Origin: Bdellovibrionales bacterium RIFCSPHIGHO2_01_FULL_40_29 | Lineage (GTDB): Bacteria > Bdellovibrionota > Bdellovibrionia > Bdellovibrionales > Bdellovibrionaceae | NCBI GenBank assembly: GCA_001771815.1 | Contig: MEPU01000006.1 | Span: forward strand, 124,001-188,000 | DNA: 64,000 nt | Direction: 5' to 3' | Shown here: positions 1 through 64,000 of the stretch, in pieces | Numbering within the stretch: the stretch's first letter is position 1 | How the letters are laid out: each line of letters begins with the position of its first letter | The notes under the pieces: generated by a model | What the model was told of the DNA's origin: nothing | What the model saw: the letters and a program-made list of their open reading frames with translations, nothing else | Databases searched by the model: none | Translations under genes and position numbers: made by a program

Positions 1-366
1 ACAATCTGAATCGATTTTTTGATACTCACGAGAAGCAGCAATCATTGCTGACATTTCCTCTTCAACTTTTATATTTGGAAATTTAACATACCCCGAGTCG
101 TCAGCATCAGGATGATCTGGCAGATATTTAGTAACGTAATTTGCAAGGGCAACAATTTTACAGTTTTTATTTTCACAATGAATTTCTTTTTTTCGATACG
201 CACCACCCTCAGGAGTTCTGGTGGCACTTATATTCTCTATATTTGATGAAATGGCATTCATCTCTAATCGTTTATTGCTTAACATATCCTGACATTCGCT
301 TTTATCAATTTTTGCCGCAAATGAAATGGAAGAAACCAAAAGCATAGAATAAATAATGAACTTCAT
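1..366 (-). CDS. Exported FlgC-like (flagellar rod family) protein, 3' end cut by window edge
   Basis: Not recognised as a normal rod gene, but residues 36-115 read like the FlgC core: the TRTPEGGAYRKKE segment (residues 49-61) and the later HPDADDSGYVKFPNI and EMSAMIAASREYQ segments match the FlgC pattern closely. Real FlgC has no signal peptide; here the first 17 residues (MKFIIYSMLLVSSISFA) look like a Sec signal, and the usual N-terminal rod helix is replaced by a Cys-containing stretch. Cysteines lie at 25, 64, 69 and 122. The start is set by GGAGG six bases before ATG. A perfect TATAAT lies at 388-383 on this strand, without a good -35. The frame is still open at base 1, so the C-terminus is missing. 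The FlgC relationship is from motif reading; function is unknown, probably periplasmic or secreted. Confidence 0.72.
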   Translation of the reverse strand, partial: MKFIIYSMLLVSSISFAAKIDKSECQDMLSNKRLEMNAISSNIENISATRTPEGGAYRKKEIHCENKNCKIVALANYVTKYLPDHPDADDSGYVKFPNIKVEEEMSAMIAASREYQKIDSDC

Positions 367-611
367 AAACGACCTCCACTTTATTATACTTTGAATTTAT
401 AGAAAAGAACTGGATTAACGCCTAGAATGTGGTCTCAATTTAGAGGTTAGGCTATTTGAGATATTAGAATATCAGTTCGCACAGTTAAAAACCTTTTTCA
501 GATACGATAATAAAGTTCGGGGCACTCCATCAAAATTTACAAAATAGAATATTAACATTGTTGCAGATCGATTTTCGTAGAATGCTGTTCGTGTTCTTAG
601 GAGTTGTTAAA

Positions 612-974
612 ATGAGTTGGATTCTTCAAACTAATGATTATAAGCAGAGCTTTTTTTCTCATGATGAAAACCGCTGTTCATTAAAACAAAGAACTCTTTC
701 TGCTCTAAAGAAGGTTTTACTTTTTTGGATTTTTGCAATTGCTAGTATTGTTGTTCCATTATTGCATTTTATTTTAGTTCCAGGTTTTTTAATCGGTGGA
801 GTTATTGCGTTTCGATTGCATATGCGAAATACCCATTATCTTGATAACGTCCAATTTCTTTGCCCCAATTGTGGTAAAGGAAATACTCAGAAAAAGTTTT
901 ACTTTTTTTCAGGAAAACGCATCAGATGTTCGCACTGCTCTCATCAAGCCAGTATTATTGCCACTGCAAGTTAA
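612..974 (+). CDS. Small membrane protein with C-terminal zinc ribbon
   Basis: No family recognised. The 120-residue product has a hydrophobic stretch in its middle (about residues 40-70, two short segments or one re-entrant hairpin) and ends in two CxxC pairs (CPNCGK and CSHCSH) about 20 residues apart, the layout of a zinc ribbon. An in-frame start at 558 exists, but the ATG at 612 is preceded by AGGAG at 599-603 and is preferred. It is divergent from the FlgC-like gene with about 245 bp between them. Such small ribbon proteins may be regulators or assembly factors; nothing here says which. Confidence 0.6.
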   Translation: MSWILQTNDYKQSFFSHDENRCSLKQRTLSALKKVLLFWIFAIASIVVPLLHFILVPGFLIGGVIAFRLHMRNTHYLDNVQFLCPNCGKGNTQKKFYFFSGKRIRCSHCSHQASIIATAS

Positions 975-1063
975 AGCCAAATCCTGCCTGCTTTCCATTG
1001 CGAATCTATCAATAATTACTTTGTCAAAATCTTATAGATTTGCTTTAATTTAACACGGCATCC

Positions 1064-1148
1064 GCGCGGGTGGTGGAATTGGTAGACACGCAGGTCTCAG
1101 AAGCCTGTGTCGAAAGATGTAGGGGTTCAAGTCCCCTCTCGCGCACCA
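1064..1148 (+). tRNA. tRNA-Leu (anticodon CAG)
   Basis: The acceptor arm GCGCGGG (1064-1070) pairs with CTCGCGC ending at 1144, followed by encoded ACCA. The anticodon stem CAGGT/GCCTG encloses the loop CTCAGAA, giving anticodon CAG at 1098-1100, which reads CUG leucine codons. The long variable arm and the GGTTCAAGTCC T-arm fit a class II leucine tRNA. A run of seven T follows at once (1151-1157) and may end transcription. Confidence 0.96.
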
Positions 1149-1217
1149 AATTTTTTTCTCGGCCTATATTTTGCAAACTTCACAATCGACGTACAAGAAA
1201 AATGACCGGAGGTTTTT

Positions 1218-1556
1218 GTGAAAAAACACTGTCTAATGTTAGTTTTTTGCCTTATCTGTTTTCCATTTTCTACTTTTGCTGAGGAGGCTCAAAAGCCCTC
1301 CGAAATGCCAAAGCCTATGTCTGAATCCCCAAGCGAAGAAGCCAAAAAGAGAGCTCATAAAAAAGTAGAAGTAAGAAAAAAAGAACTTCTAAAGAAACTG
1401 AAAAATCAAGATTCTCCAGAGGCCATTGGTAACGCCAAAGCTCGTGTGCAAATTGATCGTACGGAGAGCAATCGACAAGACTATCTAGATCAAGAAAAGA
1501 AAAAGACCGCCAAGAAAGACTGCGTAGCTCCAGACTGCCCCGAAATTTCAGAATAA
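1218..1556 (+). CDS. Small exported highly charged protein
   Basis: No family recognised. The 112-residue product starts with a clear signal peptide (hydrophobic core CLMLVFCLICFPF, cleavage likely after TFA at about residue 21). The remainder is almost all Lys, Glu, Ser and Pro and is probably helical or disordered, with two cysteines near the end (CVAPDC). The GTG start is supported by GGAGG at 1208-1212, five bases upstream. It lies about 70 bp after the tRNA and is convergent with the pirin gene. Probably periplasmic; role unknown. Confidence 0.7.
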   Translation: MKKHCLMLVFCLICFPFSTFAEEAQKPSEMPKPMSESPSEEAKKRAHKKVEVRKKELLKKLKNQDSPEAIGNAKARVQIDRTESNRQDYLDQEKKKTAKKDCVAPDCPEISE

Positions 1557-1604
1557 ATCATCTTTACTTCTGAGTATTCAGTAAAAGCAATACATACAGT
1601 CCTG

Positions 1605-2495
1605 TTACGGTAACGGTGTCTCCGGAAGCGGAGTAAATTCTGTCTCGCCTTCGATTTGTCCGATTCTATTGTTTTTCCAATCATCTGCGGCTTTGTGAAT
1701 GCGCTCTTTACTTGAAGATACAAAGTTCCACCAAATGAAGCGCTCTTCAGGAAATGGCTTGCCACCAATCACCAGAACGCGCGCATCTGTTTTCGCTTTA
1801 ATCGAAACCTGAGCTGGATCACCCACTAGAATCAGATCATCGACCTTAAGATCATGCCCGTCTATTTCACAACTTCCAGCCACAATCAGAAAGCCAATTT
1901 CTTCTTCACCAAATGAAAATTCATAATTTGAGTTCGCTTTGCATTCGCAATCTAAATAGAGCGTGCGCCAAAGCGTTGGTACAGGCGATGCTTTTTCTTG
2001 GAATTCTCCCAGAAGGAGTTTTGCAGTGAATCCTTCTGAAAGTGACTGTGATGGAAATTTGTCTTTCTGCCAGTTTGTAAAATTGGGTTCGCATTCTTCA
2101 TGTTCTTTAGGAAGGCCTACCCAAATTTGAACTCCATGCACTGACTTTTTTAGATTGGGATCACGATCTTCGGTTGGTGTTCTTTCGGAGTGAACAATTC
2201 CGCGACCTGCCGTCATCCAATTTAAGTCACCTGGTTCGATAAGTTGTTTTGAGCCAATGCTGTCACGGTGAAAGCCTCGACCTTCAAAAAGATACGTAAC
2301 AGTTGCAAGGCCTATATGTGGATGAGGTCTTACATCTAAAACATGAGTCTCATCAATTTTCATAGGTCCCATATGATCTAGAAATACGAAAGGACCAATG
2401 GCTCTTTTTTTTATATACGGCAGGACTCGATGCACATTAAAGCCACCGAGGTCTCTTTCACGACTGTGGATAATAAGTTCGCCATTTTTTTTCAT
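1605..2495 (-). CDS. Pirin family protein
   Basis: Pirins are bicupin iron proteins; some act as quercetin dioxygenases and others as redox-sensing cofactors. The N-terminal cupin carries the family signature: RPHPHIGLATVTYLFEG followed by HRDSIG, PGDLNWMTAGRGIVHSE, giving the His/His/His/Glu iron ligands (about residues 57-104). A second, less conserved cupin follows in the C-terminal half. The length (about 296 aa) is normal. I chose ATG at 2495, which has AGAGG four bases before it; a GTG at 2510 is an alternative with no ribosome site. It lies just upstream, on the opposite strand, of a small exported protein and is in line with the YeeE/YedE pair, so a link to oxidative or sulfur stress is possible but unproven. 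Confidence 0.88.
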   Translation of the reverse strand: MKKNGELIIHSRERDLGGFNVHRVLPYIKKRAIGPFVFLDHMGPMKIDETHVLDVRPHPHIGLATVTYLFEGRGFHRDSIGSKQLIEPGDLNWMTAGRGIVHSERTPTEDRDPNLKKSVHGVQIWVGLPKEHEECEPNFTNWQKDKFPSQSLSEGFTAKLLLGEFQEKASPVPTLWRTLYLDCECKANSNYEFSFGEEEIGFLIVAGSCEIDGHDLKVDDLILVGDPAQVSIKAKTDARVLVIGGKPFPEERFIWWNFVSSSKERIHKAADDWKNNRIGQIEGETEFTPLPETPLP

Positions 2496-2525
2496 ATTAC
2501 CTCTACTCACACCAATACAAACCCA

Positions 2526-3068
2526 TCAAGTTTGTTTTTTTTCCAGAAAAGATCCTAGTTTCCACCCTACCAATGCTACTACAAACAGGACGACTACCAT
2601 TACGTACCAGGGAATTCCTAATAGAATAAAAATTTGGGACTCTGAAATCAACTTTTGATTAAGAACCTCAAATGAGTACCGATCAATTAACCACAACCAG
2701 AATCGATATCCTGGATACATGGATAAAAAGAAAACCAATGCATCAATGCGGCCACCCGCAAATCCCACAATGGATGTACCAGGACAATAACCCCCGAGGA
2801 CTAAACCAAATCCTAATATAAACCCGCCCAAAACTATTCCGAAACTCAAAAATGGAATGGTTCTTGGATCTGCTTCTGAAAATCCCATCGATACAAGTCC
2901 AAAATAAAGTGTTGAAGCAAGGACGATAGCGCCAAACATGACTTTGAACATGGAGAAGTCCCGAAGCAAGAACTGATCATTAAGACGTTTCGGACTACCA
3001 AATCCTGCCAGATCAAGACTTGCACCAAATAACAGGCCAACAATGAAGCTCATCATATAATCGTTCAT
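2526..3068 (-). CDS. YeeE/YedE family transporter subunit (second half)
   Basis: This 180-residue membrane protein carries the GGYCPGTSIVG motif with the conserved cysteine of the YeeE/YedE (TsuA-type) family, which imports thiosulfate-like sulfur compounds. Full-length TsuA has two such halves in one chain; here the halves are separate genes, as in the PmpA/PmpB arrangement. Four to five hydrophobic helices are visible. The start is ATG at 3068, which overlaps the TGA of the preceding gene as ATGA and has AAGGA seven bases upstream inside that gene; the longer upstream frame is non-hydrophobic read-through and is rejected. Substrate assignment is by family only. Confidence 0.82.
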   Translation of the reverse strand: MNDYMMSFIVGLLFGASLDLAGFGSPKRLNDQFLLRDFSMFKVMFGAIVLASTLYFGLVSMGFSEADPRTIPFLSFGIVLGGFILGFGLVLGGYCPGTSIVGFAGGRIDALVFFLSMYPGYRFWLWLIDRYSFEVLNQKLISESQIFILLGIPWYVMVVVLFVVALVGWKLGSFLEKKQT

Positions 3069-3592
3069 TGCCATGTCCTTCCAAACCATATTCGAGCCGC
3101 AAATCCACCAAGAAAAAAAGCAATTAAAAAAGCAAACCCAGCAACTGTGAGAAGCGAAGCACCTGTCAACCCAATGGAACTTGTACATCCACCAGCAATT
3201 GCAGCACCAACACCGACGAGCATCCCTCCTGAGCAGGCGTAAAACAATCGCCTTTTTGCATTTACCTTTGAGCCGTGCTCAATGAAAAACTTGCAAGTCC
3301 GATTTCGTAAAAGTGAAGTCACTCCTGCACCAAAAAAAATTCCACCAACTAACCAATAGAGCCATGTACGATCCTCAAGGTGCGCCTTCGAAGAACAAAA
3401 AAGCGCATCGCTCTGACTGATGACTTCAGTCGATTCCGTTTCACAAAATACTGCAAAGATTCCAGAAACATGAAGACCCTTTCCGAACCATATCAAAGAT
3501 ATCACCACGACAAGTCCCAAAAATAGAGCCGCTGGAAATGGTTTCAGAAGGTGATCTCGGCCATAGAAAATTTGATTCTGTACTTTGGTCAT
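3065..3592 (-). CDS. YeeE/YedE family transporter subunit (first half)
   Basis: The 175-residue membrane protein has the sister motif GGCTSSIGLTG near its C-terminal third, the matching half of a YeeE/YedE sulfur transporter. Hydrophobic segments lie at about residues 20-40, 78-98 and in the last 60 residues. An insert with cysteines (CETESTEVISQSDALFC) sits between the first two. The start is ATG at 3592 or GTG at 3595; neither has a strong ribosome site. It is coupled to the second half by a four-base overlap, so a heteromeric transporter is likely. Confidence 0.8.
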   Translation of the reverse strand: MTKVQNQIFYGRDHLLKPFPAALFLGLVVVISLIWFGKGLHVSGIFAVFCETESTEVISQSDALFCSSKAHLEDRTWLYWLVGGIFFGAGVTSLLRNRTCKFFIEHGSKVNAKRRLFYACSGGMLVGVGAAIAGGCTSSIGLTGASLLTVAGFAFLIAFFLGGFAARIWFGRTWQ

Positions 3593-3783
3593 CACAAATT
3601 TAGATATTAGTTCAAACGAGGCTTTGCTTCAAGAAAGACATGCACGATTGAGGCAAATTTCCCCCACAGTCCCATTTCTCCTCAAAGTTTTTAATCGTTC
3701 TCGACAATCACGAAAGGCGCTCTGGTATGGATCTGGCATCCAGCACTCGTACTCAGTTTATTCACTTCTAATGAGGAGTATGT

Positions 3784-4947
3784 ATGGATTCTTGCGAAAA
3801 TAATGACCTGGTTGTTTTTTCTCACTTGCGATGGAATTTTGTATTTCAACGACCGCAGCATTTAATGTCTCGCTTTGCAAAAAAACGCCGTGTCTTTTAT
3901 TTTGAAGAACCTATTTTTGAGGATGTCTCTTTTCCCAGAATCCATACACATCAAAGCGAAGAGGGAGTTTTCGTTGTCACTCCGTTTTTACCACAAGCTT
4001 TTTTGAAATTAAACTATCAAGCCGTCCTTGCGACTCTGCTAGATGAATTACTAATGGCTCGGTATATTCATAATTTTAATATTTGGTATTTTACACCCAT
4101 GGCACTTACTTTTAGTCGTCACCTTTCACCCAAGCGTATTGTGTTTGATATTATTGATGAACTCGTTCATTTTGCAGATGCGCCACCGCTTCTGAAGGAG
4201 CTTGAAAATGAACTTTTAATGAAGGCCGACTTAGTTTTCACAGCAGGTCATTCTCTGTTCGAGGCTAAAAAAAATCGACATCATAATATTCATGCCTTCC
4301 CCAGCAGCGTCGACAAAATTCATTTTGCCCAGGCCCGGCTAAAACCAACAGATCCCATGGATCAGATAAAAATTTCTAGACCTCGTGTGGGATACTTTGG
4401 CGCAATTGATGATCGTGTAGATATGGTGCTGCTTGCAGAGATGGCGCGCTTGCGACCAGATATTCAGTTTATTTTGATTGGTCCCATCGTTAAAGCGAAT
4501 CCAGAAACTTTACCACAAGCAGATAATATTCATTACTTGGGGCAAAAAAGTTATCGCGAACTGCCAAACTATATTGCCCATTGGGATTGCGCGATGATTC
4601 CGTTTGTTCTCAACGACTCTACTCAGTATATAAATCCAACAAAAACACTTGAATTTCTGGCTGCGGGGAAGCCCGTTGTTTCCACAGCAATCATGGATGT
4701 TATTTACCCTTACGGAGAAAATAACTTGGTCCATGTGGCTGAATCAGCAACGCAGTTTATTGACTACATCGAACTTGCACTTCTTGAACGTCGCAATATC
4801 AAATGGCAGCTTCAAGTTGATAGCCTACTTGCCGAAGTTTCTTGGGATAATACTTGGCAAAAAATGACAGCACTTGAATTGCTGCCCACCACCAGTATTG
4901 AATCGCCTAATACGGAATTTTTTTATCAGATGAACTCCACGCTTTGA
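3784..4947 (+). CDS. Glycosyltransferase family 1/4-like protein
   Basis: The N-terminus DLVVFSHLRWNFVFQRPQHL matches a well-known group of GT-B glycosyltransferases often found beside sugar-nucleotide and capsule genes. The Rossmann-like C-terminal half contains the fold's RVGYFGAIDDRVD strand-turn, IGPI, and the donor-site region PTKTLEFLAAGKPVVST (about residues 284-301), where the Glu of EFLAAG is the usual nucleotide-sugar contact. GAGGAG lies six bases before the ATG. No polysaccharide cluster is adjacent, so acceptor and donor are unknown; a cytoplasmic or inner-face role in envelope glycan synthesis is expected. Its last 41 bases overlap the 3' end of guaD on the other strand. Confidence 0.83.
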   Translation: MDSCENNDLVVFSHLRWNFVFQRPQHLMSRFAKKRRVFYFEEPIFEDVSFPRIHTHQSEEGVFVVTPFLPQAFLKLNYQAVLATLLDELLMARYIHNFNIWYFTPMALTFSRHLSPKRIVFDIIDELVHFADAPPLLKELENELLMKADLVFTAGHSLFEAKKNRHHNIHAFPSSVDKIHFAQARLKPTDPMDQIKISRPRVGYFGAIDDRVDMVLLAEMARLRPDIQFILIGPIVKANPETLPQADNIHYLGQKSYRELPNYIAHWDCAMIPFVLNDSTQYINPTKTLEFLAAGKPVVSTAIMDVIYPYGENNLVHVAESATQFIDYIELALLERRNIKWQLQVDSLLAEVSWDNTWQKMTALELLPTTSIESPNTEFFYQMNSTL

Positions 4948-5371
4948 AAACTTCAAGCGCTTCAGAGTGCATCATTTGAACCATGGAAATTTTTCGATCC
5001 GAAATAGGTTTGGGAATTTCAGTGTAGATAAAATCATCGTCAAATTGAATATTGGCTGCATCTGACTTTGTATTGGCAAAATAAACTTTTGACAATCGTG
5101 CCCAGTAAATCGCCGCAAGACACATCGGACAGGGTTCGCAACTTGTGTAAATTTCAGCACCCGTCAAATCAAAGTTTTTAATCGATTTACAAGCTTCGCG
5201 AATGGCTTCAACTTCGGCATGAGCCGTTGGATCATTGTTCGTGGTGACTTTATTCCAGCCTTCTCCAATGATTTTGCCGTCCTTAACGATAACAGCACCA
5301 AATGGTCCCCCACCCGTTTCAATATTTTTCTTTGAGAGCTCAATGGCCCGTTTCATATGTGCTGAATCCAT
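4907..5371 (-). CDS. guaD: Guanine deaminase (cytidine-deaminase fold)
   Basis: Deaminates guanine to xanthine. The 154-residue sequence closely follows the Bacillus-type GuaD: NDPTAHAEVEAIR (zinc ligand His51, proton-shuttle Glu53), then TSCEPCPMC with zinc ligands Cys81 and Cys84, then AIYWARLSKVYFA and the FDDDFIY region that distinguishes GuaD from tRNA adenosine deaminase TadA. The ATG at 5371 has no clear ribosome site; ATG at 5356 is a possible alternative. It sits divergent to xdhA with only 44 bp between starts, and its product is the substrate of the neighbouring xanthine dehydrogenase, which strengthens the assignment. Confidence 0.92.
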   Translation of the reverse strand: MDSAHMKRAIELSKKNIETGGGPFGAVIVKDGKIIGEGWNKVTTNNDPTAHAEVEAIREACKSIKNFDLTGAEIYTSCEPCPMCLAAIYWARLSKVYFANTKSDAANIQFDDDFIYTEIPKPISDRKISMVQMMHSEALEVFKAWSSSDKKIPY

Positions 5372-5415
5372 GACAAACTACGTTGCAAAAGAATTACCTT
5401 TAGATCAAGGCTTTT

Positions 5416-6900
5416 TTGGCGAATAATTGGAAATACGTGAAAAAACGAAACTCGATTCTATTTTATCTCAATGGCAAGAGGCATGAAATTCATGCCCATC
5501 AGGCTGGCCTGATGCTTTCAGAGTATCTTAGGTATCATCTATTTTTAACGGGAACCAAAGTCGTTTGTGCCGAAGGCGATTGTGGTGCCTGCACAGTTTT
5601 ACGCTACTTTCCCTATTCAAATTCAAAAAGTAAGAATCTTTTTTTGCCCATTAACTCATGTATTGCAACTGTCGCTCAGTTAGATGGCTCCAGTTTGGTA
5701 ACAATTGATGCTTTAACAGACATGACTCCTGTCCAGAAGGCCATGGTGACCTGTCATGGTAGTCAATGTGGATTCTGCACGCCTGGGTTTGTGATGGCTC
5801 TGCATGGACTCGTAGAAAAAAAAATCAGCACCGCAAAACCAGCACCCATTAAGATTCAAGAGGCTAAAAATGCCCTGACTGGCAATTTGTGTCGATGCAC
5901 GGGTTATCAACCCATTCTTGATGCTGCAAAAAATATTAATCTTTCGGAATGCGAGTCGCTTGCTGAAAAATTTTTGACTCCCGCACAAATCCGCGAACTG
6001 CGTTCCACGATTAAAATTCCACTTCAATTAACTTCACCAGAGTTTAGTTTTTACGCCCCAACAAATCTCAAGGATGCGAGTCGTTTTTTAGCAAAAAATA
6101 AATCATCGTGTATTTTGGGTTCTGCAACAGATTTAGGTGTTCTTCACAATAAGCAAAAAAAACAACTCACTCAGGTGCTCAGCCTGCATCTTATCGAGAA
6201 CCTCTATAAGATTGAAAAAGTGGGATCTGGTCGAATGCGCGTTGGTGCTCGTATCACTTTGACTGAACTTCGCAACAAAATGAAAGCTCTTATTCCTGAG
6301 TTCGCCACTTTTTTAGATCTGTTTGCTTCACCACAAATCAAAAATGTGGCAACTCTAGTTGGAAATGTGGCTAATGCATCACCCATCGCAGATACGCCAC
6401 CTTTTTTGATGACACTCAATACTGTATTAGAAATTCAAAGTCCCAAAGGTATTCGCTTTGTACCCATCGAGAATTTTTTCTTAGATTACCGTAAAACAAA
6501 TTTAAAATCTGGCGAATTGATTGCGGCCCTGCATTTTGATATTCCTAAAAAATCAGACTCCCTAGCTGCGTACAAAGTCTCTCAACGTAAAGATTTAGAT
6601 ATTTCAGCCGTTAACTTTGCAGCCCGCGTGATATGGAAAAATGCACAACAGAATCAAATCAAAGAGATTTTTTTATCTGTTGGCGGTGTCGCCGCAGTGA
6701 CTTTACGCCTTTCTAAAACAGAACTGATTTTTAAAAATAAAACACTGACTCCTGAATTATTTGAGTCTGCATTGACCCAACTCCACCAAGAAATCCAACC
6801 TCTGAGCGATCTTCGCGCGAGCCAGCAATTTCGACATGTTGTAGTTGAAAACCTTTTCCTTAAATTTTTTCGCGAGAAATCACATGCACAAACCCCATGA
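5416..6900 (+). CDS. xdhA: Xanthine dehydrogenase, [2Fe-2S]/FAD subunit
   Basis: Electron-transfer subunit that passes electrons from the molybdenum centre to FAD and NAD. Residues 1-170 are the two iron-sulfur domains: cluster I Cys51, 56, 59 and 82; cluster II Cys118, 121, 159 and 161 (CGFC and CRC). From about residue 200 comes the FAD domain with GSATDLGVL and the LVGNVANASPIADTPP pyrophosphate-binding loop (usually GGNIA.GSPIGD). Length 494 aa matches the bacterial XdhA type. The start is uncertain: TTG at 5416 has AAGG five bases upstream, and GTG at 5437 is equally plausible. It is followed by xdhB with a 17-bp overlap, indicating translational coupling. Confidence 0.94.
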   Translation: MANNWKYVKKRNSILFYLNGKRHEIHAHQAGLMLSEYLRYHLFLTGTKVVCAEGDCGACTVLRYFPYSNSKSKNLFLPINSCIATVAQLDGSSLVTIDALTDMTPVQKAMVTCHGSQCGFCTPGFVMALHGLVEKKISTAKPAPIKIQEAKNALTGNLCRCTGYQPILDAAKNINLSECESLAEKFLTPAQIRELRSTIKIPLQLTSPEFSFYAPTNLKDASRFLAKNKSSCILGSATDLGVLHNKQKKQLTQVLSLHLIENLYKIEKVGSGRMRVGARITLTELRNKMKALIPEFATFLDLFASPQIKNVATLVGNVANASPIADTPPFLMTLNTVLEIQSPKGIRFVPIENFFLDYRKTNLKSGELIAALHFDIPKKSDSLAAYKVSQRKDLDISAVNFAARVIWKNAQQNQIKEIFLSVGGVAAVTLRLSKTELIFKNKTLTPELFESALTQLHQEIQPLSDLRASQQFRHVVVENLFLKFFREKSHAQTP

Positions 6901-9307
6901 TTCAGCCCACTTACATGTTACGGGTCAAAGCGAATTTGTTGATGATCGCATCCGCATGCAAAATGAAGTCTTTATCGAAGTGATTTATTCGCCCCATGCC
7001 CATGCGAAAATTAAATCTATCGATTCATCCCGTGCGCGTCAGCTTTGCGGGGTCGAAGGTATTTTTTTTGGTCAAGATTTTCATGAAAATTTGTGGGGCA
7101 CAATTTTTCGCGATCAACCCCTGATGGCAACGTCTGAAGTTAATTTTGCTGGAGAAGTGATTGCACTAGTAGCCGCAACAAGTCCAGCCATTGCTGCGCA
7201 AGCTCGAAAATTGATTCAAGTTCAGTACGAAATTTTGCCTGCAATACTAACTATTCAAGATGCGATTTCACAAGAATCATTCATCGCCGGATCCAGAAAG
7301 ATTGAACGTGGAGATGTGACTCATGCGTTAAAGTCTTCACCAAATCAGCTCCAGAATAATATTATTATCCGTGGTGCTGATCACTTTTATCTTGAAAGCA
7401 ATGTTGCCGTCGCTTATCCAAAAGAAGATGGTCAAATCGAGATCCATAGTTCTTCTCAACATCCCTCAGAAGTGCAACATGTGGTATCCCATGGACTTGG
7501 TCTTCCCTCAAAAAACATCACCTGCATCGTCAAAAGAATGGGCGGAGGATTCGGTGGCAAAGAATCCCAAGCTGCACCCATCGCTGCTTATGCTGCACTA
7601 GTGGCTCACAAACTAAATCGTCCAGCTCGAATTGTTTTAACTAAAGATGACGACATGATTATGACTGGAAAACGCAATCCATTCGAGAATACCTACCAAG
7701 TTGGATTTGATGATAACGGTCGAATCCTGGCTTTGGATGCCCAACTGTTTTCAGATGGTGGTGCTTACGCTGATTTATCAACGTCCATTATGGAGCGAGC
7801 GATGCTTCACTCGGACAATGCGTATTACATTCCTCACATGCGAGTTGTTGGTCAGGTTTGTCGAACCCATTTTCATCCGCACACGGCATTCCGCGGATTT
7901 GGTGGACCGAAAGGTGTCGCGATGATTGAAAAAATCATCGAAGAAATTGCTCATGCACTGAAAATGGATCCATTAGACGTTCGTAAAATCAATTGCTATG
8001 ACAATCACGAAAGAAACACCACACACTATGATCAAAAGGTTGAAAATAATTGTCTACCTAAATTGTTTAGCGACCTAGAATCAGAATGCCAATACCGCAG
8101 ACGCCGCAAATCCATCGATGAACACAATCAATTAGCCATTAGGACTAATCTTTCGGTCTTAAAAGGAATTTCCCTGACTCCGGTGAAGTTTGGCATTTCA
8201 TTTACGACTCGATTTTTAAATCAAGCCAATGCTCTGGTTATTATTCACCGCGATGGCAGTCTGCAAGTTTCAACGGGTGCTACTGAAATGGGCCAAGGGG
8301 TTAATGTTCGAATTGCTGAGTTGCTTTCCACTGAGCTTGGATTACCTCGCACTCAAGTGCGGATGATGCCAACTTCGACAGACAAAAATGCCAACACATC
8401 CCCGACAGCAGCTTCTAGCGGAACAGATTTAAATGGCGCTGCTGCATTATTGGCTGTACGTCGAATTAAATCACGCCTCAGTGCACTTGCTCTTAAGCTT
8501 TTTGAAATTCCTGAAAGCCGCTGGGCCCGCCACACGGCGGGACTTGGAACTGAGGCTGAAATATCGGTTCCAAATAGCATCGAGACCAACGATCCCAATG
8601 CCCATGCCGATTGGAATTCTGGTATTGCCAGTTTTTCTGATATTCAATTTCAAGATGGGCACGTTTTCCACAAGGATAATCCCCAAAAAAGAATCAGCTT
8701 TCATTCACTGATTGTTGAAGCCTATCATAATCGAATTTCGCTCAGTGAGTATTCTCACTATAAATTTCCAGGATTGTCGTTTAATAAATTGACTGGCAAA
8801 GGAGATGCATTTCTTTACTTTACTCAGGGTGTTGCTTGCTCGGAAGTTTCTATTGATCGCGACACCGGCGAAACCAAAGTTCAGCGCGTGGATATCATCA
8901 TGGATCTTGGCAGACCCATTAATGAGGCCTTGGATTTGGGACAAGTCACCGGTGGATTTATTCAAGGCATGGGCTGGGTCACTTCAGAGAAACTATTTTA
9001 TAAAGATGGGCTTCTGTTGTCTCATGCTCCCAGCACCTACAAGATTCCAAGTATTCAAGATACACCCCGTGAATTCAATGTTCGTCTTTTTAATAACAAC
9101 GAAAATAGACCCAACGTGCGCGGCACCAAAGCTGCTGGGGAACCACCGCTCCTTCTTTGTATCAGTATTTGGACGGCGATCCATGATGCCATGAAGCACT
9201 TGCCAAATTACCGGCAGGCCTACCCAACCATGGAGCTACCCGCAACCAATGAAGAAATCTTAAAAGCCCTTTATCCAGAAAAATTTAAACGTTGGAATAC
9301 ACCATAA
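6884..9307 (+). CDS. xdhB: Xanthine dehydrogenase, molybdenum subunit
   Basis: Catalytic subunit that hydroxylates hypoxanthine or xanthine at the molybdopterin centre. The 807-residue chain has RMGGGFGGKE (Glu227, equivalent to bovine Glu802), MERAMLHSDNAY (Arg305, bovine Arg880), FRGFGGPKG (Phe339, bovine Phe914), GATEMGQGVN, and KAAGEPPLLL (catalytic Glu753, bovine Glu1261). All purine-specific active-site residues are thus present, which favours true xanthine dehydrogenase over aldehyde or CO dehydrogenase. The start is ATG at 6884 inside the xdhA end; upstream in-frame sequence is xdhA antiphase read-through. The stop overlaps the xdhC start by one base. Confidence 0.95.
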   Translation: MHKPHDSAHLHVTGQSEFVDDRIRMQNEVFIEVIYSPHAHAKIKSIDSSRARQLCGVEGIFFGQDFHENLWGTIFRDQPLMATSEVNFAGEVIALVAATSPAIAAQARKLIQVQYEILPAILTIQDAISQESFIAGSRKIERGDVTHALKSSPNQLQNNIIIRGADHFYLESNVAVAYPKEDGQIEIHSSSQHPSEVQHVVSHGLGLPSKNITCIVKRMGGGFGGKESQAAPIAAYAALVAHKLNRPARIVLTKDDDMIMTGKRNPFENTYQVGFDDNGRILALDAQLFSDGGAYADLSTSIMERAMLHSDNAYYIPHMRVVGQVCRTHFHPHTAFRGFGGPKGVAMIEKIIEEIAHALKMDPLDVRKINCYDNHERNTTHYDQKVENNCLPKLFSDLESECQYRRRRKSIDEHNQLAIRTNLSVLKGISLTPVKFGISFTTRFLNQANALVIIHRDGSLQVSTGATEMGQGVNVRIAELLSTELGLPRTQVRMMPTSTDKNANTSPTAASSGTDLNGAAALLAVRRIKSRLSALALKLFEIPESRWARHTAGLGTEAEISVPNSIETNDPNAHADWNSGIASFSDIQFQDGHVFHKDNPQKRISFHSLIVEAYHNRISLSEYSHYKFPGLSFNKLTGKGDAFLYFTQGVACSEVSIDRDTGETKVQRVDIIMDLGRPINEALDLGQVTGGFIQGMGWVTSEKLFYKDGLLLSHAPSTYKIPSIQDTPREFNVRLFNNNENRPNVRGTKAAGEPPLLLCISIWTAIHDAMKHLPNYRQAYPTMELPATNEEILKALYPEKFKRWNTP

Positions 9308-10143
9308 TGAAATCATTTTGGGAAACAGCTTTAGAGCTGCAAATGAATCACCAATCTTTTGTTACAGTAACTGTTCTTGGCTCAAGAGGTAGCGCCCCCC
9401 AAGATCCTGGCGCAAAAGCCATCGTCACTGAAAATGGTCTTCACTGGGGAACTGTGGGTGGCGGAAAAGTCGAAGCCCGAGCTATTTCCAAATCACAAGA
9501 AATTTTAAAGTCACAAAACCCCGCAGTACCTGAAGTGATCACTTGGAACTTGCAACGAGACATCGGAATGAGTTGCGGTGGAGAAATCACATATCTTTTT
9601 GAATCCCATTATTTTAAATCATGGCCCATTGTGATTTTCGGCGCTGGGCACGTGTCACAGGCACTTGTTCGCGTCCTTCAAAATTTAAATTGCCAACTGA
9701 CCATTGTCGATACACGCCTCGAGTGGTTAGAAAAACTACCTCAAGCCAATAATATAAAACAAGTTCTCGTGACGGATATGGCTGAATACTGCTCATCACT
9801 TCATTCAACAAATTATTTTGTGACGATGACTCAAGGGCACGCCTATGATTTACCGATACTCAAACAACTTTTTACACTATTTCCAAGTGCTCCTTTTATT
9901 GGAACTATCGGCAGCAAAATCAAAGGCCTTCGCCTTCGTAAAGAATTACTTGAATTCGGTATCAGTAAAAAGCAGCTTGATGATTTTCGCTGTCCCATTG
10001 GTATTCCAATGGGAGGGAACCATCCATTTGAAATCGCGATTAGCGTCTCTGCCCAACTTCTGCAAGCACGTGATCAACAATTTTTTTCAAAGCCGGAAAC
10101 CGATTCAAAAAAAATTCAACCCACCTCTGCGGAAAAGCTCTAA
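9307..10143 (+). CDS. xdhC: XdhC: molybdenum cofactor maturation factor for xanthine dehydrogenase
   Basis: XdhC binds molybdenum cofactor, helps its sulfuration and hands it to XdhB. The N-terminal domain has the GSAPQDPGAK and GTVGGGKVEARA segments, a conserved Cys in GMSCGGEI, and the C-terminal Rossmann domain begins PIVIFGAGHVSQAL and ends IGTIGSKIK, CPIGIPMGGNHPFEIAIS. ATG at 9307 overlaps the xdhB stop (TAATG). The last 25 residues extend past the usual family end and are encoded in a 104-bp antisense overlap with the next gene. Confidence 0.93.
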   Translation: MKSFWETALELQMNHQSFVTVTVLGSRGSAPQDPGAKAIVTENGLHWGTVGGGKVEARAISKSQEILKSQNPAVPEVITWNLQRDIGMSCGGEITYLFESHYFKSWPIVIFGAGHVSQALVRVLQNLNCQLTIVDTRLEWLEKLPQANNIKQVLVTDMAEYCSSLHSTNYFVTMTQGHAYDLPILKQLFTLFPSAPFIGTIGSKIKGLRLRKELLEFGISKKQLDDFRCPIGIPMGGNHPFEIAISVSAQLLQARDQQFFSKPETDSKKIQPTSAEKL

Positions 10144-10936
10144 GAATCCAAAAGCACAACCACGCCGTCGCCATCACTCGCATTACATAAATAAAAATTT
10201 CTTGAGCTGGTGAATGCTGATTTAAAGCCATAAACCCTACAGTCAAAATCAAAGAAACCAGCATCCATGGATTAAACAGATCTTTAAAAGCACCCCGCGA
10301 TGGTGACACTTGAATTCTTTTGGGTAACTTGAAACCAATTTTTTCTTTGTACTCAGAAATTTTATCAAAATACTTTTCTATAACCACATGATGAAATTTC
10401 CATCCTAAAAATGCAATAATAAGCGCTAAAATAATTTTCACAATAATAAAACCCATTAAAATTCCCACGCCATAATCAATAGGTATGGATAGCTTTTCAG
10501 CAATTTCAATCCAAAGTTTCTCAATGGCTGCAAAAAGTCTTTCGCCAAAAAATAAATAGGCTAAAAGCAATGGTTGCGCAAAACTCCATAGTGCCAACAG
10601 ACTAATTCCCAAAAGCACACCCAACAGAGTTGGGCCAAAAATAAAAACACCAATAGAAAATAGAAATCCTTGAATACTAATCGCCAGCATTGGAGTCAGT
10701 CGTTTTCCAATTGGAGAAAATGACTTAAATAACGATGTGACAAGAGCCGTTCCATTCACAACGATCACTGCTTCGCGACGCCCTTCCGTTCGACGAGTCG
10801 CCAAAGTCAGAATCAACCCCTGATTCAGCGAAAGCGCATGACCTGTGAATGGAATATGAAGGGCATGCAAGAAACTGCCGAGCCCTATTTCAACAACGGA
10901 TTGAAGTGCTGCATAATATCCAATTAGGATTTGCAT
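10040..10936 (-). CDS. Polytopic membrane protein of unknown function
   Basis: No family recognised with confidence. The 298-residue product has about seven hydrophobic segments and a conserved-looking region TGHALSLNQGLILTLATRR near residue 40, which recalls the substrate-binding S components of ECF transporters, but this is only a resemblance. The start is ATG at 10936, which overlaps the end of the upstream DMT-transporter gene by 13 bp, so the two are probably co-translated. Its last 34 codons run antisense to the end of xdhC, an unusually long convergent overlap. A transporter or permease role is inference. Confidence 0.72.
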   Translation of the reverse strand: MQILIGYYAALQSVVEIGLGSFLHALHIPFTGHALSLNQGLILTLATRRTEGRREAVIVVNGTALVTSLFKSFSPIGKRLTPMLAISIQGFLFSIGVFIFGPTLLGVLLGISLLALWSFAQPLLLAYLFFGERLFAAIEKLWIEIAEKLSIPIDYGVGILMGFIIVKIILALIIAFLGWKFHHVVIEKYFDKISEYKEKIGFKLPKRIQVSPSRGAFKDLFNPWMLVSLILTVGFMALNQHSPAQEIFIYVMRVMATAWLCFWILRAFPQRWVEFFLNRFPALKKIVDHVLAEVGQRR

Positions 10937-11373
10937 ACTAAGAATGCGCCAATCCAAGATAGGCCAATACCCGCGATACGCACTGTGGATACCGGTAGAT
11001 TCTCAACCTGCCAATCCCAAATCAAGCTCGCCAATAACTGAGCTGAGATAACAATGATAAAAGTGTGAACAGCTCCCCATCGAGCAACAGCCCATGGCCC
11101 GCCAAATACCAAAACGCATCCTAAAATTCCCGGAATGATGTACCACCAAAGAAATGTTTTCGAATCAAAATTGGCTTTCATATTTACGGGAAACCAATCC
11201 ATTCTCCACACACTCAGACTGTAAAAAATAATCGCGACAACAGCAAAAACCAGTGCATTCAAAAGAACGGCTGTCGTTAATCCCCACTGAGCAGCGATCT
11301 TCTTATTCAGGCCTGCCTGCAAGACAACTGCAATTCCCAATATGGCCGGAGAAAAACTAATAAGTGAATTCAT
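10924..11373 (-). CDS. DMT superfamily transporter, YdcZ (DUF606) type
   Basis: The 149-residue protein has four to five transmembrane helices and the short-form DMT layout of the YdcZ family: FSPAILGIAVVLQAGLNKKIAAQWG at the start, WYIIPGILGCVLVFGGPWAVARWGA in the middle, and RIAGIGLSWIGAFLV at the end. Such half-size transporters work as dimers or in pairs. ATG at 11373 gives the family-typical N-terminus; an in-frame non-ATG start at 11409 overlaps the upstream gene and lacks support. Substrate unknown. It is in line with the O-antigen-ligase-like gene upstream. Confidence 0.8.
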   Translation of the reverse strand: MNSLISFSPAILGIAVVLQAGLNKKIAAQWGLTTAVLLNALVFAVVAIIFYSLSVWRMDWFPVNMKANFDSKTFLWWYIIPGILGCVLVFGGPWAVARWGAVHTFIIVISAQLLASLIWDWQVENLPVSTVRIAGIGLSWIGAFLVCKS

Positions 11374-11395
11374 GAAGAAAATATTAGCATTTGAC

Positions 11396-12649
11396 CTAAT
11401 CCTTATCAAGATCTGATTCTTTTAAAGCCATATACCCAAAGACAATCCAATAAATTCGATCTGCAATTCCGCCTAATGATAAATGCAGATGATAAATAAT
11501 AAGAATCGGAATCTGCGAAAGCGTGTAAATTGCAAGAACTTTAATGGCATCATTCGCTGATCTTAGCTTTTTAAGTGAAGCCACTACCAAAGCAACCAAC
11601 ATCGCCGAAGTGAGCACAATCAAACCCCAACCACCTATCACGCCAGCTGAAATGAAAATATTATGGGGATCTTTTCCTGCATCATAACTGTCGACTTCTG
11701 CTTCGCTTCCATTTGAAAATTTTGACAACAGTCCCTGCCCCAACCACTGATCCTTTTGAAAAATCAGGTAACCACGTTCAAATTCTTCCAAACGCGAGGT
11801 CACTCCATCCTGAGCAACTCGCCCACCGATGGCCTTTTCTCCTCGCACGACTTCAATGGCATACTGACCAGCATCGTCGCCAAAAAATAATGTCCCCAAA
11901 CAAAATGTGATTACAAACGCAACTTTCAAAATCTTTGTACCTGTCTTCTTTGCTGGAAAGACAATCGCCACAAGAATTACTCCCAAAGCAACAGAAGCCA
12001 ATGCCGATCTTGTTCCTGTTAATATCAATAACGAAAATGCTAAAGAAAAATTAACACCATTGATAATCAGTCTTTTTTTAGACTCATTCTGTTTAACAAA
12101 AAAATAGAGGAGCGCGAAACAGCCCACCGTGGCGGCACTCACCATATGGGGAATATGTTTGAAAATTCCAATAAAACGAGAACCTTTGAATGCTGACTCA
12201 GGTGAAATAAAAAGTGCCAGCAAACTGATCCACAAAAGAGGTACTACAATATTTTTAATATACTTTAAAAACCTCTCAGGCTCGATGGAAGTGGGTATCA
12301 CTCGTCCAAATAGTAAAATTGTAAAAATAGATAAAATCGCGGCAGCCATTTGCAGAAATAGAGACTCCATCGAATAAACAAAAGCACTCTGCAAAAAGGA
12401 AATAAGCAGTAAATACAAACTCGTCAGCACTACTCCGAATCGAAAGAACCGGCTTTGTGTAAAAAAATGATTCGGATAGATCAACCACTTCAAAATGATG
12501 ATCGAACCAACAGAAAGACTCAAAAAAATATTGATGTACGGATGCATTCCATACTGATAAATCAATGGGCCCAGTTGCCACGGCATAAATGGCAAAAAAC
12601 CTAAGGAAATCTTTGATATAAAAATAAGAACAAGGATGAAAACAATCAC
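11396..12649 (-). CDS. O-antigen ligase/polymerase (Wzy/WaaL) family membrane protein
   Basis: Integral membrane glycan ligase or polymerase of the Wzy_C type. The 417-residue chain has about ten to twelve helices, and the large periplasmic loop near residues 280-330 carries GQGLLSKFSN and DPHNIFISAGVIGGW, where the H-N pair is the family's functional motif. GTG at 12649 lies four bases after the SLBB gene and has no clear ribosome site. With the SLBB protein it forms a minimal polysaccharide export/polymerisation pair; no other capsule genes are adjacent. Whether it ligates O-antigen or polymerises another glycan cannot be told. Confidence 0.8.
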   Translation of the reverse strand: MIVFILVLIFISKISLGFLPFMPWQLGPLIYQYGMHPYINIFLSLSVGSIIILKWLIYPNHFFTQSRFFRFGVVLTSLYLLLISFLQSAFVYSMESLFLQMAAAILSIFTILLFGRVIPTSIEPERFLKYIKNIVVPLLWISLLALFISPESAFKGSRFIGIFKHIPHMVSAATVGCFALLYFFVKQNESKKRLIINGVNFSLAFSLLILTGTRSALASVALGVILVAIVFPAKKTGTKILKVAFVITFCLGTLFFGDDAGQYAIEVVRGEKAIGGRVAQDGVTSRLEEFERGYLIFQKDQWLGQGLLSKFSNGSEAEVDSYDAGKDPHNIFISAGVIGGWGLIVLTSAMLVALVVASLKKLRSANDAIKVLAIYTLSQIPILIIYHLHLSLGGIADRIYWIVFGYMALKESDLDKD

Positions 12650-12653
12650 AGGC

Positions 12654-13151
12654 TTAGCGATTATTATCGATTAATACCGCAGTCAGTACGATACTTGTGA
12701 CCAAAGAAACCAAAGTGATTGTTCGCGACACATCATTTGAAATCCAAGGCTCTTTTTTTGGTATAAAAATAAAGTCATCCTGGGTTAGTTTGAATGGCTT
12801 TGAATCCGCTGATGATTTCATAAATTTTTCCATATCCAATTCAAAAACACCTGGCTGAGTAGGATCGGTCTTACGAACAATCACTTCACTAAGATCGGCG
12901 TCTTCAACTCCACCCGCTAAGGTCACCAATTTCAGTATATCTGTATTTGATGGAACATAATAAAGTCCCGGGTACTTCACAGCTCCTAAAAGCTGAACTC
13001 CGATTAAGCTTTCTTTTTGAGATGATCGATAGATGAACTCCGCCGCGCGAGGTGGTTCTTTAATTTCAAAGAAACTACCCTGGGCATAGGAAGGCAATGC
13101 CGAACAAATCATTGAAAAACTGGTAAACAAGCTCAGAATTTTCTTCAACAT
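12654..13151 (-). CDS. SLBB-domain exported protein (polysaccharide-export type)
   Basis: The 165-residue protein has a signal peptide (cleavage near SYA, residue 23), one SLBB domain (GVQLLGAVKYPGLYYV ... DILKLVTLAGGVEDAD, about residues 51-85) and a C-terminal hydrophobic segment (TITLVSLVTSIVLTAVLI). SLBB domains bind glycans in outer-membrane exporters such as Wza; this copy is short and lacks the Poly_export domain. AGAGG five bases before the ATG fixes the start. It is the first gene of the run that continues with the O-antigen-ligase-like gene. Confidence 0.8.
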   Translation of the reverse strand: MLKKILSLFTSFSMICSALPSYAQGSFFEIKEPPRAAEFIYRSSQKESLIGVQLLGAVKYPGLYYVPSNTDILKLVTLAGGVEDADLSEVIVRKTDPTQPGVFELDMEKFMKSSADSKPFKLTQDDFIFIPKKEPWISNDVSRTITLVSLVTSIVLTAVLIDNNR

Positions 13152-13198
13152 GATGACCTCTATATCATTATTATGAACAGTTCATGACAGGGGTCAAT

Positions 13199-13208
13199 CT
13201 AGACCTAA
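13199..13208 (+). promoter_or_regulatory. CTAGACCTAA motif, copy 1
   Basis: Ten-base motif found three times in the window, each time between genes and ahead of a plus-strand gene. Here it is 67 bases before the coiled-coil gene, and a related CTAGACTAAG lies at 13262-13271. The role is inferred only from placement. Confidence 0.3.
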
Positions 13209-13274
13209 AGCGAGTTTTAAAATCTCGTTTTAGTAGTCGTAGTCAGTCAGCGTTAACTTCACTAGACTAAGGCA

Positions 13275-14114
13275 ATGGAAATAAACAACATGCCCGAACA
13301 TGAAAAAATATTTAATGAAATCTGCACAAAACTGAATGAACTCACTCAAGTGGAAGACACCAAATCCGCAAAGGACAAAGTGGTGCAACTTGAAAAAATG
13401 CAGAATCAAATCAAGAGTTTTCAGTATGATCTTATGGCCACACACGAAGATATGCAGCTCAAAATCCATACACTCGAACAAATGACGACTTCAAATTCTG
13501 ACTTGTCTGAGCGGGTTCAAGAATTAACGGATTTGTTAAACCAAGAACGCACAATCAACTCAAAGCTATCAACAGATTTAGCAAAGTCTTTGGATTTATC
13601 ATTAAAACTTCAATTGGAAATCCAAGAAATTAAGTCAAGATCGCTTCAGGCACAACTTGAGGATCGTAAACAGTACTTAGAAAATTTTGAATCCATGAAA
13701 TCTAAAATGTCCAAAGAGAACATCAACTTAATGCAAGCAAACGATGAACTTCAGTTTGAGCTGAAATCAAAAGAGACCCATATCGAGGAACTGACTCAAA
13801 AAATCAATGAACTCGAGGGCGGAATGCACGAGCTCGGAGAATCAAAAGTCGAACAAGAAGACACGATCAAACATCTGGTTTCCGTTGCTGAAAATAAAAT
13901 TGTCGAATTGAAACTGGCACTAGATAGAAAAACAGCTGATTTAGAAAACATTGAAGGTCAGTTCAATCAGACTCGCATTCAAGCAGATATTCATAAAACT
14001 GAAAATATAACATTAAAGGACTATATCAATAAAATGACGGTCTATCAGAAACAAATTTTAGCACAACAAGCTCAGGCTTACGGCTTTAATTCATCTGGTG
14101 CATCACCATCTTAA
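13275..14114 (+). CDS. Coiled-coil protein of unknown function
   Basis: No family recognised. The 279-residue product is almost entirely heptad-patterned and rich in Glu, Lys, Leu and Gln (coiled coil from about residue 10 to 270). It has no signal peptide or membrane segment, so it is probably a cytoplasmic filament, scaffold or spacer. Start ATG at 13275; ATG at 13290, with GGAAA nine bases before it, is an alternative. The C-terminal tail is short and polar. Its end overlaps the methyltransferase gene on the other strand by 29 bp. Confidence 0.7.
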   Translation: MEINNMPEHEKIFNEICTKLNELTQVEDTKSAKDKVVQLEKMQNQIKSFQYDLMATHEDMQLKIHTLEQMTTSNSDLSERVQELTDLLNQERTINSKLSTDLAKSLDLSLKLQLEIQEIKSRSLQAQLEDRKQYLENFESMKSKMSKENINLMQANDELQFELKSKETHIEELTQKINELEGGMHELGESKVEQEDTIKHLVSVAENKIVELKLALDRKTADLENIEGQFNQTRIQADIHKTENITLKDYINKMTVYQKQILAQQAQAYGFNSSGASPS

Positions 14115-15393
14115 GATAAAATCCCTCTGGAAAACTCATCAGGGTTGGATGATCCCAGCCCTGCCCACCCGACAGAATACATTTTGCTGATTTGCCCGAA
14201 CGTAAAACAGCCTTTCGCAATGATTCTTTAAAATCTTCAATTGTGACAACACCAGAACATGTGCATGAAATCACGACTCCATCTTGACGTGCCATTCGAA
14301 ATGCTTGGGCATTTAATTTAAAATACGCATGTAAACCTGGATGCATGTCTTTTTTATTTTTCACAAATGCTGGTGGATCCGAAATGACGACATCAAATTC
14401 ATTGGATGGAAATGAATCTAGCCCTTCTAGAACATCCATCTTGTAAATTTTAACCTCAACACCATATGGAGTCAAATTTTCGGAAGCTTTCTTAAGAGCC
14501 ATTTCAGAGACATCAACAAGGTGAACCTCGCACTCAATCCCCCATTTTTTTAAATTATGTACAATTTGAACGGACCACTGTCCCATGTAGCAGCATAAAT
14601 CCACAATTTTAATGCGTCGATTTTTTAAGACATGCTTTTTCTTGGCCAAACAGTCGATAAGCAATCTCATGTTTTGAGTTTGATCCAGGAAAAATCCAGT
14701 CTTCTGACCTTCTATCAAATTAACCATGAAAAAAACTTTGTCCGAAGGATCTAAAACATTCTGCACTTCAATCGAAATATCTGTTAAATCAATGTCATCT
14801 ACTGTTCTGGTAATAATCGGAGGTTCAACCAACAGACCTTCGAGCTTTCGAATATTAACATCGTTTCGTTGAAGCAAAAGAGTTTCGCTCCATGGTATCG
14901 ATGAAATTCCTTGCTGAACGGCGAGATTCGCTAATTTTTCAAAAATTTCAAAACCAGAGGCCTTAAAAGTCACATCCATTCCAGAAGTCAGCAGTTGATA
15001 CGAAAAAACTTGGTAAACTTTATTATTCTTCGTGAAAACATAGCGATCACAGATGATCCCGGGCATATCATCTGCCTCAGAAAAGCAAACTCGAAAGCTC
15101 AGGTTAAATCCCAAATCACTGCGCAGTTTCCAAGCGCGAAACAACTTGTGACCAAGGCTTTGGGGCGACATAGGGGCTTCATCTTGAGTGGTAAAGCTCA
15201 GGGCTCGAAAGGCAATCAATGAGTGTGGATTTCCGTAACCACGGGCTAAAAACTGCCCTCGCATGTCTTGGATTTCAACGGGTTCGCCAGGTTTTACAGA
15301 TTTGGGGCTATCCAGCAGCTCATTTGAAAAAACCCACGGATGGCGTGAACGTAACCGAGCATCGTGACCTTTTTTCAATTTCCAAATTTTCAT
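14086..15393 (-). CDS. RlmI-like class I SAM-dependent rRNA methyltransferase
   Basis: Likely methylates a cytosine in 23S rRNA. An N-terminal PUA-like domain (HPWVFSNEL, GQFLARGYGNPHSLIAFR) is followed by the RlmI/RlmK central region (GIICDRY) and a Rossmann methyltransferase domain with VDLCCYMGQWSV as the SAM loop (usually LNLFCYTGGF), an acidic DVSEMALKKA and the catalytic-region VISDPPAFVKNKKD. A cysteine in ISCTCSG matches the family's nucleophile region. The 435-residue length is somewhat longer than E. coli RlmI (about 396). The target base is not determinable from sequence. Confidence 0.87.
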   Translation of the reverse strand: MKIWKLKKGHDARLRSRHPWVFSNELLDSPKSVKPGEPVEIQDMRGQFLARGYGNPHSLIAFRALSFTTQDEAPMSPQSLGHKLFRAWKLRSDLGFNLSFRVCFSEADDMPGIICDRYVFTKNNKVYQVFSYQLLTSGMDVTFKASGFEIFEKLANLAVQQGISSIPWSETLLLQRNDVNIRKLEGLLVEPPIITRTVDDIDLTDISIEVQNVLDPSDKVFFMVNLIEGQKTGFFLDQTQNMRLLIDCLAKKKHVLKNRRIKIVDLCCYMGQWSVQIVHNLKKWGIECEVHLVDVSEMALKKASENLTPYGVEVKIYKMDVLEGLDSFPSNEFDVVISDPPAFVKNKKDMHPGLHAYFKLNAQAFRMARQDGVVISCTCSGVVTIEDFKESLRKAVLRSGKSAKCILSGGQGWDHPTLMSFPEGFYLKMVMHQMN

Positions 15394-15402
15394 AGAATCG
15401 TT

Positions 15403-16398
15403 TTAGTGCAGTTGATACAGAATAAAAACAGTTTTTTCATTTTTAGAAAAATTGTTATCGCTTACAGCCAAGAACAACTTCTTTTGTTTATTAACCCAGC
15501 ACAGACCTTCAAAATTTGCACCCATCGGATATGAACTGGTAATCTTGTCGTCCGAGTTCATACTGTACGGACATTGCCTGGACAGCTGGACGCCATCACC
15601 CTTTGTGGCCACACAAAGTTGAGTCCGGTAACGAAACCCCTGCATCGAGACCTCAACCCCACGTTCGAGAACCATAAATGTGCTCTGATCAAGGAATAGC
15701 AAATCTGTTGCTCCAAAATACCCACTGATATTGTCTTGGTTGATGTCTGCAGGCTGAGGGTAATTGAAAATACGGTCAAATTTTTTCGAACTCAAATCAC
15801 TTTGAACAAGCTTCAACATGCCAGGCGACTGAAAAAGTGGAGCCTCTAGAATGGCGGCCCACATTTTCTTATCATTATCGACAACCAACCCCTCAAAAGC
15901 CAAATTGTTTTGAACTCCCCGAGTCTGCTGACCTGATTTTTCAGGTAAAAACTCTTTGGGAAATTCAATTGCTGAAACTTTATCACCTGCGTTATTCACC
16001 CAAAAAATCTCGGGCATAACTCGTGGTTTTTGATTCAAATCCCCCTCACTGGATAGTAACATTTGGCCATTTGAGTGACGGCCAATCCCTTCTAAATCCA
16101 AAACCCGAGGGGAATATCGAATTTTCAAAATATCAGGTTTTGTTAAATTCAATTCATTGGTTTCATGATTAAATGGAAATGAAATAATTCGGGAGCCTCC
16201 CTGGCCTCCACGATCATCAGTAACAAAATAAATTTTATCTCCCTCAACCACGCATCCAGAAAGCCCACCAATTTTTTTCTTGGCCACGCGAGAATCTGCA
16301 GCCAAAGACCACTGTTTAATAAGATTTATTTTATAAGTTGATGCAAATCCTGCTTCAGCGAATGCAATTAAAAATCCAATCAGGATTAGCTTCGCCAT
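15403..16398 (-). CDS. Exported phytase-like (esterase-like activity of phytase) protein
   Basis: The 331-residue protein has a signal peptide (about residues 1-19, ending GFAS) and a beta-propeller-like body with the phytase-like family pattern GGLSGCVVEGDKIYFVTDDRG near residue 44, LDLEGIGRHSNGQMLLSSEGD and FEGLVVDNDKKMWAAIL. These loops bind calcium in related secreted phosphodiesterase/phytase proteins. The ATG at 16398 lies inside the end of the Rieske gene (13-bp overlap), showing it is the third gene of a folD-Rieske-phytase-like run. Substrate unknown; periplasmic or outer-membrane location expected. Confidence 0.75.
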   Translation of the reverse strand: MAKLILIGFLIAFAEAGFASTYKINLIKQWSLAADSRVAKKKIGGLSGCVVEGDKIYFVTDDRGGQGGSRIISFPFNHETNELNLTKPDILKIRYSPRVLDLEGIGRHSNGQMLLSSEGDLNQKPRVMPEIFWVNNAGDKVSAIEFPKEFLPEKSGQQTRGVQNNLAFEGLVVDNDKKMWAAILEAPLFQSPGMLKLVQSDLSSKKFDRIFNYPQPADINQDNISGYFGATDLLFLDQSTFMVLERGVEVSMQGFRYRTQLCVATKGDGVQLSRQCPYSMNSDDKITSSYPMGANFEGLCWVNKQKKLFLAVSDNNFSKNEKTVFILYQLH

Positions 16399-17426
16399 GC
16401 CAACTCAGTCTCAGGTACTGGATTTTTAAACTCTCGCTTTTCCTCTATGTGATTTGACCATTCTTTTTTCAGAGCAAAGTACCACTTCGCTTGAGTGTCA
16501 GCGTCATTGATGAGCATTAAAGTTGGGTCAAACTTTAAACCCTCTTGTTGCTTGGTGACGGCCAATAAATCCTGACCTAAAAAAGTATGACCAAAACTTT
16601 TCACCAAAGGTTTTGCTAAATTCAACCAAGGAATATTCCAAAAAGCCATTTGAATCACCTGAGTGCGATTCTCAGAAATCGGCATCAGCGCTGTCATCGA
16701 GAAAAAACTCTTCGTGCCGACTTGAATGTGTTCCACTCGCGTCCCAGGCAAAGTAAAGGTGATTTCCGTCGTTGGCTCACCACCCAAGATTTTATAAGCT
16801 TTCGAGTTTTTGGATGGTTCATGACGTTTCATTCGAAACCCGAATGAAACGGGGCCAAATTTTTTGTGTTTTTCATAAGACGATTTTGAACTGCGCCAAA
16901 ACCAACTTTTATGAACATAGGGACCATGAGCCGGATCCATCAATCCAATAACCGCATGATCAATATGGCAGGGAAACTCAACAACTTCGCAAAGCTGTGG
17001 CACGGCATTCAGAGGTATATCGGGTAATTTTGGAGGCTGCGGCGCCTGCGTAATATCGTAATTCGCAGATCCCATAAAAATCCAAACACCCCCGTGCAGT
17101 TCCTTCACTGGATATGATTTCACTTTGATTTTTGTGCAATCTAACTTTTGATCTGAAGTCAGCGATGGAATTTCTCGACAAACACCAGCACCATCAAATT
17201 TCCAACCATGATAATGGCACTCAACCATATCGCCAGACATCTGACCGTAGCGAAATGGAATTCCACGATGCGGACAAATATCACGAATCGCACTGACTAG
17301 CCCCGTCGATGTTCGAAAGAATAAAACAGGCTCGGACATGATTTCGACAGAAATCATTTTTCCAGGTTTAAGTTTTGCGGATGGCAACGCCATATACCAA
17401 TGATTATTTAAAACTTCTGTCATCAT
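16386..17426 (-). CDS. Rieske non-heme iron oxygenase, alpha-subunit type
   Basis: The 346-residue protein has a Rieske [2Fe-2S] motif, CPHRGIPF plus CHYHGWKF (Cys51, His53, Cys70, His73), then a catalytic domain with the mononuclear iron triad start DPAHGPYVH (Asp164, His167, His172). This layout is that of ring-hydroxylating or pheophorbide-type monooxygenases working with a separate reductase, which is not encoded nearby. The hydrophobic patch near residue 285 may only contact membrane. ATG at 17426 has AAGG four bases upstream; ATG at 17423 is equivalent. The nine-base gap after folD suggests an operon. Substrate unknown. Confidence 0.88.
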   Translation of the reverse strand: MMTEVLNNHWYMALPSAKLKPGKMISVEIMSEPVLFFRTSTGLVSAIRDICPHRGIPFRYGQMSGDMVECHYHGWKFDGAGVCREIPSLTSDQKLDCTKIKVKSYPVKELHGGVWIFMGSANYDITQAPQPPKLPDIPLNAVPQLCEVVEFPCHIDHAVIGLMDPAHGPYVHKSWFWRSSKSSYEKHKKFGPVSFGFRMKRHEPSKNSKAYKILGGEPTTEITFTLPGTRVEHIQVGTKSFFSMTALMPISENRTQVIQMAFWNIPWLNLAKPLVKSFGHTFLGQDLLAVTKQQEGLKFDPTLMLINDADTQAKWYFALKKEWSNHIEEKREFKNPVPETELAWRS

Positions 17427-17435
17427 TTTACCTTT

Positions 17436-18284
17436 TTAATTTTGTCTATGAAGCTGAGCTAACGTCATCGTATTTTTCATTAACATGGCAATAGTCATGG
17501 GTCCGACTCCTCCCGGAACTGGGGCTCTGGCAGATAGCCAGCCCTCTGCATTTTCGGATGAAACATCTCCACACAAGCCTTCGGGACGACGGTGAATTCC
17601 AACATCAATGACAACAGCATCTTTTTTAAAATCTGTAGGTTTAAAAAACTCAGCTTTACCAATAGCAACGAAAACGATATCTGCTTGAGCTATTAAATTT
17701 GATAAGTTTTCTGTTTTCGAATGGCACACTGTCACTGTTGCATTTTTTTGAATCAGCAGATGAAAAAGTGGTAACCCAACAATCAAACTTCGCCCCAGGA
17801 CAACAACTTTTTTTCCTGTCAGCTGAATCTTGTAATGATCCATCATTTCAATAATTCCTGCAGGTGTGCAACTCGCCACTTTTTGCTGACCTGCCATCAA
17901 AGCCCCAAGTGATGCCTGAGTTAAACCATCTGCATCTTTCTTCGGATCAATAATCTCGGTCAGCTTTTTTTCGTCTAAATGTTTTGGTAATGGCAATTGC
18001 AATAAAACAGCATCAACCCCAGAATCCAAATTTAATTTTTGCAAAGCGCCCGCCACCTCAGCCTCTGAAGCTGTTGCTGGCAAGCAAATCAAAGTTGATT
18101 TAAAATTCAAACGTTCGCAGGCTTTTTGTTTATGAGAAACATAAACACTACTGGCCGGGTCATCCCCGACTAAAACCACAGCCAAATGGGGAGAATTCCA
18201 CTTTTTTTCTGACCATGTCGAAAGCTGTTTGTTGATATCTGAGTAAACCGCTTCTGCAACAGGTTTTCCTTTTAATTCAATCAT
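17436..18284 (-). CDS. folD: FolD: methylenetetrahydrofolate dehydrogenase/cyclohydrolase
   Basis: Bifunctional cytoplasmic enzyme that interconverts 5,10-methylene-, methenyl- and 10-formyl-tetrahydrofolate for purine and formyl-Met synthesis. Landmarks are VGDDPASSVYVSHKQKAC, with the catalytic lysine in YVSHK, LLQLPLPKHLDE, DADGL, the NADP loop GRSLIVGLPL, and the C-terminal PVPGGVGPMTIAML. Length 282 aa is normal. The divergent 144-bp gap to the Ala/Lys-rich gene holds promoters for both sides. Confidence 0.97.
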   Translation of the reverse strand: MIELKGKPVAEAVYSDINKQLSTWSEKKWNSPHLAVVLVGDDPASSVYVSHKQKACERLNFKSTLICLPATASEAEVAGALQKLNLDSGVDAVLLQLPLPKHLDEKKLTEIIDPKKDADGLTQASLGALMAGQQKVASCTPAGIIEMMDHYKIQLTGKKVVVLGRSLIVGLPLFHLLIQKNATVTVCHSKTENLSNLIAQADIVFVAIGKAEFFKPTDFKKDAVVIDVGIHRRPEGLCGDVSSENAEGWLSARAPVPGGVGPMTIAMLMKNTMTLAQLHRQN

Positions 18285-18364
18285 CGCACCGCCAAGACCA
18301 GAGATTGACCTAATTTCTAAAGAAAATCAATACGTTACAGATCACAACACAGAGCCAACACATC

Positions 18365-18393
18365 TTGACCCAATGGAATCTGTAGATTAGATT
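18365..18393 (+). promoter_or_regulatory. Candidate sigma-70 promoter for the Ala/Lys-rich gene
   Basis: TTGACC (18365-18370, five of six consensus) and TAGATT (18388-18393, four of six) are separated by 17 bp, about 35 bp before the AUG of the downstream gene, leaving room for its GGAGG. This is found by eye only. Confidence 0.45.
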
Positions 18394-18428
18394 AACGCCT
18401 AATTCGACCCTATTTCCGGAGGCTTTCA

Positions 18429-18869
18429 ATGGCAGACAAAGTAAAATTATCAAAAGACGGAAACTCAATCGATTTCGTCCAATCCGAAAATATCCCAACC
18501 TCAGTTAAAAAGTTTCGCCAAAGCCCTGAAATTGAAGGTTTTTACCGCTTTGTATTTGAAAATGATCTACAAAAAGAAGCTTTTGAAATTCTTGATCGTA
18601 TTTCAGCTGCCCGAAAAGCAAAAAAACTCAAAGAAAAACAAGATGCACAGCCTGCTAAAATTGCAGCAGCTGCAAAAGTAAAAGAAGCAAAAAAAGTCGA
18701 AGCTGCAGCTATTGCCGCAGCAACAGCTAAGGCTGCTAAACCTACCAAGGCCGCACCCGTAAAAGCTGAGCCCGCTAAAAAAGTTGCTCCAGCCAAAGCA
18801 GCCACAAAACCCGCAGCTAAGGCTGTAACCAAAGCGGTTCCCGCAAAAAAAATAGCTAAAAAGAAATAG
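18429..18869 (+). CDS. Ala/Lys-rich histone H1-like protein
   Basis: The 146-residue protein has a folded-looking N-terminal 65 residues (SIDFVQSENIPTSVKKFRQS ... KEAFEILDRIS) and then a low-complexity tail of Ala, Lys and Pro repeats (AKAAKP, PAKKVAPAKAA) ending AKKIAKKK, like bacterial histone-H1-like nucleoid proteins. The start is fixed by CCGGAGG about seven bases before ATG. A DNA- or RNA-binding, chromosome-compacting role is the natural guess, but only the tail composition supports it. Confidence 0.78.
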   Translation: MADKVKLSKDGNSIDFVQSENIPTSVKKFRQSPEIEGFYRFVFENDLQKEAFEILDRISAARKAKKLKEKQDAQPAKIAAAAKVKEAKKVEAAAIAAATAKAAKPTKAAPVKAEPAKKVAPAKAATKPAAKAVTKAVPAKKIAKKK

Positions 18870-18930
18870 TATCCGAACTTCGGCGCCAAAAAGCTCATAA
18901 ATAGACTTGAGCGCCACTGTTGACTTGCAA

Positions 18931-18950
18931 GACCTCACCACTTGGAGGTC
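18931..18950 (+). promoter_or_regulatory. Hairpin covering the flp ribosome binding site
   Basis: GACCTC (18931-18936) can pair with GAGGTC (18945-18950), with an eight-base loop. The right arm contains most of the GGAGG (18944-18948) that serves the Flp pilin ATG at 18953. In mRNA this would hide the ribosome site, so translation could be controlled. The stem is only six base pairs. Confidence 0.35.
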
Positions 18951-18952
18951 TT

Positions 18953-19216
18953 ATGAAAATATCAATTCAAAAAAAATTAAAATCAAATCGCGGACAAGGG
19001 CTTATTGAATACCTAATTCTTGTGGCATTAATTGCTGTTGGATCCATCGGTGTGATGAAAGTTGTTGGCCAGAATGTCGCTATTCAATATGAAAACCTCA
19101 ATCGTGCAATGGGCGCCTCTATAGCGGAAAAACGACAAGTCTTAAATGCTGATGAGTCGACACTGAATCGAAAAGATTTGTCGAACTTTATGGATTCTTC
19201 CAGAACATCTCAATAG
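18953..19216 (+). CDS. flp: Flp family type IVb pilin
   Basis: Major-subunit type pilin of a Tad/Flp system. The 87-residue prepilin has the Flp signature: a basic leader ending in G, then QGLIEY (the G/XXXXEY cleavage and Glu5-Tyr6 motif), then a hydrophobic helix LILVALIAVGSIGVMKVV. The polar tail (about 45 residues) is longer than that of many Flp pilins. ATG at 18953 has GGAGG four bases upstream. It is the first gene of a closely packed run of five or six genes (gaps of 3 bp or overlaps). Confidence 0.88.
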   Translation: MKISIQKKLKSNRGQGLIEYLILVALIAVGSIGVMKVVGQNVAIQYENLNRAMGASIAEKRQVLNADESTLNRKDLSNFMDSSRTSQ

Positions 19217-19219
19217 TCT

Positions 19220-19555
19220 ATGAAAAATAAAAAGGGACAGGCACTTATTGAAGCTATGCTTCTGATGATCATTGTGACGATATCAGGATTCAAAGTTTTC
19301 CAACTTGGTCTGTCCCTGATCAGCGAGATTATTATTGAGAATTCATTAGAAACGGCGCTTCTCTGTCAATTTCAAGAAAATACCAACTGTGTAGGTAAGT
19401 TGAAATCCAGTCTACAGCAAATGAACCTCAAATCCATCAGGATCACAGATCACAGTCGCCCTGAAACAGCACGACTGCGGGTACAATGGAGCCTCGATGG
19501 AGAATCCTTTCATACTCTAGAAAGCGAGCTTCACCTTGATTTACAAGTTCCATAA
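19220..19555 (+). CDS. TadE-like pseudopilin
   Basis: The 111-residue protein begins with a short basic leader and the type IV-like junction KKGQALIEAMLLMIIV, followed by one hydrophobic helix and a small soluble domain with two cysteines (CQFQENTNC). This is the TadE/TadF pseudopilin layout. It starts three bases after the flp stop and overlaps the next gene by 20 bp, so it belongs to the same operon. Function as a minor pilin is by family and context. Confidence 0.72.
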   Translation: MKNKKGQALIEAMLLMIIVTISGFKVFQLGLSLISEIIIENSLETALLCQFQENTNCVGKLKSSLQQMNLKSIRITDHSRPETARLRVQWSLDGESFHTLESELHLDLQVP

Positions 19556-20273
19556 AAATCAATTAGGCTTTGCTAGCGTGCACTCGATATACCTTTTAGG
19601 TATTGCTGGCATTCTAATTTTTAGTCTTTCTTTTTTAATTTTTATTTCTCAAGCAAAACTCCAATTTCAATCCACCTGCATTAAGGAATCATTGCTCCTA
19701 CAGAAATCAATTATCCAGGCAGAAAAAAAATTGTTTTCCCTGAATCCCCTTTCAAGTATTTTATCTTATCGAATGAAAGTTGCACAGCTGCAGTTAACTG
19801 CAGCAACTCTTGCCATGAATTTTCCTGCCATAGCTTCAGCGACAGCGGAAATCGCTCGGATTCGCCAACAGCAGATTAAACTTGATCAGATACAGAGAAG
19901 CCTGATTTTCATGACAAATTCGCGCATTGCTGTTGAAAATCTTCGTATTCAATCTCAAATCAATCAGGCGACTTCATCACTCAGCAACCGATGGAACTTC
20001 TTTATTCAGACATTCCTGATCATCAGATCGGACCGCATATCAAAAATGGCAGTCCAAGCCCGGACGTCCGGATTGGCTCCCAATTACGAACTTAAACCCA
20101 ACTATAAAGTCGAACAAGCAGTGGCCTTCAATTGGCAATTGCGCTACTTGACCCGCAATGACAGTCAACGATTTTTGAAAAGTTCAAATCGCCTGAAGCT
20201 TTCATGTGGAGTCTTACCAAATCGAAATGGGGAAATATGGTCGGCCGAAATTCAAAAGGACAAATTTTATTAG
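19536..20273 (+). CDS. Tad-locus membrane-anchored protein, TadG/pseudopilin-like N-terminus
   Basis: The 245-residue product has a pilin-like N-terminus (KNQLGFASVHSIYLLGIAGIL), one membrane helix and a long soluble region rich in Gln and Ala with helical character (residues 50-150). The start is uncertain: TTG at 19536, inside the previous gene, keeps the basic leader and the G/F junction; GTG at 19578 would remove it. Two cysteines are far apart (one after the helix, one near the end). By position it may fill the TadG role, but length and sequence do not prove it. Confidence 0.6.
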   Translation: MIYKFHKNQLGFASVHSIYLLGIAGILIFSLSFLIFISQAKLQFQSTCIKESLLLQKSIIQAEKKLFSLNPLSSILSYRMKVAQLQLTAATLAMNFPAIASATAEIARIRQQQIKLDQIQRSLIFMTNSRIAVENLRIQSQINQATSSLSNRWNFFIQTFLIIRSDRISKMAVQARTSGLAPNYELKPNYKVEQAVAFNWQLRYLTRNDSQRFLKSSNRLKLSCGVLPNRNGEIWSAEIQKDKFY

Positions 20274-20410
20274 AAGCTGTTTTTCTAATCACGGTAGTCG
20301 TCGGATTACTTGTGCTTTTTCAAGCTCTGATTGAAAAACACCGCCTTGATACAAAATCTTACAAACTCTCGACAGAAAAAAATCGCGAATTCAGAAGGGA
20401 TCATCAATGA
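20237..20410 (+). CDS. Short TadE-like pseudopilin
   Basis: The 57-residue product begins MVGRNSKGQILLEAVFLI, again a basic leader, a G/Q junction with Glu5, and one hydrophobic helix (FLITVVVGLLVLFQALI), then a short charged tail. ATG at 20237 follows GGGGA three bases upstream; a longer in-frame start at 20204 lies deep in the previous gene and adds non-leader sequence. The stop overlaps the next start as ATGA. This is the third pilin-type gene in a row. Confidence 0.62.
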   Translation: MVGRNSKGQILLEAVFLITVVVGLLVLFQALIEKHRLDTKSYKLSTEKNREFRRDHQ

Positions 20411-20877
20411 AATCCATTAAACTCAGTCAGCAAAATAAAATCTTGCTGCTTTCATTTCTCATTTTAATTGCGGCTTATGCAATTTTTTCTGCAAAACCAA
20501 CTGAAAAAGGTGCTAAGCCCGAGCGTATTTATGCCGATACACTTATTCCAAAAGGCATGGTTTTAATTCCGATTGAACTACTTAATGCCGACGCTGTTGC
20601 GGGTTTGATGGATCAATACGGTGTGGTGGACTTATACTCTGGTCCTTCTGCAAATGTTGGCTCTAAAAAGTTGGCTTCTAAGGTCAAAGTCATGCGAGCA
20701 CCACTGAATCCGAATCAATATGCTGCTCTGGTCCCAGAGAACATCTCGGGTTACATCATGAGTCTGAGCGGTCCGTTCTGGGCTGTTGTTCAAAATAGAA
20801 ATGCTCAAGAAGCTACTGGAATTGCAGACCGAAAAGCAGCACCTGTACGCATTGAATACCACAAGGCTGGGGGATAA
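20407..20877 (+). CDS. CpaB/RcpC-like Tad-locus protein (tentative)
   Basis: The 156-residue protein has an N-terminal membrane anchor (LLLSFLILIAAYAIFSA) and a periplasmic part beginning YADTLIPKGMVLIPIEL, which recalls the SAF/CpaB pattern, where a G-rich turn precedes a beta strand and a later GVVDLYSG strand matches the CpaB 'D-V' segment. CpaB is usually near 270 aa, so this would be a reduced form. It is joined to its upstream neighbour by ATGA. Position between pilins and secretin partner supports a pilus-assembly role. Confidence 0.55.
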   Translation: MKSIKLSQQNKILLLSFLILIAAYAIFSAKPTEKGAKPERIYADTLIPKGMVLIPIELLNADAVAGLMDQYGVVDLYSGPSANVGSKKLASKVKVMRAPLNPNQYAALVPENISGYIMSLSGPFWAVVQNRNAQEATGIADRKAAPVRIEYHKAGG

Positions 20878-20878
20878 A

Positions 20879-21691
20879 ATGACTTTACAACTAATTATTT
20901 CAATTCTTTTTTCTTTGATGACTTCCTATTCCGCTGTTGCCCAAACTCTGTTGGTTCCGGATGAATCTATCCATGCCAGCGATTATACTGAAAAATGCCA
21001 ACGCGAAGGGTATACGTGCATCCAGAATTTTTTACTCACTCAAAAAATCCACGAGCCAACTCCACTTTTTGATACCTTGATGGACACAATGGATTTGAAT
21101 GAACAGAATTTTTTAAGCAGCTTACCAAAGCAAGTTCAAAAAATTATTGAATCCGAATCCGTTTCACTTGAACAGTTGGAAATGCTGGTGCGTCTTTTGG
21201 AACAAGCTGATACTCGAAATTCGCTTCGTCTTTTGAACGAATTGAAATTTATTGTATCTGCTATTCCTACTGATAAAAAAGTCTCTCCTCTTGATGGTGA
21301 TTACATTTTATTCTTTAAAACACCACTATCAAAAAAAGAATTTCATTCCATTAAGAAAAGCTATTTAGATATTCCTTACTTTACCATGACCTTCAATAGA
21401 CTGCCTCAGCGTCAATCAACAAAAACTTTGAATCAATCATACTCTCAAAAGGAAAACTTCTCGGAATATCTTGTAAAAGGCACTTGTCAAACGGCGACGA
21501 TTCTTTTTGAAGTTGGAACAGAAAGTTGGAAAATCATGTCAGAAAAATCATGTGGTTGGTCATCTGGACTGACATCAACATTGGGTCTTTTCACCACTCT
21601 AAAAGAAAATAAACACTGGATCATCACGGGAGCTTTAGTGATCGGAGCTGCTGTCCTTGCAAATCAGTACGAAGTGCAGTTTCAATTTTAG
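20879..21691 (+). CDS. Exported protein of the Tad locus, unknown function
   Basis: No family recognised. The 270-residue product has a signal peptide (cleavage near AVAQ, residue 21), a mainly helical body with Leu/Glu-rich segments (SLEQLEMLVRLLEQAD) and a C-terminal hydrophobic stretch (WIITGALVIGAAVLANQY) that may anchor it in a membrane. ATG at 20879 has a GGGGGA ribosome site six bases upstream, overlapping the previous stop. It is the last gene of the pilin run and may be an assembly partner specific to this lineage. Confidence 0.65.
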   Translation: MTLQLIISILFSLMTSYSAVAQTLLVPDESIHASDYTEKCQREGYTCIQNFLLTQKIHEPTPLFDTLMDTMDLNEQNFLSSLPKQVQKIIESESVSLEQLEMLVRLLEQADTRNSLRLLNELKFIVSAIPTDKKVSPLDGDYILFFKTPLSKKEFHSIKKSYLDIPYFTMTFNRLPQRQSTKTLNQSYSQKENFSEYLVKGTCQTATILFEVGTESWKIMSEKSCGWSSGLTSTLGLFTTLKENKHWIITGALVIGAAVLANQYEVQFQF

Positions 21692-23013
21692 AGTAATGAC
21701 TCACCATTAAAATAAACTTGTTTAATTTTATCATCGGCAATCTCGGTCCAACAGTTTACCCAGTTGGATTCGGGATGCTGGTGGTATTTATACCATTCAT
21801 CTTGAAATTGACTCCAACCTAATTTTTGACTTTCGATAAGTGCTTGTTGGGTTAGTAAAAGTGACGTGGGCTCAATCGGCGAATCACTGCCAAATCGAAT
21901 CGTTATTTTATTTTTCCGCAGTGATTCCCAAGGAAAAGATATCGCCACCAATTCTTGTGGAATAACATTTCGAAGCCAAAGATGATCGCTTATCCAATGG
22001 CATGGTTGTAGATGACATGTGATATGTAGTGACTTCATCATTTGTAGGGTTTCCGGACGCAAAAGCTGCACATGTTCCAAATTCAATCGGCCTAAAACGC
22101 CCTCTGTCGAAACAGTGCGAGCCACTTGAACAATTTGATGAACTGCTTCATCACCAATGGTATGAACTGCAAATTCAAGATTTTTCTGCCATGTCGCTCG
22201 CATGATGTTTTTAACATCAGACAAACTCCAAGAACATATCCCTAATTCCGTGGATCCAAGATAAGGCTTAGATAACAGGGCTGTATGGGATCCAAGTGAA
22301 CCATCAAAAAATAGCTTCACTCCGCGCACTTTAAGCAGGTTGCATGGATTTTTTTTCATAACTTCTATACAAGAAAAAACGTTCTCTAAATCATTCAGAG
22401 ATTCAATCGTCACAAACCCATCGATGTGCACTGTGAGTTCTTTGCGCTCAGACATTTCAGTTAATTGTTTCCAAAGAGGTTCCGTCATAGACAGATCGCG
22501 AACATGAGTAAATCCCCCCTTGTTGAAAATACTTTGTGCCGTCTGAATAAAATGTTTCGTTTGAAGACCATCAAATGAGGGCAGCTTCATGAGGGCTTGA
22601 ATATGGGCCTGATCAAATAAAATTCCCGTAGGATGCCCATTCAAGTCGCGACTGATTTTACCCCCACGTATATCTTGCGAAAAATCAAATCCTAAACTTG
22701 TTAATTTTTGAATGGCTCTCGTATTTATCCAAGAGGCATGTCCATCAACTCGAGAAAAAAATACTGGTGTTGTGGGAAATGCTGAATCCAAGATTTCTTT
22801 TGTTGGAAATTCAGAATTTATCCATTGATTCTGGTCCCAACCAAATCCGGTGAGCCACTCACCCTGAAAATGATGATCCTTAATCACTAAATTTTGTATA
22901 TCATTTGCTGATTTCAGATTTTTTAAAGACAAACTACAAGCCACTTGGCCCGTTGCTAAAAAATGACAATGACTATCGAAGGAATTTTTGATTTTTAAAA
23001 ACATAACCCCCAT
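21688..23013 (-). CDS. YtcJ-type amidohydrolase, N-terminally short
   Basis: Metal-dependent amidohydrolase of the family-3/YtcJ group. It starts almost at the metal-binding motif DSHCHFLATG (HxH), and later has RVDGHASWIN, HVRDLSM, VKLFFDGSLGSHTALL, HTIGDEAVH, LEHVQLL and FGSDSPIEP, the family's ligand set with the last Asp in GSDSP. At 441 residues it lacks about 65 N-terminal residues that normally form half of the small beta-sandwich domain; nothing upstream supplies them. The start is ATG 23013; ATG 23004 has GGGGG just before it but too close. Substrate unknown. It overlaps the Tad-locus gene by four bases. Confidence 0.82.
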   Translation of the reverse strand: MGVMFLKIKNSFDSHCHFLATGQVACSLSLKNLKSANDIQNLVIKDHHFQGEWLTGFGWDQNQWINSEFPTKEILDSAFPTTPVFFSRVDGHASWINTRAIQKLTSLGFDFSQDIRGGKISRDLNGHPTGILFDQAHIQALMKLPSFDGLQTKHFIQTAQSIFNKGGFTHVRDLSMTEPLWKQLTEMSERKELTVHIDGFVTIESLNDLENVFSCIEVMKKNPCNLLKVRGVKLFFDGSLGSHTALLSKPYLGSTELGICSWSLSDVKNIMRATWQKNLEFAVHTIGDEAVHQIVQVARTVSTEGVLGRLNLEHVQLLRPETLQMMKSLHITCHLQPCHWISDHLWLRNVIPQELVAISFPWESLRKNKITIRFGSDSPIEPTSLLLTQQALIESQKLGWSQFQDEWYKYHQHPESNWVNCWTEIADDKIKQVYFNGESLL

Positions 23014-23066
23014 TAGTGATGAGGGTTATTTGTATTTTAGTCAAATTTAAATATCAGAACAGAATT

Positions 23067-25211
23067 TTATCGACCACCACGTGGTGCTGTACCAGTCCCT
23101 GGAACAATTGCTGCTCCACCGACTGGAGCTGGAAATGTTTGTCCTTGTCCACCAACGGGATAACCTGGTGTTGGTGCTGCCGCCCCAATGTAAACTCCAC
23201 CATAAATTCCGCCACCGATGGTTCCACCACCAGTTGTTCCACCGCCAGAGTAAGAGCCCATATATAACATTCGTAATCGCATTTGTAGCGAAGCAATTTC
23301 TTGCTCTACTTGTGCGGCCTGTTGTTGAATCTGTGCTTGACGTTGAACGGCTTGCATCTGTGCCTGCATTTGCGCTTGATAATATTGTTGCTGCTGCTGC
23401 AACATTTGTTGTTGTTGCTGAAGCATTTGCATTTGCACTTGTGGATTATTCATATACGAGCCCATTCCGCCAGCCCCCATTCCTGGGTAACCTCCACCGA
23501 TTGCTCCACCAATTGCGCCACCCATAGGGTAACCGCCCATTTGATATCCGCCCATACCAGGATAACCACCCATTCCTGGATAACCACCCATTCCTGGATA
23601 ACCACCCATTCCTGGATAACCCCCACCGATACCGCCGCCTATTGCTCCACCAATGCCACCACCCATAGGGTAACCGCCCATGCCAGGATATCCGCCGCCC
23701 ATTCCTGGGTAACCTCCACCGATACCGCCGCCTATTGCTCCACCAATTGCGCCACCCATAGGGTAACCGCCCATTCCAGGATAACCACCCATGCCTGGAT
23801 AACCTCCACCGATACCGCCGCCGATTGCTCCACCAATTGCGCCACCCATAGGGTAGCCGCCCATGCCAGGATATCCGCCGCCCATACCACCATTTATTGG
23901 TGCACCAATTCCAAATTGTCCATTCATTCCACCTGGGAATCCGCCGTAAGGTCCATTGAATCCGCCATTGGCACCGATTCCAGGATTATACATACCGCCA
24001 CCCCATGGTGATCCGAACATTCCTTGTGGATACCCGAAAGCCCCACCAGCACCTGCTGAACCATACGGTCCGTAAACACCATTAGCTCCACCGCCACCAT
24101 AAGCATTTCCACCACAACCAAATCCGCCAGATCCGGTTCCACCGTTAACAGCGCCGTAAACTCCACCTAAAATAAATGGCAATCCTAAAGACACTGCGGT
24201 TGGATAACCTTGAGTTGGAGGATAACCCAGTTGCGCTTGATATTCCGCATTGCGATCATCATAACGTTTTCCTAAATAGCCTAGTCCTAGGCCCATTCCC
24301 ACCTGAGCCGCGATACCCAGCCAATCTCGCTTGGGTTTTTCATACTTATAACCCCGAGATTCTTCATCACAATCTTCACATTCGCCTTCTAGCTGCGTTC
24401 GCTGATTGTACTCGCGATCTAATTTAGCACGCTCACGGGCATCAGAAATGGCGTACTCACGCTCGCGAATTTCTTCTTCATTGCGTTCAAATTTTGCCTG
24501 AGCATTCCCTTGTTCAATACGCCATTTGCGATAATCTTTTAAAGCTTTTGAACACTCTGTCGTTGAATAAGTTTTAAACTTTGAACCATCCGTTGGGCGT
24601 AATGATTTATCCGTGCAAATAGAAACATTAACCGAACCTTTTGCGCTATCACTATTTGCAGAACAGTATCCACCACCGCCCGCAGCGGCTGATTTAATCC
24701 ATGATTTTTTCAATAAATCGGGAACATCATCTTTTTCTCCGCATTGACTCGAGATAACCGATGATTGTGGATTTCCACTGGCATCGCCCTCTTGACTTGA
24801 AGTTGAGCCTTTTTCTACATTTGCGTAACAATTAAAATTGGGATGAGACTTGTAATCTTCGCACTTGTTCAATTTTTCGATATGCACACCCATTAAAAAC
24901 TCGGCGACGGTGCTATCAAAATGCTTTTCTATTTTTCGAGCTGCAAATTCTAATTCTTTATCGGCACGATCTTTTTCAATTTTACGAAGTTTTAAATCGC
25001 GCTTCAGAGCTGCGACTTTCTTGCGTTCTTCTTTTTCCTCGTCGCTCATGCTGATTGCGTTCTTGCCGACTTTTGTTGGGTACGCACACTGTTGCGTTCC
25101 GCCATAGTATCCGGATCCAAACATTGACGCGTTTGACTTTTCACCGACTAAGACAGCCGTTACAAAAACGGCAAAGGTCAGCAATGAATTCATCATATTT
25201 TTCAACACCAT
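23067..25211 (-). CDS. Exported Gly-rich repeat protein with coiled-coil and Gln-rich region
   Basis: No family recognised. The 714-residue product has a signal peptide (about residues 1-29), a charged helical region with E/K-rich heptads (about 45-100 and 230-280), several paired cysteines, then a long Gly/Pro/Tyr/Met block of GGYPGMGG and GGAIGGAIGG repeats (about residues 440-585), a Gln-rich helix of QQQQQMLQQQQQ type, and a Gly/Ala tail ending PRGGR. AGGAG five bases before ATG at 25211 fixes the start; the upstream extension is rejected. Low-complexity Gly-rich surface proteins often form extracellular fibres or elastic layers, which is only inference here. Confidence 0.75.
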   Translation of the reverse strand: MVLKNMMNSLLTFAVFVTAVLVGEKSNASMFGSGYYGGTQQCAYPTKVGKNAISMSDEEKEERKKVAALKRDLKLRKIEKDRADKELEFAARKIEKHFDSTVAEFLMGVHIEKLNKCEDYKSHPNFNCYANVEKGSTSSQEGDASGNPQSSVISSQCGEKDDVPDLLKKSWIKSAAAGGGGYCSANSDSAKGSVNVSICTDKSLRPTDGSKFKTYSTTECSKALKDYRKWRIEQGNAQAKFERNEEEIREREYAISDARERAKLDREYNQRTQLEGECEDCDEESRGYKYEKPKRDWLGIAAQVGMGLGLGYLGKRYDDRNAEYQAQLGYPPTQGYPTAVSLGLPFILGGVYGAVNGGTGSGGFGCGGNAYGGGGANGVYGPYGSAGAGGAFGYPQGMFGSPWGGGMYNPGIGANGGFNGPYGGFPGGMNGQFGIGAPINGGMGGGYPGMGGYPMGGAIGGAIGGGIGGGYPGMGGYPGMGGYPMGGAIGGAIGGGIGGGYPGMGGGYPGMGGYPMGGGIGGAIGGGIGGGYPGMGGYPGMGGYPGMGGYPGMGGYQMGGYPMGGAIGGAIGGGYPGMGAGGMGSYMNNPQVQMQMLQQQQQMLQQQQQYYQAQMQAQMQAVQRQAQIQQQAAQVEQEIASLQMRLRMLYMGSYSGGGTTGGGTIGGGIYGGVYIGAAAPTPGYPVGGQGQTFPAPVGGAAIVPGTGTAPRGGR
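23470..23890 (-). repeat. Tandem Gly/Tyr/Pro/Met-coding repeats inside the Gly-rich gene
   Basis: The DNA here repeats units such as ACCCATTCCTGGATAACC and the longer block coding GGYPMGGAIGGAIGGGIGGG. About four large blocks and several 18-bp sub-units can be seen. They stay in frame and code the protein repeat, so they are a coding repeat, not CRISPR. Such arrays change length easily by slippage or recombination. Confidence 0.85.
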
Positions 25212-25322
25212 ACGAACTCCTAATATTAGATACACTAATCCTTAAGTATCGTATCACTTCTCGACATTTAGACGTCATTGCATAAGTCAAAAATGGCCTT
25301 TAGTCAGAATGGGAACTAAAAT

Positions 25323-25332
25323 CTAGACCTAA
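25323..25332 (+). promoter_or_regulatory. CTAGACCTAA motif, copy 2
   Basis: Identical ten bases to the copies at 13199 and 63441. It lies 28 bases before the AUG of the response-regulator/kinase gene, close enough to be part of its promoter or 5' leader. Role inferred from placement only. Confidence 0.3.
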
Positions 25333-25359
25333 GATCCAAATAGTCGTTAGGATGACAAA

Positions 25360-26466
25360 ATGGATTTAGATCAAAAGCCTTTTTTACTTTGTCTTGATGA
25401 CGAACCCGACAATTTAGATGCCCTCGAGCGCATTTTCCGCAAGAAATACCAAGTCTTAAAGGCCACCACTCCTGAACAGGCCTTTCATGTCCTGGACAAT
25501 TATCCAGCCTTGTCGGTTATTATTTCCGATCAGCGAATGCCCCTGATCACAGGTGTTGAGTTTTTAGAAAAATCCATAACGACTCATCCTGATACAGTAC
25601 GAATTCTACTCACCGGCTACACAGATATTGAATCTGTCATTGGGGCAGTAAACAAGGGGCAAATTTATCGCTACCTGACCAAACCCTGGGATCCTATTGA
25701 CCTGATGAACACGGTCGATCAAGCCACGGAAAAGTATCTTCTTAAAAACGAATTGAAGCAAAAGAACCTGGCGCTCGAAAAAGCTCTGCATGAATTGCAA
25801 ACTTTGGACAAGGCCAAGAATCAATTTATGATTCTTATTAATCATGAACTAAAAACACCACTCACCACGATACTGAGTTTTGCCAGCCTTTTGAAAGAAA
25901 CCTTACTCTCTGATGAACAAAAACTTTTCACGAATCGAATTATTAAATCATCTGAAAAACTCAAAAGTATTGTTGAAGATGTTCTTTTGATCGTCAAAGG
26001 GGAAGTGGGTCTGATTCCAAAAAAAATGGATCGCGTGCGCCCCGACCAGTTCCTCAAGGATATCCCTGCTGAAATTACTCAATCGCTCAATTCTAAGACT
26101 CAAACAGTTCGCATGAATTCTGATTTAGATACTATTGAAGTGGATCTTCTTTTAACCCGAATGGCACTGTTTCGAGCCCTACATAATGCGACTAAATTCG
26201 GCCTGCCACAGACTGAAATTTCAATTCGCGTTGGTAAACAAAGTTCGGGGGCACCACTTATCAGTATCGAAAATAAAGGACCCCACATTTCTGAAACCGT
26301 TATTGAAAAAATTATGCGCCCCTTCATGCTGGATGAAAACATCATGAATCATTCGATCGGCATGGGCCTCGGATTAACCATTTGCCAAACTCTGATGAAG
26401 GCTCAGGCAGGTTCGCTAAAGGTTTTAAATATCGAAGGCGGAGTACGAGTCGAATTCGTCTACTGA
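25360..26466 (+). CDS. Hybrid response regulator / histidine kinase-like protein with altered ATP lid
   Basis: Residues 1-120 are a receiver domain (acidic DD at 13-14, phospho-acceptor Asp57 in SDQRMP, Lys108 in YLTKPW). A coiled linker follows, then a dimerisation helix with INHELKTPLTTIL (His162) and an HATPase-like domain with an N box (FRALHNATKFG) and a G2 box (GMGLGLTIC). The G1 box, normally DxGxG, reads IENKGPHIS and lacks the conserved Asp, so ATP binding may be weak or altered. There is no transmembrane or sensor domain. This order (receiver first) suits a phosphorelay or a protein that senses through partners. Whether it controls the neighbouring Tad genes is not known. Confidence 0.85.
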   Translation: MDLDQKPFLLCLDDEPDNLDALERIFRKKYQVLKATTPEQAFHVLDNYPALSVIISDQRMPLITGVEFLEKSITTHPDTVRILLTGYTDIESVIGAVNKGQIYRYLTKPWDPIDLMNTVDQATEKYLLKNELKQKNLALEKALHELQTLDKAKNQFMILINHELKTPLTTILSFASLLKETLLSDEQKLFTNRIIKSSEKLKSIVEDVLLIVKGEVGLIPKKMDRVRPDQFLKDIPAEITQSLNSKTQTVRMNSDLDTIEVDLLLTRMALFRALHNATKFGLPQTEISIRVGKQSSGAPLISIENKGPHISETVIEKIMRPFMLDENIMNHSIGMGLGLTICQTLMKAQAGSLKVLNIEGGVRVEFVY

Positions 26467-26555
26467 TCCGAACCGGAAGCTAAAACTGAAATTCGGACAA
26501 ACCTATTGTCAATCGCCAACCTAGATTGAACTTCATATTGCAAAACTCATTTGCT

Positions 26556-27797
26556 ATGAAAACATTATTGCTTTTATTATTGCTTTCCACTCCATCAATT
26601 CAAGCCAAGTCTCTAGTCATTGAACTTGGAGAAGATTCCATTTTACAGGGTCGAACTGAAAAAATATGGATCGAAAACTCAAAACTACTCACGGCAGAGC
26701 CCGCCGGAAATAGTATTCGCCTAAAAGCTCATAATCTTGGCTCAACTCTTATTCGTCAGAATAATCAACTGATCAAAGTTTCCATTGTCCCCATGGATTC
26801 AAAGAAAACATTTCTCGACTGGCAAATTTTGAGTAAAAAATTTGTTGGTCTCACTGTCGATTTCTGCAACCATGTTGTTTGCTTAAAAGGAAAACTATAT
26901 CGCTTCCAAGATTTCAAGCGAATTGTTGAACTGATCGAAAAGAATAATTCCAGTCTGTTTTTGGCATTGCAAATGGATGATCCGTTACGTGAAACCGTGA
27001 CTCGCTTCATAGAAAATCATTTGCGCGCCAGCGGCCTGACTCCATTAAAAATCAATTTCTCTTCACCCTGGACACTGAATTATAATGCCGCAGAACTGGC
27101 TACAGATTATAAAATCGCATCCCAAAAAATGGGAGTTCTAGCTACTGAAAACAAGCAAAAAATTGAAATTGCGGATAATGTTCGTGTTGAAATTCAAGTC
27201 ACAGAAGTAAAAAAAGACTTTGGTCAAACATTAGGATTGAAATGGCCCAGTCAATATCAAGCTCAAGTTATTGATGGAAATTTTGGAATCGCAAGTTCGT
27301 TTCAAGCCATGCTCAACGCTCAAGAAAATCAAGGTCAAATCAAAATTTTAGCCACGCCGAATCTACTTTGTCGCAGTGGAAAAGAAGCTGAATTTTTTGC
27401 TGGAGGCGAGTTTCCCATAAAAGTGCTTAACTTTAAGTTTCAGGATATCATTTGGAAAAAATATGGAATTATTTTAAAAGTTAAGCCCACCGTAGATTCT
27501 TCGGGACAAATGAGCATGCAAATCGAATCTGAAGTTTCGAGCATTGATCCCAGTCGAACTATTGATGGCATCCCTGGTCTGCACTCACACCGCGTTTCTA
27601 GCCATTTTGATCTGATTGAAAGTAAGACCATTGCCTTGTCAGGATTATTAAAAAATGAAAGCAGTACCAGTACTGATGGATTGCCTTTTCTGAGTCGCCT
27701 TCCAGTATTAGGTTCTTTGTTTTCTTCCAAAGAATTTCGAGAAAATAAAACAGAGCTTGTTATCTTTGTAACCCCTAAATTGATGAAGAATGAGTAG
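26556..27797 (+). CDS. cpaC: Tad-type outer-membrane secretin (CpaC/RcpA-like)
   Basis: Forms the outer-membrane channel for a Tad/Flp pilus. The 413-residue chain has a signal peptide (LLLLLLLSTPSIQA), an N-terminal pilus/BON-like region (SLVIELGEDSILQG, the family's opening beta strands) and the C-terminal secretin domain with VRVEIQVTEVKKDFGQTLG, TPNLLCRSGKEAEFFAGGEFPI, GLLKNESSTSTDGLPFLSRLPVLGSLF and a final KTELVIFVTPKLM. All are standard secretin marks. ATG at 26556 begins the signal peptide; the upstream 10 residues are discarded. Its end overlaps the ATPase start by eight bases. Confidence 0.88.
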   Translation: MKTLLLLLLLSTPSIQAKSLVIELGEDSILQGRTEKIWIENSKLLTAEPAGNSIRLKAHNLGSTLIRQNNQLIKVSIVPMDSKKTFLDWQILSKKFVGLTVDFCNHVVCLKGKLYRFQDFKRIVELIEKNNSSLFLALQMDDPLRETVTRFIENHLRASGLTPLKINFSSPWTLNYNAAELATDYKIASQKMGVLATENKQKIEIADNVRVEIQVTEVKKDFGQTLGLKWPSQYQAQVIDGNFGIASSFQAMLNAQENQGQIKILATPNLLCRSGKEAEFFAGGEFPIKVLNFKFQDIIWKKYGIILKVKPTVDSSGQMSMQIESEVSSIDPSRTIDGIPGLHSHRVSSHFDLIESKTIALSGLLKNESSTSTDGLPFLSRLPVLGSLFSSKEFRENKTELVIFVTPKLMKNE

Positions 27798-28905
27798 AGT
27801 GATGAATTTAGAAATCCAAGAAAAAATAAAAATCATTTTTCAAGAACAAAAACGCCTTGCTGATGAAGCCTGGGATATCGATGTTCGTGGATCAGAACAA
27901 AATAAAACTCTTGTTCATATTTTATCAACAGTCACCTCAAAGTTATCCACAGAAGATCAAGAGCGGATACAACAGGAAATGACAGGTTATGGTCCATTAA
28001 ATCAAATTTTACAAGACGATCAAATCACTGAAGTCCTTGTGAATTCTTACGAAGAAATTTATTTTGAAAAATCAGGAACTTTGCATAAACATCAAGATCG
28101 GTTTTATTCGCCTCAGACCTATGAGAGCTGTCTGGATCGCATTTCTCAGAACTGTCACAGTTATCTCAATCGGGACAAGCCCTTTCTTGAAGCGCAACTG
28201 GGTCACTGGCGAGTGACAATTCTTTTTTCAGAGTTGTCTCGAGGCTCCAGCCTCTTGTCGATTCGAAAGCAACCAACAGATCGTTGGACACTGGAAAGAC
28301 TTTCTGAGCTTGGCTGGTGTACAGCTGAACAAAAACTGATGATCGAGAAAATTTTTGCACAAAAGAATAATTTTCTTGTTGTCGGCGGGACGGGCTCTGG
28401 AAAGACAAGTTTGTTGCAATCAATGCTAGAAAAATTTTCTAAATTAGAGCGTGCAGTGATTATCGAAGACACTCAAGAACTGCATTTACCAAATCAGACT
28501 TGTTGCTCGCTGCTGACACGGCAAGACCCAAGTGGAACCGTGCGCGATATCCCCATGGATGACTTGCTCAAACGCGCCTTGCGACTTAGACCGGATCGTC
28601 TGGTTATTGGTGAAATTCGCGGTCCCGAGGCCAAATCACTGCTGATGGCTTTAGCGACTGGACATGATGGTAGTTTTGGATCTATGCATGCTCGAACGGC
28701 TCAAGAAGCCCTACTTCGATTGGAAATGTTGATTCAAATGGGGGCTCCCCAATGGAATTTAAAATCAATCCGCCATTTGATAGCAATGACTTTGAAAAAT
28801 ATTTTTGTCGTTGAGAAAGTAAATGGCAAAAGACGCCTTCAAGGGATTTATGAGATCTCGTCCCTTGAAGAAAATGGAATTATCTTACAACGCTTGGATG
28901 ATTAG
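27790..28905 (+). CDS. cpaF: CpaF/TadA family pilus secretion ATPase
   Basis: Hexameric cytoplasmic ATPase that powers Tad pilus assembly. The 371-residue protein has TGYGPLNQILQDDQITEVLVN, Walker A GGTGSGKTS (about residue 200), an Asp box IIEDTQELHLPN, the Walker B-type RLVIGEIRGPEA and the His box GSMHARTAQEALLRLE. It starts at ATG 27790 inside the secretin gene; ATG 27802 is a possible alternative. No TadB or TadC platform genes follow: the next gene is aspS on the other strand. The two genes meet with a four-base overlap. Confidence 0.9.
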   Translation: MSRVMNLEIQEKIKIIFQEQKRLADEAWDIDVRGSEQNKTLVHILSTVTSKLSTEDQERIQQEMTGYGPLNQILQDDQITEVLVNSYEEIYFEKSGTLHKHQDRFYSPQTYESCLDRISQNCHSYLNRDKPFLEAQLGHWRVTILFSELSRGSSLLSIRKQPTDRWTLERLSELGWCTAEQKLMIEKIFAQKNNFLVVGGTGSGKTSLLQSMLEKFSKLERAVIIEDTQELHLPNQTCCSLLTRQDPSGTVRDIPMDDLLKRALRLRPDRLVIGEIRGPEAKSLLMALATGHDGSFGSMHARTAQEALLRLEMLIQMGAPQWNLKSIRHLIAMTLKNIFVVEKVNGKRRLQGIYEISSLEENGIILQRLDD

Positions 28906-30722
28906 TTGCTATTTTTCTTGCTGTCTTCGATGTGTTTTTCTGCTTGCGCCGTCAATCGAACACCAACCTCGACCAATTGATCACGATTGACCTCGCTCGG
29001 GCAATCACTCATCAAACAGGTTGCCTTGGCTGTTTTTGGAAAGGCAATCACTTCGCGAATGGCATCAGTTTCCATTAGCAGCATGACCAAACGATCTAAA
29101 CCCCAGGCAATACCACCATGTGGAGGTGTTCCGTATTTCAGTGCATCCAAGAAAAAACCAAATTTATTTTCAGTTTCTTCAACGGTCATACCCAATAATC
29201 GAAACATAGCCTGTTGAATTTCATTTCGGTAAATACGAATGGAACCTCCGCCCATTTCGTACCCATTACAAACTAAGTCATAGGCTTTGGCTAAAATTTT
29301 ACCGTAGGCTTTTTCATTATTATTCATCAGATCATCAAAAGACTCATCTTTTGGTGATGTGAAGGGATGGTGACGCGCAACCCATCTTTTATCGTCTGGC
29401 GAATACTCCAACAGTGGGAAATCCACAACCCACAAAAAATTATACTTTGTGTGATCAATTAGGTTTAACTCGCGTCCAATATGGATACGGAGTGCCGACA
29501 ATGCTGAACAGGCTGGATCATAGTCATCCGCGACAATCAAACCACAATCATTTTTTGAACATCCTAATTTTTCAAAAATTTCTTTTAACTTTTCAGGAGT
29601 AAAAAATTTGGCAATGGGCGAAGCAATTGTCCCATCAGCCTCTTGCTTCATCCAAATCATACCCTTGGCACCATTCTTTTTAGCAATGTCGGTCAACTTA
29701 TCAAACTGACCTCGCGAGAATGTGCCGCCACCAGGAACTGCAATACCACGAACAATGCCCCCTCGAGATAAGGCATCACTGAAGACTTTAAAATCACTAC
29801 CGGCAACTGCTGCAGCCACATCTTGAATTTCAACCTTGAATCGAGTGTCTGGCTTATCTGATCCATAGCGATCCATGGCTTCTTGAAATGTTATTCGCGG
29901 AATGACGGCAACATCTTGATTTTTAATTTCTTTCCAAATCATTCGTAACATTTTTTCATTGATATCAATAATATCTTCCACATCAATAAAAGACATCTCT
30001 ATATCGATCTGAGAAAACTCAGGCTGACGATCTGCTCGCAAATCTTCATCTCGGAAACAACGGGCAATTTGAAAATAGCGGTCGTAACCAGAGACCATCA
30101 AAAGTTGCTTTAGTATTTGAGGTGATTGAGGAAGCGCATAAAATGTCCCCGGATTCACACGTGAAGGGACTAAATAATCGCGTGCCCCTTCCGGAGTGGA
30201 TTTGTACAGAATAGGCGTTTCAACTTCTAGAAAACCATTCTCAGATAAAAACTGACGCACCAGTTGAGCCACTTTGTGGCGAGTGATCAAGTTTTTTTGC
30301 AGACGCGGAGATCGCAAATCAAGATAGCGATGTTTCAAACGTAGCGTTTCATTGACGTTCTCATCATCAATTTGAAATGGAGGTGTTGCAGCCTGATTGA
30401 GAATCTCGCACCGCGTGGCTTCAATTTCAATTTCGCCCGTATTGATTTTAGAATTTTTCATACCTTCGGGACGAGCGCGAACAACCCCTTCGAGAGCAAC
30501 AACAAATTCATTGCGAAATTCTTTTGACGAAGAGGTTTCTGTTTGCGCTGGATCAAGCACGACTTGAACAATGCCTTCACGGTCGCGAAGATCTATAAAA
30601 ATAAGACTGCCATGATCGCGCCGAGTATTCACCCAGCCCATCAAAACGACCTTTTTGCCGATATGTTGAGACGTTAATTTTCCGCAATAATCTGTTCTTT
30701 TGAGTTCTCTTACAAATTTCAT
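28902..30722 (-). CDS. aspS: Aspartyl-tRNA synthetase
   Basis: Class IIb synthetase that charges tRNA-Asp. The 606-residue bacterial-type chain has an OB-fold anticodon domain (GWVNTRRDHGSLIFIDLRD), motif 2 region RCFRDEDLRADRQPEF, the GAD insertion (about residues 290-430), and motif 3 GIAWGLDRLVML. Length and order fit the bacterial AspRS. Whether it is discriminating or also makes Asp-tRNA-Asn is not settled here; gatCAB is not in the window. Confidence 0.97.
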   Translation of the reverse strand: MKFVRELKRTDYCGKLTSQHIGKKVVLMGWVNTRRDHGSLIFIDLRDREGIVQVVLDPAQTETSSSKEFRNEFVVALEGVVRARPEGMKNSKINTGEIEIEATRCEILNQAATPPFQIDDENVNETLRLKHRYLDLRSPRLQKNLITRHKVAQLVRQFLSENGFLEVETPILYKSTPEGARDYLVPSRVNPGTFYALPQSPQILKQLLMVSGYDRYFQIARCFRDEDLRADRQPEFSQIDIEMSFIDVEDIIDINEKMLRMIWKEIKNQDVAVIPRITFQEAMDRYGSDKPDTRFKVEIQDVAAAVAGSDFKVFSDALSRGGIVRGIAVPGGGTFSRGQFDKLTDIAKKNGAKGMIWMKQEADGTIASPIAKFFTPEKLKEIFEKLGCSKNDCGLIVADDYDPACSALSALRIHIGRELNLIDHTKYNFLWVVDFPLLEYSPDDKRWVARHHPFTSPKDESFDDLMNNNEKAYGKILAKAYDLVCNGYEMGGGSIRIYRNEIQQAMFRLLGMTVEETENKFGFFLDALKYGTPPHGGIAWGLDRLVMLLMETDAIREVIAFPKTAKATCLMSDCPSEVNRDQLVEVGVRLTAQAEKHIEDSKKNSN

Positions 30723-30837
30723 AGCTTTCTATATTCACATTAATTGCAAAGCTGAGTCAAAACTGATCTTTTGATGGGGTCCATAAGTTCCATAAATACT
30801 CGTGACTCAGATTTGAATCACGAATAAGATATGAGCC

Positions 30838-31146
30838 ATGTCTAAAATGAAATTTGAACTCCCAGCCCCACTCGAATCAAATGCTGCCTACGGCAAAATC
30901 AAAGGGTTGCTTTCTGGTGAAAATGACTTCAAAAAGTTTGATCCAAAAGTAAGCTACACTTTTGACGAGCCGTCCAAAATTTGCAATGTCAGTGGCAGCC
31001 AGTTTAAAGCGACACTGCAGGTTGTTCCAAAAGACAGCTCATCATGCCAGATCATGGTTGAAGTTGAAGTTCCCTTTGCATTAGCTTTATTCAAAGGCAA
31101 AATTAAAGATATCCTGGAGAAAAACCTCAACAGACTTCTGACATAA
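30838..31146 (+). CDS. Small protein, PHA-granule-region family-like (tentative)
   Basis: The 102-residue product has a short beta-rich middle and a C-terminal helix VPFALALFKGKIKDILEKNL, which resembles the small polyhydroxyalkanoate-system proteins (PHA_gran_rgn). The match is weak and no phasin or synthase genes are near. It has no signal peptide. ATG 30838 is chosen; ATG 30847 is possible and neither has a strong ribosome site. It sits two bases before the sigma-factor gene and is probably co-transcribed with it. Confidence 0.6.
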   Translation: MSKMKFELPAPLESNAAYGKIKGLLSGENDFKKFDPKVSYTFDEPSKICNVSGSQFKATLQVVPKDSSSCQIMVEVEVPFALALFKGKIKDILEKNLNRLLT

Positions 31147-31148
31147 GC

Positions 31149-32159
31149 ATGGCTAAAAAGAGCAACAAAAAGAAAAATACAGATCAGCCCCGCTCCGTGG
31201 TGGCAGAGATCGTCGATGATGAATCAGAAATAAGACCAGACCCAACCCTGGACTCTGATGACATTATTGAACCCTTGGATGAGCCGAAAGCTTTAATTCC
31301 CTCACAAAAAACCGAACGCGGCGTTACAACGCTAGATCCGCTGACACTCTATTTGGCAGAAGTCCGAAAGTATCCGCTTCTGACCCGCGAGCAAGAATTT
31401 GAACTGGCTAAGAAATACTTTGAAACAAAAGATCCTGCTGCCGCTCAAACTCTGGTGAAGTCTAATTTACGCTTCGTCATCAAAGTTGCCGCCGAGTATG
31501 CAAAATTTTCCTCACGCATGATTGATGTTATTCAAGAAGGTAATGTCGGTCTGATGCATGCCGTGAAAGAATACAACCCTTACAAGGGTGCGCGCCTGAT
31601 CACCTATGCAGTTTGGTGGATCAAAGGCTATATTCAAGAGTACTTGATGCGCCAATTCTCAATGGTTCGGATTGGTACCACAGCTAATCAAAGAAAGCTC
31701 TTCTATCAGCTTCAGAAACAAAAGCAAGAGCTTGAAAAAATGACGTCGCCAGAAAACATAGCTCAATTATCTCATAAGTTGGGAATTCCCGAAGACGAGA
31801 TCAATGAAATGGCGAAGCGTCTGTCATCTCGCGATATTAGTTTGGATAAACCCACTAACCAATCCGACAATGACAGCACAACACCCCTTTCGACACTGCT
31901 TCGTCGCGAAGATGGAAGTCTGCCACTAGATGAAAAACTAGCCCTTGATGAACAGATTTCTTTATTGATGCGAGCCGTAGACTCGATTCGATCATCTCTC
32001 ACCGAAAAAGAATTAATTTTGCTTGAAGAACGCATTTTGAGCGATGAACCACTGACACTACAAGAAATTGGTGACAAGTATAAAATCACTCGCGAAGCCG
32101 TTCGACAAACTGAAACTCGCTTGATGAAAAAAATCAAAACAGCCATGGTTGGTGAATGA
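31149..32159 (+). CDS. rpoH: RpoH-type (sigma-32) RNA polymerase sigma factor
   Basis: Directs RNA polymerase to heat-shock type promoters. The 336-residue chain has an N-terminal acidic/basic extension of about 60 residues, then region 2 (LVKSNLRFVIKVAAEYAKFS, DVIQEGNVGLMHAVKEYNP, TYAVWWIKGYIQEYLM), the RpoH-box-like QRKLFYQLQKQK that separates this group from housekeeping sigma factors, and region 4 (LTLQEIGDKYKITREAVRQTETR). Bdellovibrio is known to have more than one sigma-32-like gene; which one this is cannot be said. The next gene begins inside its stop codon (ATGA). Confidence 0.9.
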   Translation: MAKKSNKKKNTDQPRSVVAEIVDDESEIRPDPTLDSDDIIEPLDEPKALIPSQKTERGVTTLDPLTLYLAEVRKYPLLTREQEFELAKKYFETKDPAAAQTLVKSNLRFVIKVAAEYAKFSSRMIDVIQEGNVGLMHAVKEYNPYKGARLITYAVWWIKGYIQEYLMRQFSMVRIGTTANQRKLFYQLQKQKQELEKMTSPENIAQLSHKLGIPEDEINEMAKRLSSRDISLDKPTNQSDNDSTTPLSTLLRREDGSLPLDEKLALDEQISLLMRAVDSIRSSLTEKELILLEERILSDEPLTLQEIGDKYKITREAVRQTETRLMKKIKTAMVGE

Positions 32160-33100
32160 AGGACTATGTTGGCCAATGGTTTGAAGCTTATCGCGAACTC
32201 GGCGAGCCTTATGATATTAATTTCTTAGTTGAGCAAAATGGATCCCAAAAACTGATTTCTGTTTCTCATGAAATTACTGATGGTGCTGGAGCACTTTTTC
32301 ACATTGCCACCGAAAATGGATTTACAGTCACTCCAAAAATTTCTAAAAGCAATCCTCCTAAAATGAATTTTGGAAAGTATTTTCTAAATATTGTTAAATT
32401 TCTCTACTGGTCACGATCCCGAGGAAATAATCTATGGAACTTCAAATTTCCTAAAGCCATGGAAAGTTCTATTCGTTATGCAACACTTTCGTTGTCAGCT
32501 TCTGAAACTCAGCAGTTGCATGAAAAAGCCCGCAGTAAAAATATCAGTTTGAATACTTTACTGTTATTTTGTCTGGACACGATAATTTCTAAAAAATTCG
32601 GAGTCCATCATAAAACTCGCTCTTGGTGGATCCCCGTCAGCATGAGACCTGATTTGGGAATTGCTCCCAACGACCCAACAGCAATTCGAAACTACGTCTC
32701 CAATTTTACACTGGATCTTAAAAACTCATTGAGTCCAGAACTCTTGCAAAAGAAAATCTCTGAAGCTCTCAAGCAACAACGACATTGGGGAACTTGGTGG
32801 TGGCAGCAACTGGGTCGCTATTTGCCCCACGCGGTCATTCGGTATATTGCATACAAAAAATTATTCAATAATCAGCATGTTGGAGCCTTCACCAATTTAG
32901 GTGAGTGGACGTCAACACCGCTCCCGATTCAAATGACTCCCATCGGAAATCCACTCTATTCGCACCCACTGTGTTGCAGTTGCATTCAGTTTAACAAAAG
33001 ATTAAATCTTGCAATTCGCGTCTATCCCACATTTCCATTGGACCAAAATACACTCAATATCATGATGCAGGACTGGAAACAGAATCTTTTTGATCTTTGA
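32156..33100 (+). CDS. Condensation/acyltransferase-like protein (HxxxDG motif)
   Basis: The 314-residue protein has SHEITDGAGAL, the HxxxDG active-site motif of CoA-dependent acyltransferases and condensation domains (WS/DGAT, PapA, alcohol acetyltransferase types), and a central region like the second half of that fold (NTLLLFCLDTIISKKF, IPVSMRPD, VSNFTLDL). The N-terminal half is shorter than in most relatives (usually 400-460 aa). It is coupled to rpoH by ATGA and is convergent with the hydroxylase gene, overlapping it by 41 bp. A lipid or alcohol acyl-transfer role is likely but its partner is unknown. Confidence 0.7.
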   Translation: MKDYVGQWFEAYRELGEPYDINFLVEQNGSQKLISVSHEITDGAGALFHIATENGFTVTPKISKSNPPKMNFGKYFLNIVKFLYWSRSRGNNLWNFKFPKAMESSIRYATLSLSASETQQLHEKARSKNISLNTLLLFCLDTIISKKFGVHHKTRSWWIPVSMRPDLGIAPNDPTAIRNYVSNFTLDLKNSLSPELLQKKISEALKQQRHWGTWWWQQLGRYLPHAVIRYIAYKKLFNNQHVGAFTNLGEWTSTPLPIQMTPIGNPLYSHPLCCSCIQFNKRLNLAIRVYPTFPLDQNTLNIMMQDWKQNLFDL

Positions 33101-33851
33101 TTCGATAAAACTCAGATTCTGTTTTTACATGCAACGTCTTGAAATACTTATCCCATCCCCGCCAGTAAAGTCCAAAATTTGATTTAGAAAATTGGTGATG
33201 CATATTATGATGGGTTGGCGTTGTTAACCACCCCCCTAGTTTTGAATGATATACTTTTCGAGGTAAAAATTCATAGCCCAAATGTCCAACCAAGTTTCCA
33301 ACATCTGTTAAAACCAGTAAAACAAAGAACATTTCGTAACTGATAGGCACAAAAAATACAAATGGCAGCATGTAAAAAATTGTAATCACTGTCTCAATCG
33401 GATGAAAGGAATACGATGCAAATGGCGTTGGATTCAATGATTGATGATGAATAATATGAATATTTTTATAGAACCACCCTTGATGCAAAAACCGATGCGA
33501 CCAATAAAAATAAGTGTCATACAATATAAAATAAGTAAAAAATCCAACGATTTCAGAGGCAACGCCTTGAGTGCCAAAACCTGGATACAACTTGAAATAG
33601 TTCAGTTGAGATCCCCAAACCAATGCTGTTAAAAATAAACTTTGTATGAACAAAGTTAAAATTGAATACCGAATTTCCATTGAAACACAAGGTTCGGTCC
33701 GTGGAATTTGTTGAATTTTTTGATTCCAAAAATACTTTGAAAACCATTTCCAGAATATAAAATATGGTAAACAAAGAATAATAATGAACTTCAAAATAGA
33801 AATTGAAAACACAACTATAAAAATTTGCTCAAAACTACTTTGACTCATCAT
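33060..33851 (-). CDS. Fatty acid hydroxylase/sterol desaturase-type membrane enzyme (1)
   Basis: Integral-membrane diiron enzyme. The 263-residue protein has the histidine boxes HRFLH, HIIHH and HNMHHQ in the canonical spacing, among four or five hydrophobic segments. ATG at 33851 (or 33848) is chosen because the upstream frame lies inside the previous gene's end; it overlaps that gene by 17 bp. It is the last gene of the four-gene set that starts with the ketosynthase fusion. Substrate (fatty acyl chain, alkylated ring or other lipid) cannot be told from sequence. Confidence 0.84.
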   Translation of the reverse strand: MMSQSSFEQIFIVVFSISILKFIIILCLPYFIFWKWFSKYFWNQKIQQIPRTEPCVSMEIRYSILTLFIQSLFLTALVWGSQLNYFKLYPGFGTQGVASEIVGFFTYFILYDTYFYWSHRFLHQGWFYKNIHIIHHQSLNPTPFASYSFHPIETVITIFYMLPFVFFVPISYEMFFVLLVLTDVGNLVGHLGYEFLPRKVYHSKLGGWLTTPTHHNMHHQFSKSNFGLYWRGWDKYFKTLHVKTESEFYRIKDQKDSVSSPAS

Positions 33852-34563
33852 CAGGCCCACTTGTTCTGAAAATAGCATCCAGATAAGGCAGAAAAAAACC
33901 AAAATTTGCATGCGGCACCTTGTGGTGCAATGAATGCCTCTTTGAAAAACTGAAAATACTATTCATTGAATACGCAGGAAAAAAATCAACATTCGAATGC
34001 CCCAAAACATTGAAACCAATACTCAGCAACGGCAGCAACATCAACGACGTGACCTGAAAATCATGGAAACACATAATTAAAGGCATCACTGCCCCTAGAA
34101 GTATTCCTTCAGACCAATGAAAACTATAGGCTGAAAATGGATTGGGTACATGCGAGTAATGATGATCTGCATGAAACTTGTAAAATGGTTTCAAGTGAAA
34201 AAATCGATGCACACTGTAGAAATGAACTTCATTCCAAATAAATAGAAGCAGCCCTTCGCCGAGCAAGACACTCCACGAAAATTCGAAATGTATCTTAAAA
34301 AAACCTGAATGCAATCCAAAGTATATCGGTACACTTAAAAAGCCAAACATCAAAATAGACACAAAGGATCGCTTGATCTCCGTTTTGATCTGTCCTGGTC
34401 GCAGAGCTTGTATTTGGTATTTTTTGAAATTGTCTCTCTTAAAAATAAAGTAAGAAATGGTTGTTATTGAAAAATACAACAAACTAAAACTGACAACTGT
34501 GATTATAAAAAAATCGAATACAGATAGATTCAACAAATCCGTTTCGGCAAAGTACTTATCCAT
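33835..34563 (-). CDS. Fatty acid hydroxylase/sterol desaturase-type membrane enzyme (2)
   Basis: A second, only distantly similar member next to the first. The 242-residue chain has HRFFH, HADHH and HSLHHK boxes and four or more membrane segments. The pair is not a recent duplication, as the sequences outside the His boxes differ. ATG 34563 overlaps the end of the previous gene by eight bp. Two tandem hydroxylases imply two oxidations on the same product or a heterodimer; both are inference. Confidence 0.84.
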   Translation of the reverse strand: MDKYFAETDLLNLSVFDFFIITVVSFSLLYFSITTISYFIFKRDNFKKYQIQALRPGQIKTEIKRSFVSILMFGFLSVPIYFGLHSGFFKIHFEFSWSVLLGEGLLLFIWNEVHFYSVHRFFHLKPFYKFHADHHYSHVPNPFSAYSFHWSEGILLGAVMPLIMCFHDFQVTSLMLLPLLSIGFNVLGHSNVDFFPAYSMNSIFSFSKRHSLHHKVPHANFGFFLPYLDAIFRTSGPDDESK

Positions 34564-35452
34564 GAGATTCTAATTGAGTCTGCTGTTCCAGTTTTTTCTG
34601 AACCAACAACCAATGCCCCATCTCACTTGAAAGTCCATGCAACACCAAACGAAAACTAGAATTCAAAGTGATCAACGAAACCAAAGGATGTTTGTTATTA
34701 ACAAGCACAAGATGCTGCTGGGAACTCAAGATTGTCGCCGCATAAATACCAATTGTTTCATCCAATTGAAGAGAATTTGTTGCGCGCCAAAAATCGTTAT
34801 CCGTTAAAAAAAACTGAAATATCGGAGTGTACAGGCTGATAGCCGTTTCCAGGTCGATAAAATTAAAAAAACCATTTTTTTGTGGTTCGATATCAAACTC
34901 GCCCGCAGTGATCATCGAAAAATCCGGATGAGCAACTGGCTTGATCTTGATATTTTTATTTCGAAGCTCTTTGTTCAAATTGATAACGAAATTATACAAA
35001 TTTAAATCATGAGTTAAAAAAAGATCGTTTTTCAAATCATCTAGATTCCTTGGGCGCAGTGGATTCATGGGTATCTTAACCCCAGGAACATTGTTTGCAA
35101 TAAATCCCAGAATCTCAGAGCCCACATGAAAATGTCGAAGTATCAATTCATTGGCATCTGCCCGAACAAAAGTTTTAAGACCCCAAACAATAAGACGATG
35201 TAATGTTTTTGAAGCCCGCCAATCAATCGGCGAAAGAACTTTTAAAATTTGTATGATGATAATGCATAATTTTGCAAAAGGCCGCGCAAATGGTAAAAGA
35301 TACTGACGAGAATGCGAACTGCAGTCTTTCAACCATTTCTCCTTTACAGATGGGCGGATGGGGGTGCTTTGATCCAAATAAAGTGCATACCAAGGATTTG
35401 GATCTGTCGGATCATGCTGAATAAATTCACTACCCTTATAATTATCACTCAT
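34556..35452 (-). CDS. Unrecognised protein in the ketosynthase-hydroxylase cluster
   Basis: No family recognised. The 298-residue product has a Pro/Asp-rich start, a hydrophobic helix near residues 55-75 (LCIIIIQILKVLSPI), an LILRHFHVGSEIL segment and a C-terminal helical part. No signal peptide is clear. ATG 35452 overlaps the previous stop as ATGA and has GGGAG eight bases upstream within that gene, so the two are translationally coupled. It is conserved by position in this set only as far as can be seen; a small-molecule-binding or accessory enzyme role is a guess. Confidence 0.72.
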   Translation of the reverse strand: MSDNYKGSEFIQHDPTDPNPWYALYLDQSTPIRPSVKEKWLKDCSSHSRQYLLPFARPFAKLCIIIIQILKVLSPIDWRASKTLHRLIVWGLKTFVRADANELILRHFHVGSEILGFIANNVPGVKIPMNPLRPRNLDDLKNDLFLTHDLNLYNFVINLNKELRNKNIKIKPVAHPDFSMITAGEFDIEPQKNGFFNFIDLETAISLYTPIFQFFLTDNDFWRATNSLQLDETIGIYAATILSSQQHLVLVNNKHPLVSLITLNSSFRLVLHGLSSEMGHWLLVQKKLEQQTQLESHG

Positions 35453-37269
35453 AGGACGAGCTCCCATTGCTTCTGATACAAAGAGGCTACTTGTTTAGCT
35501 GTTTCCAAAATGTCATCATAACACTTTGGTTCTAATATCAATGCCATTTCAACAGCTTGAGCCCATCGCTCTAAGTGCTTCACATCATTTTCGCCATGAT
35601 ACTCTAGAAATTTAAAGGCATTCATTTGCAAACCAAGATGCTTTTTCAAAAAAGGCAGCAAGGTGGGAATGATCTTTTGACCAGTACCCTCGATGATAAA
35701 AATCCCCCCTAACAGTCCCAGTGGATTTTCAGATTTTGCTTTCTCATACATATAAGCATTTAACTCCTCACCACCCGAATTGCGTTTTAAATCATCGATG
35801 AGTTTATTTCCACCAGCATTCTGATAATCAGCATATAGTATTTTAAAATCGAACTGTTCTTCGCCGGCATGGGTTTCTATGAGCTCCTGAATCCCTTCAA
35901 ACTTTATCGATAAGTTAGAAATGGCTGTTCGCATCCAAATACTGCCTTCACGAACCTGTGGAATCCAATTTTCCATCCAACGTTGATAGTCTTCAAGCTT
36001 AATAGTTCCATTAAAAATTCGATGAGCCAGTTCAGAACGAAAAACTGTCGATCTGTAGCTGTGCCATACTGATCCCAAATCCAATAGTAAATTCTCAACA
36101 GGCTTTCGAGGGAGTGGCGCGGGTTTTCTGGTTGTTTCTAACTTGCCATCTTTCATCACCTCAAACATTAAATAGGAAACTGTAAAACGGCCGGATTCAG
36201 GAACAAAACACAGAATTTTTTGTCCTGGTTTTAATTCCTTCGTTCTTAAAAACTCTTCCATCATAATAAAGATGGAAGCAGCACCAGTATTTCCACGAGT
36301 TTTTAAATTGCTGAACCATTTTTCTGCAGGAATCGTAAGACCCGCTTTATCAAGAAGTACTTTGATAACATCTGAAAATCTCTCAGATGAATAATGACAA
36401 AGAAAGTAGTCGACATCATCCACAATGATGTCTTTTTTTAATACCAAATCAATAAACTCGCTGATGCCCACATCAAATAAATTAGGCAACAACCGAATAT
36501 CTTGGCGTAGTAAAAATGATCCGCTCTTTTCAGCTTCTTCCAGTGATGAAAAATCCAAGTAACTTTTATTAGGCTGATTCCATGGCGAACCAATTTGCAT
36601 ACACGTTGGATAATCACCACTAAAAGATTTCAAATGAATCCAATCCAATTTCAGTGAAATTCCAGTCTCGTTAGGCTTGTTTTCAAACAGTGTAGCTCCT
36701 GATCCATCCGACAGCATCCACCGCAAGAAATGCGAATCAAAATCAATGTTTTCATCAATTTTTTGAAATCGTTGAACCTTAAACAACCGCGATGGAAACT
36801 CTGTGGCAACCGCCAAAGCTTTGCTAAATTCACCCAACTCAACAACTTGGGCTGCGGCCTTCATCGCAGCCACACCAGATGCACAGATGCCTTGAAACGA
36901 CATGGTTTGCATCGGCGCCGCCTTCAGTTGCCCCTGAATTAAATTTGCAAATCCCGGAGCCGCAAGATCACCACCCACCGTGGCTGAACTGAGAAACTGA
37001 ATATCATTTATTTTGGTTGAAGTATGACTGAGAGTTTTTTCAATGGCCTTGATCGCTAAATCTGCCGATGAAAAAACAGTTTTCCCATCTTTATCAATCG
37101 CATAATGACGATTTTGAATTCCATTCTCTGCCAAAATTCTACGCTTGATGCGAGAAGATTGGGGATTCACAGAACCGATATACGAATCCATTTCTTCATT
37201 ATTAATGCCAGGTCCTGGCAAAAAAGATCCCACAGAATTCAAGTAAACATTCTTAAAATAGGCCGGCAT
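35449..37269 (-). CDS. Ketosynthase III (FabH-like) fused to a heme-oxygenase-like putative diiron oxidase domain
   Basis: Residues 1-375 are a thiolase-fold ketosynthase III with the Cys-His-Asn triad: Cys129 in GICASG, His292 in FLCHYS, Asn327 in TRGNTGA. These make Claisen condensations using acyl-CoA or ACP substrates. Residues about 395-606 are all helical and resemble heme-oxygenase-like proteins; H558-x3-D562-x2-H565 (in EYHGENDVKHLERW) matches the third metal motif of heme-oxygenase-like diiron oxidases such as SznF, with Glu and His candidates near 413-416, 467-470 and 527. GGAG five bases before ATG 37269 fixes the start. It lies 24 bp after fliA. Long ketosynthases of the StlD/DarB type are an alternative to compare. 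The exact product is unknown. Confidence 0.86.
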   Translation of the reverse strand: MPAYFKNVYLNSVGSFLPGPGINNEEMDSYIGSVNPQSSRIKRRILAENGIQNRHYAIDKDGKTVFSSADLAIKAIEKTLSHTSTKINDIQFLSSATVGGDLAAPGFANLIQGQLKAAPMQTMSFQGICASGVAAMKAAAQVVELGEFSKALAVATEFPSRLFKVQRFQKIDENIDFDSHFLRWMLSDGSGATLFENKPNETGISLKLDWIHLKSFSGDYPTCMQIGSPWNQPNKSYLDFSSLEEAEKSGSFLLRQDIRLLPNLFDVGISEFIDLVLKKDIIVDDVDYFLCHYSSERFSDVIKVLLDKAGLTIPAEKWFSNLKTRGNTGAASIFIMMEEFLRTKELKPGQKILCFVPESGRFTVSYLMFEVMKDGKLETTRKPAPLPRKPVENLLLDLGSVWHSYRSTVFRSELAHRIFNGTIKLEDYQRWMENWIPQVREGSIWMRTAISNLSIKFEGIQELIETHAGEEQFDFKILYADYQNAGGNKLIDDLKRNSGGEELNAYMYEKAKSENPLGLLGGIFIIEGTGQKIIPTLLPFLKKHLGLQMNAFKFLEYHGENDVKHLERWAQAVEMALILEPKCYDDILETAKQVASLYQKQWELVL

Positions 37270-37293
37270 GCTATCTCCGATTTTTAGGACGAT

Positions 37294-38079
37294 CTAGATG
37301 GCTTCTAGTTCGCCCGCATTCAGCATCACTGCCAACTTCGCCCGTAAGCGAGTCACAGCCTGCGCATGCAATTGTGAAACACGGGACTCTGTTACCCGTA
37401 GGACTTGTCCGATTTCCTTTAAGTTAAGGTCTTCGAAATAATACAACGACAGCACCAAACGTTGACGCTCAGGTAATTCTTCGATGGCTTTTGCCACCAC
37501 ATCTTTGATGACCTTAACATTGAGTTGGTTGAATGGATTTCCAGATTTTGAACCCTCAAGTAAGTTTGAAATTGATTTTTTATCCGAATCGCTGAATGTT
37601 GGTTGATCGTCAATTGACAACAAACTCACAGGACGAACTTGATTCACCAAGCCATGAAACTCTTCAATAGGCATATTTAATTTTGCAGAAATTTCTTCGT
37701 CCGTAGGAGCTCGGCCCAAATCTAATTCCAACTGAGCAACGCAACGATCTAAGGCTTTTGATTTATCACGAACCGAACGGGGAACCCAATCTTGTGATCG
37801 CAACTCATCTAAAATGGAACCTCGAATTCGAAACTCCGCATAAGTTTTGAATTTATTATCACGGGATGGATCCCATTTATCAATAGCATCCATCAATCCT
37901 ATGGAGCCTGCTGAAATAAGATCATCCAATTCAATATTTGGAGGCAATCGAATCGCAATTTTTTGCGCAACGAACTTAATCAATGGGGAATACTCTCGTA
38001 TAAGCTCTTCCTTTTGACCACGCTTGATATTCTTTTTGGGTTCGTCTTTATACTTTTTTAGAAGACTAGCTTTCTTCAT
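37294..38079 (-). CDS. fliA: Flagellar sigma factor FliA (sigma-28)
   Basis: Turns on late flagellar genes. The 261-residue protein has regions 2-4 of the FliA type: EYSPLIKFVAQKIAIRLPPN, DLISAGSIGLMDAIDKWDPS, FKTYAEFRIRGSILDELR, DWVPRSVR (the family signature), and region 4 LPERQRLVLSLYYFEDLNLKEIG with RVTESRVSQLHAQA. ATG 38079 is chosen; a longer upstream frame lacks the family start. It is the distal flagellar gene, 65 bp after flhG, and the ketosynthase gene follows 24 bp later without an evident terminator. Confidence 0.95.
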   Translation of the reverse strand: MKKASLLKKYKDEPKKNIKRGQKEELIREYSPLIKFVAQKIAIRLPPNIELDDLISAGSIGLMDAIDKWDPSRDNKFKTYAEFRIRGSILDELRSQDWVPRSVRDKSKALDRCVAQLELDLGRAPTDEEISAKLNMPIEEFHGLVNQVRPVSLLSIDDQPTFSDSDKKSISNLLEGSKSGNPFNQLNVKVIKDVVAKAIEELPERQRLVLSLYYFEDLNLKEIGQVLRVTESRVSQLHAQAVTRLRAKLAVMLNAGELEAI

Positions 38080-38144
38080 TTCAATGTACCCCTCAACATA
38101 ATAAATTCTACATGATACCGAACAGAACACATAATCAATAGTGT

Positions 38145-38951
38145 TTAAGCATGACCAGAGGCTGGTCTAAACAGCATGTCTAGACCTTTGACGTTGCCTG
38201 TTGCCCTGTCGATAGTTTTGTTTTGAGACTCGATTTCAGAACAAATCACGCGTAAGGCCTGAGCTGAAATAGACTTTGGATCTTGCCTTATTATGAGACG
38301 CTGATGCTGATTCGAAATTTTTAAATTCACATCATAAGGAATACTTCCCTTATACTGAATCCGAACTGTCAGAAATTGTTGAACCACCTCTGCAAATCGC
38401 AAAAAGAGCTGTGCTCCCTGTTGTTCATCTTTAACTTGATTACAAATTATAGAAAATTTCTGAGACTTATACTTCTGCTGAAGTACTTTTATTAGCGCGT
38501 AAGAATCCGCTAAACTTGATGGGTCCGGAGTCAATATCACATAGCATTCATCAGCAATCGAATTCAGGTGCAAAACATGATCATGCAATCCAGGAGAGGT
38601 ATCGATAATTAAGTAATCATACTGATAGTTCACGGACTCTAGCCCCGCAATAATTTCACGACGCTGAAATGAGTTTAAATGACTAAGCTCATAAATCCCA
38701 TTCCCACCCGCTAACAAATCCACATGGTGCGCAACAGGGGTTAAGCAACTTTTCAAAGATTCACCAGCCAGCAAATCATTGATCGTTTTTTTAGGATGAA
38801 CTCCAAAAAAAATATCCACATTAGCCATTCCAAGATCACCATCAAGAACCAGAACTTTTTTACCCAGTTGTGACAAACCAAGAGCGACATTGCTGGTAAT
38901 AGAAGTCTTACCCACGCCGCCTTTTCCTGAAGAAAAACTAATAATTTTCAT
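38145..38951 (-). CDS. flhG: FlhG (YlxH/FleN) MinD-type ATPase, polar flagellar number control
   Basis: MinD/ParA-like ATPase that limits flagellar number, partner of FlhF. The 268-residue chain has the deviant Walker A SSGKGGVGKTS, VLDGDLGMANVD, the ADP-coordinating LLAGGNGIYEL and YLIIDTSPG. It begins at the P-loop strand; the N-terminal DQAxxLR helix that activates FlhF in B. subtilis and Vibrio is absent, and only nine bases separate it from flhF, so no room is left upstream. This is a real difference from the well-studied partners. Confidence 0.93.
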   Translation of the reverse strand: MKIISFSSGKGGVGKTSITSNVALGLSQLGKKVLVLDGDLGMANVDIFFGVHPKKTINDLLAGESLKSCLTPVAHHVDLLAGGNGIYELSHLNSFQRREIIAGLESVNYQYDYLIIDTSPGLHDHVLHLNSIADECYVILTPDPSSLADSYALIKVLQQKYKSQKFSIICNQVKDEQQGAQLFLRFAEVVQQFLTVRIQYKGSIPYDVNLKISNQHQRLIIRQDPKSISAQALRVICSEIESQNKTIDRATGNVKGLDMLFRPASGHA

Positions 38952-38960
38952 TTTAATATC

Positions 38961-40367
38961 CTAAATGTATGAGTTTGTTGTCGTTTCTCTTCCAGAATTT
39001 TTCGAAATTTCTAAAATAAGATCAACGACTCGCTCTGGAGTTGCTCTTTCGAAATCTTCTGGAACCTGTGGACCAATTCCAAATGCAAAAAGTTTAGTAT
39101 TTACCTTTCGAACAAAATTATAAATATTTCCATGTATCGCAGACTTATCCAGATCATTAAAAATCACATCATCAAATCCAAATTTTTCAAAACGCTGAGC
39201 CATATCGAACAGATCACCGTCTTTTGTTAAACATGACATCACCAAATGTGTGCGCAATGAATTATAAACAGGCGGCGACATTCGTTTTAAATAATTAAAT
39301 TCTTCTTGTGTGCGCATATTCAAACCAGAAAAATCCACTAAAATATGATCAATCTGATCTAAATGCGGAATGATATGGGACCAATCTTGCTGAGATCGTA
39401 AAAGCAGAAAAGGAACATTTAATATTTGACAAAAAATCTTCATTTGCTCTGAAGCGCCAACTTTTAAATTATCCGCTGAAATAATGGCAACACGTTTTCG
39501 TTGATTCAATATTAAATCGCTAGCCAGCTTTATCAAAGAGCTGGTTTTACCTGTACCTGAGGCTCCAATAAACAGATGAAACTGCTCTGTTGAATTGGTT
39601 ACAACTGGAGTGGTATCCAAAATGTACTTTCCAATCCAATTTTCGATTAAATTTTTATTTTCAATATGCTTTAGATCAATTTGCTTTTGTGCTTGCGTGA
39701 CAATATCAGCAGCAATTTCTGGCAAAAGACCCCGTTGAACTAGTTTTTTATAGTAATTCGTATACTCGTAATGAACTCCAGCCTCGGCACCTGGATGACT
39801 GTGCACAAAATTCTGTGGAACCGGTTTAAACTGCTGAACCAAAGACTTCAAACCTTCGATCTCAGATTTCAGTTGATTGACTTCCATATCATTCCACTTT
39901 TTTTGCGCATACTGTGTGACCGGAGTTGTTGCATTCAACTGCACCTGCGTCGTCGAATAATTCGTTGCCTGGTTATCATTATCGATATCAATATACCGTT
40001 TTTCAGTGCGCTGATAATTAACTTTTGAAGCTTCAGGTTGAAGTTTCTTGGCCCGCAATCCAACTTGCTGATTCATGCGCGCCACATGATTTTCAATCAT
40101 TTTTTGTGTGATTTCTTTTTGACTTTTAGCGCTGGATTTTAAAAATTTTTCACGCGTGGCATCTGGCATTTTAGATTCTGCAAATTTTTTCTTTTGCACA
40201 TTTGCATCGGAGTATGCCGCCGTGATCTCGATGCTTTTTTCTCCACCCAAGCCGAAACCTTTGGTGATTTCCTTTGCAGAAAGAATAATTGCATCTGGCC
40301 CCAACTGGGTTTTGACCATGTCCAAGGCTTCTTTCATTGTTCGAGCTTCAAACTTCTTTACTTGCAT
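38961..40367 (-). CDS. flhF: FlhF SRP-type GTPase, polar flagellum placement
   Basis: SRP-family GTPase that sets where the flagellum is built. The 468-residue chain has the FlhF-type start MQVKKFEARTMKEALDMVK, a long variable B region (residues about 60-240) and a C-terminal NG domain with the P-loop GASGTGKTSSLIKLASDL, VAIISADNLKVGASEQ, and DFSGLN where most FlhF have DTAG; the DxxG pattern is kept. It is followed by flhG after nine bases. Confidence 0.93.
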   Translation of the reverse strand: MQVKKFEARTMKEALDMVKTQLGPDAIILSAKEITKGFGLGGEKSIEITAAYSDANVQKKKFAESKMPDATREKFLKSSAKSQKEITQKMIENHVARMNQQVGLRAKKLQPEASKVNYQRTEKRYIDIDNDNQATNYSTTQVQLNATTPVTQYAQKKWNDMEVNQLKSEIEGLKSLVQQFKPVPQNFVHSHPGAEAGVHYEYTNYYKKLVQRGLLPEIAADIVTQAQKQIDLKHIENKNLIENWIGKYILDTTPVVTNSTEQFHLFIGASGTGKTSSLIKLASDLILNQRKRVAIISADNLKVGASEQMKIFCQILNVPFLLLRSQQDWSHIIPHLDQIDHILVDFSGLNMRTQEEFNYLKRMSPPVYNSLRTHLVMSCLTKDGDLFDMAQRFEKFGFDDVIFNDLDKSAIHGNIYNFVRKVNTKLFAFGIGPQVPEDFERATPERVVDLILEISKNSGRETTTNSYI

Positions 40368-40380
40368 ATATCCTTACCCC

Positions 40381-42471
40381 TTACCCGGCCAAACCAACTG
40401 TAGCCACAGACTGAACTCGGGCATCTGCCGTGATTTCATTATGTGACAAGACAATAAGCTGCGGGATGAAACGTGAAACCAATTTAAATATATGACGACG
40501 TACAGTTGGACTGGTCAGCAGAATGGGCTGTCCGGCAATTTCGGGATGACTCTCGATACGATTTGCAATATTTGAAATCATTTTTGAAGCCGATTGTGGA
40601 TCCATAACCAATTGCACACCTTGCTCTGTTTGCAAAAGTGAATTCGAAACCAACTCTTCCATTTTTGAATCAAAAGTCATAACACTCACTGAGCCATCCT
40701 CAGAAACATACTTAGCTGTAATGGACCGAGACAAATGTTTACGAACTGCCTCTGTTAGTAAATCCAAATCCTTTGTTCGTGATGCTTCGTCAGCTAATGT
40801 TTCAAAAATGGTCAACAAATCACGAATTGAAATTTGTTCTTTAAGCAAGTTTTGCAATACTCGAACGACGCCACCCAATGACAACGCATCGGGAATAAGG
40901 TCTTCGATAACTTTGGGATGAGTTTTCTTTAGATTTTCGATCAACTGTGAAACCTCTTGGCGACCCAATAGCTCATGAGCATGAGTGCGAACCATTTCCG
41001 TGATATGAGTGGCCATGACTGTTGGCAAATCCACAACCGTGTATCCCGCAATTTCAGCTTCTTCACGTTTTGAGGGATGAATCCAAACAGCATCCAAACC
41101 AAAAGCAGGTTCTTTCGTTGGAACTCCTTCGATTTTCTTTCGCACATCTCCTGGATCCATAGCCATTAAGCTATCGGGTTTCAAAATTCCACCACCAATA
41201 CGACTGCCCTTCATCATAAAGCGGTATTCACCGGGTGCTAATGTGAGATTGTCCCGAATATGGACGCTGGGTACAACAATACCCAAATCCAATGCAAATT
41301 GTTTTCGAAGACTGGCTATACGCTCTAACAAATCGCCGGACTTACTAGAATCAACAACATTAATAAGTCCGTATCCCACCTCAAGCTCAACCATATCCAA
41401 TGGCAGCATGCTTTCGACATTTTCTTTTTTAGGTGCAGCTAATTCGGCATCTACTTTTCGTTTCGCCTCAACAACAGCTTCCTGTCGATACTGAGTTATC
41501 GTCCAAGCAATTCCCGCCATCACAATAGCCATAACGATAAATGGAGTTCCTGGTAACCCCGGAACCATACCCAATGCCGTTAGGACAGCAGCGCAAATAT
41601 AAATAGCCTTGGGATTCAGTAATAATTGACTTGTCAACTCTGTTCCCATGCTCTCGTCAGTACTGCTTCGAGTGACAATCATACCTGCTGCTGTTGAAAT
41701 AATAAGGGCCGGAATCTGTGCTAATAGTCCATCACCAATCGATAGCATCGTATAGAATTTTGCAGCTGATCCAACATCCAGTCCCTTTTGCATCACACCA
41801 ATTAAAAGACCACCTAAAATATTCACAACGGTGATAATGATACCTGCTATGGCATCACCACGAACAAACTTGCTGGCACCATCCATGGCTCCATAAAAAT
41901 CAGCCTCTTGTTCAATTTCTTTTCGACGACGCTTGGCTTCTTGTTCATTAATAATTCCGGCATTTAATTCCGCATCGATTGACATTTGTTTTCCAGGCAT
42001 GGCATCCAAAGTGAACCGTGCTGCAACTTCGGCAACTCGACCAGAACCTTTTGTAATAACAATAAAATTGATCACAACCAGAATAATAAAAACAATCAAA
42101 CCAATAACATAGTTATCGCCAACAACAAAGTTACCAAATGACTTAATAACTCCACCGGCCGCCTGAGTACCTTCATGACCATGTGTCAAAATCAAGCGCG
42201 TTGTCGCAACGTTCAAAGCCAATCGAAACAAAGTTGTCAAAAGTAATAAAGATGGAAAAGATGAAAAATCTAAAGTTCTTTTAATATATATAGCTGTTAA
42301 TAAAATCAATAAGCTCAATGCCAAAGAAAATGTCAGCGCAATATCCAGCATGAATGCCGGCAGTGGAATAATCATCACACTGATAATTCCCAACAAACCG
42401 AAGGCTATAAAAAGATCGGTATTCTTAGTTAATTTTTCAAATCGTTTCATAAACTGAAATATTTGTTCCAC
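40381..42471 (-). CDS. flhA: FlhA flagellar export gate protein
   Basis: Large inner-membrane subunit of the flagellar type III export gate. The 696-residue chain has seven or eight N-terminal helices, the FHIPEP-type region (GSGRVAEVAARFTLDAMPGKQMSIDAELNAG, then RRKEIEQEADFYGAMDGASKFVRGDAIAG) and the cytoplasmic C-domain (ALSLGGVVRVLQNLLKEQI ... PVLLTSPTVRRHIF-like PILLTSPTVRRH). GTG at 42471, one base inside the flhB stop, has AGG six bases upstream; ATG at 42450 would lose it. Confidence 0.97.
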   Translation of the reverse strand: MEQIFQFMKRFEKLTKNTDLFIAFGLLGIISVMIIPLPAFMLDIALTFSLALSLLILLTAIYIKRTLDFSSFPSLLLLTTLFRLALNVATTRLILTHGHEGTQAAGGVIKSFGNFVVGDNYVIGLIVFIILVVINFIVITKGSGRVAEVAARFTLDAMPGKQMSIDAELNAGIINEQEAKRRRKEIEQEADFYGAMDGASKFVRGDAIAGIIITVVNILGGLLIGVMQKGLDVGSAAKFYTMLSIGDGLLAQIPALIISTAAGMIVTRSSTDESMGTELTSQLLLNPKAIYICAAVLTALGMVPGLPGTPFIVMAIVMAGIAWTITQYRQEAVVEAKRKVDAELAAPKKENVESMLPLDMVELEVGYGLINVVDSSKSGDLLERIASLRKQFALDLGIVVPSVHIRDNLTLAPGEYRFMMKGSRIGGGILKPDSLMAMDPGDVRKKIEGVPTKEPAFGLDAVWIHPSKREEAEIAGYTVVDLPTVMATHITEMVRTHAHELLGRQEVSQLIENLKKTHPKVIEDLIPDALSLGGVVRVLQNLLKEQISIRDLLTIFETLADEASRTKDLDLLTEAVRKHLSRSITAKYVSEDGSVSVMTFDSKMEELVSNSLLQTEQGVQLVMDPQSASKMISNIANRIESHPEIAGQPILLTSPTVRRHIFKLVSRFIPQLIVLSHNEITADARVQSVATVGLAG

Positions 42472-43553
42472 TATAAACCTCGCTCGGCTGGTCTACGCTT
42501 TTTTCGGCGCAGACGGAAAACGTACGACAACACTTCGGCAACGGCCACGAACAACTCTCGGGGAATGACCTGTCCAATTTTCATTGTTTTAAATATAGTT
42601 CGAGCCAATGGCTTATTCTCGATAACTGGTATGTTATTATCACGCGCTATCTGTTTAATTTTTTCCGCCATATGATCCATACCCTTGGCAATAAGTTGTG
42701 GAGCCGGCAATTTATCTGAATATTTCAATACCACAGCAATATGAGTTGGATTTGTTATAACAACATCTCCCTTAGGAATTTCACTCATCATCTTTCGAGT
42801 GGCCATTTCACGCTGAACTTTTCGAATTCGCGCCTTAACCATGGGATCACCATCTCGAGATTTCAACTCTTGTTTTACTTCTTCCTTAGTCATCATCATT
42901 TCTTTTTCAAGCTGCCATCTTTGGAAAAAGTAATCAGCTAAGGCCAACACCAGCATGAAAAAACCAGTTCCCATTAAAAGCTTAAAAAGAATTTCTCCCA
43001 TATACGTCATCAACTGAGAAATCGAGTATCCCGCCAAGTATGGAATTTGATGCAGTTCAGATTTCAAGAGCAGGTACATGACCGTAGCGACTGCTGTCAT
43101 TTTAAGAATTGATTTAAATAGTTCGGCAACTCCACGCATTGAAAAAATACGACCCAAACCATTCAATGGATTGATCTTGTTAAAATTAGGACTCAACGCA
43201 TCTTCGATTTGAAGCAATCCTGTTTGAGCGATATGCGAACCGACCCCAATGACCAATGCAATAACAAAGACTGGTCCTGTAAGAATGACCAACTTTAAAC
43301 CAACAAATGAAAAGACATCATTGAGCTTGCCTTCACGGAAAAGCTGAATCAAATCGCCGCCCATTGTGCGATTAAAGATTTCAAATATATTCTGCAAGAA
43401 AAAACGTCCCGAAATGTAAATCAATCCAGCAGCCACCAAAAAGAAAACCGCTGAACCCAGTTCACGAGTCATTGCCACTTGTCCGCGCTTACGAAATTCT
43501 TCGCGGCGCTGGTCCGTGGCCTGTTCGGTTTTATCGCCCTGGTCTTCTGACAC
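42471..43553 (-). CDS. flhB: FlhB flagellar export substrate-switch protein
   Basis: Inner-membrane export protein that self-cleaves to switch export from hook to filament subunits. The 360-residue chain has the family's start KTEQATDQRREEFRKRGQV, four membrane segments and the autocleavage motif NPTH (about residue 270, in DVVITNPTHIAVVLKY), then a basic tail ending RLRRKKRRPAERGL. GTG at 43553 has AAGGA about seven bases before it. A 57-bp gap separates it from fliR. Confidence 0.97.
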   Translation of the reverse strand: MSEDQGDKTEQATDQRREEFRKRGQVAMTRELGSAVFFLVAAGLIYISGRFFLQNIFEIFNRTMGGDLIQLFREGKLNDVFSFVGLKLVILTGPVFVIALVIGVGSHIAQTGLLQIEDALSPNFNKINPLNGLGRIFSMRGVAELFKSILKMTAVATVMYLLLKSELHQIPYLAGYSISQLMTYMGEILFKLLMGTGFFMLVLALADYFFQRWQLEKEMMMTKEEVKQELKSRDGDPMVKARIRKVQREMATRKMMSEIPKGDVVITNPTHIAVVLKYSDKLPAPQLIAKGMDHMAEKIKQIARDNNIPVIENKPLARTIFKTMKIGQVIPRELFVAVAEVLSYVFRLRRKKRRPAERGL

Positions 43554-43610
43554 TATCGTTCCTTCCTAGAACGTGACTCTGTCGCTGTCCATCATGGACA
43601 GCTGGTCGGT

Positions 43611-44396
43611 TTATAACGTTTTCATAAACTTAAAAAATTCAACTGCTGTCAAATCCAATAGACCCGACATCTCCATCACCAATAATGGTAAACTTATAAA
43701 AATAATTCCAAAACCCAGTAACGTTGCTATAGATACGGATGTGACCAAAACATTAATTTGTGGAACAGCTCGACTGAGTAATGCAATTCCAACTTGAACA
43801 ATAATCATTGAAATCAATATAGGAGCTGAAATTTTAATTCCCAGGATAAAGAATTCTTGAGTTCGCATAACCACTTCGGCAAATGATTGAATATTAAACT
43901 GTGCCATAGCCAATTCTGAGGTCGTAAAACTTTGCACCAATCCTTGAATCATCATGTGATGACCATTCAGTGCAAAAAACAACAGCGTCCCAACCGTCAC
44001 ATAGAACTGTTCCATAGCATTTCCCATGGAACCTAACATTGGGTTGAACAACTGTGCCTGACCCAATCCTGTTGAGACAGAAACAATTTCACCCGCCATC
44101 GATAAAGCAAAAAAGAATATTCTGGTGAAAAATCCCAACACCAATCCAATTAAAAGTTCTGTTCCCGCCATCAAAATCAATTGGCTTTCGTTTTCACTGA
44201 GTCGCGCGATAACCATATTTGTTGCTACGGGTTTAAAAACCAAAATCGTCAATACCACAGAGAATAAAACTTTGACCGCAACTGAAATCGTCGGCGAACT
44301 AAATATCGCGGAAGACATTACAAATGCAGTCATTCTTAAAAGAATAAGTCCAAATGCAAGAACTTGAATTTCATTCAGTTGAGAAATATTGATCAT
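43611..44396 (-). CDS. fliR: FliR flagellar export gate protein
   Basis: Export-gate core subunit. The 261-residue protein is nearly all hydrophobic with five or six helices and the FliR-like SAIFSSPTISVAVKVLFS, GQAQLFNPMLGS and PLLVMEMSGLL segments. Its ATG follows the fliQ stop with no gap (TAGATG), showing coupling. With FliP and FliQ it forms the helical export pore. Confidence 0.94.
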   Translation of the reverse strand: MINISQLNEIQVLAFGLILLRMTAFVMSSAIFSSPTISVAVKVLFSVVLTILVFKPVATNMVIARLSENESQLILMAGTELLIGLVLGFFTRIFFFALSMAGEIVSVSTGLGQAQLFNPMLGSMGNAMEQFYVTVGTLLFFALNGHHMMIQGLVQSFTTSELAMAQFNIQSFAEVVMRTQEFFILGIKISAPILISMIIVQVGIALLSRAVPQINVLVTSVSIATLLGFGIIFISLPLLVMEMSGLLDLTAVEFFKFMKTL

Positions 44397-44672
44397 CTAG
44401 GGCCCTCTTACAACAGTCGAAATATTATCAAAAAGGCTCACAGTATATGTGCTTAAAGTATCCAGCATCCACGGTCCCGCCAAAATCAAGACTATAGCTA
44501 TGACAACCATCTTCGGAACAAAGGTCAGTGTGTTTTCATTTATTTGAGTCAAAGCTTGAAAAATACTGATGATCAAACCAATGATCAATGTACTCAAAAG
44601 CATTGGCGCTGCCACCATTGCCAAAGTTTTCAAAGCATCTTGCCCGAGTTGTATTACGATATCTTCGTTCAC
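44397..44672 (-). CDS. fliQ: FliQ flagellar export gate protein
   Basis: The 91-residue, two-helix protein has the FliQ pattern PMLLSTLIIGLIISIFQALTQ then NENTLTFVPKMV. GTG start with GAGG six or seven bases upstream. It sits between fliP and fliR as in most flagellar operons. Confidence 0.95.
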   Translation of the reverse strand: MNEDIVIQLGQDALKTLAMVAAPMLLSTLIIGLIISIFQALTQINENTLTFVPKMVVIAIVLILAGPWMLDTLSTYTVSLFDNISTVVRGP

Positions 44673-44681
44673 GCGCCACCT

Positions 44682-45425
44682 CTATCCGAAACTTTTGACC
44701 ATGGAACCAATAAGCAAACTCCAACCATCGACTAAAACAAAAAGCATAATCTTAAATGGCAAAGCAATAACAGTTGGCGGAACCATCATCATACCCATAG
44801 CCATCAAAACGCTGGCAGCCAGGATGTCGATAATAAGAAAAGGCAAAAATATAATAAAACCTATCATGAATGCGGTCTTCAGTTCAGATACAATAAAGGC
44901 AGGAACTAGAACCAATGTCGGGACATCTGCACGAGTTTTCGGTTTTTCAACTTGGGCCAATTTTATAAAAAGAGCCAAATCTTGATCGCGCGTTTGATTG
45001 AACATAAACTTTCTTAACGGAACCAATGCATTTTCAATGGCAATATCTTGGTTCATTGTTCCGTTCATATACGGTTGAAGCGAGTTCTGATTGATGTCTT
45101 TAAAAGCCGGCCCCATTACAAAGAACGTTAAAAATAAAGATAATCCCACCAACAACTGATTGGGTGGCATCTGCTGAACACCTAAGGCTTGTCGCAGAAA
45201 GGAAAGCACAATTAAAATGCGTGTAAATCCTGTCATCATGATGAGAATCGCCGGCGCTAAAGTCAAAACAGTCATGATCAAGACTAGCTTGATCGCACTG
45301 ACCACTTCCGTTGGATTCTGCGTGGTTTTAAAACCCAAATTCAATGTGGGCAGAGTCACCTGAGCCATGGCCCAAGAGCCTAAAAGAAAAATCGACAATG
45401 GCGCAAACCATCTCAAAAATCTCAC
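44682..45425 (-). CDS. fliP: FliP flagellar export gate protein
   Basis: The 247-residue protein has a cleavable signal (WFAPLSIFLLGSWAMAQ), as FliP usually does, then ILIMMTGFTRILIVLSFLRQALG, TPPNQ-type MPPNQLLVGLSLFLT, FIVSELKTAFMIGFIIFLPFLIIDI and MGMMMVPP, all family marks. GTG at 45425 overlaps the fliO stop (GTGA) and has GAGGAG six bases upstream. Confidence 0.97.
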   Translation of the reverse strand: MRFLRWFAPLSIFLLGSWAMAQVTLPTLNLGFKTTQNPTEVVSAIKLVLIMTVLTLAPAILIMMTGFTRILIVLSFLRQALGVQQMPPNQLLVGLSLFLTFFVMGPAFKDINQNSLQPYMNGTMNQDIAIENALVPLRKFMFNQTRDQDLALFIKLAQVEKPKTRADVPTLVLVPAFIVSELKTAFMIGFIIFLPFLIIDILAASVLMAMGMMMVPPTVIALPFKIMLFVLVDGWSLLIGSMVKSFG

Positions 45426-46048
45426 GAAATGCTCCTCATTGATTTGATTTTTTTCGAAACAGTATCTTTAAGTCCGGCAAAGGAAAATTCTTCTTCAAGG
45501 TCATTAGCATCAGCACCCATCGCTACTGAAGTTGCTCCGGCACCCATTTGACCTGTTGATGCATTTAATGCTTCATTAAAATTTTTAGGTAAATTTTGTT
45601 GTGGCACTTCGTCATCTAATAGAGCAAGTGATTTAATCATGGAAATATTTGAATCCGTAACTCCAATAAGAATAGATTCCCCAGCAACATGCACAATAGC
45701 TAAACTTTTTTTCGGCCCAAGATAGTGTTGTGATAACACCTTAATTTGCATATTAGATTTATTGATTGTATTCGAAGTTTTATACTTACGCACAAAATAG
45801 TAGGCCGCACCAAGCATGGACGATATGATCACACCCGTCAGTAAGATACGAGTCGATGCTGGGGGAGCATCTGCCGATTTTTTAATCGTATCAATATTCA
45901 AAGGAATTTTTTCTTCCGGAGAAATCGTTGCTGCTTGCTCAGTTTCAATAGCAGCAGTTGGCTTTTCAACATTTACCATTTCTTCAGCAGTAAAGCCAAA
46001 GCTTGATAACAAAATGGAAACTGTAAAAATTAAAAAGCTTTTCATCAT
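45422..46048 (-). CDS. fliO: FliO-like flagellar assembly protein
   Basis: The 208-residue protein has a signal peptide, a Thr/Glu-rich periplasmic part, one membrane helix ([19 protein letters not shown]) and the FliO cytoplasmic core ([37 protein letters not shown]). FliO helps FliP assemble. ATG 46048 overlaps the fliN stop as ATGA. FliO is the most variable flagellar gene; order supports the call. Confidence 0.9.
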
Positions 46049-46401
46049 TTTAATTGCTCGATTCTTTCTGAAGGCGAAATAATATCTGTTAGACGCACAC
46101 CAAATTTTTCATTGACGACAACGGCCTCACCGCGAGCAATCAATTTTCCGTTAACCAATACTTCCATTGGTTCACCGGCAAGCTTGGAAAGCTCTAGCAC
46201 TGAACCTTGCGTCAAGTTCAAGAGTTCACTGACGGCCATTTTTGTTCGACCAAGTTCAACAGTCACCTTAAGAGGAATATCTAAAATAAGGTTCAAGTTT
46301 TTATCTTTAGCCGGGCTTAATTTATGTTCGCCCGTTGTCACGGCTTCTTTAAGCTCGTCCAATTGACCTGCAATATTGTCCAATGGATCATTATTTCCCA
46401 T
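46045..46401 (-). CDS. fliN: FliN flagellar switch protein
   Basis: The 118-residue protein is a SpoA-type switch subunit: [67 protein letters not shown]. It joins FliM in the C-ring, where CheY control is read. It lies 11 bases after fliM and is coupled to fliO. Confidence 0.96.
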
Positions 46402-46412
46402 ACTTCCCCCTG

Positions 46413-47402
46413 TTATTTCTCGATAGACCGTGTAATTTGCATCGCCACAGTTCCATGATGTATTCCATAGTAACCTTTAAACTTTTTAACGTCTTCAACC
46501 TGGATATCCAGTTCGCCAGAAGAATCTTGCGTTAAAGGAATGATATCCCCTACTTTTAGACCCATTAGGTCCTTCAATTTAATTTCTGTTTCACCCAAGT
46601 TCACATTGATATCGACTTCTGTTTCAAGAAGCTGCTCTTTGATAATGGACGTCCAAAGTTTTTTATCTGTTTGATCTGATTCAACCTGAAATCCTGTCGA
46701 TAATTTTTGCTTAATGGGTTCGATCGTCGAATACGGAATAACAATTGAAATTGTTCCCGATGCGGCCTCGAGCTCTACATCAAATGTTGTTGCAATAACC
46801 ACATCTGTCGGAGGCACAATCCCCACGAACTGAGGATTGATTTCGGTCCGTTGAAATGAACAACCAATTTTTTCAATCGTTGACCAGGATTGCTCAAGAT
46901 CATTAATTGCTAACTCGACAACTTTTTTAACAATCTGCAATTCAATAGGCGTAAATTCTTTTCCATCAAGTTTTGCATAGGGGCGATCAGCACCACCAAA
47001 AAAAGAATCCACAAGGGCATAGGCCAATTTAGCTTCGATGACAAACAGGGCGGAACCCCGAAGATTATTGAAACGCAATACCGACATGCATGTTGGTATT
47101 GGCAATGTATTGATAAACTCACCAAATTTTAAGAACTCAGTCGATGTTAACGTGATAGAAGCAATCTTACGCAAAGAGGATGAAAGGGATACACGAAATG
47201 AACGCATGAATTTTTCGTAGATAACTTCCAATTGCGGAAGACGGCCACGAATAATCCTATCCTGACTGGTTAAATCATAATTGATAATGTTTTTGCCATC
47301 ATCTCTGATCTTCTTAACGTTCGAATCTGCCGTTGGGACATCGCCGTCAGTGACGGCTGCCAAAAGGGCATCAACTTCGCTCTGCGATAAAATTTGGTTC
47401 AT
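46413..47402 (-). CDS. fliM: FliM flagellar switch protein
   Basis: The 329-residue switch subunit opens with [13 protein letters not shown], the short N-terminal peptide that binds phospho-CheY, then a CheC-like middle domain ([31 protein letters not shown]) and a C-terminal SpoA domain ([29 protein letters not shown]). Length and order are typical. It is 12 bases after fliL. Confidence 0.96.
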
Positions 47403-47414
47403 GCAAACCTCTTT

Positions 47415-47948
47415 TTAATTGTAAATCAACTCTGTGAAGTAAACGTTCATAATTTTTCCTTTACTTAAAAAGGAATTAACCTGATCTTTGATTTCGTTGC
47501 GAAGAAAGTCTTTGCCTTCTTTGGTAGAAACTTCGTCATAGGTCTTGCTTGATAGAATAATAATAATGAAATCACGTATCTGAGCTTTGCGATTATCGAT
47601 CTCTTGAATAATATCCTGACCTTTAACTTCCAGCTCCATATTCACTTTAAGAACTTTACGGCCCTTAGATCCGGCTAAGTTCACAATAAATGTTTCCAGC
47701 GGAATAACTTTACCGACTTCTTCAAGAACGAGCTGTTCAGTTTTGTCGTCTTTTTCAACGCCTTCGACCACTTGTTCAATTGTTGTTGTGGGTTTTTGAG
47801 AATTTTTATAGAGCATAAATCCCACGCCCAAAACGACAACCATATTCACAACCACAAGAGCGATCAGTAAATACGACTTTGATCCAGTAGATGGTACTGA
47901 AACTTCCGGTGCTGCTGCTGCTTCTTTTGGTGCTTTTTCTTCAGCCAC
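47415..47948 (-). CDS. fliL: FliL flagellar stator-associated protein
   Basis: The 177-residue protein has a single N-terminal membrane helix (YLLIALVVVNMVVVLGVGFML) and the periplasmic FliL domain (PLETFIVNLAG ... NRKAQIRDFIIIILSSKTYDEVSTKEGKDFLRNEIKD). GTG at 47948 has GGAGG seven bases before it. It heads the flagellar operon; a sigma-54 promoter lies about 80 bp upstream. Confidence 0.94.
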   Translation of the reverse strand: MAEEKAPKEAAAAPEVSVPSTGSKSYLLIALVVVNMVVVLGVGFMLYKNSQKPTTTIEQVVEGVEKDDKTEQLVLEEVGKVIPLETFIVNLAGSKGRKVLKVNMELEVKGQDIIQEIDNRKAQIRDFIIIILSSKTYDEVSTKEGKDFLRNEIKDQVNSFLSKGKIMNVYFTELIYN

Positions 47949-48024
47949 TTTTCATCCTCCGTGATGAGGGGAAGCCAAAAACCTATCTTCAAAACAGAAG
48001 ATACAACTCCCCACAAAAAGAACG

Positions 48025-48041
48025 AGCAACACAAGTGCCAA
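48025..48041 (-). promoter_or_regulatory. Sigma-54 (RpoN) promoter of the flagellar operon
   Basis: On the minus strand TTGGCAC-TTGTG-TTGCT matches the -24/-12 consensus TGGCAC-N5-TTGC at every defined base, with GG at -24 and GC at -12 in correct spacing. It lies about 78 bases before the fliL GTG and points into the operon. Many polar-flagellate bacteria use sigma-54 for this class of operon. Confidence 0.85.
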
Positions 48042-48097
48042 CTGGACTTTGATCAAGTGATTTATTTTTTATCGCGTAGAAGTCAAAAAAATGAACT

Positions 48098-48124
48098 TAG
48101 ACTGAAAGACAAAAGTCTGGTCTA
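48098..48124 (-). promoter_or_regulatory. Nested inverted repeat upstream of the sigma-54 promoter
   Basis: TAGAC (48098-48102) pairs with GTCTA (48120-48124), and inside them AGAC-AAAA-GTCT (48107-48118) forms a second dyad. The centre is about 97 bases upstream of the predicted transcription start, the usual place for an enhancer-binding activator (FlrC/FleQ/NtrC type). The binding protein is not known. Confidence 0.5.
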
Positions 48125-48168
48125 GGAAAAAAGATGCCTATCCTATGACTGGTCCTGTTGGAATTTTG

Positions 48169-48969
48169 TCATTGCCCCGACTGGTCTAAAATCTGGAGAA
48201 ACTTATTTACCAAAACAGGATTTCCAGCAACTAAGGTTTTTTCGAAGGGTGTGTAGTTTTGATTTTGATAGGTTCTAAGAATTCCACCGGCTTCTTCAAT
48301 CAAAATTTTTCCTGCAGCTGTATCCCAAGGCTTCAAATTTTTTTCCCAAAACAAATCAAAAACCCCGCTGCTGACCAAAGCCAAATCATAGGCCGCCGCG
48401 CCCGGACGCCGAATACCTCGTGCCAGCCTGACAAATTTTGAAAAAATACGAATCTGCTCTTCGAGATACTCAGGCTCTTCAGCAAAAAAACCAGTCGCTA
48501 GGAGCGCATCAGAAAACTCGGCCGTTTTTGAAACAGACATTTTTTCACCATTACAAAAAGCTCCGCCGCCTCGAATGGCTGTCCAGGTTTGATTCAGCAT
48601 CGGAACGTCTATAATTCCCAACTCAATTTCGCCCTGAACCTCAAGAGCTAACGAGATACAAAAGATAGGAAACTGATGAACAAAATTAGTCGTCCCATCT
48701 AATGGATCCAAGATCCAGCGCGCTTTATGCGACGGTTTAAACTCGGTTTGATTTTCATTAAAACTGGTTTCTTCACCCAAAAAATCGACGTCAGGACATA
48801 ACCGAGCAAGCTCTTTTTTCATTAAATCTTCGCAGGTCCGATCGGCTTCACTGACTAGACCAGCCTTTTCCTTGGATTCGATGTGGCTAATTTTTCCAAA
48901 ATATCCCAATAAACAGGCGCGACCAATATCTACAGCGCTTTTAGCAGCTTCAAACCTAGACTTTATCAT
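48169..48969 (-). CDS. Inositol monophosphatase family protein
   Basis: Magnesium-dependent, lithium-sensitive type sugar phosphatase. The 266-residue chain has LGEET, ILDPLDGTTNFVHQFP (metal-binding Asp residues), GAFCNGEKMSVS, and KPWDTAAGKILIEEAGG near the C-terminus. Substrates in this family include inositol phosphate, fructose bisphosphate and NAD-related phosphates; which applies is unclear. GGGTGA lies six or seven bases before ATG. It diverges from the SPOR gene. Confidence 0.9.
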   Translation of the reverse strand: MIKSRFEAAKSAVDIGRACLLGYFGKISHIESKEKAGLVSEADRTCEDLMKKELARLCPDVDFLGEETSFNENQTEFKPSHKARWILDPLDGTTNFVHQFPIFCISLALEVQGEIELGIIDVPMLNQTWTAIRGGGAFCNGEKMSVSKTAEFSDALLATGFFAEEPEYLEEQIRIFSKFVRLARGIRRPGAAAYDLALVSSGVFDLFWEKNLKPWDTAAGKILIEEAGGILRTYQNQNYTPFEKTLVAGNPVLVNKFLQILDQSGQ

Positions 48970-48985
48970 ATTTTTTCACCCTGAT

Positions 48986-49015
48986 TTGACGATTTTTTCA
49001 TCTATGAGTTACACT
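48986..49015 (+). promoter_or_regulatory. Candidate sigma-70 promoter of the SPOR gene
   Basis: TTGACG (48986-48991) and TACACT (49010-49015) are 18 bp apart, about 45 bp before the SPOR start. The -10 matches four of six consensus bases. By eye only. Confidence 0.38.
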
Positions 49016-49060
49016 ATATAAACATTGTGATTACAAGTCATTCAAAACGGAGTCAGACAC

Positions 49061-49789
49061 ATGAGTCAAAAAACAGACAAGATGTTAAAGTTAGCTTTAG
49101 TCTTTTTTATTTCGTTACTTTCTTTTTCAATTGGTACATTTGTTGGTAAGAAATATTCAGACAATCAACACAAACTAGCACAACTTGAGCCCCAAAAAAC
49201 AACTGAGGTCGCTACCCATGATTTCGCACCAAACTCAGTTGATGCTAAAACTGAATCCAGTGAAAAATCTGATCCTTTATTGACTGATTCTGAAGTGGCA
49301 AAGATTGCCGAAGAGTTTGCAACAGATGACACCGAAATGAATTCTTCACTTGAAAAAGATATTACTGTTGCGGATTCTGAAGAAAAAGATATCAAAGAGG
49401 TTACCGTTGCAACAAAAGCAACAACACAAGCTAAAACACCAAAAGTAGCCTCAGCAGCTGCTGTGCCTAGTCAAGCAAAGCAAATACAAACGGCTATTGA
49501 CAAAATCAAGATGGAAGCGTCTCGAGAAGTGGCCAGCATCCCAGCGAATGTTGGACAGTATACCGTTCAAGTTGGATCCTTCCCGACTCAAATGGAAGCT
49601 CAAAAATTAACTCAAGAATTATTAAATAAAGGTTACAAATCGAGCTTTGTCGCAGCTCAAGTCAATGGTCAAACATGGCATCGCGTTCAAGTGGGTTTAT
49701 TTGGAACTGTTAAAGAAGCTCAAGATTATAAAAAAGATTTTCTTGAAAAAACAAAACTGTCAGCAGCCATCGTCCAACGAGTTAAATAG
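49061..49789 (+). CDS. SPOR-domain inner-membrane protein
   Basis: The 242-residue protein has a short cytoplasmic start, one membrane helix (LALVFFISLLSFSIGTFVG), a long acidic/Thr-rich linker and a C-terminal SPOR domain (YTVQVGSFPTQMEAQKLTQELLNKG, WHRVQVGLFGTVKEAQDYKK). SPOR domains bind denuded septal peptidoglycan, so a cell-division or cell-wall role (FtsN/DamX-like) is expected. GGAG eight bases before ATG. Confidence 0.88.
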   Translation: MSQKTDKMLKLALVFFISLLSFSIGTFVGKKYSDNQHKLAQLEPQKTTEVATHDFAPNSVDAKTESSEKSDPLLTDSEVAKIAEEFATDDTEMNSSLEKDITVADSEEKDIKEVTVATKATTQAKTPKVASAAAVPSQAKQIQTAIDKIKMEASREVASIPANVGQYTVQVGSFPTQMEAQKLTQELLNKGYKSSFVAAQVNGQTWHRVQVGLFGTVKEAQDYKKDFLEKTKLSAAIVQRVK

Positions 49790-49798
49790 CTTATCGAA

Positions 49799-50353
49799 TT
49801 AAAATGGAATGCCTGCACCCAATTTAAAGTGGATCGCAGGCACTGTTTGCGGATTAAAATTTTTAGAGTTTAAAATTCTGAATTCCGATTCCACCATCAA
49901 ATACTTCAACCGACCAATCAATGACAATGACACTCCATAGACCATCGCTTTATCTGAAGTTGCTGTCGATGGAGTCCCCAATAATTGAGTTGTGACTTTA
50001 CTTTGCGTTGAACCCATCAAGCCATTGACCATCAAATCCACGCTGCGCTGCTGATCTTCTGTGGCCATTCGAAAAATACTGGCACCACCGAATAAGAGAT
50101 CTTCGCGACGATCATTTTCAACGCTGAAGCTGGCATTACCTGTTCGCTCCTCATTTTGACTGGACTCAAAACCCAACCGATACTTTTCAATTTGAATAGC
50201 AAAACCCAATGTCTGGTATTGTACCGTTTCTTTGGCTTGATTTGCAGTTTCTTCATAACGAAACTGCAACTGTAACGGAATCAAATCTACGTGTCTCTGC
50301 GCAAAACCAACTGATGTCAAAAACAGAATTGAAAGAGCAATGTTGATTTTCAT
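49799..50353 (-). CDS. Exported protein, probable outer-membrane barrel
   Basis: No family recognised. The 184-residue product has a signal peptide (ALSILFLTSVGFAQ) and alternating polar/apolar beta strands (LQFRYEETANQ, LGFAIQIEKYRLGFE, YGVSLSLIGRLKYLMVESEFRI) ending in an aromatic-containing strand GAGIPF, typical of an outer-membrane barrel. ATG 50353 overlaps the stop of the upstream lipoprotein gene as ATGA, so they are coupled. Function unknown. Confidence 0.65.
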   Translation of the reverse strand: MKINIALSILFLTSVGFAQRHVDLIPLQLQFRYEETANQAKETVQYQTLGFAIQIEKYRLGFESSQNEERTGNASFSVENDRREDLLFGGASIFRMATEDQQRSVDLMVNGLMGSTQSKVTTQLLGTPSTATSDKAMVYGVSLSLIGRLKYLMVESEFRILNSKNFNPQTVPAIHFKLGAGIPF

Positions 50354-51609
50354 GGCTTCACAAGAGTGAGAGTGTTGTCTTTCAGCTCGCATGAACTGAT
50401 TTCTTGAGGTTTTTCAATCCCGTAATTGAGATACGCGATGGCAAACTGACATTGTTCTAGATTCATTTTCTTTTCATCGACCATCTTATTTATAAAATAA
50501 AAAAACAGATCTCCTGATGAGAGCACTTCATGATCCTCGAGTTTTGCTATTTTCACAGACAGCAACTTGAGATAGCTCACCACGTCTTGCGCCATTTTAA
50601 GTTTAGCTTCAGCTAAGCTTATGCTTTCGCTTTGAGACCTCAGTGTCACCCATTGTTTGAGAAAACGGGCATGAGGAGTTCCGACATGATACGAAAAATC
50701 AATCAAAGCCAATCGCGGCTGTTCTGATATTTGAAGTGCCTCTTCAATGGCATTGTCCATTTTTGCAGGAGTCATGTATTTACCAATAAAGGCCTCTTCC
50801 ATCTCGAGAGCCCTTTGTTTTGAAAATGAAGGCAGCGACCATTTCATAAATTGGGTATCACTTGTATAAAGCCAACCCCAGAAATCAGCTAAACCTTCAT
50901 TGAGACCACGTAAATACACTTCATTCATCAGCATGGATTTTGTAGCACTGAGCTCAGCAGACTGTTCGTCGGAATGGATTGACGTTGCACCAGTCATTAT
51001 TTTTTTACTGGCAATTGCAGTTTTAATAACTAATTTAAAAAACAAAGAATGAAAATGTTCATGCGCAATGATCCCTGCATTCAATGCAATCGGTAAATCC
51101 ATGGAAGTAAAGGGGACAAACATCATCGAGTCTGTATAACCGTCATAGAATGCATTGTTCTTGCGGCCAGTTTCATTTTCAGAAATCCTGGTTTCAAGCC
51201 CCACAGAGCGTGGCCATTGATTTAATCCACCAGCACCCACCGCGGTATCAAGCGCTGCGAGCTGTTGCAAATGATAGTAAATGGAAGCCATTTGAGTGGA
51301 AATCAAATCGGCAGGAATAAAAAATCCACCTGATTTAATAAAATGTGCAACCGGAGATCCCCCAGTCAATTGTGTATCATTTGAACCGGGTGCATAAAAA
51401 AAACGAGCGAAAGCACCTGAGACTTCGCGAAGATTTTCAATTTCAAATAGTTCAACATTTTTTAGGCTGTAGTTCGTCATGCTATCATAAACCGGAATCT
51501 GCACAGTGACTGTGCCCTGGGCCTGTCCGACATCCGACTTTCCTGAACAACCTGTAAAGAAAAGAATCAAAGTCAGAAGTAAAATTGTGCGGATTGAACC
51601 TTCGACCAC
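50350..51609 (-). CDS. Lipoprotein with HExxH metalloprotease-like motif
   Basis: No exact family recognised. The 419-residue product has a lipoprotein signal with Cys21 (LFFTGC), then HEHFH (His183, Glu184, His187), the HExxH zinc motif, and NEGLADFWG (Glu238) about 50 residues later, the position and pattern of a third zinc ligand in gluzincin-type proteases. The rest is helical. GTG at 51609 has GGGGG four bases upstream. A surface or periplasmic zinc protease is plausible, but the fold is not otherwise confirmed. It is coupled to the barrel gene. Confidence 0.76.
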   Translation of the reverse strand: MVEGSIRTILLLTLILFFTGCSGKSDVGQAQGTVTVQIPVYDSMTNYSLKNVELFEIENLREVSGAFARFFYAPGSNDTQLTGGSPVAHFIKSGGFFIPADLISTQMASIYYHLQQLAALDTAVGAGGLNQWPRSVGLETRISENETGRKNNAFYDGYTDSMMFVPFTSMDLPIALNAGIIAHEHFHSLFFKLVIKTAIASKKIMTGATSIHSDEQSAELSATKSMLMNEVYLRGLNEGLADFWGWLYTSDTQFMKWSLPSFSKQRALEMEEAFIGKYMTPAKMDNAIEEALQISEQPRLALIDFSYHVGTPHARFLKQWVTLRSQSESISLAEAKLKMAQDVVSYLKLLSVKIAKLEDHEVLSSGDLFFYFINKMVDEKKMNLEQCQFAIAYLNYGIEKPQEISSCELKDNTLTLVKP

Positions 51610-51698
51610 TTGTCCCCCAATGAACTAATAGCTACAAGCGTTATAATTAGACTATTTCATCGAAAATCTCAATTTTTGCAGGTATTTAAGTTGTACTC

Positions 51699-53951
51699 AT
51701 GGATCTTCTTGAAAGCATTACAAAAAATTTAAATCCCGCTCAGAAAAAAGCCGTCCAAACATTAGACGGTCCTGTACTTATTTTAGCAGGTGCCGGCTCT
51801 GGTAAAACACGGGTCCTGACTTGTCGAATGGCGAATTTAATTGCTCATGGTGCTGCAGCGCCTGACGAAGTTCTTTGTGTGACCTTTACGAATAAGGCTG
51901 CCAAAGAAATGGAACATCGCAGTTTTAAAATTTTACATGAAATCGGAGTTCCGGTAACACGTGATTTGTGGATCAATACATTTCACTCCTTCTGCGTGAG
52001 GATTTTGCGCAAGCATATAGATCTGCTTCACTATAAAAAACCATTTACAATTTATGATTCCGGAGATCAGCTTTCACAAATTAAGCGCGTGATGAATTCA
52101 TTGAATATCAATGACAAAATGTTTCCTGCAAAGAATTTTCAATCCCGCATCAGCAATGCAAAAATGCTTGGACTCAGTCCTGAAATTTTACGCTCTGGCG
52201 GCACTCAGTTGGCCAAGCTGGATCCCAAATCATTGGATGTCTTTGAACGTTATGAAGAAGAAATGAAGCGCGCCAACGCTTTGGATTTTGACGATCTGCT
52301 ACTCAAAACGCATGAACTATTCCGCATGTATCCTGACTTGCTCGAACAGTACCAAAGCAAATTTAAATACATTATGGTTGATGAATATCAAGATACCAAT
52401 CACATACAATATCTATTGGTTCAGCAATTAGCCAAAGCCCATTGCAATTTGTGCGTCGTTGGTGATGAAGATCAATCTATCTACTCTTGGCGCGGCGCTG
52501 ATATTTCAAATATTTTAGATTTTGAAAAAGATTTCCCTGATGCGGTCATTGTCAAACTTGAAGAGAATTACAGATCCTCTGGAAATATCGTCAAAGCCGC
52601 GACAAAATTGATAAGCAACAATACACAAAGAAAAGAAAAAACTCTTTTCACGAGTAACCCCGAAGGGGATCTGATCCAAATTCGTGAAGAGCGAAATGAG
52701 TATGACGAAGCTCGCTTTGTCGCAAAGACCATCCAAAGTATGATCTCATCGGGTCACAACGAATTAAATGATTATGCCATTTTTTATCGAACCAATGCCC
52801 AATCGCGCGTGCTTGAAGAACAATTGCGAACTCTGGCCCTTCCCTATCGTTTGATTGGTGGCATTCGATTTTATGAACGGGCCGAAATCAAAGATGTATT
52901 GGCCTATTTGCGACTCTCCGTAAATTTCAGCGACGATATTGCATTCAAACGCGTGGTCAATGTTCCCGCCAGAGGGTTGGGAAAAACAACAGTCGAGCAA
53001 TTGGAAAGCACCGCCAGCGAACGAAAAGTTTCAATCTTCACGGCAACCAAAGCCCTTATTGAGGAAAAATATTTTAATGCCGGGACAACTTCAAAACTCA
53101 GACGATTTGTTGATCTTGTTGAAGACCTACACAATCAACAACAAGTTTTTAAGCTCTCTGAATTCTATTCTATAGTTTTAGAAAAAACAGAGTATGTTCA
53201 AATGCTGAAAAAAGAAGATACTCCTGAAGCCGAAGCGCGTATGGACAACTTAGAAGAGCTTGATAATGCAATCGATCAGTTTGAAAAAGAGCGCGGAGAA
53301 GATTCAACTTTATCCAATTATTTAGAAGAAATGACCTTGACGACAGGACTTGATGAGGCTGATGCGCGCAATACTTCTGCCATCACGATGATGACCATGC
53401 ATATTTCAAAAGGATTGGAGTATCCGTATGTCTTCATTATTGGCTGTGAGGAAAATTTATTTCCATCAAACCGAGGCGACGAAGAAAGTGCTGAAGATTT
53501 AGAGGAAGAGCGACGTTTAGCCTATGTGGGAATCACTCGTGCGCGCGAAAAATTATGGATGACCCATACAAAAATGCGACGAGTCTGGGGCCAAGAGCAA
53601 ATGAATCCACCGTCGCGCTTTCTGCGCGAGATCCCAAAAGAGCTCACTCACTTTTCAACTGCGGCGCCACAAATGGCATCAACTTCGAGTTTTGCCAATA
53701 AGTATGGTGCTAAAAAAACATACGATGATGTTGATCAAAGAAGCGATTACGACGAGTACTCTCAGGTAACTCGTCAAGTTGGGCGTTCTTCGGGCTACGA
53801 CAAAGGTCAAAAAGTTCGACATCCTACATTTGGTGTCGGATCTATTTTTGGAACCGAAGGCACCGGCGATGATTTGAAAATTAGCGTGCTGTTCCAAGAT
53901 AACACTATAAAGAAATTTGTTGCGAAGTATGCCCGACTCGAGAAACTATAA
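51699..53951 (+). CDS. uvrD: UvrD/PcrA superfamily 1 DNA helicase
   Basis: The 750-residue 3'-5' helicase acts in repair and in clearing replication or transcription blocks. Motifs in order: LNPAQKKAVQTLDGPVLILAGAGSGKT (Q motif and Walker A), TFTNKAAKEM, DEYQDTN (Walker B), GDEDQSIYSWRGA, LEENYRSSG, YRTNAQSRVLE, MTMHISKGLEYPYVFI and RRLAYVGITRAREKLW. The C-terminus has a Gly/Arg-poor linker and the PcrA-type tail KVRHPTFGVGSIFGTEG, a Tudor-like domain that binds RNA polymerase in relatives. Confidence 0.95.
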   Translation: MDLLESITKNLNPAQKKAVQTLDGPVLILAGAGSGKTRVLTCRMANLIAHGAAAPDEVLCVTFTNKAAKEMEHRSFKILHEIGVPVTRDLWINTFHSFCVRILRKHIDLLHYKKPFTIYDSGDQLSQIKRVMNSLNINDKMFPAKNFQSRISNAKMLGLSPEILRSGGTQLAKLDPKSLDVFERYEEEMKRANALDFDDLLLKTHELFRMYPDLLEQYQSKFKYIMVDEYQDTNHIQYLLVQQLAKAHCNLCVVGDEDQSIYSWRGADISNILDFEKDFPDAVIVKLEENYRSSGNIVKAATKLISNNTQRKEKTLFTSNPEGDLIQIREERNEYDEARFVAKTIQSMISSGHNELNDYAIFYRTNAQSRVLEEQLRTLALPYRLIGGIRFYERAEIKDVLAYLRLSVNFSDDIAFKRVVNVPARGLGKTTVEQLESTASERKVSIFTATKALIEEKYFNAGTTSKLRRFVDLVEDLHNQQQVFKLSEFYSIVLEKTEYVQMLKKEDTPEAEARMDNLEELDNAIDQFEKERGEDSTLSNYLEEMTLTTGLDEADARNTSAITMMTMHISKGLEYPYVFIIGCEENLFPSNRGDEESAEDLEEERRLAYVGITRAREKLWMTHTKMRRVWGQEQMNPPSRFLREIPKELTHFSTAAPQMASTSSFANKYGAKKTYDDVDQRSDYDEYSQVTRQVGRSSGYDKGQKVRHPTFGVGSIFGTEGTGDDLKISVLFQDNTIKKFVAKYARLEKL

Positions 53952-53975
53952 GTGTTATTTAATAAAGGGAGTTTT

Positions 53976-54542
53976 ATGAAAAGTCTTATTATGATTTTAA
54001 TTTCAGCCGTTCTTACGGCTCAGGCCCATGCCCAACAAAAAAGACCACCTGCACGAAAGATGGTTGTTCCAACGTATCAAGCACCCATGACTTCGTCTTG
54101 GGCCTCGTTCACTCACGAACTCGATGTCAACCTGTCATCAGGCGAATTCAGATCTTACAAAGTGGGAACTCGTTCGGTTTCTAATTTTGGAATTTTTGCT
54201 ACATATAGCTATGACTTGATGCCTGCAATCCAGGTTGGCGCAGATGTTGGTTTTCAATCTTTAGATTCTGAATCAGCATTCACTTTAGCAGCCACTGGAA
54301 CATATAATTTTGACTCTGATTATTCAGATGCTTTTTTCGTAAAGGCTGGTCTGGGTTTATATCCATTCACAACGACAACAACTAAAAGCGAGTTTGGATT
54401 TTATGCTGGCGCCGGAAAGCGTTTTAAGATCTGGGAGCATGTGAATTACAAGCCAGGTTTATTCATTCGCAAAATCAGCGATGGCGAAGCTGAATTCATC
54501 ATTCAATTTTTCAATATTTCTTTAAATACAGGCAGCTTCTAA
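53976..54542 (+). CDS. Exported beta-barrel-like protein
   Basis: No family recognised. The 188-residue product has a signal peptide (SLIMILISAVLTAQAHAQ), then a barrel-like pattern of alternating strands (FGIFATYSYDLMPAIQVGADVGFQS, FFVKAGLGLYPF, FGFYAGAGKRFKIW) ending IIQFFNISLNTGSF, as in small OmpA/OmpW-type barrels. GGGAG five bases before ATG 53976 decides the start. Its end overlaps the KamA gene by four bases. Function unknown. Confidence 0.66.
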   Translation: MKSLIMILISAVLTAQAHAQQKRPPARKMVVPTYQAPMTSSWASFTHELDVNLSSGEFRSYKVGTRSVSNFGIFATYSYDLMPAIQVGADVGFQSLDSESAFTLAATGTYNFDSDYSDAFFVKAGLGLYPFTTTTTKSEFGFYAGAGKRFKIWEHVNYKPGLFIRKISDGEAEFIIQFFNISLNTGSF

Positions 54543-55747
54543 ATCGTCATTTTTGCTGACTTCAATTGAAGCCATTCGGATTGATATAATTCAAAATCCA
54601 GTGGCTTTATAATTTCTGCTGCCACTGGATTAATATATTCAGCTGGCACACCATCCCAGCCAATATATTCTCGTTTTTCTAACGACACTGATTTTTCAAA
54701 ATTGGGTGTGTAATAAACTTTTCCTCCACCATTCGGTATATCCAGCGCCAGATTTGGCATCGCCAAGCCCGATAAATGCCCCCATAGTTCTTTTTGAATT
54801 TCCAAAGAATCCTCGACAGTCGTTCGCAAATGATCCGTACCTATTGATGGATCGCACTGAAACATATAGTACGGCTTAGCACGCAGATAAAGTAATCGCC
54901 TCGAAAGAGCCTGAACTATTGCCGGATGATTATTAACGCCATTTAAAAGAACCATTTGATTCATGACGGGAATGCCATGATCAACAAAATTCTCGATAGC
55001 TATGGCGGATTCAGCCGTTAATTCACGCGGATGATTAAAATGAGTCATCAAAAAAACAGGCTTTGCTTTTTGTATTATTTTTACCAGATCGCTGGTGATC
55101 CGCATTGGTGCCACGACTGGCATTCGAGTTCCGATTCGGATAATCTCAACGTGATCTATTTTCCGCAGATCCGTCAGCACCCGATCCAACTGCTCATCAG
55201 AAACAGTCAATGGATCACCACCGGACAAAATGACCTCGCGAATACCTGTCGCCTTTTGAATATAATTCAAGGCATTCTCGTAGTCTGATTTCTTAATAAA
55301 AGCCTGATCCGATCCCGTAAAATGTTTTCGCGTGCAATAGCGACAATAAACACTGCAAATATCCGTAATTAAAAAAAGAACGCGATCAGAATAGCGATGA
55401 ATAATTCGTGGAACCGGATTATTCAAAGATTTCTTTTCGCCCAATGGATCCAACATACCCTGTTTGGGATCAAACAGTTCTTTTTCATGAGGAACTAAAA
55501 TTCTTCGAATTGGATCCAGCGGATTGTTCTTTGCTAAACTGGCATAATACGGAGTGGCTCGCACATTAAAAATTTGTCGTCCGCCAGCGTTCTCGCCGAA
55601 TACGCGCTTTTCTGCTGCTGTCAGTTCAAAAAAATCTGCAAACTGCAGTTCATTTTTAAGCGAATGACGCAATTGCCATGACCAATCCGACCAGTCTTGA
55701 ACTGAATAGTGAGTGGGTTTGGGACTGGGAGCAAACGTCAGTTTCAT
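54539..55747 (-). CDS. kamA: KamA-type lysine 2,3-aminomutase (radical SAM)
   Basis: The 402-residue radical SAM and PLP enzyme has the CxxxCxxC cluster motif CSVYCRYC, RKH, then ILSGGDPLTVSD, and the PLP-lysine region DIPNGGGKV (KamA has DxPGGGGK). Lysine 2,3-aminomutase makes beta-lysine; the close relative EpmB acts on elongation factor P with EpmA. No efp or epmA is in the window, so the substrate is open: free lysine for osmolyte or degradation, or EF-P. The length is nearer KamA. Confidence 0.87.
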   Translation of the reverse strand: MKLTFAPSPKPTHYSVQDWSDWSWQLRHSLKNELQFADFFELTAAEKRVFGENAGGRQIFNVRATPYYASLAKNNPLDPIRRILVPHEKELFDPKQGMLDPLGEKKSLNNPVPRIIHRYSDRVLFLITDICSVYCRYCTRKHFTGSDQAFIKKSDYENALNYIQKATGIREVILSGGDPLTVSDEQLDRVLTDLRKIDHVEIIRIGTRMPVVAPMRITSDLVKIIQKAKPVFLMTHFNHPRELTAESAIAIENFVDHGIPVMNQMVLLNGVNNHPAIVQALSRRLLYLRAKPYYMFQCDPSIGTDHLRTTVEDSLEIQKELWGHLSGLAMPNLALDIPNGGGKVYYTPNFEKSVSLEKREYIGWDGVPAEYINPVAAEIIKPLDFELYQSEWLQLKSAKMTI

Positions 55748-56059
55748 CGAGGTAGATTAAAAGAGTTTCAAAACAAGACAAGTAAATTCAAAAAAATGTC
55801 ATTCTGAATCCAAGGTCATTTTATCAAAATAGGGATCACAACTAGTGAATATAACTAAGATATTGCATTTTCTTAAAGTGACACACCAAAAGTTTGACGC
55901 CCATCCTAGTCTGAAACACTTTTTAAAGATCAAAATTATTAATCATTATAAGCACTTACCCAATGTGTCTCAAATCGAAACCCTGGCTTGGTCTGCGCAA
56001 TGTATCCCTATGAATACAAAAATTTGATCGGGAAGATCATGACTAACGGAGGAATCTAT
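55748..56059. other. Intergenic region before the exported coiled-coil gene, no gene seen
   Basis: AT-rich 312-bp gap. It carries the kamA promoter on one side and that of the next gene on the other, but I see no clear promoter, hairpin or RNA gene. A 60-codon frame at 55845 starts with GTG and lacks a ribosome site. CGGAGGA at 56048-56054 serves the ATG at 56060. Confidence 0.6.
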
Positions 56060-57283
56060 ATGAAACAATTCAGCGGTACAAAACACAAGTGGCTCTTATG
56101 CACAGCTCTAGTAATGGCATTGGGTAGCCAATCCTACTACCAAATCGCATCTAACCAAATGAATCAAACTGAATTGGCTTCAACAGCCACAACAACTCCT
56201 GCAGCACCAGCAACTGCTCCAGCTCTAACAACGGAAGCAAAAACGATTAACAAATCAGAAGCTTGCGAAGGTGGATGTGATACAAACGCTCAAGTATTAG
56301 CGGCAGCAATGAAAATCATTGAAGCAGCCAATGCAAACAAAACAGAAAAAATGACACCTGTTGAAACACCAAAAGAGCGCCACGAACGCATAGCTCAAGA
56401 GAGAAAAGAAGCCCGAGAGGAAATCGCTCGCATCAAAAAAGAAAAAGCCGAAGAAAAACGCGAAGCAGCCAGAGCCGCTAAGATTGAACGAAATGAAGCA
56501 TTTACAGCAGAAGCTGCCGACATTGGTGAAGAATGCAGTGGTAATATCGAATGCTCAGTTGGTCGCATGTCGACATTATTGATTGAATACTCTGGCGAAA
56601 AAAACAAAGTGGATACAAGTGTAGTTACCAAAGCTTTTAATGCTCATATTGCCAAAGATTTACGAGCTGCCTTAAGAGATCCAGAGAACAGTCAAAAAGT
56701 TTCAGAGATCATGTACCAATTGAGCGCCGATATCCCATCAGAATATCGTGTGATCAAAGAAAAAGCTGTCGATTTAGTTCGAAATGAAGCCAAAGCTCGA
56801 GCCAATGAAGTTAATAAAAATTTTAAGATGGCTGATACCCTGGCAAAATCAGGACGACCAGCTGAATCCAATCAGTACTTTACTGCAGGTTTGTTGGCTG
56901 CTGATGCCTTCACTTCAGATTCAAAAATGCTTGCTGATGGAATTTCAAGTGGCCTGGAGTCTGCAAACGACACGACAACCATGGAATATGTCCGCCGTGG
57001 GTACTTTCCTGATTTACAAAAGTTAATGGCTGAAATGAGAAATCCATCAAACTTTGACGCTACAAACTTAGGACAATCAACGACGTTTTCCAGCACTCTT
57101 GACACTAAAAAAGAGGACACCACCGTATCTCCAACAACGACAACAACAGTAACAACTCGTGGAAATCGAAATGGTAATGCCACAGTAACAAACACATCCA
57201 TTGGATCAAAATCAAATATCTTGCAAGGAGTCCAATTCGGCTCACCCAGCAAAACACCCCGTGGATCTCGCGGATCCAACTAA
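56060..57283 (+). CDS. Exported protein with charged helical region
   Basis: No family recognised. The 407-residue product has a long N-terminal hydrophobic signal (WLLCTALVMALGSQSYYQI), a Thr/Ala-rich stretch, a single Cys pair (CEGGC), a strongly charged Glu/Lys/Arg helix (about residues 95-150, coiled coil) and a C-terminal half with little order ending in a Thr/Gly/Asn-rich tail. CGGAGGA six bases before ATG fixes the start over an earlier in-frame site. A strong terminator follows 28 bases after the stop. Probably periplasmic or surface-located; function unknown. Confidence 0.7.
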   Translation: MKQFSGTKHKWLLCTALVMALGSQSYYQIASNQMNQTELASTATTTPAAPATAPALTTEAKTINKSEACEGGCDTNAQVLAAAMKIIEAANANKTEKMTPVETPKERHERIAQERKEAREEIARIKKEKAEEKREAARAAKIERNEAFTAEAADIGEECSGNIECSVGRMSTLLIEYSGEKNKVDTSVVTKAFNAHIAKDLRAALRDPENSQKVSEIMYQLSADIPSEYRVIKEKAVDLVRNEAKARANEVNKNFKMADTLAKSGRPAESNQYFTAGLLAADAFTSDSKMLADGISSGLESANDTTTMEYVRRGYFPDLQKLMAEMRNPSNFDATNLGQSTTFSSTLDTKKEDTTVSPTTTTTVTTRGNRNGNATVTNTSIGSKSNILQGVQFGSPSKTPRGSRGSN

Positions 57284-57310
57284 AAAAACAAACCTCCAAT
57301 AAGTACTCCG

Positions 57311-57338
57311 ACCAGCTCAAGCCGAGCTGGTTTTTTTT
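57311..57338 (+). terminator. Rho-independent terminator
   Basis: ACCAGCTC (57311-57318) pairs with GAGCTGGT (57324-57331) around a five-base loop, followed by eight T. It ends the exported coiled-coil gene. Confidence 0.93.
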
Positions 57339-57362
57339 GTTTTCTAACAAACCAACTCCTTG

Positions 57363-57534
57363 AAAAAGAAAATAGCCCCTTCTGCGCTTAAAACGAGTTC
57401 GGGAAGGGTGAAATATAAATCCCATAATTCAAACAAGCGAAAATACTTCGTATTTCCGAACTCATCATGGGATTTATATTTCACCCTTCCCGCATGTTTG
57501 AGGCTTTAAGTGCAGAAGGGGCTATTTTCTTTTT
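57363..57534. repeat. 172-nt nested inverted repeat
   Basis: Outer arms of 23 bp match perfectly (57363-57385 with 57512-57534); a G-T wobble and six more pairs extend them (57387-57392 with 57505-57510). After an internal loop the inner arms of 26 bp match perfectly (57400-57425 with 57467-57492). The apical 41 bases hold a third hairpin (57438-57446 with 57450-57458, one mismatch). The outer ends are A-rich on the left and T-rich on the right. No coding frame is credible. It sits between two convergent terminators, so it may be an untranscribed element (mobile repeat, MITE relic) or a very long bidirectional terminator or RNA. Confidence 0.9.
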
Positions 57535-57560
57535 TAAAAGATACTGTGTTTGAAGAAGAC

Positions 57561-57593
57561 AAAAAAAATCCGGAGAGGGTTTCCCCTCTCCGG
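57561..57593 (-). terminator. Rho-independent terminator of the DUF507-groES-barrel operon
   Basis: CCGGAGAGGG (57570-57579) pairs with CCCTCTCCGG (57584-57593) around a four-base loop. On the minus strand eight T follow (A at 57561-57568 on plus). It stops transcription coming from the barrel gene. Confidence 0.93.
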
Positions 57594-57665
57594 CCCTGCT
57601 CACCACCGACAAACTGTCTTCGAGCTGAATTCTAAGATGTCGTACTAACTGCAATCACGTTGTAA

Positions 57666-59057
57666 TCAAAAGGTGATGGCGGCTTTAGTTGTAAATCCAT
57701 AGTTGAGTTTGTTTTCCAAATCAGAGACTCCGTCTTTCCACGCCTGACCAGGTAACAAAACACCGAGCTGATTCGACCATATGACTCGCTCACGAGGTTT
57801 ATAAATCAACTCCATGTCTAATTCTGTCCCCAAGTCTTTTGAAAAGTCTACTGAATTAGTTGGGTTCACCATCAACTGACCATAAACCAACGTCGACTTG
57901 ATATCGATTTTTTCATCCCATTGATATTTCACTGATGGCGCTAAGTAAACAACGTTACCGATTGATTCATCATCCGCAGAATTTCCAACATTCAATGTTG
58001 AATCTGTATGAGTGATTCCTGTTGTTAAGAAATCACGTGCTCCCATACGATGATTGAAAAGCAACATGGCCACATCATAATTTCGATCGAACTGATAGCC
58101 TTCTAATGTATTTGGAGTTGTTGGATCATCGCCGCTGGCAACACCGAATTTTGCTCCATATTCCCATTTGCCGTCTGTTGGTAAAAGCATTTCTGCAGCA
58201 ACGGCATAAGAATTAAATTTAATAGGAATTCCCCCAGTCAAGTATCCTGTATCACCCGTTAAAAAACTGGCTTCTAATTTAAACTGAAAAGTCTGCCAAG
58301 AACGACCGAAAAACAAATTGATCGTTTGAGTTGCCCATCCACTGTCCAGCACAGCACCCGCTAATGGAGGTAATGGTGTTGGCGCCGTCAAAGCATCATT
58401 GGATTCCACACTGCCTCTGCGCGTTTGATGAAAAAGTCCAGCTTTAGCGCCGATGTCTTTGTTGTCGTACTCAAAAACAAAGATTTGATCCGCCATAGTC
58501 ACCCCTTGGCCAAAATCTTTCTGAGAGACACGTGCAAAAATAGGCATAAATGAAATATTGTCGATAATAAACTTATACCCAACCATATCACTTGTATCAT
58601 ACCAGTGTGCAAATGGATCCAATCCTGCATTATGAGTTATACCCATACCAAATTCAATCGGAGCGCGACCGGCAACAAGCGAACCAAATTCATGATTCAC
58701 ATTCAGATACAATTGACTCACACGCAGCAAACTGGCTTCCTGAGATTCAGATGTCACATTTGGTGCGCTTGGGCTTAGACCACCACCAACAACGGCACCC
58801 AATTGCGAATTTTTATAAGCGGAATGAGTATTAGAAAAAATATCAAATCGCCCAACAATATTGATTCCATCAGAAGCTAAAATTTTTGGCTGTAAATACA
58901 AAAAATTCAAACCATACGCTTTACGCTCTTTGGAATCCGCAAGAGATGGTCGATCTATTTCGTTGTACTCAATCCGATATCCACCGGTCCAATCAATGGA
59001 CATTGCCATTGCATTTGAAGTTGCCAATACAATTCCAAGTATTAAATTTTTATTCAT
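57666..59057 (-). CDS. Outer-membrane porin-like barrel (alginate-export-like)
   Basis: The 463-residue product has a signal peptide (NLILGIVLATSNAMA), then the sequence MSIDWTGGYRIEYNEIDRP and FLYLQPKILASDGINIVGRFDIFSN, like the opening strands of alginate-export/porin proteins, and regularly spaced amphipathic strands to the end, TTKAAITF. The last residue is Phe, as in outer-membrane proteins. AAGGA lies six or seven bases before ATG 59057. It follows the groES-like gene by 13 bp and ends at the terminator. Transported substrate unknown. Confidence 0.72.
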   Translation of the reverse strand: MNKNLILGIVLATSNAMAMSIDWTGGYRIEYNEIDRPSLADSKERKAYGLNFLYLQPKILASDGINIVGRFDIFSNTHSAYKNSQLGAVVGGGLSPSAPNVTSESQEASLLRVSQLYLNVNHEFGSLVAGRAPIEFGMGITHNAGLDPFAHWYDTSDMVGYKFIIDNISFMPIFARVSQKDFGQGVTMADQIFVFEYDNKDIGAKAGLFHQTRRGSVESNDALTAPTPLPPLAGAVLDSGWATQTINLFFGRSWQTFQFKLEASFLTGDTGYLTGGIPIKFNSYAVAAEMLLPTDGKWEYGAKFGVASGDDPTTPNTLEGYQFDRNYDVAMLLFNHRMGARDFLTTGITHTDSTLNVGNSADDESIGNVVYLAPSVKYQWDEKIDIKSTLVYGQLMVNPTNSVDFSKDLGTELDMELIYKPRERVIWSNQLGVLLPGQAWKDGVSDLENKLNYGFTTKAAITF

Positions 59058-59070
59058 AAATTTTCCTTCT

Positions 59071-59607
59071 TTATTTTTGAACAATTCCCATGACGTCTGA
59101 TTCATTTACAATTTGAAGCTCTTCAGAATTAAATTCGACTTTTGTTCCGGCATATTCAGCAAATAAAACAAAATCTCCGAGCTTTACGTCAAGCGGTCGA
59201 ATCTGGCCTTTTTTATTTTTTGCACCAGAGCCCACAGCCAACACTTCGCCCTTCAAATGACCAGCAACAGTTGATACCGAATCAGGAATGATAATACCAC
59301 CAGGAGTGACTTTTTCAGCTTGCACAATCCGAATAACCAAGCGATCCGCCAAAGGAGTAATGGCCTTTGTGTAATCGATACTTTTGGTAGCAGTTGCTTT
59401 TTTTATAGTGGAAATTTTTTGAGTCGCTACTTTTTTAGCAGCTGGCTTCTTCTTGGCAGCCACAACTTTTTTCTTAGCAACAATCTTTTTCTTAGGACTC
59501 GCAACTTTTTTCTTTGGAGCTGTCTTTTTCTTAATTGCTAGCTTTTTCTTTGATGTTGTTGCTTTTTTCTTTACTGAAGCTTTTACTTTTTTCTTTTTAT
59601 TTGCCAT
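59071..59607 (-). CDS. groES: GroES co-chaperonin with N-terminal Lys-rich histone-like tail
   Basis: Residues 83-178 are a complete GroES (Cpn10): ITPLADRLVIRIVQAEKVTPGGIIIPDS (with the mobile loop that binds GroEL), GEVLAVGSGAK, LGDFVLFAEYAGTKVEF, DVMGIVQK. Residues 1-80 are a Lys/Ala-rich tail of AKKK and PKKK repeats, like histone H1. Normal GroES is about 95 aa. ATG 59607 overlaps the DUF507 gene by 11 bp; ATG 59628 is less supported. B. bacteriovorus is known to have two groES genes; this may be the counterpart of the second. The tail suggests nucleic-acid or membrane binding; that is inference. Confidence 0.9.
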   Translation of the reverse strand: MANKKKKVKASVKKKATTSKKKLAIKKKTAPKKKVASPKKKIVAKKKVVAAKKKPAAKKVATQKISTIKKATATKSIDYTKAITPLADRLVIRIVQAEKVTPGGIIIPDSVSTVAGHLKGEVLAVGSGAKNKKGQIRPLDVKLGDFVLFAEYAGTKVEFNSEELQIVNESDVMGIVQK

Positions 59608-59869
59608 GGCGATTCTTTTCCTCTTCATAGTATTTTCGATACATCACGTCCCACTCTGGAGAACCTTCCATCACACCCCGCTTGAGTGATGCTACTTTTT
59701 CTCGGGCCTTTTTATCAATGTCTTCATGCTCTTTAACAAAATCAGAGATGGCTTTTTTTGTTGCCTTGAGTGCCAGATCATCATCTGAAAAATCAGCGAT
59801 ATCATCGCCCCAAACTTTGTCCGTCACTTTGTGAGCCAAATGACTTTGGCGGTCTTCAGATAAAATCAT
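59597..59869 (-). CDS. DUF507 family protein (2)
   Basis: The 90-residue charged helical protein fits DUF507 (short proteins with an N-terminal KVTDKVWGDDIADFSDDDLALK region and a long C-terminal helix). DUF507 genes often occur as tandem pairs in delta-like bacteria, function unknown. ATG 59869 overlaps the previous stop as ATGA. Confidence 0.72.
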   Translation of the reverse strand: MILSEDRQSHLAHKVTDKVWGDDIADFSDDDLALKATKKAISDFVKEHEDIDKKAREKVASLKRGVMEGSPEWDVMYRKYYEEEKNRHGK

Positions 59870-60147
59870 AAAATAATTTTTCTTTCTTTAGCTAATTTTT
59901 GCTTCAAGATCGGAAACATTTTGTGCCGTTGAAATTCAGAACCATGTTGACGTTGAAGTTCATCAATCATCCCCATCACTTCGCGATCCAGATTGTCTTC
60001 CATCTTAAATTCCGCAGTAATGCTTTCATTGATGGTGCTTAAAACGACTTTTTCATCTGATTTGAAAGTAATAAGATTTTCTTTTTTCCATTGGTTCAAA
60101 ATCTTTTCAGAGAGCCTTTGTATTTGACTTGTTGTGAGCTTCATCAT
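59866..60147 (-). CDS. DUF507 family protein (1)
   Basis: The 93-residue protein has MKLTTSQIQRLSEKILNQWKK, the common start of DUF507 proteins, then a charged helix and QLRQHGSEFQRHKMFP-like basic end. It is the first gene of the operon DUF507-DUF507-groES-barrel and has a good promoter upstream on the minus strand. ATG at 60147 or 60144. Function unknown. Confidence 0.72.
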   Translation of the reverse strand: MMKLTTSQIQRLSEKILNQWKKENLITFKSDEKVVLSTINESITAEFKMEDNLDREVMGMIDELQRQHGSEFQRHKMFPILKQKLAKERKIIL

Positions 60148-60158
60148 TGTATATTTCT

Positions 60159-62420
60159 ATGCTCCTTATTTTGACCCAATTAAAGACTATTTGCCGACCA
60201 TTGACAAGCTGGAATCCAGCCCCTGCCTTGCTCATGACTGGTCTGCTCGTAAACTCCGTCTCTTCAGCAAGCATTTTTGAACAACAGCTCGAAGCAAAAG
60301 AACTTTCTGTTTCGACCCGCTATTACGCACGCGGTCCCCACTTTCAAGCCGGACAAAAATGGAATGAGACCCTATTTCTCAAGCAATTAAATCAACAGAA
60401 CTACCGCTTGCGAGACGCTTCTCAGAGTATTTTAAGTGGTGATGCAAAAAAAATTGAACGGACTGAATGCTTAGGATCCTTAACCGCCGACAAGCAACAG
60501 CCTTTTTTAGATTCTAAAATTCATTGCTGGTTGTGGCAGAATCACGATCGAGAAAATTTTCTTGTTTTGATCTCTGAAGATTTACAGATTCTAGCGACGC
60601 TCAAAGGGCTTCCGTGGCAGTTTCATTGGCATGCTGCGCTGGATCCTATTTTAGTGGCCCAATTCCGTGGCCACGAACCCATCATGCAGCACGAGTATAA
60701 AATTTCAGATATCCCCCTTAACTGCATGAATGCCGTGATGGCCATCGAAGACAATGATTTTTTGGACCATTCTGGCGTCAGTTATACAGGAATTACTCGG
60801 TCATTTATTAAAAACATAATCAAGATGCGCAAAGCCCAAGGCGGCAGCACGATCACCCAACAACTTATCAAAAATTATTTCCTCACTCCAGAAAAAAGTC
60901 TGAAACGAAAGTTAAAAGAAATTTACTTAGCCATTAAACTCGAATCTCAATGGACAAAAGATGAAATTTTAGAAACTTATTTAAATATTATTTATATGGG
61001 ACAGTCCGGTGCGTTTCAAGTTCTAGGATTTGGAGCTGCTGCTGAAGTTTATTTTGGAAAATCTCTTCCGCAGCTTGAGCTGGCTGAATGTGCTCTCCTT
61101 GCGGGTTTATTAAATAATCCTGCACAGAATAATCCCTGGAGAAAAGCTGAAAAATCGTTATCTCGTCGCAATCTTGTTCTCTCGAAAATGCACACCCTCA
61201 AGCTGATAAGCGATCATGAATTTGAGACTGCAGTCAAAGTACCCCTGCCACCACAAAGAGCACAGAAAGCCGTTGAAACAGCACCTTATTTTTTTGATGC
61301 TGTTCGTAAGCAAATGCGACAGATTGGACTCTCGACAGAGGGCGCTCAAATTTTCACAAGCTTAGATTTAGATGCTCAGGCCGTTGCTCAAAAACAATTG
61401 CTTGCCCACATTACCGAACTGGAAAGCAGTCGCAAAAATCTGAAAAAAAATAAGGAAAAAGGGACACGTCTTGAAGGTCTTGTGCTTTCTTCAGAAAACT
61501 CAACAGGACTTGTTAATGTTGTCGTCGGTGGACAAAGTTACCGCACAACACAATTCAATCGAGCTCTTGAGGGGCATCGTCAAATCGGCTCATTAGTAAA
61601 ACCCTTCATCTACTTGACGGCCCTCACTCATGGTATTGAAGGCGACACTGCCATCACCCCAACAACCATGATCCAAGATGAAAAGTTGGAATGGGTTTTT
61701 GACAAAAAAAAATGGTCTCCACAAAACTATGATAAAAAGTTTGAAGGAGAAGTTCCACTTTATTTTGCTCTTAAAGAAAGTTTAAATGCCGCTGCCGCGG
61801 CCATCACTCAGAAAGTTGGCTTGCCAGCCATCATCGAAACACTTCATCATGTTGGGTTCACATCAGAGCTGACTGAAAATCCCTCGTTAAGTTTAGGCGC
61901 ATCAGAGCACTATCCCCTGGAAGTGCTTCAAGGGTATCAGACATTGGCGCAATTTGGCTCTCATCGCCAACCCTCATTTATTGAACGTGTTCTAGATCGG
62001 GACTCTCAGGTGGTCTTTGAGTTCACACCATCTTCCGTCGTCAAAATAGATTCTGCAACGACTGAAGTGCTGGTGGGCATGATGCAAGAAACTCTCAAAT
62101 CGGGAACGGCCAAATCTGCCAAAGCCTACGGCTGGAATCAACCCTCTGCTGGAAAAACAGGAACGACATCGGACAATAAGGATGCGTGGTTTGCGGGTTT
62201 TACACCACACCAAACTTCTGTGGTCTGGTTGGGATACGATCAAAGTTTGTCAAGCCAATTAACCGGCGGCAGCGGAGCTGTACCTGTTTGGATCGGTCTG
62301 ATGAAATCCTATAATGAAATCTGGCCCGCAGATGATTTCAAATGGAGTGATTCCGTTGAAAAAAGAACCATCACACTTTTTAGATCTGAAACTGAAACAG
62401 AACTGATTTTTAAAAAATAA
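60159..62420 (+). CDS. Bifunctional penicillin-binding protein (PBP1B-like)
   Basis: Glycosyltransferase 51 plus transpeptidase that polymerises and cross-links peptidoglycan. After a short N-terminal hydrophobic part and a UB2H-like domain (YYARGPHF), the GT51 motifs are EDNDFLDHSGV and GGSTITQQLIKNYFL with KLKEIYLAIKLE; the transpeptidase has SLVK (SxxK), SLN (SxN) and AGKTGT (KTGT). The start is doubtful: ATG 60159 is 11 bp from the divergent DUF507 start; ATG 60234 would leave a normal promoter gap but shortens the anchor. It ends one base before the convergent MBL gene. Confidence 0.9.
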   Translation: MLLILTQLKTICRPLTSWNPAPALLMTGLLVNSVSSASIFEQQLEAKELSVSTRYYARGPHFQAGQKWNETLFLKQLNQQNYRLRDASQSILSGDAKKIERTECLGSLTADKQQPFLDSKIHCWLWQNHDRENFLVLISEDLQILATLKGLPWQFHWHAALDPILVAQFRGHEPIMQHEYKISDIPLNCMNAVMAIEDNDFLDHSGVSYTGITRSFIKNIIKMRKAQGGSTITQQLIKNYFLTPEKSLKRKLKEIYLAIKLESQWTKDEILETYLNIIYMGQSGAFQVLGFGAAAEVYFGKSLPQLELAECALLAGLLNNPAQNNPWRKAEKSLSRRNLVLSKMHTLKLISDHEFETAVKVPLPPQRAQKAVETAPYFFDAVRKQMRQIGLSTEGAQIFTSLDLDAQAVAQKQLLAHITELESSRKNLKKNKEKGTRLEGLVLSSENSTGLVNVVVGGQSYRTTQFNRALEGHRQIGSLVKPFIYLTALTHGIEGDTAITPTTMIQDEKLEWVFDKKKWSPQNYDKKFEGEVPLYFALKESLNAAAAAITQKVGLPAIIETLHHVGFTSELTENPSLSLGASEHYPLEVLQGYQTLAQFGSHRQPSFIERVLDRDSQVVFEFTPSSVVKIDSATTEVLVGMMQETLKSGTAKSAKAYGWNQPSAGKTGTTSDNKDAWFAGFTPHQTSVVWLGYDQSLSSQLTGGSGAVPVWIGLMKSYNEIWPADDFKWSDSVEKRTITLFRSETETELIFKK
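60179..60207 (-). promoter_or_regulatory. Sigma-70 promoter of the DUF507-groES operon
   Basis: On the minus strand TTGTCA (60207-60202, five of six) and TTTAAT (60184-60179, five of six) are exactly 17 bp apart, about 32 bases before the DUF507 ATG. It lies inside the longest reading of the penicillin-binding-protein gene on the other strand. Confidence 0.68.
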
Positions 62421-62421
62421 T

Positions 62422-63384
62422 TTATATTTCGACAACTTGCCCTTCGAAGGCATAATCCCATTTAAACTGGGAATTCTCAGACAATTCAGAAAAACGTTCG
62501 TGCAGAATCATTTTCGCTTTTTTCTTATACTCGCAAAGAGTCTGAAGATCGCTAGAAGGATCATGATGAGCAAAAAGTATTTGTTGAACACCAAAATTGG
62601 CAGCAACTTGAAAACCTCGATCACAAGTTCCATGCCCCCAACCCTCTTTCGTTTTCATTTCAGACTCCATGTACTGGGCATCAAAATAAAGTAAGTTCGC
62701 ATTTTTAAAAAGCCCACCATCCAATCCCAAATCGCTTTGAGAAATACGAACAGCTTCGTGATCAATGGCATGCGCATAAACTTTTGAAGCGGCCTCAACT
62801 CGAAATCCATAACAAGGATCTGGATGATCCAAGCGATAAGCGGTCACTTCCATTCCTTGAACATGATGTTTTTCATAAGGTCGAATAGAATGAAAATAAA
62901 TCTCAGCTTGTAGACTTTCGTATGTGACTGGAAATGTTGGCTTTGTAAACAAATTGCGGACAATTTTTTCTGTATCTTTTTGCACGGAATAGTAATGAAT
63001 TTTTTTGCCTTTTAAAAAATGAGGCACAAAAAAAGGAATTCCCATAATATGATCAAAGTGAAAATGGGACATAAAAATATGATACTCATCCTGCGCTAAA
63101 ATTTGACCCGATTTGACCAAGTGATCACTCAAGTTTTTAATACCACTTCCGCAGTCGATAATGAGAGATTTATTTTGACGAATGACTTCAACACAGGTTG
63201 TGCCAGATCCAAATCCGCCGATTTCTGGTAATGATTTTTGACTCATGAACAATTCAATTTGATCTGCCGAACGGTACCCACTGGCAAAAAAATCACGCAT
63301 TAAATTTTCAAAATGCTGAGCCCAGTTCTGTGTCATCAAGTTGCTGGGAATCGAGCCTCGCACTCCCCAAAATTTAATATTCAT
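62422..63384 (-). CDS. Metallo-beta-lactamase-fold hydrolase
   Basis: The 320-residue protein has the MBL zinc motif SHFHFDHIMGIPFF (HxHxDH) near residue 110, preceded by SLIIDCGSGIKNL, and a later HAIDHEA, FAHHDPSSD, giving the usual ligands. Members range from RNases to lactonases and phosphodiesterases; which is not clear. ATG 63384 has no strong ribosome site. It is convergent with the PBP gene. Confidence 0.86.
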   Translation of the reverse strand: MNIKFWGVRGSIPSNLMTQNWAQHFENLMRDFFASGYRSADQIELFMSQKSLPEIGGFGSGTTCVEVIRQNKSLIIDCGSGIKNLSDHLVKSGQILAQDEYHIFMSHFHFDHIMGIPFFVPHFLKGKKIHYYSVQKDTEKIVRNLFTKPTFPVTYESLQAEIYFHSIRPYEKHHVQGMEVTAYRLDHPDPCYGFRVEAASKVYAHAIDHEAVRISQSDLGLDGGLFKNANLLYFDAQYMESEMKTKEGWGHGTCDRGFQVAANFGVQQILFAHHDPSSDLQTLCEYKKKAKMILHERFSELSENSQFKWDYAFEGQVVEI

Positions 63385-63440
63385 AGATTTATTTTTTCTT
63401 ATATGACTACAAGGGTCACCTAACAGCGATTAAATTTGGA

Positions 63441-63450
63441 CTAGACCTAA
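63441..63450 (+). promoter_or_regulatory. CTAGACCTAA motif, copy 3
   Basis: Third identical copy, 111 bases before the radical SAM start. See copies at 13199 and 25323. The role is inferred from position. Confidence 0.3.
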
Positions 63451-63560
63451 GTAACAGAATCAAAAAGGGTGGTGCAAAAGAGTTGGCTTTTAACTTGCTG
63501 GTTCACGGATGAACACTAAAATTTCAGTAGTAACGAATTCAATCGATTAGGCAGGACAAA

Positions 63561-64000
63561 GTGAACCTACGGCGCTACGAAGACATTATAGCTATCCAAA
63601 CTCCTGACGGCATTGTTGCGTATAATGCTCATAACATGGAAGTTGCTGAACTCAGCCCTGAAGCTTTTGCTCAAATGAGCAAAATCACTCTAAAAACAAA
63701 TGCTGCCCCTGTTCAAATTCTATCTGGTGATGATGCCGCAGAATCTCTCAAATTATGGCAATCTGAACAAAATTTAGACGTCAAATCAGGTTATGTTGGA
63801 TTCGGTATTAAATCGCTAACTCTGAATGTCACCCAAATTTGTAATCTGAAATGCACCTACTGCGCAGCCGGTGGTGATGGCACTTATGGCGATCCTGTGA
63901 CTCGTATTAATGTCGAAAAAACCTTGCCTCAATTGAAATATTTTTTAGACAAACTGCCTGATAATAGTTCCTTTAATTTGTCATTTGTTGGTGGCGAACC
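63561..64000 (+). CDS. Radical SAM enzyme, 3' end cut by window edge
   Basis: The first 146 residues are visible. After a short domain of about 90 residues (IIAIQTPDGIVAYNAH..., possibly a peptide-recognition module) comes the radical SAM motif LTLNVTQICNLKCTYCAAGG with CxxxCxxC (CNLKCTYC) and then GGEP at the edge. This spacing is that of SPASM/peptide-maturing radical SAM enzymes. AGGA with a four-base gap precedes the GTG. The partner (a precursor peptide or protein) and the C-terminus are outside the window. Confidence 0.85.
   Translation, partial: MNLRRYEDIIAIQTPDGIVAYNAHNMEVAELSPEAFAQMSKITLKTNAAPVQILSGDDAAESLKLWQSEQNLDVKSGYVGFGIKSLTLNVTQICNLKCTYCAAGGDGTYGDPVTRINVEKTLPQLKYFLDKLPDNSSFNLSFVGGE

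Follow-up and report, generated by a model that had tools for sequence, protein, structure and literature searches.

In the window (the whole 64,000-nucleotide stretch of Bdellovibrionales bacterium RIFCSPHIGHO2_01_FULL_40_29 that was analysed), a four-gene cassette codes for a ketosynthase (KS) fused to a heme-oxygenase-like dimetal oxidase (HDO) domain, a DUF6999 protein and two membrane fatty acid hydroxylases. We found that the cassette recurs in hundreds of bacterial species. Our tentative reading is that it is a patchily inherited DarB-like cassette, in which the KS would condense, the fused HDO domain would oxidise in place of DarA, and the membrane enzymes would modify the chains. Four features speak for DarB-like condensation with subsequent oxidation by the HDO domain: the clade of the KS, the retained fusion, the lack of DarA, and membrane oxygenases of a lipid type.

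Layout of the cassette

The positions of the cassette genes and of their neighbors are given in Table 1. The original prediction had placed a four-gene set 24 bp behind fliA, and all the ORFs were found at the claimed places on the minus strand, in the order KS-HDO, DUF6999, FAH1 and FAH2. The overlaps, predicted to be 4 to 17 bp, hold if internal ATG codons are taken as starts (4 bp for DUF6999 at 35452, 17 bp for FAH2 at 33851), but the longest ORFs overlap by 19, 8 and 77 bp. The 24-bp gap between fliA and KS-HDO carried no terminator-like site, in agreement with what had been claimed; the counts of promoters and terminators across the region were not above those in shuffled sequence.

Orthologs within the genus kept the gene order, with identities of about 42–79%, and overlaps of 4–19 bp were kept in the genus genome G008. 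Therefore, the cassette genes are beyond chance.

Table 1. Features of the cassette and its borders (positions in the window).
Feature	Position	Strand	Remarks
KS-HDO fusion gene	35449..37269	-	606 aa; orthologs 78–79% in G004, G008
Ketosynthase domain, StlD/DarB type	36145..37269	-	residues 1–375; triad C129-H292-N327
HDO domain	35452..36096	-	about residues 392–606; conserved H467, E471, D474, E527, H558, D562, H565
DUF6999 (PF22523) protein	34556..35467	-	303 aa; likely start 35452
FAH1, membrane FA_hydroxylase	33835..34563	-	His boxes HFYSVH, HADHH, HSLHH
FAH2, membrane FA_hydroxylase	33060..33911	-	His boxes HRFLH, HIIHH, HNMHH; likely start 33851 or 33848
fliA, last flagellar gene	37294..38130	-	left border of insertion site; outside cassette
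Convergent short condensation-like ORF	32156..33100	+	314 aa, HxxxDG; pathway membership uncertain
Sigma-70-family gene	31149..32159	+	right border of insertion site; outside cassette

The ketosynthase domain

The Pfam search detected ACP_syn_III_C (PF08541) in KS-HDO. The top curated families for the KS were the StlD/DarB ketosynthase (NF005293) with 367.7 bits and DarB (NF053539) with 317 bits, both below the respective curated cut-offs of 450 and 550 bits. With the same two models the KS from a true Dar cluster (L039) scored 544.6 and 478.9 bits. The profile check thus bore out the suspected kinship with StlD/DarB, which was nearer than FabH; since the scores fall under both cut-offs, the reaction of the KS may differ from those of StlD and DarB.

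The nearest solved structure was StlD as well (E about 1e-74), and Cys129, His292 and Asn327 line up with its Cys, His and Asn. The ketosynthase was therefore correctly described as having an intact Cys-His-Asn triad. Across 85 fused sequences the triad was invariant (at least 99%), and it was also present in Pseudoalteromonas. The DarA-DarB dialkylresorcinol/flexirubin systems and the StlD cyclohexanedione synthase have a KS of the same broad family, likewise with the triad intact; fatty-acid-derived thioester substrates are probably shared with them too.

The HDO domain

In Pfam, the C-terminal domain matched Haem_oxygenas_2 (PF14518) with 29.8 bits against a cut-off of 28.9. Its AlphaFold model had a mean pLDDT of 95 and matched 3dde (Z 26.1, rmsd 1.9, 214 aligned), CADD (Z 25.1, rmsd 1.9, 207 aligned), HrmI (Z 22.2, rmsd 2.6, 211 aligned) and UndA (Z 20.0, rmsd 3.1, 219 aligned); by sequence, only the match to 3dde was convincing among solved structures. 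The predicted heme-oxygenase-like diiron kinship was supported in this way, and the model confirmed the heme-oxygenase-like fold. Heme oxygenases and TenA proteins also match the model, with Z of about 19–21, so the fold alone is no proof of a dimetal site.

Conserved residues of the domain among the 85 fused sequences were H467, E471, D474, E527, H558, D562 and H565. The HxxxDxxH diiron-oxidase motif that had been claimed is present as H558-D562-H565 and, together with E527, is kept in at least 97% of these sequences; the dinuclear metal site is putative. In a review of HDOs (PMC13108848), in which the word 'fused' does not occur and whose consulted passages name no ketosynthase-HDO fusion, most members have 3-His/3-carboxylate ligand sets; compared with this set, KS-HDO keeps the Glu and the HxxxDxxH, whereas the first-helix pair differs. 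Position 474 is Asp in KS-HDO and His in the stand-alone Bdellovibrionota relatives, which have an E-x-x-H pair on one helix where KS-HDO has E471/D474. KS-HDO shares the fold (at high Z), Glu527 and H558-x3-D562-x2-H565 with dimetal HDOs such as CADD, HrmI, UndA, SznF and FlcD; it differs in that its domain sits behind a ketosynthase and has Asp at 474, where the stand-alone relatives have His. A partial coverage of the literature yielded no described ketosynthase-HDO enzyme.

UndA is a fatty acid decarboxylase, and its place among the structural relatives of the domain raises a different course of events. The KS would yield a linear beta-ketoacyl or beta-keto acid product, which the HDO would oxidatively cleave or decarboxylate to a ketone, an alkene or a shortened oxidised chain, which the membrane enzymes would go on to hydroxylate or desaturate. 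The E-x-x-H pair on the same helix in the stand-alone relatives is in line with such chemistry, and long alkyl chains are what the presence of the membrane enzymes suggests. On the other hand, CADD and 3dde are nearer in fold than UndA, and the KS is nearer to the cyclising StlD/DarB enzymes than to FabH; we regard this course as unlikely.

A divergent KS-HDO branch was seen in another family, in L037 (6612–9984) and L038 (7299–10692). Its HxxxDxxH is degenerate and mostly lost. The product of the gene that follows matches the GH3 family in L037.

The domain might also have a protective or structural role, for instance by scavenging iron or reactive oxygen, rather than act catalytically on the KS product. 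This has been considered for the protective DtpC of Acinetobacter, itself predicted to be an HDO (PMC13232832), and both the Asp at 474 and the loss of most of HxxxDxxH in the divergent branch would fit. Still, near-invariant putative ligands in the main family and the retained ketosynthase fusion make such a role improbable.

DUF6999, the membrane enzymes and the condensation-like ORF

The second gene had been taken to code for an unrecognised protein. This was not the case, as the protein belongs to a named Pfam family, DUF6999 (PF22523, E=3e-124). Its model is helical, with pLDDT of 78. No fold was assigned, since the matches from Foldseek and VIA were all weak and of mixed helical types (best Z 4.6, rmsd 5.7, 152 aligned). 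Among 21 diverse members we counted more than 70 invariant columns, and His, Asp, Glu or Asn fill many of these; such invariant polar residues suggest an enzyme. DUF6999 is a conserved helical protein and a constant partner in the cassette; no description of it was found in the literature, which was covered in part. A 736-aa frame around DUF6999 in G339 was rejected as a fusion, being a long stop-to-stop frame in GC-rich DNA.

Both membrane proteins matched FA_hydroxylase (PF04116) with 72.8 and 90.4 bits, above the cut-off of 31, and each has three His boxes. Hence the two fatty-acid-hydroxylase types of the original prediction were recovered.

The convergent condensation-like acyltransferase fared less well. 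The ORF is real and has an HxxxDG motif (HEITDG), but the match to PapA_C was sub-threshold (E=0.037) and the PDB search gave no match. The ORF begins 4 bp inside the stop of the sigma gene and is unusually short, with HxxxDG about 38 residues from the start. Its homolog in G008 has the same short form and lies at the far end of the island found in that genome (see below).

Distribution of the cassette

A scan of named genomes, one genome per species, produced 328 DUF6999 loci. The 80 loci examined were nearly all from Betaproteobacteria, with some from Gammaproteobacteria. A ketosynthase and an HDO adjoin DUF6999 in every one of them, as an intact fusion in 77, while a hydroxylase and an FA_desaturase are both upstream in 73 of the 79 loci with room for them. 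In Pseudoalteromonas THAF3 and in G742 the KS and HDO are separate adjacent genes. Fusion in most loci and adjacency in these two argue that KS and HDO act together.

The cassettes of Achromobacter, Bordetella, Variovorax, Comamonas, Collimonas, Cellvibrio and others have the same core as that of the window, with identities of about 47–64% for KS and HDO and 55–61% for DUF6999. These cassettes differ in having an FA_desaturase in place of the second FA_hydroxylase, and in having their membrane genes upstream, whereas in the window they are downstream. In the split form of the Pseudoalteromonas type, a conserved membrane-like protein of 185–188 aa precedes the ketosynthase (L043 11439–11996, L154 11441–12007), where other loci have the hydroxylase and the desaturase.

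Of 369 genomes in the window's phylum, 6 had DUF6999. A sample of 398 genomes from the phylum to which a Variovorax carrier belongs gave 9 with DUF6999, and Caulobacter vibrioides, one of the control genomes, has it as well. Within the window's genus it was missing from 11 of 14 genomes. Viral contigs had no relatives of KS-HDO or DUF6999, phages had no DUF6999, and plasmids had a single relative spanning KS, HDO and DUF6999, in Pseudoalteromonas. In the tree, the cassette of the window fell together with those of the two relatives in its genus and of a MAG from Bdellovibrionales, and two other members of Bdellovibrionota stood apart; the deeper order is unsure because several branches are long. 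This pattern is consistent with patchy inheritance or transfer.

Absence of DarA and the proposed pathway

DarA is the DAR-aromatase and DarB the DAR-cyclase (PMC3949708). With a DarA query taken from Dar clusters of Bdellovibrionota, all four genomes with true DarA-DarB clusters were matched, while no match came from the window's genome, and just one of the 20 carriers tested had one (0 of 8 and 1 of 12 matched). In that single carrier, DarA and the cassette were on separate contigs. Compared with the Dar pathway, the cassette lacks DarA, DarG and DarH and has the fused HDO, DUF6999 and the membrane hydroxylases instead or in addition.

Flexirubin/dialkylresorcinol-type DarA-DarB clusters were observed in four loci of Bdellovibrionota (L039, L040, L041 and L042), the last in the window's own genus. 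The L039 cluster carries DarG and DarH family proteins.

We infer the substrates, product, metal occupancy and reaction order of the cassette as follows. The ketosynthase would condense two fatty-acid-derived thioesters, most likely to a 2,5-dialkyl-cyclohexane-1,3-dione or a similar beta-diketone. With O2 and a dinuclear metal site, the fused HDO domain would oxidise this product in place; in the simplest case it would aromatise it to a dialkylresorcinol-type lipid, the step otherwise performed by DarA, a flavoprotein. The alkyl chains would be modified by a pair of membrane di-iron enzymes, both of them hydroxylases in the window, but one hydroxylase and one desaturase in Betaproteobacteria. 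The sub-cut-off KS scores, the missing DarG and DarH, and Asp474 weigh against a Dar-type reading. Also, we know of no HDO that aromatises a cyclohexanedione, and no dedicated acyl carrier protein was seen with the cassette.

The enzyme classes originally proposed, namely a condensing enzyme, an HDO-fold oxidase and membrane di-iron hydroxylases, agree with the Pfam matches, the structure model and the motifs. The idea of a pathway to an oxidised, lipid-like product, undescribed in the literature covered, is supported as well. In a bolder version, which we hold to be rather doubtful, the enzyme would be bifunctional, with the condensing KS passing its product to the fused dimetal HDO, which would aromatise or otherwise oxidise it and so be an O2-dependent stand-in for the flavin step in the synthesis of dialkylresorcinols; DUF6999 would be a new family of enzymes, and hundreds of proteobacterial species would make a lipid or signal that has gone unrecognised.

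If true, the proposed pathway would provide testable chemistry for a widespread orphan pathway (Achromobacter, Bordetella, Variovorax, Comamonas, Cellvibrio and others), the HDO superfamily would gain a ketosynthase-delivered substrate, and DUF6999 would gain a pathway. Genome-mining tools may label such loci ordinary 'resorcinol' clusters despite the missing defining aromatase. In Achromobacter, DarB was reported as the core gene of a 'resorcinol' region (PMC9045304), which is suggestive only, as this may be another locus.

The fliA junction

The location behind fliA had led to the proposal that the cassette belongs to the flagellar regulon and makes a lipid of the motile phase or the flagellar sheath. 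The short, terminator-free spacing agrees with it, as does the presence of flagellins in 16 of 19 tested carriers, and Bdellovibrio does have unusual sheath lipids (PMC7175336). The survey of gene order spoke against the proposal. The cassette adjoins fliA in just two of the three genus carriers, with a gap of 24 bp in the window and about 350 bp in G008, and fliA was near the cassette in none of the 80 named loci. The genus mostly has fliA (found in 12 of 14 genomes) without the cassette, and three carriers had no flagellin match, though their genomes are possibly incomplete. We consider a flagellar role very improbable; in this organism, transcripts of the flagellar operon may read through into the cassette.

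Weak FliA matches near four loci were discarded as cross-matches to RpoH-type genes.

In relatives, the same junction was empty or otherwise filled: fliA directly faces the sigma-70 gene in G001 and G002, and one unrelated gene lies between the two in G003, G007 and G012. In the third genus carrier (G004) the cassette is elsewhere and its two hydroxylase genes are separated by one for a PLD-domain protein, and in other Bdellovibrionota (L047–L049) it is also away from fliA. Given these junctions, the location in G004 and a genus mostly without DUF6999, the fliA linkage is a lineage-specific site. The cassette is beside fliA only through insertion, or retention, in the fliA/sigma-gene junction, and this position is no sign of flagellar service.

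In G008, this junction holds the cassette and also a longer island (L184 1637–11565) with genes for a luciferase-like monooxygenase, an AMP-binding enzyme, an MBOAT acyltransferase, an enoyl-CoA hydratase, a chalcone/stilbene-synthase-like protein and a GDSL-like protein; the island is probably a second or extended biosynthetic cluster. On the other side of the sigma gene, a small protein (30838–31146 in the window) had a sub-threshold match to PHA_gran_rgn (PF09650) and is found beside the sigma gene genus-wide.

Follow-up and report, generated by a model that had tools for sequence, protein, structure and literature searches.

The region upstream of fliL in Bdellovibrionales bacterium RIFCSPHIGHO2_01_FULL_40_29 raises the question of how a flagellar operon that carries a sigma factor gene at its far end is switched on. 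In the FlrA–FlrC and FleQ–FleR systems, flagellar genes are arranged in a four-tier hierarchy in which sigma-54 genes come early and sigma-28 genes later. For Bdellovibrio bacteriovorus, passages of one study propose FliA as a global regulator of the attack phase and call the mechanisms of the attack-phase switch largely unknown (PMC3627812). Strain HD100 possesses an RpoN-like gene, bd0843, and FliA, bd3318 (passages of PMC3464611); one fliL resides inside a large class II operon, and the stand-alone fliL gene bd1076 is preceded by a FliA promoter (passages of PMC11323537). As far as these passages go, HD100 resembles the present genome in its rpoN-like gene, its FliA, and a fliL within a large operon, whereas the stand-alone bd1076 differs in being preceded by a FliA promoter rather than by a sigma-54 promoter. 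Titles, abstract openings, and passages of the literature contained no description of sigma-54 control of the Bdellovibrio fliL–fliA operon.

The operon occupies the minus strand of the window, i.e., the whole stretch of 64,000 nucleotides that was analysed. The gene fliL (47415–47948; PF03748) is followed by fliM (46413–47402; PF02154) and by head-to-tail open reading frames for fliN, fliO, fliP, fliQ, fliR, flhB, flhA, flhF, and flhG (38145–46401). Assignments of fliN, fliO, flhF (SRP54 GTPase), and flhG (MinD/ParA-type ATPase) are supported by Pfam; fliP, fliQ, fliR, flhB, and flhA were named from their sequence and order. The last flagellar gene of the run, fliA (37294–38130), encodes sigma-28 with sigma-70 regions 2, 3, and 4, and its orthologs follow flhG in five of five relatives read. 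An earlier interpretation of this DNA, the sequence-only reading, had claimed that the operon begins under sigma-54 and ends with fliA. The head-to-tail order from fliL to fliA fits this claim, and a hierarchy with a sigma-54 start and fliA in last place would hold by gene order.

The -24/-12 site TGGCACTTGTGTTGCT (48025–48040, minus strand; TTGGCAC when the preceding base is included) is real. It lies 76 bases upstream of the GTG start codon of fliL at 47948, is oriented toward fliL, and constitutes the sole match to TGGCACN5TTGCT without mismatches in the window. When two mismatches are allowed, the window harbors 22 matches against 18.9 expected, i.e., no excess, so that only the perfect site is distinctive. 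Throughout the genome, TGGCACN5TTGC is matched nine times, compared with once for a reversed-pattern control, and TGGCAT-N5-TTGC five times, barely above the three matches of its control. Judging from the usual -24/-12 spacing, with the start placed 12 bases past the -12 C, transcription of fliL would begin at 48014. RpoN, whose absence would have refuted the sequence-only reading by its own terms, is encoded at G000:C6:44925. Sites for sigma-28 (TTAAG-N16-CCGATA, two mismatches) number 13 in the window against 14.1 expected, and none of them lies ahead of fliL or the ketosynthase gene discussed below.

FliM matches were obtained in 95 of 99 genomes, the genome under study included. DNA upstream of fliL was read in 70 of these 95 (the best 30 and 40 chosen from the rest), the other 25 being left out of the promoter counts; one locus, L041, came without upstream DNA, leaving 69 loci. 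By a rule in which GG and GC are fixed and at least eight of ten bases agree, a sigma-54 site is found ahead of fliL in 69/69 relatives with readable upstream DNA, belonging to 29 genera. Every one of these loci has TGGCA and TTGCT unchanged, down to the final T, on which the search rule made no demand, and the sixth base of TGGCAY is C in 29 loci and T in 40. By this profile, the promoter appears nearly unchanged across the whole bacterial order, and the claim of a full-match site facing the operon stands. A site of the same form precedes flgF in all 30 flgF loci read, these being the best 30 from 96 genomes with a flgF match; here T, G, G, C, and A are present in 26, 30, 30, 29, and 27 of the 30 loci, respectively. 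Several flgF promoters of the genus (L161–L168) contain TATCGG, the reverse of CCGATA (a sigma-28 -10 box), on the divergent gene's strand. A further sigma-54 site was noticed past the fliD–fliS region (L004:1501–1640), ahead of a gene without a name, and a perfect inverted repeat, GGCCAGTCA-N6-TGACTGGCC, is located near it.

The sequence-only reading had also described an enhancer-type dyad upstream of the promoter. Such a dyad, AGAC-N4-GTCT (AGAC-AAAA-GTCT; 48107–48118, no strand assigned), is present with outer arms at 48096–48102 and 48120–48126, and its centre lies about 98 bp upstream of the predicted start, as had been stated. As a symmetric structure, however, it is weak and no better than chance: the region's most symmetric point lies elsewhere, at 48078.5, with a score reached by 797 of 1000 shuffles, and the longest perfect arm in the region, seven bases, is equalled in 46 of 300 shuffles. 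Its position is not kept in the other 11 congeners aligned. The shuffles and the lack of a fixed position in the genus rule the dyad out as a conserved enhancer. CCAGAC-N4-GTCT occurs at exactly five places in the genome, two of which are the fliL and flgF promoters, a count that is not an unbiased test since the pattern was chosen after the flgF copy was already known. None of the other three exact places is beside a good sigma-54 site. The proposed search for the same dyad at other flagellar genes recovered the core at flgF but no enrichment once one mismatch was allowed (59 + 46 compared with 78 + 59 in the control). The flgF copy, CCAGACTTGTGTCTGG, shares the GAC-N4-GTC form with the fliL dyad. 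Given that the upstream dyad also shares this form with a dyad proximal to the promoter, it is best seen, by sequence, as a movable extra copy of the GAC-N4-GTC class rather than as a conserved enhancer. Other upstream blocks are conserved in an alignment of 12 fliL promoters of the genus, namely TTTTTNCC(T/G)AGAC (48120–48132, minus strand) and GACAAA...ACAGGAC. The element GTCCTGTTGGAATTTTGTC (48152–48170, no strand assigned) is common to the fliL and flgF promoters; an exact search of the genome with its core, GTCCTGTNNGAANTTTGTC, hits these two promoters and nothing else, the pattern having been derived from these very copies.

A phased box resembling that of FleQ and the promoter-proximal dyad are the more interesting content of the region, compared with the upstream dyad or the claim on the ketosynthase genes. 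The box, GTCATTGCCCCGAC (48168–48181, no strand assigned), has the form GTC-N8-GAC and overlaps the upstream gene's stop codon. Passages of the literature give the FleQ consensus as GTCaNTAAAtTGAC / GTCAaAAAAtTGAC and describe a 14-bp box with GTCAAT/ATTGAC arms (PMC6120874, PMC10723142), a consensus that was found unreliable in Pseudomonas (PMC6120874). The length, the ends, and the AT-rich centre of GTC-N8-GAC agree with the FleQ box. GTC-N8-GAC is present in 38/69 fliL loci, compared with 1.8 expected from shuffles, and the strict form GTCA-N6-TGAC in 27/69, where about 0.2 would be expected; the counts peak sharply at this spacing. Within the genus itself, GTC-N8-GAC occurs in 10 of 12 loci and the strict form in 0/12. 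Chance alone readily yields single copies (11 in the window against 6.4 expected), so that the support comes from positional conservation: 36/69 loci, from 20 of the 29 genera, contain the box between -90 and -150, and, measured from the T of TGGCA, it tends to lie near -110, -120, -131, or -141. Among nine periods tried, the Rayleigh R is highest at 10.5 bp, reaching 0.71 for 43 boxes in 38 loci and 0.63 once each position is counted a single time per genus, which leaves 33 (nominal p values of 4e-10 and 2e-6, respectively, in which kinship is ignored). At flgF the box is not enriched (3/30 loci); at fliL, within the range from -90 to -150, genus g6 has it in 1/19 loci and genus g5 in 0/5. 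Its conserved position suggests that GTC-N8-GAC is probably an activator site. Most fliL promoters of genus g6 (L044–L058, L101–L105) contain, in place of GTC-N8-GAC, a conserved TTTGACTNCTGTCA, a GAC-N4-GTC at about -107, with further conserved blocks alongside.

The promoter-proximal dyad GATCAAAGTC (48045–48054, minus strand) matches five of the six bases of the order consensus, GAC-N4-GTC, which, counted from the T of TGGCA, spans -14 to -5 and abuts the -24 element. With GAC at -14 and GTC at -7, at least five of six bases are present in 52/69 loci and all six in 20/69, whereas the next best offset reaches at least five bases in 12 loci. GAC-N4-GTC as such is enriched both at fliL (28/69 loci, 2.3 expected) and at flgF (16/30, 1.2 expected). 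We regard the proximal dyad as a likely regulator site. Its fixed placement relative to the -24 element could also indicate an extended sigma-54 promoter element of the order, a reading that is unlikely, since among 14 sigma-54-like sites of the own genome only those of fliL and flgF have GTC at -7, and the inverted symmetry together with the further upstream copies suggests a dimeric protein. The sole argument for taking the -24/-12 site itself as a chance match, with the operon starting elsewhere, is that the start position is a predicted one; given a site kept by every relative counted, this explanation is extremely improbable, and the fliL operon promoter is almost certainly sigma-54-dependent.

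Which protein would act from these sites is less certain. A search for sigma-54 activator domains returned 20 hits in the genome, 12 full-length and 8 weak. Among the 12, the helix-turn-helix (HTH) of the protein at G000:C6:243427 is nearest to that of FleQ (score 94, the next being 79) and both share the recognition helix RTTLVEKM; RTTLVEK is found in 31/31 orthologs among those listed. This protein comprises a receiver (PF00072 Response_reg, 90.2 bits), an AAA+ domain, and a Fis-type HTH, and a HisKA protein is encoded directly upstream. FleQ has an N-terminal domain of its own type that is not an ordinary phospho-receiver, and the FleQ N-terminal family is absent from the Pfam hits of C6:243427. 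With its receiver and the adjacent HisKA protein, C6:243427 is thus not FleQ itself. The suggested search for an FlrC/FleQ-type activator gene has accordingly yielded 12 activator domains, one with the FleQ helix, but in a protein lacking the FleQ N-terminal domain. The NCBIfam hits listed for five activator proteins were all below their curated cut-offs and added no names. We infer with even confidence that C6:243427 is the activator of the fliL promoter. Counting against this role, two genomes without FliM and FlgF hits (G063 and G088) retain its ortholog, genomes of g6 (G018) and g5 (G017) keep the RTTLVEK helix although their genera contain few or no GTC-N8-GAC boxes, and the protein has Asn-Arg where FleQ has two arginines. 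It is conceivable, if doubtful, that the activator is instead another regulator acting via the GAC-N4-GTC dyads, the upstream one included, with GTC-N8-GAC being otherwise used. The best such candidate is the receiver-AAA-HTH protein at G000:C6:191523, which has its own kinase and would play an FlrC/FleR-like part. Its reciprocal best hits occur in the flagellated G084 and G090 (62 and 61 percent) and in neither of the flagella-less G063 and G088, but the latter sample consists of two genomes only and C4:55837 and C4:404274 display the same presence pattern at lower identity. In many genera, related hits, as judged by frame length and identity, share a contig with FliM at a distance of 20–51 kb. 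The enrichment of GAC-N4-GTC at both fliL and flgF would likewise fit this candidate, yet no tie connects its HTH to GAC-N4-GTC, and at the proximal dyad, about -40 to -31, a bound protein could equally block polymerase. The kinase-regulator pair at C6:191523 (L015) is located 3.5 kb past the end of the window.

Overall, the region likely governs transcription of a flagellar operon of class II type in a relative of Bdellovibrio. The sequences show the elements, how these are conserved, spaced, and phased, and that rpoN and activators are present; the start site, the pairing of proteins with elements, the signal, and a single transcript extending to fliA are our inferences. In the proposed mechanism, RpoN-RNA polymerase would bind the -24/-12 site and then wait. 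An NtrC-family activator, most likely C6:243427, would occupy GTC-N8-GAC at a constant face of the helix, roughly 125–170 bp ahead of the start, and open the promoter with ATP, phosphorylation replacing FleQ's own mode of control. The transcript would comprise fliL-M-N-O-P-Q-R-flhB-flhA-flhF-flhG-fliA, and the sigma-54 step would in this way lead to sigma-28 and to the late genes. A second regulator probably reads GAC-N4-GTC where it abuts the -24 element, and also the additional copies of this dyad, including the upstream one.

This arrangement shares several features with FleQ/sigma-54 promoters of Pseudomonas, as far as passages of the literature describe them: flagellar genes preceded by a sigma-54 promoter (PMC6120874, PMC10723142, PMC6424431), a 14-bp box with GTC...GAC ends and an activator with the RTTLVEKM helix, and a single run of genes in which flhA and flhF are joined by fliA and the gene for an FlhG/FleN-type ATPase. 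In P. fluorescens, a FleQ motif is reported at fliL, fliE, and flhA (among PMC6120874, PMC10723142, PMC6424431). In contrast to Pseudomonas, the run starts with fliL, the proximal GAC-N4-GTC dyad is added, and the candidate activator carries a Response_reg domain next to a kinase and has no hit to the FleQ N-terminal family. With the FlrA–FlrC and FleQ–FleR hierarchies the operon would have in common that sigma-54 precedes sigma-28, here as seen from gene order, and it differs from them in having two candidate activators. Tentatively, and at somewhat less than even confidence, we propose that one sigma-54 promoter might, throughout the order, be where the building of a flagellum is decided and, by way of fliA, the attack phase of the predatory members as well. 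It would be read by a phosphorylated response regulator with a FleQ helix, acting at a helically phased FleQ-type box, and by a second regulator at the dyad touching the -24 element. If true, a two-component signal would be the attack-phase switch. A sigma-54 promoter with defined boxes ahead of the fliA-carrying operon would offer a precise place, and candidate proteins, for the switching-on of this programme, and suggests a FleQ-type DNA code beyond Pseudomonas and its kin, employed by a protein whose receiver domain is of the ordinary kind.

Whether the promoter also serves the genes beyond fliA, as had been claimed for the ketosynthase genes, is doubtful. Between fliA and a sigma-70-family gene on the plus strand (31149–32159) lies a patchy cassette of a ketosynthase, a DUF6999 gene, and two hydroxylase-like genes (33060–37269, minus strand). 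The ketosynthase starts 24 bp past fliA, and a terminator scan listed no site in this gap, so that read-through from fliA is possible. However, close ketosynthase homologs (78–79 percent) exist in only 2/98 relatives, and following fliA the gene is absent in four of five relatives read and present in G008 after a gap of 353 bp. Evidence for co-transcription with the flagellar operon is thus weak, and the cassette looks like a later insertion. A convergent sigma-factor-like gene (named from sequence) is found past fliA in three of these relatives, directly adjacent in G002 and separated by at least one small gene in G003 and G018; in G010, a LysR-like gene, likewise named from sequence, faces fliA.
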